Of a stretch of DNA of 32,314 nt, positions 1 to 32,314 are shown piece after piece. The notes under the pieces are model-generated. The model worked only from the letters and a program-made list of their open reading frames with translations. It made no database searches and was not told where the DNA came from. Every line of letters begins with the position of its first letter. The first letter of the stretch is position 1. Both the position numbers and the translations under genes were made by a program. This DNA is from an uncultured delta proteobacterium (GTDB lineage: Bacteria; Desulfobacterota; WTBG01; CAIYCZ01; CAIRTM01): contig CAIRTM010000052.1 in the NCBI GenBank assembly GCA_903881505.1, forward strand, positions 1 to 32,314, in the 5' to 3' direction.

Positions 1-2
1 GG

Positions 3-71
3 GAGCATGAGGCTGAGAAATTTTCCGGAGAATTGGCTGCTGAAATGTCGGCTCATCATGGCTCCGCATAA
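3..71 (+). CDS. C-terminal end of an unknown protein (cut by window edge)
   Basis: Frame 3 is open from the window edge to TAA at 69-71 and reads as an acidic, alanine-rich helical tail (EHEAEKFSGELAAEMS...). The frame-1 alternative runs to 132 but reads much less like protein. No family can be recognised from 22 residues. An inverted repeat (90-106) follows the stop at a terminator-like distance. It is called only because composition and the trailing hairpin fit a gene end. Confidence 0.35.
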   Translation, partial: EHEAEKFSGELAAEMSAHHGSA

Positions 72-89
72 GCCTTTCCGGACATTTAT

Positions 90-106
90 CCGGACATTTT
101 GTCCGG
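90..106. repeat. GTCCGG hairpin with an extra half site
   Basis: CCGGAC (90-95) and GTCCGG (101-106) form a 6-bp stem around ATTTT. A further CCGGACA copy lies just upstream (78-84), giving three half sites in 29 bases. There is no T-run, so this is either a weak terminator for the upstream gene tail or a repeated protein-binding site. Confidence 0.4.
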
Positions 107-128
107 GTAAGCACGACAACCCCAAAGC

Positions 129-200
129 ATGAAAACGATTAAAGACCTGCCAGCACACAGCCGACCTCGCGAGGAATTGCGGGAGAAGGGCGAGATATAG
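129..200 (+). pseudogene. radC remnant, 23-codon 5' fragment
   Basis: The reading frame ATG 129 to TAG 200 encodes 23 residues. The first 21 match the start of the intact RadC at 275 with one substitution (E for K at residue 16), then identity stops abruptly and the frame ends two codons later. At nucleotide level 11 of 63 bases differ and 10 of these are synonymous. The fragment therefore comes from a related but diverged radC that was under selection, not from a recent local duplication. It has no clear Shine-Dalgarno sequence. A deletion or recombination between two radC genes would explain it. A functional micro-peptide is unlikely. Confidence 0.75.
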
Positions 201-223
201 TCAGAAACTCAATCATCTAAGGC

Positions 224-258
224 TATCGCGCCATAAATCGCGCTATTTTGGCGCGATA
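224..258. promoter_or_regulatory. Palindromic site upstream of radC
   Basis: A perfect 10-bp inverted repeat, TATCGCGCCA (224-233) and TGGCGCGATA (249-258), lies 16 bases before radC. The spacer and flank carry further partial copies of the same words (ATAAATCGCGCTATTT, CGATAAATAGCG). It overlaps the region where the radC promoter or leader must lie, so it may be an operator or a 5'-UTR hairpin. The binding factor is unknown. Confidence 0.45.
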
Positions 259-274
259 AATAGCGGAGGGAACA

Positions 275-937
275 ATGAAAACAATTAAGGACCTGCCCGC
301 GCACAGTCGGCCACGAGAAAAACTGCGGGAGAAGGGCGCTTCTGCCCTGACTGATGAAGAACTTGTAAGCGCGATTCTCGGCATGGGCACGGCAGGCATG
401 GACGTGCGCACCATTGCCCGGCAAGTAGCCGGGCTGATCCGCGAGCACAAGACCGGGTTAACATTGAATCACCTGCTCGCCGTCCCCGGCATGGGACTGG
501 CCAAGGCTGGACAAATCTTGTCGGCCTTTGAGCTTGCCCGGCGGTACTTGCTGAAAGAAACCGTCAAAATCATGGTGGCGGAAGATGTCCTGCCCCTTGT
601 GGCCGATATTGCCGGGAAGCAACAGGAACACTTTGTGTGTATTTCCCTTAACGGGGCAAATGAGGTCATTGAAAAGCGAACCGTGACTATCGGCCTGCTG
701 GATCAAAGCCCGGTTCATCCTCGGGAAGTTTTTGCCGACGTGATTGCCGACCATGCCGCTGCGGTCATATTCGCCCACAATCACCCCTCGGGCGAGCTTC
801 AGCCGAGTGAAGCTGATCGTTGTACACACGAGCAGCTAACCGAAGCGGCGAAGATTCTGGGCCTTCGCGTTCTCGATCACATCATCGTGGCGAAGACCGG
901 CTATTACAGTTATCAGAAAACGGGTCTAATTCAATGA
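275..937 (+). CDS. radC: RadC family JAB/MPN-domain protein
   Basis: This is a 220-residue protein of normal RadC length. An N-terminal UPF0758 helix-hairpin-helix region (about residues 1-95, with a VPGMGLAKAGQI hairpin) precedes a JAB/MPN domain (about 100-220). The family signature HNHPSG is at residues 168-173 with Asp181 ten residues after the second His, so the JAMM-type zinc ligand set H-x-H-x10-D is complete. A good ribosome site (GGAGGG) sits 5 bases before ATG 275. The family is often carried on mobile DNA and its cellular role remains unsettled; the old link to DNA repair is not well supported. Palindromic DNA lies upstream and a truncated second radC start lies at 129-200, pointing to recombination here. 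Identification is secure, function is not. Confidence 0.93.
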   Translation: MKTIKDLPAHSRPREKLREKGASALTDEELVSAILGMGTAGMDVRTIARQVAGLIREHKTGLTLNHLLAVPGMGLAKAGQILSAFELARRYLLKETVKIMVAEDVLPLVADIAGKQQEHFVCISLNGANEVIEKRTVTIGLLDQSPVHPREVFADVIADHAAAVIFAHNHPSGELQPSEADRCTHEQLTEAAKILGLRVLDHIIVAKTGYYSYQKTGLIQ

Positions 938-1068
938 AGAAAGAAGAGACAGTCCAATCGGGTAGCCGGTAAGTAAATTCTTGACCCGCAGGTTCTTAAC
1001 AGACACCAGTTCCCGATTGAACAAATAAGGTGACTGTTTAAAAACCCTTTTTCGATCAACACTGCAAG

Positions 1069-2274
1069 ATGAAACACGCACCCGAAACCACACAGCCGTT
1101 TTTCACGCCCGCAACGCGGCTCATGACCGCGCTGATGCTCATCGGGCTCGCCTTCGGCGCCTGGCGCATGATTGCCGGGCTCGGCGCCGCAACCAACCTG
1201 AGCGATCAGTATCCGCTCGGTTTGTGGATCGGGCTTGACGTTGCAACCGGCGTGGCCCTGGCTGCCGGCGGGTTCACCAGCGCGGCGCTTGTCTATATAT
1301 TCAACCGAACGCACTTCAAGGCGATTATCCGCCCTGCCCTGCTCACCGCACTGCTGGGCTACACGTTTGTGGCAGTCGGGCTCGCGTTCGACCTTGGGCG
1401 CTGGCATGCGATCTGGCACCCGATGCTGGCCTCCATGTGGCAGGGCAACTCCGTGCTGTTTGAAGTCGCAATCTGCGTCATGCTGTATTTAAACGTACTC
1501 TACCTTGAATTCGCTCCGGTGGTGCTTGAGCGATTCATCGGGCGTGTGCGGCTGCCGGGGAAATTCGCACGCATGAGCAGCACGCTTGACCTCGGCCTGC
1601 GCATGGCCTCCTTTGCTCTCGGCCGCCTGATGCCCGTGCTGATCATTGCCGGGGTCGTGCTTTCCTGCCTGCACCAGTCATCGCTGGGATCTCTTATGAT
1701 GATCGCGCCCTGCAAGCTGCACCCGCTGTACTGGTCGCCCATCCTGCCCCTGCTGTTTCTGACTTCGGCGATCGCGGTCGGCTTTCCCATGATCATCGCG
1801 GAGTCGCTGCTCTCCAGCCGTGCCTTCAGCCGCAACCCGAAAATGTATATCCTGACTCCTTTGAGCCGCTGCTGCCCCTGGCTGATCGGCCTGTACTGTG
1901 TGTGCCGTGCGGCCGACATGCTGCTGCGCGGAACCTGGGTATTTTTATTTGAGCCCTCAACGGCCGCGCTTGTCTGCTGGATTGAATTCGGTTTGCTGGG
2001 AGTGGTGCCGTGCTGTTTGTTCATGTCGCGCGACGTTCGTTCAAACGAACGTACGCTTGCAATTGCCTCCGGCATGTATATCCTCGGCGTCGCGCTTAAC
2101 CGCTGCGCGGTGTTTTTCCTTGCCGTCAGCCCCCAGTACGCGCAAGGCTCCTATGTGCCTGCCCTGGCCGAGTTCGCCCTCACGCTCGGCCTGATCCTGT
2201 GCATCGTCCTGTGCTTTCGCGCCGCGGTGCGCTGGCTGCCGGTGCTGCCGGAGCATGACCAATACAAAGCTTAA
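1069..2274 (+). CDS. HybB/NrfD-family membrane subunit (orphan)
   Basis: This 401-residue polytopic membrane protein has about ten hydrophobic segments. Its first 140 residues (NLSDQYPLGLWIGLDV, VALAAGGFTSAALVYIFNR, then the FDLGR turn) match the HybB branch of the NrfD/PsrC family. Those proteins are the quinone-reactive membrane anchors of hydrogenases, polysulfide reductases and related complexes, and they bind no haem themselves. Partner Fe-S or catalytic subunits normally lie next door, but neither neighbour (radC, a symporter) is one. It may serve a complex encoded elsewhere, possibly even the flavin/Fe-S cluster later in this window. The start has only a poor ribosome site. Family assignment is firm; the partner is unknown. 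Confidence 0.85.
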   Translation: MKHAPETTQPFFTPATRLMTALMLIGLAFGAWRMIAGLGAATNLSDQYPLGLWIGLDVATGVALAAGGFTSAALVYIFNRTHFKAIIRPALLTALLGYTFVAVGLAFDLGRWHAIWHPMLASMWQGNSVLFEVAICVMLYLNVLYLEFAPVVLERFIGRVRLPGKFARMSSTLDLGLRMASFALGRLMPVLIIAGVVLSCLHQSSLGSLMMIAPCKLHPLYWSPILPLLFLTSAIAVGFPMIIAESLLSSRAFSRNPKMYILTPLSRCCPWLIGLYCVCRAADMLLRGTWVFLFEPSTAALVCWIEFGLLGVVPCCLFMSRDVRSNERTLAIASGMYILGVALNRCAVFFLAVSPQYAQGSYVPALAEFALTLGLILCIVLCFRAAVRWLPVLPEHDQYKA

Positions 2275-2293
2275 ATCCCCGCAGACAATAATC

Positions 2294-2322
2294 TTGACAC
2301 GCAATCGCCACTGTTTTATAGT
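2294..2322 (+). promoter_or_regulatory. Sigma70-type promoter for the AGCS symporter
   Basis: A consensus TTGACA (2294-2299) is followed after exactly 17 bases by TATAGT (2317-2322), about 175 bases before the probable start at 2497. The element is almost the same as the one at 7806-7834 before uppP, including the bases after the -35 (CGCAA) and after the -10 (CTG). Confidence 0.8.
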
Positions 2323-2496
2323 CTGCCGGTTTCAAACAAGGCTCCTGTAAAAACATTGTGTATCAGCCGGGGCAGGGCCGGGGACGTATAAAATTTTGTA
2401 CTTAACGCCTGCCTGACAGGCATATGATGCATACCGGCATTACACCACTGCGGCAGCCCGGCAGGGATGCCCCGGCATACGACAGAAAGAGCTGAT

Positions 2497-3852
2497 ATGC
2501 TGCAGCTGCACGAGGCCATCATCTGGCTCAACGGCTGGCTCTGGGGCCCGCCCATGCTCGTGCTTCTGTTCGGCACGCATCTGTTTCTCACCTTCAGGCT
2601 CAAGGGCATTCAGCGCTACACCTGGCTTGCCATAAAGCTTTCATTCAGCAGGGACGAGGAAAGCCAGGGCGACGTGAGCCAGTTCGGTGCGCTCACGACT
2701 GCCCTGGCCGCAACCATCGGAACGGGAAATATCGTAGGAGTAGCCACCGCCGTTGCGCTGGGCGGCCCCGGGGCGGTCCTGTGGTGCTGGCTCACGGGCG
2801 TGTTCGGTATCGCCACCAAGTACGCCGAAGCGCTGCTGTCGGTAAAATACCGCGTGCAAACCTCGGACGGCACCATGCTCGGCGGTCCCATGTATGCCCT
2901 TGAGCGGGGTCTGGGGCAGAAGTGGCTGGCCGTTATCTTCTGCATCTGCACCTCCATTGCCGCGTTCGGCATCGGCAATATGGTACAGGCAAATTCCGTT
3001 GCCTCTCTTGTGCAGGAATCATTTCAAATATCCCGTGCATACTCGGGGCTTGCCATGACAGCGCTGGTCGCCGTGGTCATACTGGGCGGTGTGCGCTGGA
3101 TAGCCGTTACCTGCGAAGCGCTGGTGCCGTTCATGGCGATTTTTTACGTCGGGGGCTGCCTGCTCATTCTTGCCATGAATGCAGGCCATGTGCTGCCGGC
3201 CATACAGCTTATCTTCTCGTCGGCGTTCACGCCGCAGGCCGCCGGCGGCGGCTTTACAGGCGCAAGCATCATGATCGCGGCGCGCTACGGCATTGCCCGC
3301 GGGCTGTTTTCCAATGAGTCGGGCCTGGGGTCCGCGCCCATTGTTGCCGCTGCCGCCCGGACGCGCAATCCCGTACGGCAGGCCCTGGTGTCTTCAACCG
3401 GCACATTCTGGGATACGGTGGTCGTCTGCGCCATGACCGGCATCGTCATTGTCAGCAGCGTGCTGCGCAACCCCGCGCTGTTCCAGGGGATGCGGGGCGA
3501 TGCACTCACCAGGGCGGCCTTTTCCCAGATACCCTACGTGGGGACGACGGTGCTTGTCGTGGGACTTTTAACCTTTGTGTTTTCGACCATTCTCGGCTGG
3601 TCCTATTACGGCGAGCGCGCCATGGAATACCTGTGCGGCAAAAAGGCGATCATTCCCTACCGCGTCGCCTGGGTCATGGCAGTCTATGTCGGCTCAATCA
3701 TGACCCTGCCGCTGGTATGGGACCTGGCCGATGCCATGAACGCGCTGATGGCCATACCCAATCTCGTTGCGCTTATTCTGCTCAGCAAAGTGGTCGTTGC
3801 CGAAACACAGACATATTTGTGGGGCGGGCGGCTTGACGATCAAGGCATGTGA
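2497..3852 (+). CDS. Alanine or glycine:cation symporter (AGCS family)
   Basis: This integral membrane protein (451 residues from ATG 2497) takes up small neutral amino acids, usually alanine or glycine, with Na+ or H+. The N-terminal INGWLWGPP-like segment (LNGWLWGPPMLVLLFGTHLF), the GTGNIVGVATAVALGGPGAV region and the NESGLGSAPIVAAAA stretch are hallmarks of the family (PF01235). Eleven or so membrane segments are visible. I prefer ATG 2497 over ATG 2467: AGAAAGAG lies 5 bases before 2497 and family members begin near this point, while 2467 has no spaced ribosome site. It is probably monocistronic behind the promoter at 2294. Substrate specificity cannot be told from sequence alone. Confidence 0.92.
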   Translation: MLQLHEAIIWLNGWLWGPPMLVLLFGTHLFLTFRLKGIQRYTWLAIKLSFSRDEESQGDVSQFGALTTALAATIGTGNIVGVATAVALGGPGAVLWCWLTGVFGIATKYAEALLSVKYRVQTSDGTMLGGPMYALERGLGQKWLAVIFCICTSIAAFGIGNMVQANSVASLVQESFQISRAYSGLAMTALVAVVILGGVRWIAVTCEALVPFMAIFYVGGCLLILAMNAGHVLPAIQLIFSSAFTPQAAGGGFTGASIMIAARYGIARGLFSNESGLGSAPIVAAAARTRNPVRQALVSSTGTFWDTVVVCAMTGIVIVSSVLRNPALFQGMRGDALTRAAFSQIPYVGTTVLVVGLLTFVFSTILGWSYYGERAMEYLCGKKAIIPYRVAWVMAVYVGSIMTLPLVWDLADAMNALMAIPNLVALILLSKVVVAETQTYLWGGRLDDQGM

Positions 3853-4002
3853 AAGCCTGCCGGCGCTGCAGGCCCAGACTTTGCATATATGCACAGCAGC
3901 TGAAAAGGACGGTGCCTATCCACCATTTCCCTTTTGCAGGCTATAGCTAATTCACAAAACCGGGCATCCCATCCGGGCTGCCTGCGAAAACAGCCTTTCG
4001 GG

Positions 4003-4051
4003 TTGACATACAAACTCATTATCAAAGACTCCCGCAGCGCCGCGGGATTTT
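4003..4051 (+). promoter_or_regulatory. Leader of the Nramp gene: consensus -35 box and hairpin with T-run
   Basis: A perfect TTGACA (4003-4008) is present but no convincing -10 follows at 16-18 bases. A hairpin TCCCGC/GCGGGA (4030-4035/4042-4047) ending in TTTTAT follows. This is either the terminator of the symporter gene ending at 3852 or a leader hairpin of the Nramp gene. I could not match it to a known Mn2+ riboswitch. Confidence 0.3.
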
Positions 4052-4125
4052 ATACAGCAGGCCGCACCAGGGGGGGCATTCCACATCGCGCGACCGCAAT
4101 CGGGTTCGACAGGAGCATGCCATCC

Positions 4126-5388
4126 ATGGCAGACATGCCGCACAACGAATCAGATGCCCGCAGAAGGGGCTTCGGCATAACCGGGCTGCTCACATACATA
4201 GGGCCCGGGCTGCTTGTGACCGTCGGGTTCATCGATCCGGGCAACTGGGCTTCGAACATGGCGGCGGGGTCGGCCTTCGGATATAAGCTGCTGTGGGTCG
4301 TGTCGCTTTCCACCATCATGCTCATCTTCCTGCAGCACAATGCCGCCCACCTGGGCATTGCAACGGGCCTGTGCCTGTCAGAGGCGGCAACCCGCCACCT
4401 GAGACCGGCGGCCTCGCGGCTCGTGCTGGGGTCGGCCGTGCTGGCTTCGGTTTCCACGGCCCTGGCCGAAATCCTCGGCGGCGCCATAGCCCTGCATATG
4501 CTCTTGAAAATTCCCGTGCGTGTCGGGGCCGCCATCACCGCCGCGCTGGTGCTGTGGATGCTTTTCTCGAGCGCCTACCACAGGCTCGAAAAACTCATCA
4601 TCGGCTTCGTTTCGCTTATCGGCGCTGCCTTCCTGTTCGAACTGACCCTGGTCGGCACAGACTGGAAGGCTGCGCTGGCGGGCTGGGTGGAGCCGTCGCT
4701 GCCCGAGGGCTCCATCATGATAGTCATGAGCGTGCTCGGCGCCGTGGTCATGCCGCACAACCTGTTTCTGCACTCCGAAGTGATCCAGAGCAGGCAGTGG
4801 AACCTGGAAGACGGCGCCACGATCAGGAGGCAGCTCAAGTACGAATTTCTCGACACGCTTTTTTCAATGGGCGTGGGATGGGCGATCAACAGCGCCATGA
4901 TACTGGTTGCGGCGGCAACATTCTTCGCGCGGTCCATCCAGGTAAGCGAGCTGCAGCAGGCGCAGGAAACGCTCGTACCCCTGCTGGGGACAGCTGCCGG
5001 GGCCGTATTCGCCGTGGCGCTGCTGTGTGCGGGCATCTCCTCCACCGTAACCGCGGGCATTGCGGGCGGCTCGATCGTTGCCGGCATATGCGGCCAGCCC
5101 TACGATATCGGCCGCAGGGCCTCGCGAACAGGCGTGGGCATAACGCTCATTGGCGCAACGGCTCTGATCTTCTTCATCGAACGGCCGTTCCAGGGGCTGA
5201 TCCTGTCGCAGGTCTTTCTCAGCATCCAGCTCCCGTTCACCGTGTTTCTCCAGATCTATCTCACCTCATCGGCAAAAGTTATGGGCCCGTACAGGAATTC
5301 GACTGCCGACAGCATTGTGCTGTGGACCCTTGCCGCCATAGTCTCGGGACTGAACCTGCTGCTGCTTGCCGATTTTCTCCGGCAATAA
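4126..5388 (+). CDS. mntH: Nramp-family divalent metal (Mn2+/Fe2+) transporter
   Basis: This 420-residue transporter has about eleven membrane segments. The two metal-binding motifs of Nramp proteins are intact: DPGN at residues 37-40 in the first helix, and A206-x-x-M209 followed by PH in the sixth helix (GAVVMPHN). Aspartate, asparagine, alanine and methionine are the known ligands for Mn2+/Fe2+, so the binding site looks canonical and unlike the Mg2+ or Al3+ variants that lose the methionine. ATG 4126 is chosen because AGGAG (4111-4115) lies ten bases upstream; upstream in-frame ATGs at 3934 and 4117 lack usable spacing. Uptake of Mn2+ or Fe2+ with protons is the expected role. Confidence 0.9.
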   Translation: MADMPHNESDARRRGFGITGLLTYIGPGLLVTVGFIDPGNWASNMAAGSAFGYKLLWVVSLSTIMLIFLQHNAAHLGIATGLCLSEAATRHLRPAASRLVLGSAVLASVSTALAEILGGAIALHMLLKIPVRVGAAITAALVLWMLFSSAYHRLEKLIIGFVSLIGAAFLFELTLVGTDWKAALAGWVEPSLPEGSIMIVMSVLGAVVMPHNLFLHSEVIQSRQWNLEDGATIRRQLKYEFLDTLFSMGVGWAINSAMILVAAATFFARSIQVSELQQAQETLVPLLGTAAGAVFAVALLCAGISSTVTAGIAGGSIVAGICGQPYDIGRRASRTGVGITLIGATALIFFIERPFQGLILSQVFLSIQLPFTVFLQIYLTSSAKVMGPYRNSTADSIVLWTLAAIVSGLNLLLLADFLRQ

Positions 5389-5736
5389 CGGGGCTGCGGG
5401 AAACAGTGCATGCACCCCGTCCTGTCAGGATCATCTGATTGCAGATTGCTGATTGCTGCTTACCATTGCCCGTAGAATCGTGTTGATATGGGTTCAACCG
5501 AAACACATACTGAACGGGCCATGTGCAGTCTGACTGAGGAGAATCAGGATTGTCCGCGGGGCAGTGCGAAAAGGTGTGCGCTCAAGGGCACATGCAGATG
5601 CCCTGTATCCCAGCCGAAACCGAATGCGCCCTCACACCCGGCCTGGTGCCGTGCATTGTCATGTGCTGCCGCGCGGCCGGCTTCCCGTGATTGACGCCGG
5701 GGCAGCGGGATGCTCCGCGTCTGACGAGAAAAGCTT
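5389..5736. other. Gene-free interval between convergent genes
   Basis: No supported gene lies here. It holds three tandem copies of a 7-base unit (GATTGCA/GATTGCT, 5437-5457). It also holds a cysteine-rich plus-strand frame (5488-5694) that lacks a ribosome site and any recognisable domain; I do not call it. Confidence 0.5.
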
Positions 5737-5967
5737 CTAGGCAAACAGGCTCAGCAGCCATTTATTCACCGGCCGCAGGATGCCGCTCCACACGATCAGG
5801 CCGATGAGTGTGCTCAGGCCCGCAACCACCAGCCATTTCTGGGGCGTGGTGAAAGCGCTGCTGCGCAGCAGGGCGTAAATGCCCAGCGGAGGAAATGCCT
5901 GAAAAGCAAAAATAACCTTTGCCCGGTTGTTGTACCATTTGGGTTTCTGGTTCCGATCCTGGTCCAT
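5737..5967 (-). CDS. Small two-helix membrane protein, unknown function
   Basis: A 76-residue protein with a charged N-terminus (residues 1-17, ending NNRAKVI), one hydrophobic helix around 18-34 (FAFQAFPPLGIYALLR) and a second around 45-65. A strong GGGGAG site lies just before ATG 5967 and a good promoter with a perfect TATAAT lies at 6065-6093, so it is very likely expressed alone. The YNN.AKVI.AF..FPPLGIYAL pattern resembles short uncharacterised bacterial membrane proteins, but I cannot name a family. The radical-SAM gene upstream on the same strand stops at 6109, and the promoter sits between the two. Confidence 0.7.
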   Translation of the reverse strand: MDQDRNQKPKWYNNRAKVIFAFQAFPPLGIYALLRSSAFTTPQKWLVVAGLSTLIGLIVWSGILRPVNKWLLSLFA

Positions 5968-6064
5968 GTTCTCCCCGCCGTTGAAGGTTCATTGCCGCTG
6001 GTCCTGCATGCGGTACGCCTGCATGCTTGTATGTGTGTCACTTACACGTCGCGTTGTACGGTAG

Positions 6065-6093
6065 ATTATAACAGATCGCCGCACTGCGCGCAA
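6065..6093 (-). promoter_or_regulatory. Promoter of the small membrane protein gene
   Basis: On the minus strand TTGCGC (6088-6093) and TATAAT (6065-6070) are separated by 17 bases. The -10 box is a perfect consensus and is preceded by TG in extended -10 position. It would give a leader of about 90 bases before ATG 5967. Confidence 0.6.
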
Positions 6094-6108
6094 TTGCGGT
6101 TCGCGCAG

Positions 6109-7641
6109 CTACACAACCTGCCGGCCTTTGCCGGCCAGAAACGGCGCATGATTGGAGCCGAACAGCGGAGGCTTGCTGCGGATGATCCCGGCAATCGCGC
6201 CGGTACGCTTGAAGCGCTGATCGAGAAAACGGCGCACGCTTTTCCTGTCCCAGCCTGCAGGGTGGTCGAAATCGGCATACAGCGACAGGTCGGCTTCGGA
6301 AAACGAACGCGTTGCATGCAGTGAATCCTGAGCGGCGACAACCGGCATATTGAAAACCGCGACATTGAGGAAATCGATATAGGCTGCATGCGCTGCCGTG
6401 AAATGAAGGGTCATCTGCGCCTCGCGCTCCGTTTCCCACGGCGTGCCGAACAGCAAATACACGTACGCTGCAATGCCGGCTTCATGCAGGCAGCGCAGGG
6501 TCGTAGACGCCTCAGAGCTTGATATACCCTTATGCATCGCTTCCAGCACCCGGTCGCTGCCGGACTCGATCCCCAGCTGCAGCATCACGCAGCCTGATGC
6601 GCGCAGCGCGCGGCAGAAGTCGGGGGCCTGCAGCTCGCGCGATACCCTGACAAAGCCGTACCACGGCGCTCCCGGCGGCGTTTGCGCAAGCTGTCCAAGC
6701 AGGGCCGGGCTGATCGCGTTGTCGAGCAGGTGCAAAAGCGCAGGGCTGTATGTGTCGCACAGCTGCCGTACGTACAGCGCCGCCTGGCCAGCGGGTACAG
6801 GATGGTATGCATTGCCTTCGGCCTGTTCAGGGCAGAACGCGCACTGCTGCCAGCAGCAGCCCTGCGAAGCGCTGTAGGGAATAATCCTGCCCGGTGCCAG
6901 ATACCGGTCAAGGTCCGCTGATTCATAATCCGGCACAATATCGGCAAGCTGCGGCGCCTGTCCGGCACCCGCAAGCCGGCACAGCTGCTCCTCGCCGGGC
7001 CCTTCAACCAAAGCGTCAACCAGCCCGTCAAAGGCAAGCCGCACGCCGGGACGCCGCAGCCAGGATGTTATCAGCCCGCCCCCGAGCGCGATGCGCACGC
7101 CGGGCGCCAGCTTTTTCAGAAAACCGATCAGCGCAAATGCGCACAGGGCCTGGCTGAGGTATGTGATTGAAATGCCGATCAACCCGGGTGAACACTCTTC
7201 AAGCAGGCCCGGCAGGCGCTCCCGATAATACCCGTAAAAAGGATTGCGTTCCGGCAGTTCGGCTGCCCGAACGAGATCATCGCTTCGAATGGGCTCCAGA
7301 GCGTTCGAGCTGTAATCGCCAAACGACACACGGGCGCCAGAAGGCGCGCTGTACACGTCCAGCAGGCGGTTGAGGTCACGAACCGCACGGCTGTAGGCTG
7401 CATGGCTCCTGAACGCACGGCCGCTGCGGATATCTTCACAATGACGCTGCCGGCTGCCCTCCGCGCGTTTGGTCCATGTATCACCGACATTCGCCGGAGC
7501 CTGCAGCATATGCAGCAGGCCCTCGAGGTTGGCGTCAAGCATGGTCGCCTGAACACCGCCAGCGGCAAGCGCGGTCTTCAGACGCGCGATGCCGGCCGGA
7601 GGCTCGCAGGGACGTGTAACGGGCGGATTGATGAGCAGCAT
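6109..7641 (-). CDS. B12-binding-type radical SAM protein
   Basis: This protein (510 residues from ATG 7641) has the two-part build of cobalamin-dependent-type radical SAM enzymes. The N-terminal Rossmann-like region (about 1-210) opens with MLLINPPVTRP and contains a GGG loop (VRIALGGGLITSW). The radical-SAM barrel carries C263-x3-C267-x2-C270, the [4Fe-4S]/SAM motif, followed by the MLQLGIESGSDRVLEAMHKG stretch typical of this superfamily. The DxHxxG cobalamin motif is not visible, so binding of B12 through histidine is doubtful. An in-frame TTG at 7656 and GTG at 7647 are alternative starts; none has a clear ribosome site. Neighbouring genes give no clue to the substrate. Confidence 0.85.
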   Translation of the reverse strand: MLLINPPVTRPCEPPAGIARLKTALAAGGVQATMLDANLEGLLHMLQAPANVGDTWTKRAEGSRQRHCEDIRSGRAFRSHAAYSRAVRDLNRLLDVYSAPSGARVSFGDYSSNALEPIRSDDLVRAAELPERNPFYGYYRERLPGLLEECSPGLIGISITYLSQALCAFALIGFLKKLAPGVRIALGGGLITSWLRRPGVRLAFDGLVDALVEGPGEEQLCRLAGAGQAPQLADIVPDYESADLDRYLAPGRIIPYSASQGCCWQQCAFCPEQAEGNAYHPVPAGQAALYVRQLCDTYSPALLHLLDNAISPALLGQLAQTPPGAPWYGFVRVSRELQAPDFCRALRASGCVMLQLGIESGSDRVLEAMHKGISSSEASTTLRCLHEAGIAAYVYLLFGTPWETEREAQMTLHFTAAHAAYIDFLNVAVFNMPVVAAQDSLHATRSFSEADLSLYADFDHPAGWDRKSVRRFLDQRFKRTGAIAGIIRSKPPLFGSNHAPFLAGKGRQVV

Positions 7642-7805
7642 GCGCACTATTGTCAAGTATGCGGTACAGATTGATGAAAAGCAATGCCGGACACACCTTC
7701 TGCGTTACTGTCTGCTGTATACCTGATCTGCTACCACATAGCAAACCACCCGGCATACCGCAAGGGTTTTGTGTAGTACCAGACCTGCCTGCGTACGCAT
7801 TTGCC

Positions 7806-7834
7806 TTGACACGCAACCGTGCCTGCCTTATAGT
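7806..7834 (+). promoter_or_regulatory. Sigma70-type promoter for uppP
   Basis: TTGACA (7806-7811), a 17-base spacer and TATAGT (7829-7834) lie 86 bases before uppP. Sequence identity with the promoter at 2294-2322 extends well beyond the two boxes. Confidence 0.8.
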
Positions 7835-7919
7835 CTGAGCATCTCAAAATACATTCCCGTCACTGCTTCAGGCTCATACACCTCAATTCCAACATCAAGG
7901 CACAGGGACTAACATCATC

Positions 7920-8756
7920 ATGGGCTCTCTTTATTTTATCCTGCTCGTTCTGGGCATCGTTCAGGGCATAGCCGAATTTCTTCCCATATCGTCATCAGGG
8001 CACCTGGTTATTCTGGAAAACATTCCTTTTATTAAAGCATCGCTTGAAAACCTTGGCGAGGGAAGCCTTCTGTTCATCAACGTGGCACTGCATGTGGCGA
8101 CCCTTGCAGGCGTTGTCATGTTCCTTTGGAAGGACATAGTCGCCCTAATAAAGGGCGTTATCGCCAGTGTTCTGGAAAAGAACCCTTCCCGCTCTGCCAT
8201 GAAGACAGCCCTGTACATCATCGCGGCCTCGCTGCCGGCGGGCATTATCGGCGTGCTCTTTAACGACTTCTTCGAGGCGGTCTTTTCAACGTCACTGTAC
8301 GCGTTCATCTGCCTGATACTGAACGGCTTCATCCTGATAGCGACAAAAAAAATCTCCATCCGAAACCGGGAGATAGACGAGCTGGGGCTGTCCGGATCGT
8401 TGCTCGTTGGTTTTTTCCAGGCCTTTGCCATCCTGCCCGGAATATCCCGCTCGGGCATGACCATTACGGGCGGGCTGTTGGCCGGCATGGAGCCGCTGCA
8501 GGCCGCGCGGTTTTCCTTCCTTATGGCCATACCGGTCATCGCCGGCGCGGGACTCATGGAGGGCATCAAGGCGGCCCAGGGTACTTTTCCCGCAGAGATG
8601 TACCTTCCCCTGGCCATTGCCATGGCCGTCACCATAGCCGTATCTCTCGCCTCGCTGAAGGTTCTTTTCTATCTGGTAAAACGGGTGCGACTCGATCTGT
8701 TCGGCTATTACACCATCGCCCTGGGTGTTGCAGGACTTATCATGTACTGCCTGTAG
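7920..8756 (+). CDS. uppP: Undecaprenyl-diphosphate phosphatase
   Basis: A 278-residue integral membrane enzyme of the BacA/UppP family. It removes a phosphate from undecaprenyl diphosphate to recycle the lipid carrier for peptidoglycan and other surface glycans, and it confers bacitracin tolerance. Both family motifs are complete: the glutamate-rich first motif (QGIAEFLPISSSGHL, residues 15-29) and PGISRSGMT (residues 173-181) with the catalytic Ser/Arg residues. Length and eight or so membrane helices are typical. The ATG start fits the family's usual N-terminus. It is transcribed alone from the strong promoter at 7806. Confidence 0.97.
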   Translation: MGSLYFILLVLGIVQGIAEFLPISSSGHLVILENIPFIKASLENLGEGSLLFINVALHVATLAGVVMFLWKDIVALIKGVIASVLEKNPSRSAMKTALYIIAASLPAGIIGVLFNDFFEAVFSTSLYAFICLILNGFILIATKKISIRNREIDELGLSGSLLVGFFQAFAILPGISRSGMTITGGLLAGMEPLQAARFSFLMAIPVIAGAGLMEGIKAAQGTFPAEMYLPLAIAMAVTIAVSLASLKVLFYLVKRVRLDLFGYYTIALGVAGLIMYCL

Positions 8757-8908
8757 GCGGGCAGTCAGCTGCCGGGCGGGAGCTGCTGAACCGCACACCG
8801 CACCCGGCCCGAGTTCACCAGACATCCGTGTCCGGGCAGACATGCGGCATGCCCCGCAGAGGCACATGATCAGTACACCGAAACGGCCTGATTCTGTGCA
8901 ACCGCCCC

Positions 8909-9235
8909 TCAATCACCGTATACTATCAGGGTCTGGCGCCGGTAGGTGCCCCTGAGAATGCTGAGGGTCTTGATATCGCTATAGTGCACATGGGTTATGC
9001 CGGCTTCCCGGGCAGCGCGCATGATAATCTCCGAATTCCACTCACCGGAGATGCTCAGCCTGCTGAGCGGCTCCTTGATCCGGTGTGTGTTCGCGGCTAC
9101 CGATCGTGTGCCGACCGGCGTGGCGCTGAAGTTCCGGGAATAGGGCTCGGTTGTGCTGGTATAAAGAATACCGCGTTCGGAGCAGCCCAGAACCACTACG
9201 GCGGCAAGGCACACAAGCGCGGGCTTAATCACCAT
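8909..9235 (-). CDS. TRL-family lipoprotein, second of a pair
   Basis: A 108-residue predicted lipoprotein. The signal peptide MVIKPALVCLAAVVVLGC ends in a lipobox-like VLGC, which would put the lipid on Cys18. The mature part resembles the neighbouring TRL-like protein: it begins YTSTTEPYSRNF..TPVGTRSV and ends in the same VYGD. Its middle is more diverged (REAGITHVHYSDIKTLSIL replaces NGGISVIRHADQEFMVL). ATG 9235 overlaps the last 11 bases of the upstream paralogue, implying translational coupling. The TRL family (PF13146) has no established function. The two genes look like an old tandem duplication. Confidence 0.75.
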   Translation of the reverse strand: MVIKPALVCLAAVVVLGCSERGILYTSTTEPYSRNFSATPVGTRSVAANTHRIKEPLSRLSISGEWNSEIIMRAAREAGITHVHYSDIKTLSILRGTYRRQTLIVYGD

Positions 9236-9500
9236 ACACCACCGTGGTATAGCGCGCATACAGCCCGAACAGCAGCACCATGAACTCCTGGTCTGCATGC
9301 CTGATAACGCTGATGCCGCCATTGTCTGCGGCAGCCCTTGTTCCGGCATCGCCCCAGGCAACAAGCCACAGGATCGAATGGTTCGTTGAGCGGCCTTCCT
9401 TGGTGCCCAGCTCGGTTGTGTTAAAGTCCCTGTCAAGGGGGCGCTGGACTTTTGAATACAGGCAGCCGCTGGCAAGCAGCGCTACCAGGCACATCAGCAC
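9225..9500 (-). CDS. TRL-family lipoprotein
   Basis: A 91-residue protein that matches the TRL-like family along its length. After a short signal sequence (MLMCLVALLASGC, acylation probably at Cys13) come YSKVQRPLDRDFNTTELGTKEGRSTNHSI, LVAWGDAGTRAAADNGGI and a final YTTVVYGD. The start is GTG 9500 (ATG 9494 is possible); AAAGAG lies close upstream. The signal peptide lacks the usual basic n-region unless translation starts further upstream, where no standard start codon exists in frame. It lies behind the pseudopilin gene on the same strand and overlaps the next TRL gene. Surface or periplasmic location is expected, with function unknown. Confidence 0.8.
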   Translation of the reverse strand: MLMCLVALLASGCLYSKVQRPLDRDFNTTELGTKEGRSTNHSILWLVAWGDAGTRAAADNGGISVIRHADQEFMVLLFGLYARYTTVVYGD

Positions 9501-9627
9501 CGCGCTCTTTCGTATCGTGGCATCTCCGTCGGCAGATAGTTACCGCAGATGGCCTGCGGACTGCCGGAAGTACAGGCAATGCCGCACCCACCGTCAAGGC
9601 AGTCAGCCCCGGCCTCGAGTGTGCGCG

Positions 9628-10149
9628 CTAGCGCCACTTCCTGCCGGTCCAGGTGCGCATGCGGATCCGGCCCGACGTGCTGACCACGATGGCGCAGCAA
9701 TCCCCGCGCCGATTGGCGAAATAGACCGTGCCGGCATTGCTGAGTCCGCGCTGGTTGAACGTTACGCTGCGGGGTTTGCCCTGAAAGGTAATGGGCGATG
9801 AGGGCAGCCTTCCTGATCCGGCTGATGCGCTTGTGGTCGCGCGGCCGAATCCGTAACACACCCCGCCGCCATAATGGCTTGTGAGCGTGCCCCGGTACGG
9901 TACTGTCCGGCTGCCGATGCTGTAGGTATTGCCGTCCTGGTCAAACACGACCCGCACGCTGCCGAACGAGCGTATCGCATCCATGCGCGCCCGGCGCAGG
10001 TTGCCGGCAAATTCGCTCGCGGCCGATCGCAGCTGATAGCGCGGCATGATCGCACGAGCGTTAAACGCAGCCACGCCTGCAAGCATGCCGATAAGGGCGA
10101 CCACCATCATCAGTTCCACAAGCGTGAAACCTCTGCAGTTACGACCCAT
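9628..10149 (-). CDS. GspH/FimT-type pseudopilin
   Basis: A 173-residue prepilin-like protein. The class III signal RNCRG|FTLVELMMVVALIGML has the prepilin-peptidase site after Gly7 with Glu at +5, followed by the hydrophobic N-terminal helix. The remainder fits the GspH/FimT domain, with conserved NLRRARMDAI, a VTFNQRGLSNAGTVYFANRRGD segment and a C-terminal disulfide-type CC pair. It would be a minor pseudopilin of a type II secretion or type IV pilus machine in the inner membrane. No other component lies next to it, apart from the GspC-like gene about 3 kb away. GGAGG lies 5 bases before ATG 10149. The two TRL lipoprotein genes follow on the same strand. Confidence 0.9.
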   Translation of the reverse strand: MGRNCRGFTLVELMMVVALIGMLAGVAAFNARAIMPRYQLRSAASEFAGNLRRARMDAIRSFGSVRVVFDQDGNTYSIGSRTVPYRGTLTSHYGGGVCYGFGRATTSASAGSGRLPSSPITFQGKPRSVTFNQRGLSNAGTVYFANRRGDCCAIVVSTSGRIRMRTWTGRKWR

Positions 10150-10179
10150 GGGCCCCTCCGTTTTTAATCAGCTATAAAG

Positions 10180-10200
10180 CCCCTCCTTGCCAAGGAGGGG
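10180..10200. repeat. Left GC-rich inverted repeat of the DUF559 cassette
   Basis: CCCCTCCTTG and CAAGGAGGGG form a perfect 10-bp stem around one base, immediately followed by TTGGGGAGGTC. It lies just downstream of the DUF559 gene. A related structure in the opposite orientation lies upstream at 10590-10620. There is no good T-run. Confidence 0.65.
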
Positions 10201-10209
10201 TTGGGGAGG

Positions 10210-10584
10210 TCATTGGCTACACGCAGTATCCGGCACATGATTCATAATTGCAGCCACAACCCCTTCCAAAGACTCTACGATTTCAATGTTCGCAAACCGC
10301 AAAACACGGATGCCATGCCGTTCAATATTTTTTTGCCGCTGAGCATCTCGTGCAATGGCTTTTGGCTCTCGATGCGAATCTCCGTCAATTTCAACAGCCA
10401 GCTTTAATTGAGGGCAATAAAAATCAACAATATAATTTTCAATGCTTGCCTGCCTGCGGAACTTATATCCCTTCATCTTCCTGCCGCGCAAGTAAAGCCA
10501 TAACCGGTGCTCCGGTTCCGGCATGTTGTTCCGCAGTGATTTCCGCTTTGCTTTCATACAGGCTTTATTAAATAGCTCACCCAT
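10210..10584 (-). CDS. DUF559 (Vsr-like) endonuclease-domain protein
   Basis: A 124-residue single-domain protein of the DUF559 family in the PD-(D/E)XK nuclease fold. Recognisable family blocks run in order: MPEPEHRLWLYLRGR (21-35), YKFRRQASIENYIVDFYCP (40-58), LAVEIDGDSH (62-71) with the E-x-D-G catalytic core, the basic DAQRQKNIERHGIRVLRF block and a C-terminal LEGVVAAI helix. All expected catalytic acids are present, so it appears intact. The ribosome site (GGAGG) is inside the right-hand inverted repeat. Family members occur as solitary genes or fused to larger proteins. The biological role is not established; DNA cleavage is inferred from the fold. Confidence 0.9.
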   Translation of the reverse strand: MGELFNKACMKAKRKSLRNNMPEPEHRLWLYLRGRKMKGYKFRRQASIENYIVDFYCPQLKLAVEIDGDSHREPKAIARDAQRQKNIERHGIRVLRFANIEIVESLEGVVAAIMNHVPDTACSQ

Positions 10585-10589
10585 ACGGC

Positions 10590-10626
10590 CCCCTCCCGAC
10601 CTCCCCCTGGCAGGGGAGGCTTTTTT
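10590..10626. repeat. Right GC-rich inverted repeat of the DUF559 cassette
   Basis: CCTCCCC (10600-10606) and GGGGAGG (10613-10619) pair around CTGGCA, followed by CTTTTTT on the plus strand. Read on the minus strand it gives hairpin, GGAGGTCGGGAGG, then the DUF559 start. This mirrors the left repeat (hairpin, TTGGGGAGGTC). Confidence 0.6.
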
Positions 10627-10733
10627 AATACCGATTTCGGGCAGTTGCTGTTAAACCACGATGAATAAATGGCTGCCATAGTCCTCCTGCAGTGATAGAC
10701 GCAAAACCGCGGAGTTTATTTCAGCTGCAGGCA

Positions 10734-10763
10734 TAAAAAAAGCCCGGAGAAAAACTCCGGGCT
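10734..10763 (-). terminator. Rho-independent terminator after etfA
   Basis: A 9-bp stem AGCCCGGAG/CTCCGGGCT (10741-10749/10755-10763) with loop AAAAA is followed on the minus strand by a run of Ts (10735-10741). It lies 30 bases past the etfA stop. Confidence 0.92.
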
Positions 10764-10792
10764 TGCAGGAAGCTGGTGAACTGCCGCGTTTA

Positions 10793-11782
10793 TCAGTCGG
10801 CTTTGAGCTTTCTGACTTCCTCGGTCAGCGGCGGGACAACCTTGAACAGGTCATCAACCACGGCGTAGTCGCACTTGGACAGAATGGGGGCTTCCGCATC
10901 CTTGTTGATCGCAACGATGACCTTGGAGGTGCCCATGCCGGCATAATGCTGGATTGCGCCGGAGATACCGCAGGCGATGTAGAGGTTCGCGGATACGACC
11001 TTGCCGGTCTGGCCGACCTGGTCGGAAACCGGACGCCAGCCCGCGTCAACCGCTGCGCGTGAAGCGCCCACCGTTGCGCCCAAAACCTTGGCCAGGTCTT
11101 CCAGAATACCGTAGCCGCTTGCATCCTTCATGCCGCGACCGCCGGAGACGATGATCTCGGCCTCGGTGAGGTCGACCTTGCCCGCATCGCCTTTAACGAC
11201 TTCAAGCACTTTCACACGGATATCGGAGGCGGAAACCTCGGCAGCCACCCTGACGATCTCGGCGGTCTTCGAAGCGTTCGGCGCGGCGGCGATCAGAACG
11301 TTGGGACGGATCGTCGCGATTGCCACGGCAGTGTTCTGAAATTTCACATCAGCGATCATTTTGCCGGAATACATGTAGCGCTTAACCGTAAAGGCATCGC
11401 CGTCAAGGCCGATGGCGGTGCAGTCAGCGGCCATGCCGGCATTGATGCGCGCGGCAACTTTCGGCATCAGGTCCTTGCCGGCCACGGTCGCGCCGGCCAG
11501 CACGATCGAGGGCTGCTCTTTTGTAATCAGGTCTGCCAGGGCCTTGGCATAGCCGTCGGCAGTGTAATTTTCGAGCAGGTCGTTTTCAACCACATAGACC
11601 TTGTCTGCGCCGTAGGGTGCGAACCTGTCGGCCAGAGCGGCAACGCCCTTGCCGATGATAACCGCGCACAGCGGCTCTGACTTGGCATCGGCGATTTTGC
11701 GGGCTTCACTCAGTATTTCAAAGGCAACCTTGCGGATGGTCCCCTGATCCTGTTCTGCTACAACAAAAATTCCTTTACTCAT
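10793..11782 (-). CDS. etfA: Electron transfer flavoprotein alpha subunit
   Basis: A 329-residue EtfA. The N-terminal alpha/beta domain (about 1-190) is followed by the FAD-binding C-terminal domain (about 205-325), with IIVSGGRGMKD, TVGASRAAVDAGW, QVGQTGKVVSANLYIACG and ISGAIQHYAGM. These hold the SRxxxDxGW and QxGxTG residues that bind FAD. With EtfB it forms a soluble heterodimer that passes electrons between flavin dehydrogenases and quinone or ferredoxin/NAD partners. AAGGAG lies about nine bases before ATG 11782; the gene follows etfB after 57 bases and is closed by a strong terminator. No N-terminal ferredoxin extension is present. Whether this Etf bifurcates cannot be decided by eye. 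Confidence 0.96.
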   Translation of the reverse strand: MSKGIFVVAEQDQGTIRKVAFEILSEARKIADAKSEPLCAVIIGKGVAALADRFAPYGADKVYVVENDLLENYTADGYAKALADLITKEQPSIVLAGATVAGKDLMPKVAARINAGMAADCTAIGLDGDAFTVKRYMYSGKMIADVKFQNTAVAIATIRPNVLIAAAPNASKTAEIVRVAAEVSASDIRVKVLEVVKGDAGKVDLTEAEIIVSGGRGMKDASGYGILEDLAKVLGATVGASRAAVDAGWRPVSDQVGQTGKVVSANLYIACGISGAIQHYAGMGTSKVIVAINKDAEAPILSKCDYAVVDDLFKVVPPLTEEVRKLKAD

Positions 11783-11839
11783 GAGAATGATCTCCTTATA
11801 TCATGAATGGTGTCGGTTCGTTTGCATGCACACCGCTGT

Positions 11840-12637
11840 TTAAATGGCCTTGGCTTCCTCGCGCAGGGCCTTGGCAAGGTTGGCGGCCTTTTCTTCCGGG
11901 GACTCGCCGCCGATGATTTTTGCGGCCGTGCGCGCCGGGGGCGCGGTGTACTTCACAACCCGGGTTCCGGAGCCGGCGGCGCCGATAGTGCCGGCGTCGA
12001 TGCCGATTTCGGCGGCCTTTACCGGCTGCAGGGGTTTTTTCTTGGCCTTCATGATACCGGGAAGCGATGCATAGCGGGGCTCATTCAGCCCCTTCTGGCA
12101 GGTCAGTACGCAGGGCAGCGGCAGCTCAAGGATTTCCTCGCCGCCCACGATCTGGCGGTTCACCTTCACGCTCTTTTTGTCGGCAGCAACTTCCAGCTTT
12201 GTCACAAGGCTGGTGTGCGGCAGGCCCAGCAGCTCCGCAAGCGCGGGGCCGACCTGGCTCTGGTCATCATCGATGGCCTGGCGGCCGCAGTAAATAATAT
12301 CATACTGCATGCCCTTGATCTGAGCCGCAAGCGCCTTGGCCGCAGCCTGGGCGTCGCTGCCGTTAAAAGCCTCATCGTCAAGATGCACAGCCTTGTCAGC
12401 GCCCATGGCCAGACCGGTGCGGATCGCCTCGACCGAGCGGGCCGGACCCATGCATACCAGGGTCACCTCGCCGCCGCCGGCTTTTTCTTTCTGGAGCAGC
12501 GCTTCTTCAATCCCGAACTCATCGTACGGGCTGATAATAAACTTTACGCCGTCCAGCTTGACATCGGAACCGTCCGGGGTCGCAAGAATCTGTGCTTCTG
12601 TGTCAGGAACCTGCTTTAAACATATAATACTGTTCAT
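11840..12637 (-). CDS. etfB: Electron transfer flavoprotein beta subunit
   Basis: A 265-residue EtfB starting MNSIICLKQVPDTEAQI, with IISPYDEFGIEEALLQKE, the MGADKAVHLDDEAF loop, IIYCGRQAIDDDQSQVGPALAELLGLP and LPCVLTCQKGLNEPRYASL. All are diagnostic for the subunit and include the nucleotide-binding (AMP or FAD) loop. GGGAGG lies six bases upstream of ATG 12637. It is the first gene of an etfB-etfA pair. About 770 bases without genes lie upstream, so it should have its own promoter. The pair lies just downstream of GlcD/CCG-type genes, which are frequent Etf partners in anaerobes. Confidence 0.96.
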   Translation of the reverse strand: MNSIICLKQVPDTEAQILATPDGSDVKLDGVKFIISPYDEFGIEEALLQKEKAGGGEVTLVCMGPARSVEAIRTGLAMGADKAVHLDDEAFNGSDAQAAAKALAAQIKGMQYDIIYCGRQAIDDDQSQVGPALAELLGLPHTSLVTKLEVAADKKSVKVNRQIVGGEEILELPLPCVLTCQKGLNEPRYASLPGIMKAKKKPLQPVKAAEIGIDAGTIGAAGSGTRVVKYTAPPARTAAKIIGGESPEEKAANLAKALREEAKAI

Positions 12638-13404
12638 GTGTCCTCCCTTGCATCTGCTGCGCTATGTGTTTAATACCTGCATCTTCTGCCGAAACTGCCG
12701 TATCTATTGCAAGAGCTGCGGCACGCCATGCCTGCCGGCAGCGATCATTCAACGCTCATACTCACGGCTCGCGCCGAACCGGGAGCGTCACTTTTTCCCG
12801 TTCACCTGCATGTCCCCGAGACCCGCCGGCGGCTGTCGTGCAGCGCAGCGCCGTTCATCACGCAGCCAGGGGGGGGGAAGGCAACCGGTTCCGTTTACAA
12901 TAAGGGTAATAATGCGGGGTTGTTGGGGCTTTGCTTTTTGGGGTACCCGGAACCGGTTGCCGGATCGTTGCCAGGTTATGATGCGTATCTTCACCGCACG
13001 GACTGCCGGTGAGGTATATACCTGTACAATGCAACACTCGTGCCATTAAAACAAAAAGCCCAACCACCCTTAATATATTGTAAAAACTTTGTTTTTAAAC
13101 AACGTTCCCGTGCTGGCCCGCGGATGCCATATGACTTTTTGGCAAAAACAAATACCCCGGACGGACAATGCTTTACTTATGTCAAATCAGGCGGCCTTTG
13201 CCGATTCCGCGATTCAAGACTTGAAAGAATACACTCTTTTCCAAAAAATACAAGCCCCTCTTTTTAACCCGTCACCAGCCCGGGGCTTCGCGCAGGGACC
13301 CGCCCCGGCACCGCAATTCCTGCGGCGCTTCTTTGAAGCACATGGTTTTTGAGGAAGGCCTGACAGCGCAGTTCCTGCCGCCCGCAGCACACCGATATGC
13401 GGCG
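12638..13404. other. Gene-free 767-base region upstream of etfB
   Basis: No supported gene is seen on either strand. The stretch 13030-13270 is notably A+T-rich compared with the flanks and may contain the etfB promoter (a minus-strand TACAAT occurs near 13080). It also holds a run of nine Gs (12869-12877) and a widely spaced perfect inverted repeat (12880-12961). Confidence 0.5.
12880..12961. repeat. 14-bp inverted repeat flanking 54 bases
   Basis: GGCAACCGGTTCCG (12880-12893) and CGGAACCGGTTGCC (12948-12961) are exact reverse complements. Each arm itself contains the palindrome AACCGGTT. A nine-G tract sits immediately to the left. It could be a binding site pair, a degenerate MITE-like element or a long hairpin in the etfB leader. 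Confidence 0.6.
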
Positions 13405-14268
13405 CTACTGCTGCCGCATTTTTTCAAATTCCTCCCGCAGGCGCATGAGATCTTCCCGGCCTGATTCCTCAATCGACGGCATCATCGGCTCAAGTTTTTC
13501 CCAGTCGCTCTCGGCCTGCTGCATGGCAGCATCATTGGGATTTTCCCGCAGAACCTGCATATTGCGCTGGAAACGCTGGCGCATGAAATCAGCCGACTGC
13601 GCCGGATTCGGCGCGCCCTCGGGGGCGGGTTGCGGGCTGGGTGAAGGACGCCGACCTGCGGCGGCGGCCGGCGGCGGCGCGGGCTGCGGCTTATCCTCGG
13701 CGATTTCGGTTTTTACTGCGCTGCGCTCCGTTTCGCTCTGGTTCATGAAAATCTCATAGCGCGCCTTGGTACTGGGGTCCTGCAGCAGCACGCTGGCGGG
13801 CCTGATCTCAATCAGACGATACCCGCTGATAAAATCTCCGACGGCATACGGGCGTTTGTCCTCCTGCTTTTGATCGCCGCCCTGTTCTGCCTTGGGCGGC
13901 CGCCCGCGCGGAGCGTTTTTAGCTGCGGACGGCTTGGCTACGCGCATAACAGCATACGAGTTCGCATCCCTGACGACCGTTCCAAACAGGTTAACCTGAT
14001 CGATATTTTTCCCGTCCGCAGCGCCGCCCGGGGAAGAGTCCCCTTTTGACTGGGGCTTTTCCATTTCCCACTTCTGGCGCTGGTCATGAAAAAGATTTTT
14101 TTCAATGATAATATCATACTCATCCGCGCATGCAGGAACTGCGTGCACGGCCGGGATGCAAGAGATCAGGGCGAGCAGAACGGCATATACATATGCGGCT
14201 CCGCCGGAATGGGTCAGCAATCTGCCGGCCGGCACTACGCCTTTCATGGGGGAAGTCTGCGCTTTCAT
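13405..14268 (-). CDS. GspC-like (type II secretion HR-domain) protein
   Basis: From ATG 14268 the protein has 287 residues. A membrane anchor lies at about 25-46 (YVYAVLLALISCIPAVHAV). The following region resembles the periplasmic homology region of GspC: DIIIEKNLFHDQR, then VNLFGTVVRDANSYAVM, YAVGDFISGYRLIEIRPASVLLQD. That domain normally binds the secretin GspD. A proline/alanine-rich linker (about 197-222) and a charged C-terminal helix rich in Glu, Arg and Met finish the protein in place of a PDZ domain. AAAGAG lies seven bases before the chosen start; an open frame to 14418 upstream has low-complexity shadow sequence. No other secretion gene is adjacent. Family confidence is moderate. 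Confidence 0.65.
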   Translation of the reverse strand: MKAQTSPMKGVVPAGRLLTHSGGAAYVYAVLLALISCIPAVHAVPACADEYDIIIEKNLFHDQRQKWEMEKPQSKGDSSPGGAADGKNIDQVNLFGTVVRDANSYAVMRVAKPSAAKNAPRGRPPKAEQGGDQKQEDKRPYAVGDFISGYRLIEIRPASVLLQDPSTKARYEIFMNQSETERSAVKTEIAEDKPQPAPPPAAAAGRRPSPSPQPAPEGAPNPAQSADFMRQRFQRNMQVLRENPNDAAMQQAESDWEKLEPMMPSIEESGREDLMRLREEFEKMRQQ

Positions 14269-14453
14269 AAGCCGATTCTCTTTATGCGCCCGCCGCTGCG
14301 GTCGAACCATGCGGGAACATGCAGCAGGCACCGGTGCCTGGAAAACATGATCCCATCGCCGTCGGCCCGTCCCCGGCCGGCAGCACCCTGCAGTCAGTCC
14401 GGCTATGCACTGTAGCATACTACCATATTTTAAAAACGCAAAAAAAGTGTTAA

Positions 14454-14849
14454 TTAAAAATCCGAAATCGCGCTCCGGTGATAGTCATCCAGCTTCTGGA
14501 GAGCTTCGCGCGAGGAAAGGCCCTGTTTCAAATACGCTGCCACGGTTGCGGCAAAAATCGCCTTGAGCATGATAATATTATCAAGGTTCGACGAGCGTAT
14601 AAGCTCAAGGTATTCGACATCTGACGATATCCCTTTTGTGCGAAGATGCTCGACCAGCTCACCCGGTTCCCGGTCGGTTGCCGCGCAGTAGCAGACATCG
14701 TAGGCGACCCTGAACATGCGGTCCATGTCCGGAGCGCCGAATTCCGGAAAGTTGGCCTTGATCTCCTCGTAATAATCTTTTCTGAACTCCTCCAGGCTGT
14801 AGACGACCTCGCCTGAGGCCACCTGGTCGGGGCTGAATTCCCACTGCAT
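14454..14849 (-). CDS. Unknown 131-residue soluble protein, last gene of the redox operon
   Basis: ATG 14849 is preceded by AGGAG at good spacing. The protein is acidic and helical and has no signal peptide, membrane helix or CxxC motif; two cysteines occur (CYCAA near residue 53). Readable blocks are MQWEFSPDQVASGEVVYSLE, MFRVAYDVCYCAATDREP and LIRSSNLDNIIMLKAIFAATVAAYL. I do not recognise a family. It follows the PCP_red-like gene after 101 bases on the same strand and so is probably the distal gene of the eight-gene operon. An A+T-rich stretch follows the stop. It may be an accessory or assembly factor, but this is a guess from position. Confidence 0.75.
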   Translation of the reverse strand: MQWEFSPDQVASGEVVYSLEEFRKDYYEEIKANFPEFGAPDMDRMFRVAYDVCYCAATDREPGELVEHLRTKGISSDVEYLELIRSSNLDNIIMLKAIFAATVAAYLKQGLSSREALQKLDDYHRSAISDF

Positions 14850-14950
14850 GGTTATTCTCCTCTCCTGTGCATGTCCGCTGCAGCCGAATAAAAAAGCGGG
14901 CGCATATGCAATGCACCCGCCCGAAAGCGCAGACACCGCGTAGTGCGGCG

Positions 14951-15193
14951 TTATGCCTTGTTGGTCATCAGCGGCTCGATATGCTTGAGAGCCATGCCGA
15001 CGAACGGCTTCGGAGTCACTTCCTTGGTGCACTCGATAACAGCATTCTCGGTTACCGTTCCGCCATCGCCGACCTTGGCCACGATTGCCTCGGTCAATTT
15101 TTTCTGGGTCATGGCGCGAAACGGCTTCGGCGAGGATTCTATCAGTTTGTCGTACATCTGCTTGCTGTTGCCTTCCCACTGTAACTCTGCCAT
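14951..15193 (-). CDS. Small PCP_red-like domain protein
   Basis: From ATG 15193 (GAGGAG seven bases upstream) the protein has 80 residues. The pattern W-E..., SPKPFRAMTQKKLTEAIVAK and VTENAVIECTKEV resembles the short helical PCP_red domain (PF08369). That domain is found at the end of light-independent protochlorophyllide reductase subunit B and as a stand-alone protein in anaerobes. The stand-alone forms have no established function and there is no sign of photosynthesis here. It sits between the second CCG protein and the unknown 131-residue protein in the operon. The family match is by pattern only; the alternative is an unknown small protein. Confidence 0.7.
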   Translation of the reverse strand: MAELQWEGNSKQMYDKLIESSPKPFRAMTQKKLTEAIVAKVGDGGTVTENAVIECTKEVTPKPFVGMALKHIEPLMTNKA

Positions 15194-15263
15194 GGTGCTC
15201 TCCTCTCTCAAAGGTTTACGCTGTTAGTGTTCTCATTGACAAAGTAACGCACGTGCCATGCTC

Positions 15264-16502
15264 CTATCCGCCCATCGCCATAAGCATCAGATCGGTCAGG
15301 TCATAGAGCTTCATTTTCTCCTGATTGCGCTGCAGGGGATCTTTCAGGTTCTGCTCACAGTACGGGCAGCAGGTGGCAATCGCGTCGGCCCCGGTGGCTT
15401 TCGCCTCTTCGATCCGCTCCTGGGCCACCTTGAAAGCGTGATCGGGGTAGGCTATCCGAACCCCGGCCCCGGCGCCGCAGCACCAGCCCTGATCCTTGAT
15501 ACGCTCCATTTCAACCAGGCGCAGTCCCGGAATGGCCTTCAAAATGTCGCGGGGCTCTTCGTAAATGCCGCAGTGCCGGCCGATGTGGCAGGGATCATGC
15601 CAGGTGACGGTCATGGGAACTTCGCGGGTGAATTTTATAGTGCCGTCGGCAACGAGTTTAGCCAGAACCTGCGAGACATGCACGACCTCGATTCCTCCGG
15701 TTTCAATGCCGGGAACCTGGGGGAAATCGTACTTGAGCACATGATGGCAGCCGGCGCAGTGCGTGATGATCTTCTTTACGCCCGCCTTTTTGAACAACTC
15801 CATGTTGCGCTTGACCAGGTCAAAAAACGTCTCGCGGTCGCCGATGCGGATTGCCGGGCTGCCGCAGCAGATTTCCTTTTCCCCGAAAATGCCCACGCTG
15901 ATGCCGGCCTTGTCGAGCACCTTGACGACATTGATGATCTCATGCTGCAGGAGCGGATCAAAGGCTGGGGTGCAGCCGACGAAAAACAGGTAGTCGCATT
16001 TTTCTTTGGATGCGTCTTTTACCGGCAGCCCCTTGGCCCAGTCGGCGCGCTTTGAGCGCGGCTGCAGCCAGGGGTTGTCATAGTTTTTGATGCTCTTGAG
16101 CAGTTCCTTGTGCTGCGGCAGCGGCCCGATACCCATTTCGATCAGCCTGGTTTTCAGTGCCTCGGCCGCTTTGAGCGGCTCTTTTTCGTTCAGGCGCAGA
16201 CAGTTCATTTCACAGGCGCCGCACGAGGTGCAGGTATAGCATATCTCGAGCATCTTCTCTGAATCTTCAATCTCGAAATCACCCTCGAGCAGAGCGCGGA
16301 TGATATGAAACTTCCCCATGGCGCTGTGGGAGAAAAAGCGGTTGTGCCGGAACTCGGGGCAGATCTCGTTATACTTCGAGCTTTTAACGTTCCAGCCCCA
16401 CTGATTCATGCACCAGTTGCAGCGCGCATCGCCCCAGGCCATCTCGCGATAGTCCTCGAGGGTACGCTCATACACCTTCTTGTCGATCTTTGGATAAGTC
16501 AT
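15264..16502 (-). CDS. CCG-domain Fe-S oxidoreductase (HdrD/GlcF type), copy 2
   Basis: A 412-residue cytoplasmic Fe-S protein. An N-terminal cysteine group (C28, C31, C48) precedes a complete [4Fe-4S] motif C91-x2-C94-x2-C97-x3-C101. Two CCG domains follow: C177, CC212-213, C249-x2-C252; and C305, CC341-342, C378/379, C382. This is the build of HdrD, GlpC and GlcF, which take electrons from a flavoprotein and pass them to thiol, quinone or Etf partners. CCG domains of HdrB/HdrD bind unusual clusters; whether these do is inference. AGGAG lies close before ATG 16502. It is clearly paralogous to the 429-residue copy at 19831 and follows the AOR-like gene. Confidence 0.93.
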   Translation of the reverse strand: MTYPKIDKKVYERTLEDYREMAWGDARCNWCMNQWGWNVKSSKYNEICPEFRHNRFFSHSAMGKFHIIRALLEGDFEIEDSEKMLEICYTCTSCGACEMNCLRLNEKEPLKAAEALKTRLIEMGIGPLPQHKELLKSIKNYDNPWLQPRSKRADWAKGLPVKDASKEKCDYLFFVGCTPAFDPLLQHEIINVVKVLDKAGISVGIFGEKEICCGSPAIRIGDRETFFDLVKRNMELFKKAGVKKIITHCAGCHHVLKYDFPQVPGIETGGIEVVHVSQVLAKLVADGTIKFTREVPMTVTWHDPCHIGRHCGIYEEPRDILKAIPGLRLVEMERIKDQGWCCGAGAGVRIAYPDHAFKVAQERIEEAKATGADAIATCCPYCEQNLKDPLQRNQEKMKLYDLTDLMLMAMGG

Positions 16503-16590
16503 TTCCTCTCCTGACCCCCATGCGGACGTCCATGCGCAGATACGGGGCGAAAATCTTAGTTCAAAAAACTAACAGTTATTCAAACGATAC

Positions 16591-17850
16591 TCAAGCACTT
16601 TTTGCAATAACATCAGCGGCAATCCGGTTCAGTTCATCGGCGCTGAACTCATCCCACTCGGCCGACATCTGCACAAGCGCCACGATCTTTTCTTCCGTTA
16701 TCTCTGGCGCCATCACCATCAGCATGGGGTCGATTCCCAAAACAGCCGCGAGCGCCTGCCGTTTCTGCCACCATGCATCGCCCTGGCCGCTGCCGAAAAT
16801 CGAAGCCGGTACTGCGGTGGAAAACGCCGCAGCCTTTCCGGCATCCGCGCTCACGCCCTCGGTTTTGCCGGCCTTTGCCGCTGCCTCAGGCTCGATACCC
16901 TGACGAAAGCACTGTTCCATGGCCTGCCCGGCGTCAAGGCCGGCCCCGTGCAGCGCGGCAAAACCCCTGATGTCGGTGATCAGACAGCCGGGAGCCGGGT
17001 GGCCCTTCATATCCATCGCGCTCGGGGCCTCGTTGTATTTCACGAACGCCGCCGCTGCATAGGGGCAGTTGTAGGCCGCATTGTTGCGGTGCGTCATGCT
17101 TGCGAGCTTTTCAATCGCGCCGGCATCGATGCCGATATCTCTGGCAATGTCCTTCAGCCCGGACTTGCCGGAGATTGCGCCGGAGCAGATGGCGTTCTTC
17201 AGGTCAACGCATGCGCCGAAAAAGCCCTCGGCGACATCGAGCGAATCAAGGCCGCGCAGGGCTATCGCTTTGAGCTTCTTGGCGCCGAACACCGCTCCGA
17301 GGGCGGCCTTGTCAAAGCTGCCCCAGTAATTGACCGAGAACTGGGCGGCCTTCGACTGCGCCTCGGCGGACGGGCCGATCACGAGCAGCTGGATCATTTC
17401 GTCGCCGTAGGCTTCGCGGATCTTGTCGACCGAATCCCAGACGTCTTTTCCCCAGATATCGGAGGCATCATCGATATCGGAAAGCCCGTCATGCAGCCAC
17501 AACCTCACCGGGCTGTCAGAGCTGCCCAGCACAACCACGAAATCAAAGCCGGTCAGCTTCAGTTCCACGGCAGCGTAGCCGCCAAACGGCACATGGCACA
17601 GCTTGCCGCTCACGGGACTCTTGGCGCTCACCACGCCCGCGCAGCCGCCGGGCATGAACGTGCCGGTAAAAAAGCCGGTGCCGATAATGAGCGGATCGCG
17701 GTCCTTGTACCGCTCATACAGGGCCGCGGTAATGCCCGCTCCGCCCAGACCCGCGGCCACCATGTCCTCGCTCAGGGACTCGGTATCGCACTGCTTGGCA
17801 TCAAGGTCAACAATCAGGATTGTCTCTTTGTAATTGTTCATCAGTTCCAT
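16591..17850 (-). CDS. Shortened AOR-like (aldehyde:ferredoxin oxidoreductase family) protein
   Basis: This 419-residue protein belongs to the AOR family, whose usual length is about 600. The AOR N-terminal domain is clear (about 1-205): GLGGAGITAALYERY, IGTGFFTGTFMPGG, SAKSPVSGKL, FGGYAAVELKLTGFDFVVVLG and ALGAVFGAKKLKAIALRG. The rest is strongly reduced. The place of the family's C-x2-C-x3-C cluster motif has a single cysteine (YNCPYAAAAF, C262), and the arginine of the usual RxGxGAVMG loop is replaced (FDKAALGAVFG). It therefore probably lacks the standard [4Fe-4S] cluster and may not bind tungsto- or molybdopterin normally. It starts 4 bases after the ferredoxin stop, with GGAGG inside that gene's end. 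Confidence 0.88.
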   Translation of the reverse strand: MELMNNYKETILIVDLDAKQCDTESLSEDMVAAGLGGAGITAALYERYKDRDPLIIGTGFFTGTFMPGGCAGVVSAKSPVSGKLCHVPFGGYAAVELKLTGFDFVVVLGSSDSPVRLWLHDGLSDIDDASDIWGKDVWDSVDKIREAYGDEMIQLLVIGPSAEAQSKAAQFSVNYWGSFDKAALGAVFGAKKLKAIALRGLDSLDVAEGFFGACVDLKNAICSGAISGKSGLKDIARDIGIDAGAIEKLASMTHRNNAAYNCPYAAAAFVKYNEAPSAMDMKGHPAPGCLITDIRGFAALHGAGLDAGQAMEQCFRQGIEPEAAAKAGKTEGVSADAGKAAAFSTAVPASIFGSGQGDAWWQKRQALAAVLGIDPMLMVMAPEITEEKIVALVQMSAEWDEFSADELNRIAADVIAKSA

Positions 17851-17854
17851 AGCA

Positions 17855-18199
17855 TCAACCCTCCAGGCTCAAAACACCATACGGACAGGCCCGCACGCAC
17901 AGCGGCCCGTCATCCTCATCCTCGCAGCAGTCGCAGGCGACCCGCAGAAGGATCGGCTTGGCGCTGGCGCCCGCGCCCTCGATCTGCTCTCCCGGCTTCA
18001 GGAGCTGCTCGCCCTCGGGGCGGCCCAGATACAGTGTTTTTGCGCGCTTGACCATCATGCCGTAATAATTCTTCTTCTCTTCAAAATAAAACATCAGGCT
18101 CGACCCGATCGATGAAATCGTCTCGTCCTGATGGTAATTGCAGGCAAACTCGCATATGCGGCAGCCGGTGCATTTCCGGGCGTCAACCTTCAAATCCAT
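17855..18199 (-). CDS. Two-[4Fe-4S] ferredoxin-like subunit (HybA/AOR-partner type)
   Basis: A 114-residue ferredoxin. Motif one is C10-x2-C13-x2-C16-x3-C20; motif two is C89-x2-C92-x8-C101-x3-C105-P, so all eight ligands for two cubanes are present. The 68-residue insert between the motifs is typical of the small ferredoxin subunits encoded next to AOR-family enzymes. AAGGAG precedes ATG 18199 by about seven bases, and the AOR-like gene begins 4 bases after the stop. The pair is very likely translated together and physically associated. It would act as the electron wire of the complex in the cytoplasm. Confidence 0.93.
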   Translation of the reverse strand: MDLKVDARKCTGCRICEFACNYHQDETISSIGSSLMFYFEEKKNYYGMMVKRAKTLYLGRPEGEQLLKPGEQIEGAGASAKPILLRVACDCCEDEDDGPLCVRACPYGVLSLEG

Positions 18200-18247
18200 A
18201 TATGATCTCCTTATGAATGGATGTAGTGTAGCGTCTGCAAAACCCGA

Positions 18248-19816
18248 CTATCCCTCTATCGGAATATTGTGCGGCGGGTTGGAAACCAGGTTCGGGTCAA
18301 TCGCCTTCTTTATGCCTCGCAGCAGCCGGTCATAGCCGAACACCGGGGCGGCCATCGCATGGTATACGCCGCCCAGGAACGGGCCGACGCCGTTTTCAAG
18401 GCCGTTCTGTACATCCTGCTTGGTCATCTCAAGCAGTTTGCCGAGCAGGTCTCCCAGAACCGCGGGATCCTTCTCGACGGGAAAGTCGGTCTCGCCGAAG
18501 CCGAAGTGGCCGAAATCGTAGCCGCCGATCCAGTCCGGGCCGTCGCTGTCGAGAATGGGGGGCGAAAACTTGTTGACCCACTCGTAGCCCTGCTTCACGT
18601 GGTCGATCGAGTATTGCAGGGTGTCGGTATTCAGGCGCAGCGCAAGGAAGGTGCCCGAAGGCCGCATCATGCGCGAGCCGTGCGTGTCGCGGATCCAGTT
18701 GTTGGCGGTACGGGCCACCCACATGTCCTGCACCTCCTGCTTCACGGGCTTGCCACCGGTTTCCTCGATAATGTCTTCGAGCACCCGCTTTTCATACTCG
18801 AGCTGCTTGCCCGAGGTAAATCCCCACAGGCATACGCCCACGGCGTTCTTCACGTTGTCCTGGAACGTGCGCTTCTTCCACTCCGTCCAGTACTGCTCGC
18901 AGGAATTGGCCCACCACCAGATGTAATAAACAGTCGGCCACTTCTGGACTACGCCGGCGATCTCGGCCCTGCCCACTTCGTACATGAACTTGATGGCGTC
19001 CTCGAGCGACTCGTATTTCACCATATACCACTTAAAGCGGTCTTCAGGCAGGGTTGAGGTCTGGTTGGGAATCGTGCCTTCCACCGGCCAAACCTTCGGG
19101 CCCGGATAGGGGTGCAGCTTGACGGCCATTTTGGTGACCATGCCGACACCGCCCATGGCGCCCGCGTATCCGCGCAGCATGCCGCGCAGGTCCGGACCCG
19201 GGCCCTCGCCCCAGAACCCGTCCGTGGCGTCCTGCGAGAAGGAGCCGGTGCGCAGAATCTCGCCGCTCGGAAGCACCCACTCGATGCCGAGGATGTTGCG
19301 GTAGGCAACTCCCAGCCGGTAGCCAACGCCCCACATGCCCTGGAACACGTGGCCGCCGATGGCGGATGCCGTGGCGCTGGCCTCGGGAGATCCGATGTAG
19401 AGGCCCAGCTTGTAGGCCTCTGCCTGGATCTGCGCCAGGGTACACAGCGGCTCGATCACGGCATACATGTTCTTGTCGTCGATCTCGTGAATTTTGCCCA
19501 TGCGCTTGCAGTCGATGAGCACGGTATGGGGCCGGTTGGGAGATCCGGTCAGCGACCACTGGTTGGAGCCGACGGGAATGAAGGGGATCTTGTAGCGGTT
19601 GCAGATCCTGATGACCGCCTGGACTTCCATGGTGCCGTTCGGGAGCACCACGAATTCCGGGGGCATGCTCATGCCGAGCACTTTCGGCGGCAGCCAGTCG
19701 CCGTAGTAGGCGTTGATCGTTGCGGAATTGTCTTTTACGTTTTCATCGCCGATGGCAGCCTGGAATGATTTCAGGATCTGCTCATGCAGCTCGTGCTGTT
19801 TGGTAATAGCAGTCAT
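18248..19816 (-). CDS. FAD-binding PCMH-type oxidoreductase, large (522 aa)
   Basis: From ATG 19816 (AGGAGG eight bases upstream) the protein has 522 residues. The FAD-binding PCMH/VAO domain spans about 35-260, with PPEFVVLPNGTMEVQAVIRICNRYKIPFIPVG, the GG-H-x-F-x-G-x-x-G-x-G-YRLG FAD loop near 160, and a typical IEWVLPSGEILRTG strand. A longer C-terminal substrate domain rich in Trp and Tyr follows (YYIWWWANSCEQYW, DWIGGYDFGHFGFG). This shape resembles vanillyl-alcohol oxidase / cresol dehydrogenase-like and large GlcD-like enzymes. An oxygen-independent dehydrogenase of a hydroxylated organic substrate is expected. It lies 14 bases after a CCG-protein gene, its likely electron acceptor. 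The substrate is unknown. Confidence 0.9.
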   Translation of the reverse strand: MTAITKQHELHEQILKSFQAAIGDENVKDNSATINAYYGDWLPPKVLGMSMPPEFVVLPNGTMEVQAVIRICNRYKIPFIPVGSNQWSLTGSPNRPHTVLIDCKRMGKIHEIDDKNMYAVIEPLCTLAQIQAEAYKLGLYIGSPEASATASAIGGHVFQGMWGVGYRLGVAYRNILGIEWVLPSGEILRTGSFSQDATDGFWGEGPGPDLRGMLRGYAGAMGGVGMVTKMAVKLHPYPGPKVWPVEGTIPNQTSTLPEDRFKWYMVKYESLEDAIKFMYEVGRAEIAGVVQKWPTVYYIWWWANSCEQYWTEWKKRTFQDNVKNAVGVCLWGFTSGKQLEYEKRVLEDIIEETGGKPVKQEVQDMWVARTANNWIRDTHGSRMMRPSGTFLALRLNTDTLQYSIDHVKQGYEWVNKFSPPILDSDGPDWIGGYDFGHFGFGETDFPVEKDPAVLGDLLGKLLEMTKQDVQNGLENGVGPFLGGVYHAMAAPVFGYDRLLRGIKKAIDPNLVSNPPHNIPIEG

Positions 19817-19830
19817 TGGCCGGCCTCCTC

Positions 19831-21120
19831 TCACAGTGCTTCCGTCATAAGATCGAAGAGATTCTTGATCTCCATTTTTTCTTCCATGCCGATGCCGCCG
19901 GCGCGCAGGTTGCTTTCGCACCACGGGCAGGCCGTAACGATCATGGAAGCGCCGGTATCCTTGGCCTCTTCAATGCGCTCGCGGGCGGTCCACTGCGCGA
20001 AGTCCTTGAACGCCGTAAACGCGCCGCCGCCGCCGCCGCAGCACCAGGCGTACTCCCTGATGCGCTCCATCTCGACGAGCTCAACGCCGGGGATGGCCTT
20101 CAGCAGCGTGCGGGGCTCATCATAGACGCCCTCCAGGTCCTTGCCGGGAACATAGGGCCTTCCCATGCGGCCCATGTGGCAGGGGTCGTGCCAGGTAACG
20201 GTAACGGGCAGCTCTTTCCTGAACTTGATCTTTTTGGCCTTGACGAGTTTCTCCAGGTACTCGGCCACGTGCAGCACCTCGAAGTTTTTCTTCACGGGCA
20301 GCCCGTCGTACTCAACGCGGATGGTGCCGTAGCAGCCCGCGCAGGGCGTAATCAGCGTCTTGATGCCGAGCTCGTTGAACTTTTTGACATTGGCCGTTGC
20401 CAGGCGCTCGAACTCATCCGTCAGGCCGAGCTTGTCAGGCGGGCTGCCGCAGCACATCTCGGACTCGCCGAGTATGCCGAAGTCTATCTTGTTGGCCTTC
20501 AGTATTTTGGCGATGTTGAGGATCGTGCCTTTGAGCTCCTGCGACAGACCGTACGTGCAGCCGACGAACAGCAGCACCTCTGCCTTTTCCTTGTTCAGGT
20601 CCTTGATGCCCAGCTCTTTCAGCTCCTTTGCCCAGGCATTGCGCTTGGAGCGCGGCTGCACCCAGACATTGTCGTACTGCTTCAGGCTGTCGGCCAGGGC
20701 CTTGTGCTCGGGCAGCAGCCCCTGGTCCTTGATGTATTCCGCGCGCATCCAGCGGAACAGCTTCACCAGCTCGGCGTCGCGGATATTCTTGTCCATTGCG
20801 TCACAGCCGCCGCACATGGTGCACTTGAACAAAATGTCCTTTATCTCGGGATCATCGCCCCACTTCATCTTGCCGTCGATAATGGACAGCGCCAGATCGC
20901 ACTTGCCCTGGCCTGAATAGGAGTCATACAGATACTTCGTATGCTGGGGGCAGATACGGGCGTATTTGGCGCTCTTCACCTGCCAGGAGTTCACCCATTT
21001 GCATACCGAGCAGCGCGAGCAGTTGAAAGCGATCCAGCGCGCCTTCTCCTGGTCGAAAGGCGCTTCGAGGGGGTATTTTAAATAGCGCGGATCTTTGGGA
21101 AGCAGCATTTCCTTAGCCAT
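19831..21120 (-). CDS. CCG-domain Fe-S oxidoreductase (HdrD/GlcF type), copy 1
   Basis: From ATG 21120 (GGAGG five bases upstream) the protein has 429 residues. It carries an N-terminal cysteine set C34, C37, C40, C57. A ferredoxin-like motif follows whose fourth ligand is lost: C100-x2-C103-x2-C106-x3-Asp110. Two full CCG domains come next: C188, CC223-224, C260-x2-C263; and C314, CC360-361, C398-x2-C401. The Cys-to-Asp change is absent in its paralogue at 15264. It would accept electrons from the flavoproteins encoded on both sides (gaps of 29 and 14 bases). Aspartate can ligate some low-potential or 3Fe/4Fe clusters, so the site may be altered rather than dead. Confidence 0.93.
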   Translation of the reverse strand: MAKEMLLPKDPRYLKYPLEAPFDQEKARWIAFNCSRCSVCKWVNSWQVKSAKYARICPQHTKYLYDSYSGQGKCDLALSIIDGKMKWGDDPEIKDILFKCTMCGGCDAMDKNIRDAELVKLFRWMRAEYIKDQGLLPEHKALADSLKQYDNVWVQPRSKRNAWAKELKELGIKDLNKEKAEVLLFVGCTYGLSQELKGTILNIAKILKANKIDFGILGESEMCCGSPPDKLGLTDEFERLATANVKKFNELGIKTLITPCAGCYGTIRVEYDGLPVKKNFEVLHVAEYLEKLVKAKKIKFRKELPVTVTWHDPCHMGRMGRPYVPGKDLEGVYDEPRTLLKAIPGVELVEMERIREYAWCCGGGGGAFTAFKDFAQWTARERIEEAKDTGASMIVTACPWCESNLRAGGIGMEEKMEIKNLFDLMTEAL

Positions 21121-21149
21121 GAAATCCTCCATCTATCGAGAGCATTAAA

Positions 21150-22559
21150 TTAAAAGCAGAGTTTGCCCGGGTTCAAAATGCCGTTGGGGTCGTAGATTTT
21201 CTTGAGCTCCTTGAGCATCGCCGTATAGGAGGCCGAACGGCGGTAGACCATGTCCGCCCAGGGGCCGTAGGGCCGGCTGAAAAAAGCGCCCTCGTCGATG
21301 AGCTGCTTGGCAAGCTCGGTGGTCAGGGCGCCGATATTTTCCTTCTCCGCATCGCAGGACGGATCGCACGGGAAGCTGAACTGCAGGTGGCACGCCCGGC
21401 CGCGCTCAAGGGGCTGCATGTAGACGCCGACGTCGTTCAGGCTGAGCCCGTAGCCCGCGGCATAGCCCATGGCGATGTCCTCATAACCGGCGGCCTTGTC
21501 CATGGTGGTGATGAAAAACACGTCCTGCGAAGGCGTCTTCCAGTAGTCGCCCGCGGGAAGATTGCGAAGCTTGTCGATGATCATGCTCTCCAGGCCCGCG
21601 ACGCCGCCCACGGTTTTGCCGGGCTGCAGCCGGAAGTCGGCCGCGATTTCCATGAGCGCCTCTTGCTCGTAGGCGATGCGCTCAAGGGGGCGGCGCGGCG
21701 CGCCCGCAATGACCAGCACGAGAATATAATTGGGCAAAGCGTTCATCAGAGCGTCAAAATCCCTGGCGTCTGCCGCGATGAGCTGCGCCAGCAGGAATTT
21801 GCTCAGCACAAAGCACTCATTGCCCACATGGCGCCGCTGCAGCTTGTAGATGGGGTCAGCGGCATCGCCGAGGTCGTCAAAGCCGATAAAAAAGCATTTC
21901 TGGTGTTTGGGCCGGTACTCGGTCTTCACGTTGAGCCAGCAGACAATGCCCATGGTTCCCTGCGCGCCGAGAAACGTGCGCCAGAAATCGATGCCCGGGC
22001 CTTCCGGGTAGGCGCCCTTCGTGTGTTTGTCCGCTGCCGAGCCGGTATGGAAAATATCGCCCGTGGGCAAAACGACTTCCATGGTGAGGGCCGGCTCGCC
22101 GTATTCGTATTTGGGGATGAGCATGGGCTCGCGCTCGATGGAGCTCGTCAGCGCCGATGATTTCGGGTGCGGAAACAGGGGGTTCAGCGCCATCTGGTCA
22201 TGCTCTTTGAGGGCCTCGTTGAGCTGCTGCCAGGTGACGCCGGGCTCGATCTTGGCCTTGCGGTTCAAGGCATCGATCTCAAGGATTTTGTTCATCCCGG
22301 AAAGGTCGACGATAACGCCGCCCTGCTCCGGCAGCGTGGCCCCGTAAAAATGAATGCCCGAGCTGGACGGCACCAGCGGGGTAAGCGTTTTATTGGCGAA
22401 TTTGACCAGTTCCTGCACGTGCGCCGTGCTTTTCGGCTTTGCCACGGCAATCGGCTTTTTGGGAGAAGCAAGGCTGCGGTCAACGGAATAGAGCTCCAGG
22501 GCCTCCTGATCGTCAAGGACATTTTTAGAGCCGACAATATCCTTTAGCTCCTTAATCAT
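21150..22559 (-). CDS. GlcD-type FAD-binding oxidoreductase (469 aa)
   Basis: First gene of the operon. A PCMH-type FAD domain (about 30-215) shows AVAKPKSTAHVQELVKFANK, TPLVPSSSGIHFYGAT, VIVDLSGMNKILEID, the EPGVTWQQLNEAL motif and FLGAQGTMGIVCWLNVK. The C-terminal domain ends YDPNGILNPGKLCF, the classic closing motif of GlcD/LDH-type enzymes. These oxidise 2-hydroxy acids such as glycolate or lactate and hand electrons to a GlcF-like CCG protein or to Etf. The usual GGxxxxx FAD loop is altered (FPHPKSSALTSSIEREP), which makes the substrate uncertain. GAGGAGG lies five bases before ATG 22559. A CCG gene follows after 29 bases. Confidence 0.92.
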   Translation of the reverse strand: MIKELKDIVGSKNVLDDQEALELYSVDRSLASPKKPIAVAKPKSTAHVQELVKFANKTLTPLVPSSSGIHFYGATLPEQGGVIVDLSGMNKILEIDALNRKAKIEPGVTWQQLNEALKEHDQMALNPLFPHPKSSALTSSIEREPMLIPKYEYGEPALTMEVVLPTGDIFHTGSAADKHTKGAYPEGPGIDFWRTFLGAQGTMGIVCWLNVKTEYRPKHQKCFFIGFDDLGDAADPIYKLQRRHVGNECFVLSKFLLAQLIAADARDFDALMNALPNYILVLVIAGAPRRPLERIAYEQEALMEIAADFRLQPGKTVGGVAGLESMIIDKLRNLPAGDYWKTPSQDVFFITTMDKAAGYEDIAMGYAAGYGLSLNDVGVYMQPLERGRACHLQFSFPCDPSCDAEKENIGALTTELAKQLIDEGAFFSRPYGPWADMVYRRSASYTAMLKELKKIYDPNGILNPGKLCF

Positions 22560-22585
22560 AGCTACCTCCTCGGATGGGTTCTGAG

Positions 22586-22614
22586 ATCATACGACACACT
22601 GCGTTCATTGCCAG
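22586..22614 (-). promoter_or_regulatory. Candidate proximal promoter of the redox operon
   Basis: On the minus strand CTGGCA (22609-22614), 17 bases and TATGAT (22586-22591) match four and five of six consensus positions. It would give a leader of about 20 bases carrying the ribosome site, and it lies just downstream of the hairpin at 22620-22667. Confidence 0.45.
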
Positions 22615-22619
22615 TCGGT

Positions 22620-22667
22620 AAAAAAAGGCGGCCTGAGGGCTGCTGTCAGCGCACCTTGTACCGCCTT
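22620..22667 (-). terminator. Terminator-like hairpin in front of the redox operon
   Basis: On the minus strand AAGGCGG (22661-22667) pairs with CCGCCTT (22625-22631), followed by a T-run down to 22620. The 29-base loop can form an inner GCTG/CAGC hairpin. No minus-strand gene lies upstream, since the next gene (22811) is divergent. The hairpin must act on a transcript started inside the intergenic region, or on antisense transcripts. Confidence 0.6.
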
Positions 22668-22681
22668 AAAAGCAAGCTTTA

Positions 22682-22710
22682 CTTATAACAAAAACCATGA
22701 GATAAAACAA
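22682..22710 (-). promoter_or_regulatory. Candidate distal promoter of the redox operon
   Basis: On the minus strand TTGTTT (22705-22710), 17 bases and TATAAG (22682-22687). The -10 matches five of six positions and the -35 only three. Transcripts from here would run straight into the hairpin at 22620-22667. Confidence 0.35.
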
Positions 22711-22772
22711 TGGTTTTTTGATTTGATTTTTAAACGTTTTTTTTACATTCTATCCTTAAGTCGATAAATAAA

Positions 22773-22788
22773 TATACTGATTAGTATA
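22773..22788. promoter_or_regulatory. TATACT-n4-AGTATA palindrome before the metal permease
   Basis: A 6-bp perfect inverted repeat around GATT lies 22 bases upstream of the permease ATG, in a very A+T-rich segment. Its left arm could serve as a -10 box. Position and symmetry fit an operator for a small dimeric repressor, for example an ArsR/SmtB-type metal sensor. No regulator gene is in the window. Confidence 0.35.
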
Positions 22789-22810
22789 CCATTAATGCGT
22801 TCAAAACGCC

Positions 22811-23845
22811 ATGACTGATGCCGCCGCCAACATTGCTGTCGCATCCTGGCAGGTGCTGTGCGCCTCGGCCCCCTATGTGATCTTCGGACTGCTGATGTCG
22901 GGCGTGCTCAAGGCGCTTATTCCGGACGAGTTTGTCACCCGGCACCTGGGCGGCAACTCCGCCGGGGCTGTTGTAAAGGCCTCGCTCCTTGGCGTACCCC
23001 TGCCGCTGTGCTCCTGCGGCGTGGTCCCGGTTGCCGCCTCAATCAGAAAGCAGGGCGCCGGCCCGGGGCCGACAACCGCATTCCTGATATCAACCCCGGA
23101 AACGGGCGTGGATTCGATCGCCATCACCTGGGCCCTGCTCGACCCCGTCATGACGGTGGTGCGGCCGCTGGCGGCATTTATAACCGCAACAAGCGCAGGC
23201 CTGCTCGTGAACCTGCTGCCGGTCGAAGCGCCGGCATGCGAAGCACCGAGCGGTTCCTGCGGCTGCACAGCCTGCCGCGGGAAGCCGGCCGTGGCACGGC
23301 CGCCCCTGCCCCGGGCGCTGGCCGACGGCATAGGCTATGCCTTCGGGCCGCTTTTGCGCGATATCGGCCCCTACCTGCTCGCGGGCATCGCCATCGCAGG
23401 CCTGATCACCTGGCTGATCCCGGACGGTTTCATCGAGCGGCATCTGGGCAGCGGCATCATACCCATGCTGATCATGCTCATGGCCGGCATTCCCCTTTAC
23501 GTATGCGCCTCGGCGTCAACGCCGATCATCGCCGCGCTGGCACTCAAGGGCCTTTCGCCGGGAGCTGCCCTGGTGTTTCTCATGGCAGGGCCAGCGACAA
23601 ATGCAGCTACAATTACCGTTGTCGCCAGCCTGCTGGGCAGGCGTGTCGCCGCGGTGTACGTGTCGGTGATCGCGGTGTGCGCGCTCGTGATGGGGATGGC
23701 GGTCAACGCCGTGTACGGATGGCTTGCTCTTGATATCAGCTCATGGGCGAATGGCGCACATCACAACGAAGGCGGGATGTTCTCAACGCTGGCGGCGGTC
23801 ATTCTGCTGGGGCTTATCGCACGGGCGGTGGCCCGCAGAAGCTGA
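22811..23845 (+). CDS. SO_0444-type metal efflux permease (PF03773 family)
   Basis: A 344-residue permease with about eight to ten membrane segments in two homologous halves. The family's repeated motifs are present: PLPLCSCGVVPVAASIRKQG (residues 63-82, with C67 and C69) and the second-half YVCASASTPIIAALALKGLSPGAALVFLMAGPATN. A cytoplasmic or periplasmic loop between the halves holds C143, C150, C152 and C155 (CEAPSGSCGCTACRG), a likely metal-binding patch. SO_0444-like members are linked to Cu/Zn efflux and the wider ArsP_1 family to organoarsenic export. It is divergent from the redox operon across 251 bases. No Shine-Dalgarno is evident before ATG 22811. The exact metal is unknown. Confidence 0.9.
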   Translation: MTDAAANIAVASWQVLCASAPYVIFGLLMSGVLKALIPDEFVTRHLGGNSAGAVVKASLLGVPLPLCSCGVVPVAASIRKQGAGPGPTTAFLISTPETGVDSIAITWALLDPVMTVVRPLAAFITATSAGLLVNLLPVEAPACEAPSGSCGCTACRGKPAVARPPLPRALADGIGYAFGPLLRDIGPYLLAGIAIAGLITWLIPDGFIERHLGSGIIPMLIMLMAGIPLYVCASASTPIIAALALKGLSPGAALVFLMAGPATNAATITVVASLLGRRVAAVYVSVIAVCALVMGMAVNAVYGWLALDISSWANGAHHNEGGMFSTLAAVILLGLIARAVARRS

Positions 23846-23891
23846 CAGCATTTCTCAAACGAACTGCTGCTGTATAACCGGGGGACATTTT

Positions 23892-23953
23892 TATCGGGAT
23901 CGCTGTCGGTATCGATATCAAAACTACTGACGATTACGATACCGATCCCGATA
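23892..23953. repeat. Long interrupted hairpin between convergent genes
   Basis: TATCGGGAT (23892-23900) plus CGGTATCG (23907-23914) pair with CGATACCGATCCCGATA (23937-23953), leaving a 6-base bulge (CGCTGT). The TCGGTATCG-type words are typical of REP-like intergenic elements. It sits between the convergent permease and PurF-like genes and could terminate transcription from both sides, though the T-runs are poor. Confidence 0.6.
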
Positions 23954-23974
23954 GCGCTTTTCAACAGCCTGCTG

Positions 23975-25375
23975 CTACTCGCACCCGTTCCAGCAGTACG
24001 TGCACACCCGGTCGCGGGCAATACCGATGGCGCTGATCATATGCTCGAGTTTCTGGTAGCGCAGCGAGGTGACGCCCAGGTGTCTGCCGATGCACTCGAC
24101 CATGGCGCAGTATTTGCCGGTTGTATCGTCGGCATACTCTTCCAGCCGGCAGTCTTTCCCGCCTTCGATTTCCTTGATGGCCCTGCGGGCCGCAAGATCC
24201 AGTTCCGAGCGTGAGCGGGAAAAATTGAGATACTTGCAGCCGAATACCAGCGGAGGGCAGGCGGGCCGCATATGAATTTCACGGGCCCCGTACTCAAATA
24301 CCCGGTGCATCGTGTCCTTGAGCTGCGTGCCGCGCACGACCGAGTCATCGCAGAACAGGATCCTGCGCCCGTCGATAAGCTCGCGGATCGGGATCAGCTT
24401 CATCCGGGCGACGAGATCGCGGATATCCTGCTGCTGCGGCATGAAGCTGCGCGGCCAGGTCGGCGTATATTTAACGAACGGACGGCTGTATCGCAGTCCG
24501 CTGCGCTGGGCATAGCCGATGGCATGCGAGGTTCCCGAATCGGGTATGCCGGACACGCAGTCGACCTCGATGCTCTCCTGATCAGCCAGCGCGGCGCCGC
24601 AGCGATAGCGCGAGGCTTCCACATTGATGCCTTCATAGCTGGATGCCGGATAGCCATAGTAAATCCACAAAAACGCACAGATTCTCATCTTGTCACCCGG
24701 GGGATTTTTCTGCTCAATGCCGTCAGGGGTGATCAGCACGCTTTCATTGGGGCCCAATTCCTTAACCACGCTGTAGCCCAGGTTCGGCAGGGCGCAGGAC
24801 TCCATGGTGACGGCATGTCCATGCTCCCCCTTGCCGATAAGAACCGGCGTGCGGCCGAAGCGGTCACGGGCCGCGTAGATGCCCTTTTCCGTCAAAAGCA
24901 TAATAGAGCAGGATCCTTCAATCTGCTCCCGCGCAGCATTAATACCGGCCGCAAAACTTTCTTCCTGATTAACAAGTGTTGCAACCAGCTCGGTCGGGTT
25001 GATCTCATTACCGCTCATTTCAGAAAAATGGACCGCCCGCTTTGCCAGCAGGTTCGCGGCAATCTGTTCCAGGTTTTTAATGACACCGACGGTAACGATA
25101 GCATAGCTGCCCAGATGCGAACTGACCAAAAGAGGCTGATCCTCATAATCGCTGATGACACCGATACCGCTCATACCCTTCAGCCGACCGATGTCCTGAT
25201 CGAACTTGCTGCGGAACTGGGTATTGGTGATGTCATGAATAAAGCGGGTAATGCGTCCTTCGTTCAGCACGGCCAGGCCGCCCCGGCGCGTGCCGAGATG
25301 AGAATGGTAATCCGTGCCGTAGAAAAGATCAGTCACACAGTCGTGTCTGGATGCTACGCCGAAAAAACCGCCCAT
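23975..25375 (-). CDS. PurF-like amidophosphoribosyltransferase paralogue without catalytic Cys
   Basis: A 466-residue protein with PurF architecture. It has an N-terminal Ntn-type glutaminase-like domain (about 1-225; GGFFGVAS, YHSHLGTRRGG, GIGVISD) and a C-terminal phosphoribosyltransferase domain with the PRPP loop ILFCDDSVVRGTQL (339-352). C233, C380, C458 and C461 occupy places equivalent to the [4Fe-4S] ligands of Bacillus-type PurF. The catalytic Cys that follows Met1 in PurF is Gly2 here; AAGGAG six bases before ATG 25375 leaves no doubt about the start. It cannot use glutamine by the normal mechanism. It may use free ammonia, take another nucleophile (Cys13 is near), or have a different role. 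It follows carB after 88 bases. Confidence 0.9.
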   Translation of the reverse strand: MGGFFGVASRHDCVTDLFYGTDYHSHLGTRRGGLAVLNEGRITRFIHDITNTQFRSKFDQDIGRLKGMSGIGVISDYEDQPLLVSSHLGSYAIVTVGVIKNLEQIAANLLAKRAVHFSEMSGNEINPTELVATLVNQEESFAAGINAAREQIEGSCSIMLLTEKGIYAARDRFGRTPVLIGKGEHGHAVTMESCALPNLGYSVVKELGPNESVLITPDGIEQKNPPGDKMRICAFLWIYYGYPASSYEGINVEASRYRCGAALADQESIEVDCVSGIPDSGTSHAIGYAQRSGLRYSRPFVKYTPTWPRSFMPQQQDIRDLVARMKLIPIRELIDGRRILFCDDSVVRGTQLKDTMHRVFEYGAREIHMRPACPPLVFGCKYLNFSRSRSELDLAARRAIKEIEGGKDCRLEEYADDTTGKYCAMVECIGRHLGVTSLRYQKLEHMISAIGIARDRVCTYCWNGCE

Positions 25376-25463
25376 GGGGGGCTCCTTCCTGAAAGGTCCG
25401 CTGCCGGGCTGCGCATGCAGTCACCGGCAGATTCATGTACCGGGCAAGCAGGCCCGCGCGCAC

Positions 25464-28670
<3,207 letters not shown>

Positions 28671-28775
28671 ACCCTATCTCCTGCGATTGTTTTTTATAAC
28701 GGAACGGACATCGTAAAATACAAAAAGACACGCGTACTGGCAAGAAAATTTGTGCGGCCTGCGTGTGCCGGGCGC

Positions 28776-28802
28776 AAAAAAAAGCCCTGCGGGAGCAGGG
28801 CT
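28776..28802 (-). terminator. Rho-independent terminator after the cold-shock gene
   Basis: AGCCCTGC/GCAGGGCT (28795-28802/28783-28790 on the minus strand) around a 4-base loop is followed by eight Ts on the minus strand (28776-28783). On the plus strand the same hairpin has only TTTT. Confidence 0.92.
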
Positions 28803-28830
28803 TTTAACATACAAACGGCGCTGCCTGCTC

Positions 28831-29031
28831 TTAGAGCTGCACAACGTTTGCAGCAGCAGGGCCCTTGGCGCCGTCAACGATCTCAAAACGCACGCGGGCG
28901 CCTTCGGCAAGGGTTTTGAAACCCTGGGCCTGAATGGCGCTGTGATGCACAAACACATCCGGACCACCGTCCTGCGCGATGAATCCAAACCCCTTCGAAT
29001 CGTTAAACCACTTCACTGTTCCTTCTTTCAT
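28831..29031 (-). CDS. Cold-shock-domain protein (CspA family)
   Basis: A 66-residue single cold-shock domain, the usual CspA length. Both RNA-binding motifs are intact: KGFGFI (RNP1, residues 13-18) and VFVHHSAI (RNP2, 26-33). It acts as a single-stranded RNA/DNA-binding chaperone. AAGGAG lies ten bases before ATG 29031, and the gene is flanked by terminators on both sides (29137-29175 upstream, 28776-28802 downstream), so it is transcribed alone. Its promoter must lie within the ~105 bases between; I see only a weak CATAAT. Which growth condition induces it cannot be told. Confidence 0.97.
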
Positions 29032-29136
29032 TACTTCTGTACTCCTTGTGTACTGGGATCCCGCGGGACCCGCTTTTCATTATGCCCGTTACCGTGTCCG
29101 GCCCGGGCGGGCAGCGCCGTGTGCGGTCTTCCGGAC

Positions 29137-29175
29137 AAAAAAAACCGCATAACCCTGTGCGGACTATGCGGTTTT
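29137..29175 (-). terminator. Rho-independent terminator after the OmpA-like gene
   Basis: An 11-bp stem AAAACCGCATA/TATGCGGTTTT (29141-29151/29165-29175) is followed on the minus strand by eight Ts (29137-29144). It lies about 120 bases past the stop of the gene at 29293. Confidence 0.9.
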
Positions 29176-29292
29176 ACTGTGCCTTCGTGTTGACTGCAAC
29201 CGGTACTGCGCTTCAGGTGTTGGCAAATCCTAGCACATCCGGCAGGGAAAGCAAGCTTTTTTTATGCGCTCGCGCAGCCGCCGGGACGGGCC

Positions 29293-29946
29293 TTACTGCG
29301 CCTCCCCCTGGGGAATGATGACGACCTGCACCCGCCGGTTCAGCTGCCGGCCCTCGGGGGTTGCGTTGGTTGCCACGGGCTTTGAAAGGCCGTAACCGAT
29401 TGTCTGGATGCGCTCGGGCTGAATGTTCTGGGCGACCAGCTCGCTTTTTACCGCCTCGGCCCTCCGCTCGGAAAGCGCCTGGTTGTAGGCCTCGCCGCCG
29501 GTCGAATCGGTGTGGCCCTCGATCCGGATGCGTGTTTCCGGGTAGCGGTAGAGCACATCGGCAACCCGCCTGATCTCCGTCTGTGCGCCGGGCTTGACCA
29601 CGGAGGAATTGACGTCGAACATAAAATCAGCCTTGAAAGACAGGATCAGGATATCCTGCTCGCGCTTCATGGAGGCTGCTTCAGACTGCGCAATCGCGTT
29701 CTGCAGTTCCTGCTCCTGCTTGTCCATGTAGCGCCCGACGCCCATACCCGCCAGTGTCCCTCCGGCCAGACCTATTCCAGCGCCGATTGCCGCGCCCTTC
29801 CCGCCGCCGATGGCATAGCCGATACCGGCCCCGAGCACGGTTCCCACGCCGGCCCCGACCGCGGCCCCGGTTTTGGTCTTGGTTGCGCAGCCCGCCATGC
29901 AGAACGCACAGGCGACCAGCACCGCAATGATTCTTTTTCTGCCCAT
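29293..29946 (-). CDS. OmpA-family lipoprotein with glycine zipper (YiaD-like)
   Basis: A 217-residue protein. The signal peptide MGRKRIIAVLVACAFCMAGC ends in lipobox MAGC, so Cys20 is lipidated. A glycine-zipper region (about 26-72; repeated GAxxGAG and GIGxxGG units) can insert in membranes. The C-terminal OmpA domain (about 98-213) binds peptidoglycan, with FDVNSSVVKPGA, IRIEGHTDSTGGEAYNQALSERRAEAV and the closing NRRVQVVI. It should tether the outer membrane to the cell wall. AAAGGA precedes ATG 29946 at about eight bases. It is a single gene with its own terminator. The Asp and Arg residues that hold diaminopimelate in OmpA domains are present. Confidence 0.95.
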   Translation of the reverse strand: MGRKRIIAVLVACAFCMAGCATKTKTGAAVGAGVGTVLGAGIGYAIGGGKGAAIGAGIGLAGGTLAGMGVGRYMDKQEQELQNAIAQSEAASMKREQDILILSFKADFMFDVNSSVVKPGAQTEIRRVADVLYRYPETRIRIEGHTDSTGGEAYNQALSERRAEAVKSELVAQNIQPERIQTIGYGLSKPVATNATPEGRQLNRRVQVVIIPQGEAQ

Positions 29947-30313
29947 ACCATGTTCCTTTCTGTGATCACGCTGATGGGAGTAGTCGTTCGTTCAGAAGTA
30001 TAGTGCAAGCGCGACCCAAAAGCAAACCATATAAGACCGCCGGAGCGTCTGTATTCAGGCTTTTTACACAAAATTTACGGCTGCGCCCGCAACCAAGGGC
30101 TGCAACATCTTCCTGTTTTACGCCGTTCATGCAGGGGCTTAAGCATGACGGATGCCGCATCCCGGCCATGACACATGGTTTGTGATTCCGGCAGGAGAGT
30201 CAACGCCCCGGATCAAGTCCGGGATGACATTCCCCGGATTGAAGGCGCGGGGGTGCATAGCCTTGATATCCGGTGCGGCACAAGGCCTGACGGGCCTGTG
30301 CCCTTAAGTTTTG
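29947..30313. other. Gene-free interval with dispersed-repeat-like palindrome
   Basis: No supported gene lies here. At 30207-30223 CCCGGA-TCAAG-TCCGGG followed by GATGACA is a palindrome of a type scattered between genes in many proteobacteria. A second hairpin lies at 30277-30302. Confidence 0.5.
30277..30302 (-). terminator. Hairpin just past the TadG-like gene
   Basis: GGCACAAGGCC and GGGCCTGTGCC form a ten-pair stem with one bulged A, 11 bases downstream of the stop at 30314. No T-run follows on the minus strand, so termination is only a possibility. Confidence 0.35.
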
Positions 30314-31660
30314 TTACTGTACAAGACGCAGCTTTATATCTTTGGCGATCTTATTAAAAATGGTCTGCAGTTCGCCGGAGTCGGGGGTAACGTACACCAG
30401 ATCAGGTCCGCTCGCGATATCAGCAAGATACTCCTCGTTGACACCGCCACTACCAATAAAGCCAACGGCATAAATTATGACACCACGGTCCTTGAGCTCC
30501 TGGGCGTGATCCACTGCCATCTGTTTGGCCGTCGTGCAGACATAGCCTGACAGTGGCGTTTGTATATGTGCACTGTTCCGCACATACCACTCATCATCCT
30601 CGTCGTCATACTGTATATCTTGTCCCGTCTCAACCGCGATAAAGCAATCTTGCGTGCCATGCCCCGCAAGCGGATAGTCTTCGAATACATACCATCTGGT
30701 CGTCAACAACTCAGGGTATTGTCGGCATGCCGATGCTGCAAATGTATTACCGTCGCCGGTCAATCGCGGGTCGATGCTGGGATTGCTAAGATTGTTGCCG
30801 GTATCGGGATTGGCCAGCCGGGTGTCAACCTCATCACAAAAATTGCCGGTCCCGTTGACCACGGCATCGTAGTCAACGCCCTTGTATTTAAATCTTCCCC
30901 TGAAGGTGTTGGGGTTTCCATCGGAGAAGAAAATGAGGTACTGCTGGCGCCACTGGTCGCCCGGAAGCCCGCTAAAATCGGTGAAGCCGGAAGGGCCGTC
31001 AGCCCGGTCAATCGCATCCTCAGCATTGGTGTATCCGCCAGCCTCCATGTCGTCAATCGCATTTGTCATCGCGCTGACGAAGTTGTTCCGTAATGAAACA
31101 TCGACCGTCACTCCTTTGGCAAAGCTGATGAGTCCCAGCCTGTCTTCAGCCTGGGTGTCCTCAAAAAAAGAAATAAAGCTCAGCGAGGCGTCTTTCAGAT
31201 CGTCCATGGGGTCACCCTCCATCGACCCGGAGCGGTCGAGAACCAGCATGATTTCCACCGCATTCTTTTTTGCTATCGCGCTGTTATTCACGAGCACCAC
31301 ATTAACCCCGAATACACGGGCAAAATACGACTCGGTGTTGACCGAACCGCCGACGCTGATCCGGGTATTATCCAGCTTGGAGGCGTTGAAGGTCGGAGCG
31401 CCGATAGTCCAGGCGGAGCCTTCGCGAAAGTTCTCCCGGGCGAATTCCTTCGCCACATCCACAGCAGGGGCAAACGGGTTTGATATGTTTTTCGCGCCCG
31501 CCAGGGCCCCGGCATCGACGCTTTTGGAAAGTTCCGCCCGCGCCACGAACCAGGCCCCGACATCAACCGCCAGTCCGGCAAAGGCGATGATTATGACGAG
31601 CATGATCCAGAAAAGGACCGCCACAGCGCCTTTCTGGTTATTCAGGATTGTTGTTTGCAT
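30314..31660 (-). CDS. tadG: TadG-like protein with von Willebrand factor A domain
   Basis: Taken from ATG 31660 (GGGAG eight bases upstream) the protein has 448 residues; ATG 31696, overlapping the upstream stop as TGATG, is an alternative start adding 12 residues. The TadG-type N-terminus (residues 9-56) has QKGAVAVLFWIMLV, a membrane helix and VDVGAWFVARAELSKSVDAGALAGA. A vWA domain (about 134-445) has an intact metal site D142-x-S144-x-S146 (MLVLDRSGSMEG) and, later, IIYAVGFI. It is exported or membrane-anchored and acts with Tad/Flp pilus or adhesion machinery. Acidic insert DDEDDE around residues 345-350 is unusual. It is coupled to the TadE-like gene upstream. Confidence 0.88.
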   Translation of the reverse strand: MQTTILNNQKGAVAVLFWIMLVIIIAFAGLAVDVGAWFVARAELSKSVDAGALAGAKNISNPFAPAVDVAKEFARENFREGSAWTIGAPTFNASKLDNTRISVGGSVNTESYFARVFGVNVVLVNNSAIAKKNAVEIMLVLDRSGSMEGDPMDDLKDASLSFISFFEDTQAEDRLGLISFAKGVTVDVSLRNNFVSAMTNAIDDMEAGGYTNAEDAIDRADGPSGFTDFSGLPGDQWRQQYLIFFSDGNPNTFRGRFKYKGVDYDAVVNGTGNFCDEVDTRLANPDTGNNLSNPSIDPRLTGDGNTFAASACRQYPELLTTRWYVFEDYPLAGHGTQDCFIAVETGQDIQYDDEDDEWYVRNSAHIQTPLSGYVCTTAKQMAVDHAQELKDRGVIIYAVGFIGSGGVNEEYLADIASGPDLVYVTPDSGELQTIFNKIAKDIKLRLVQ

Positions 31661-31695
31661 GGCATTTCTCCCGACTGCACACGGTTTGACCTCCA

Positions 31696-32277
31696 TCAGA
31701 ACACCGCCCTGCTGCTCATGATCCGGCCTCCCTCGTCTCTCGTCAGCAGACCGGGGATAAGACTCGAGAGCGGCGTGATGGGAATGTACTTATAAAACAC
31801 CTCAACGACGGTTACATCGCCGATATCGGCCGTCATTTGGCCCGGGCTGCTGTCAAACACGAGGCGGTTATACACGGCAGAGGTCAAGCCCAGGCTCGAA
31901 CCCCTCACCGAACTGGGAACGTTAAGACTGCCGGCCTGCGCGCTGCTCGATGTGTCGACCGTGGGATTCGGGCTGCGGCGTGTCTGGCCGGCGCGGATTC
32001 TCTTGATGTATATCCTTCCCTTGGCCTGAAGGTCCAGCGGCGCTGCCGCCTGCTGCATCAATGTGATGAGCTGCTGCGCTGACTGAATGTCGCGGGAGGC
32101 CAGGCTTGCCCCTTCGCGGGCGGCATTGATAATGATGAAACGCGCCGTGAAAAAATTGCCGAACTCAATGATGCCGAGTGCGATGACCATTATCACCGGA
32201 AGGATAATGGCAAATTCCACGGCCGAGGCGCCGCGTTCGCCGCGATGGCCGCGGCTGGTATGCACGTGTTCGATCAT
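31696..32277 (-). CDS. tadE: TadE-like pseudopilin protein
   Basis: A 193-residue protein. The TadE signature at residues 15-57 reads ERGASAVEFAIILPVIMVIALGIIEFG, then AAREGASLAS. The glutamate within the hydrophobic helix (AVEF) is the position needed for prepilin processing in TadE/TadF proteins. The rest is a periplasmic domain with polar linker (TRRSPNPTVDTSSSAQ). The ATG at 32277 has AAAGG about ten bases upstream. Its stop overlaps the first possible start of the TadG-like gene by one base (TGATG), so the two are translationally coupled. Other Tad genes would lie beyond the right edge of the window. Confidence 0.92.
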   Translation of the reverse strand: MIEHVHTSRGHRGERGASAVEFAIILPVIMVIALGIIEFGNFFTARFIIINAAREGASLASRDIQSAQQLITLMQQAAAPLDLQAKGRIYIKRIRAGQTRRSPNPTVDTSSSAQAGSLNVPSSVRGSSLGLTSAVYNRLVFDSSPGQMTADIGDVTVVEVFYKYIPITPLSSLIPGLLTRDEGGRIMSSRAVF

Positions 32278-32314
32278 AGAGCGTGAGCCTTTCGTCTGGC
32301 AGTATTGAGCAAAA

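Follow-up and report, generated by a model that had tools for sequence, protein, structure and literature searches.

Two flavoproteins flanking a CCG protein form an architecture recently put forward for anaerobic benzene activation, the examples being 'Magic' proteins 24-26 of Ca. Anaerobenzenivorax ORM2a, which are predicted to form a GlcDEF-like heterotrimer (PMC13101534), and BzS1_12970/80/90 (PMC13416013). The BzS1 paper describes syntenic homologues of low identity in other sulfate reducers and gives such homologues other functions (PMC13416013). The published classification of WOR gene neighbourhoods demanded both the AFOR_N and the AFOR_C domain, and proteins like the short AOR described below would therefore fall outside it. 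The nit1C cluster, which includes the radical SAM protein NitD, the GNAT protein NitE and the AIRS protein NitF, functions in cyanide assimilation (PMC8567248).

The window, a 32,314-nucleotide stretch of DNA from an uncultured delta proteobacterium of the Desulfobacterota, contains an operon in which a flavoprotein trio is followed by a ferredoxin, a shortened AOR-like protein, a second CCG protein and a small protein. No characterised enzyme with such a subunit list was found in the literature searched, in agreement with the sequence-only reading, and the searches for a truncated AOR, or for an AOR associated with GlcD or HdrD proteins, returned no description of such a system.

Gene organisation and conservation

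Eight ORFs, all on the minus strand, are located between positions 14454 and 22559 (Table 1). The gaps between them are 29, 14, 48, 4, 88, 70 and 101 bases in the order of the genes and a purine-rich, ribosome-site-like stretch precedes each of the eight starts, so that the same-strand arrangement, the 4-101 base gaps and the ribosome sites noted in the sequence-only reading were all confirmed. The dN/dS values against the nearest relative were 0.03-0.15 for all eight genes. The promoter-like site upstream of GlcDa is the sole one in the region and is weak, the mean expected by chance being higher (4.3); the terminator-like hairpin is also weak, 16 such sites being found versus 10.4 expected. 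A stronger hairpin occurs at 14894-14922, between the seventh and eighth genes.

Table 1. Features of the operon region in the window
Feature	Position	Strand	Size or remark
GlcDa, FAD_binding_4 + FAD-oxidase_C flavoprotein, trio subunit 1	22559-21150	-	469 aa
CCGa, HdrD/GlcF-like, two CCG domains	21120-19831	-	429 aa
GlcDb, VAO/PCMH-type FAD protein, trio subunit 3	19816-18248	-	522 aa
Fd, two-cluster [4Fe-4S] protein, HydN/HycB-like, WorS-like by position	18199-17855	-	114 aa
Short AOR (AORn), AFOR_N + C-terminal AFOR_C remnant	17850-16591	-	419 aa
CCGb, second HdrD/GlcF-like CCG protein	16502-15264	-	412 aa
Small conserved protein, end of the constant block	15193-14951	-	80 aa
Eighth gene, protein without assigned family	14849-14454	-	131 aa
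Promoter-like site upstream of GlcDa	22586..22614	-	consensus match only, 9/12 positions
Terminator-like hairpin that overlaps the eighth gene's end	14462..14478	-	consensus match only

The comparison with related genomes showed that the constant block is GlcDa-CCGa-GlcDb-Fd-short AOR-CCGb-small protein, its order being kept across the bacterial family. The complete block was found in identical order in one genome of the same genus (L046) and in three further genera (L048, L050 and L052), and consistent pieces, cut by contig ends, in five more genomes (L047, L049, L051, L053 with L139, and L054). The seven-gene operon is therefore real and conserved, and more than a chance neighbourhood. In G013 its modules, namely the trio, the Fd-short AOR pair and CCGb, lie apart and rearranged.

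CCGb matched PF02754 (2.5e-36) in two stretches, with a dN/dS of 0.027. Homologues of the 80-aa protein directly follow CCGb in L046-L048, L050 and L052-L054. No Pfam family was above its cut-off for this protein, and the label 'PCP_red-like' given to it earlier has to be dropped, the one match being to DUF2621 and below threshold (19.8 bits versus 27.7). Neither Pfam nor NCBIfam had a match to the 131-aa protein, and no structure or family hit was of use. Its gene is co-directional with the block in the window and in the same genus; elsewhere in the family its homologues are on other contigs (G002, G003, G008, G009 and G010), in unrelated contexts outside the genus, and the eighth gene is thus not part of the conserved block. 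The proposed synteny of eight families consequently holds for seven genes, in the same order in other genomes, but not for the eighth, which is unlinked outside the genus and had been taken for a member of the operon.

The flavoprotein trio

GlcDa matched FAD_binding_4 (2.5e-22) and FAD-oxidase_C (7.6e-5), its closest solved structures are flavoproteins of the VAO/PCMH family, and its counterparts in L139 and L033, both syntenic relatives, are 72-91% identical to it. CCGa contains two stretches of PF02754 (4.1e-35) and an N-terminal cluster region that is degenerate in its cysteine positions. GlcDb matched PF01565 only (7.8e-23), with no FAD-oxidase_C, and its best solved relatives, for the FAD domain only, are 4-cresol dehydrogenase and eugenol oxidase. 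The same GlcDa-CCG-GlcDb trio recurs, in unchanged order and at 30-46% identity, in many Desulfobacterota, and many of these trios sit in unrelated gene contexts. It stands as a module of its own, widespread and with relatives in the literature, a feature absent from the sequence-only reading.

Ferredoxin and short AOR

The ferredoxin gave a Fer4_9 match slightly under the cut-off (1.9e-5) and a HydN-type NCBIfam match, and contains nine cysteines, at positions 10, 13, 16, 20, 89, 91, 92, 101 and 105. In 39 of 39 distinct loci its gene immediately precedes that of the short AOR, and the pair was also found at loci without the trio. The short AOR matched AFOR_N (5.9e-45) with no AFOR_C match in Pfam, while profile comparison with hhalign revealed a shortened AFOR_C remnant at its C-terminus (probability 91%, E 1e-6). 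The equivalent of Arg76 of P. furiosus AOR, which we take to be a conserved pterin or catalytic residue, is replaced in all 34 short AORs aligned and kept in all nine full AORs. The residue in the region of His448, named for PfAOR in published WOR work, is deleted in the same 34 proteins and present in the nine. Since much of the catalytic half and the cofactor contacts are gone, this subunit cannot be taken for a catalytic one of the tungsten or BamBC kind, as the parallels drawn in the sequence-only reading would have it. The CxxCxxxC motif, which together with a distal Cys serves the [4Fe-4S] cluster, is lost in the window protein, where the three motif positions read A-C-A. It is kept in the proteins of L057 and L058, so that binding of a cluster or cofactor may persist in part of the short AOR group.

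The short AORs form their own clade apart from the full AORs (support 100/100). A dN/dS of about 0.05 (0.047) indicated strong purifying selection and hence that the protein is in use. The AlphaFold2 model, built from 12 sequences, had a mean pLDDT of 44.8, too low for it to be of use. A class II benzoyl-CoA reductase (BamB-I/BamBC) was considered and rejected, the AOR being short and not a full-length BamB, and the genome having no BamA above the cut-off.

The partner locus

The distribution of the short AOR was surveyed within the Desulfobacterota. Among 395 genomes it co-occurs with a glutamine-amidotransferase-like protein, here called c4, in 33 of 34 and with a nit1C-type radical SAM protein (rSAM) in 32 of 34; AIRS was present in 15/15 of the short AOR genomes tested versus 1/10 of the others. 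The hypergeometric p values (1e-38 to 1e-45) ignore shared ancestry and are not usable as probabilities, the contrasts within genera being more telling. In other families a single cluster encodes Fd, short AOR, c4, a NarI-type cytochrome b, a CCG protein, an ABC transporter, rSAM, GNAT and AIRS, the contiguous arrangement being found in L079, L087, L155 and L156. In the family of the window the order c4-cytochrome b-CCG-ABC-rSAM-GNAT-AIRS is the same, minus Fd-short AOR, and in the genome of the window these partner genes are on another contig (G000:C84), away from the pair. Relocation has brought the Fd-AOR pair into the flavoprotein operon of this lineage. Its tie to a second locus was missed in the sequence-only reading.

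The radical SAM protein at G000:C84:40177-41220 is of the MSMEG_0568 type, as in nit1C (335 bits versus a cut-off of 303.7). An sll0784-type nitrilase was above the cut-off in none of 25 genomes, and none appeared at E <= 1e-30 in G000. No description of such a system was found in the literature on nit1C in sulfate reducers, nor any chemistry assigned to c4 and the nit1C-type proteins. The partner cluster tied to the short AOR is previously undescribed.

Proposed function

A single soluble redox complex, as suggested in the sequence-only reading, is plausible from the two VAO/GlcD-type flavoproteins, the CCG proteins and the ferredoxin. We give an even chance to a soluble flavin dehydrogenase complex that is linked to menaquinone and uses the short AOR, free of cofactor, as a scaffold. 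The two flavin subunits and CCGa would form a GlcDEF-like trio taking electrons from an organic substrate, and the ferredoxin and the short AOR, as counterparts of WorS and WorL, a second sub-complex. In the latter the AOR fold, without tungstopterin, might act as a scaffold or docking subunit. CCGb would be a further electron carrier, and electrons would leave towards menaquinone via the NarI-type cytochrome b and the CCG protein of the partner locus. A molybdopterin-enzyme fold retained after loss of its cofactor is known from the NuoG part of complex I, and a cofactor-free short AOR would parallel this reuse; in any case a conserved AOR lineage that is devoid of most of the catalytic half is under selection. 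The cytochrome b-CCG pair may work with other donors, which speaks against this reading, as does the persistence of CxxCxxxC in L057 and L058.

It is also conceivable, albeit unlikely, that the short AOR carries a cofactor or small ligand other than tungstopterin, made by c4, rSAM, GNAT and AIRS, and that the operon encodes a redox enzyme using it. The near-perfect co-occurrence with c4, rSAM and AIRS, their clustering in other families, the strong constraint on the short AOR, and the AIRS-fold and ThiH/BioB-like rSAM families typical of cofactor synthesis agree with this; however, a shared catabolic pathway would explain the co-occurrence equally well, the ABC transporter of the cluster is of the uptake type, and the nit1C relatives function in cyanide assimilation. 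It is tempting to speculate on a still less likely extension, an undescribed anaerobic pathway of the Desulfobacterota in which a nitrilase-free nit1C-like module (rSAM, GNAT and AIRS) and c4 would provide a small cofactor or ligand for the former tungstopterin site. The result would be a novel redox enzyme class, with coupling to both GlcD-CCG flavoproteins and the menaquinone pool. That the short AOR still works with tungsten or molybdenum at a minimal active site, as the well conserved AFOR_N and the cluster cysteines of some members might suggest, is very unlikely in view of the missing Arg76 and His448 equivalents in 34/34, the large missing part of AFOR_C and the lost CxxCxxxC of the window protein.

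The rearranged modules of G013 and the Fd-short AOR pairs without a trio would fit a loose grouping of redox modules that work independently (trio; Fd-short AOR; CCGb), but the tight spacing and the identical seven-gene order in at least four genera make it improbable that the operon is no single complex. Activation of benzene or another aromatic hydrocarbon by the trio, as proposed for the Magic and BzS1 proteins, is suggested by the common order of genes and domains (FAD_4 with FAD-oxidase_C, then a CCG protein, then FAD_4 by itself) and by the syntenic low-identity homologues in other sulfate reducers (PMC13416013). This appears most improbable, since no BamA hydrolase of the benzoyl-CoA pathway was above the cut-off in the genome, no acyl-CoA ligase, MaoC or CoA-transferase was found among the window neighbours tested, numerous trios occur in unrelated contexts, and the BzS1 paper itself assigns other functions to low-identity homologues. 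The window trio widens the flavoprotein family now discussed for anaerobic benzene activation, and benzene chemistry should not be deduced from its architecture alone. AOR-type proteins are usually annotated as tungsten enzymes, and the short AOR lineage would mislead such annotation. Its phylogenetic profile, joining it to c4 and the nit1C-type proteins, provides a starting point for testing that module in anaerobes.

Comparison with known systems

As in GlcDEF glycolate oxidase, the trio consists of two FAD subunits and one CCG subunit, but the scores were far from the NCBIfam cut-offs for GlcD (89.7 versus 567.9 bits) and GlcF (29.4 versus 333 bits). The order flavoprotein-CCG-flavoprotein and the domains, compared by architecture alone, are those of Magic 24-26 and BzS1_12970/80/90, whose published descriptions mention no Fd, short AOR, CCGb or small protein and whose benzene/benzoyl-CoA neighbourhood is missing around the window trio. 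Like the tungsten oxidoreductases (WOR/AOR, WorSL; BamBC), the operon pairs a WorS-like ferredoxin with an AFOR_N protein, which unlike theirs is devoid of most of AFOR_C, of the Arg76 and His448 equivalents and of CxxCxxxC. The partner locus, with a CCG protein behind its NarI-type cytochrome b, resembles the HdrDE, DsrMK and TmcBC-type modules, although the CCG proteins examined, those of the window and of L079, did not reach the NCBIfam cut-offs of the families named there. The partner locus shares with the nit1C cluster the rSAM, GNAT and AIRS genes in the same order (PMC8567248); it differs in having no sll0784-type nitrilase above the cut-off in the 25 genomes and in being joined to c4, the cytochrome b-CCG pair and the ABC transporter and, in other families, also to Fd-short AOR.

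Operon content and conservation

All eight genes of the block proposed by the sequence-only reading proved to be real, with clear ribosome sites and successive gaps of 29, 14, 48, 4, 88, 70 and 101 bases. The two small proteins encoded by the seventh and eighth genes (80 and 131 aa) matched no Pfam family over threshold, and Pfam gave no support for the earlier PCP_red-like label of the former. A divergent ArsP-type permease gene lies upstream of the operon, and the gene downstream matched no Pfam family.

Features of the operon and of related loci
Feature	Position	Strand	Content
Operon	window 14454-22559	minus	eight genes
GlcDa		minus	FAD_binding_4 + FAD-oxidase_C (Pfam)
CCGa		minus	two CCG domains (Pfam)
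GlcDb		minus	FAD_binding_4 only (Pfam)
Fd		minus	two-cluster ferredoxin (Pfam; Fer4_9 just under cut-off)
AORn (AOR-like)		minus	AFOR_N only (Pfam)
CCGb		minus	two CCG domains (Pfam)
Eighth gene	window 14454-14849	minus	131 aa
Electron transfer flavoprotein alpha subunit	window 10793-11782		about 3 kb downstream of operon; possible electron partner
Tandem trios	L131 (G143:C3) 6620-15673		GlcDa-CCG-GlcDb, twice
c17	L079 15956-16780; L090 1635-2435		Cys-containing, no Pfam match; repeatedly inside short-AOR cluster
Partner locus (L146, L147)	G000:C84:22000-54881		c4, cytochrome b (NarI type), CCG, radical SAM (MSMEG_0568 type), GNAT, AIRS and parts of an ABC transporter; two more GlcD-type sets; amidohydrolase

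The gene order recurs elsewhere for the first seven genes but, outside the genus, not for the eighth. GlcDa-CCGa-GlcDb-Fd-AORn-CCGb-small protein is complete in one locus of the same genus (L046) and in three further genera (L048, L050, L052), and five further relatives carry pieces of this order cut by contig ends; the relatives are mostly MAGs, and contig ends fall inside several loci. The modules lie apart from one another in G013, a class-level relative. Only in the window genus does the eighth gene stand within the operon; its protein family is kept across the bacterial family, where relatives from other genera have the gene elsewhere in the genome, with no link to the operon. The dN/dS values against the nearest relative used (L033) were lowest for Fd and CCGb (0.03 each), followed by AORn (0.05) and the small protein (0.06); GlcDa and GlcDb each had 0.10, the eighth gene had 0.13 and CCGa 0.15.

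The flavoprotein trio

Many Desulfobacterota carry GlcDa-CCG-GlcDb in this order, in some cases near AOR genes and in others not; the commonest type shows 41-46% (GlcDa), 30-36% (CCG) and 32-35% (GlcDb) identity. In loci L126 and L127 a full-length AOR, accompanied by its ferredoxin and a small protein of ThiS size, lies a few kb away from the trio. A paralogous set reordered as GlcDb-GlcDa-CCG occurs in L134 (G000:C4), where identity to the window trio is about 36-44%, and in L140 (G008:C383). Two papers from 2026 report proteins of the same architecture, which rank among the most abundant in anaerobic benzene degraders, and propose that they take part in benzene activation (PMC13101534, PMC13416013); one of the two gives other functions to syntenic homologues of low identity from other sulfate reducers (PMC13416013). 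Neither BamA hydrolase nor DsrA was found above cut-off in the window genome (assembly 96.8% complete), which therefore gives no indication of benzoyl-CoA degradation or of dissimilatory sulfate reduction.

The short AOR

Each of the 39 distinct loci examined has Fd immediately upstream of the short AOR, and in the tree a branch with 100/100 support separates the short AORs from the full AORs. AORn aligns with only about residues 4-246 of the solved AORs; structure prediction gave no usable model. When 34 short AORs were aligned with nine full-length AORs, the Arg equivalent to P. furiosus AOR Arg76 (numbering from alignment with a solved AOR) was present in 9/9 full-length and 0/34 short proteins, and a His in what would be the region of His448, named as a key residue in a WOR paper, was present in all nine and deleted in all 34. 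The CxxCxxxC motif is degenerate in AORn (A, C, A at its three positions) and intact in the short AORs of L057 and L058, so its loss looks stepwise. The latter two also keep the distal Cys and are possible intermediates in cofactor loss.

Judging from profile comparison with full AORs (probability 91%, E 1e-6), the C-terminal part of AORn is a shortened AFOR_C remnant rather than an unrelated domain. Since the published WOR classification picked proteins carrying both AFOR domains, the short-AOR lineage would fall outside it.

The partner locus and co-occurrence

Downstream of the Fd-AORn pair in other families comes c4, a glutamine-amidotransferase-like protein of roughly 400 aa that matches BPL_N weakly and conserves a G-x-C-A-G-A motif. 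Cytochromes c and b561 often come next, and the set continues with NarI-type cytochrome b, a CCG protein, the NMT1-type ABC transporter and MSMEG_0568-type radical SAM, with GNAT and AIRS beyond; the exact gene set differs from locus to locus. The window family retains c4-cytochrome b-CCG-ABC-radical SAM-GNAT-AIRS on a separate contig (G000:C84; L148-L152) from which Fd-AORn is missing, being located in the window operon instead. On the simplest history, the pair would have left this cluster for the trio operon. No gene for the ABC substrate-binding protein turned up in either G000 or G001.

Among 395 sampled Desulfobacterota genomes, short AOR and c4 were each present in 34, 33 being common to both, and 32 of the 38 genomes with the radical SAM family had the short AOR. 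AIRS was found in 15/15 short-AOR genomes tested vs 1/10 others. The association holds within genera, as g22, g24, g60, g96 and g16 each mix members with and without the set. There are exceptions: G354 has the short AOR without c4, G317 and G369 lack the radical SAM protein, G064 and G191 have radical SAM but no short AOR, with c4 also present in G064, and in four genomes the radical SAM matches were weak only.

Comparison with known systems

What was observed is the gene content with its conservation, the loss of residues and the co-occurrence. Beyond this, we give about an even chance to the operon encoding a flavin dehydrogenase complex in which the AOR fold probably has no cofactor and which is tied to the second locus. 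The complex would be soluble and act on a putative substrate, its AOR fold presumably lacking metal, and the second locus may supply a small-molecule pathway and a link to menaquinone, towards which electrons would flow. NuoG of complex I, a molybdopterin-enzyme fold that has lost its cofactor, offers a comparison. For the partner locus the likeness is to the nit1C cyanide-assimilation cluster: the radical SAM, GNAT and AIRS proteins of the locus match NitD, NitE and NitF by family (PMC8567248), but no sll0784-type nitrilase scored above cut-off in the 25 genomes searched.
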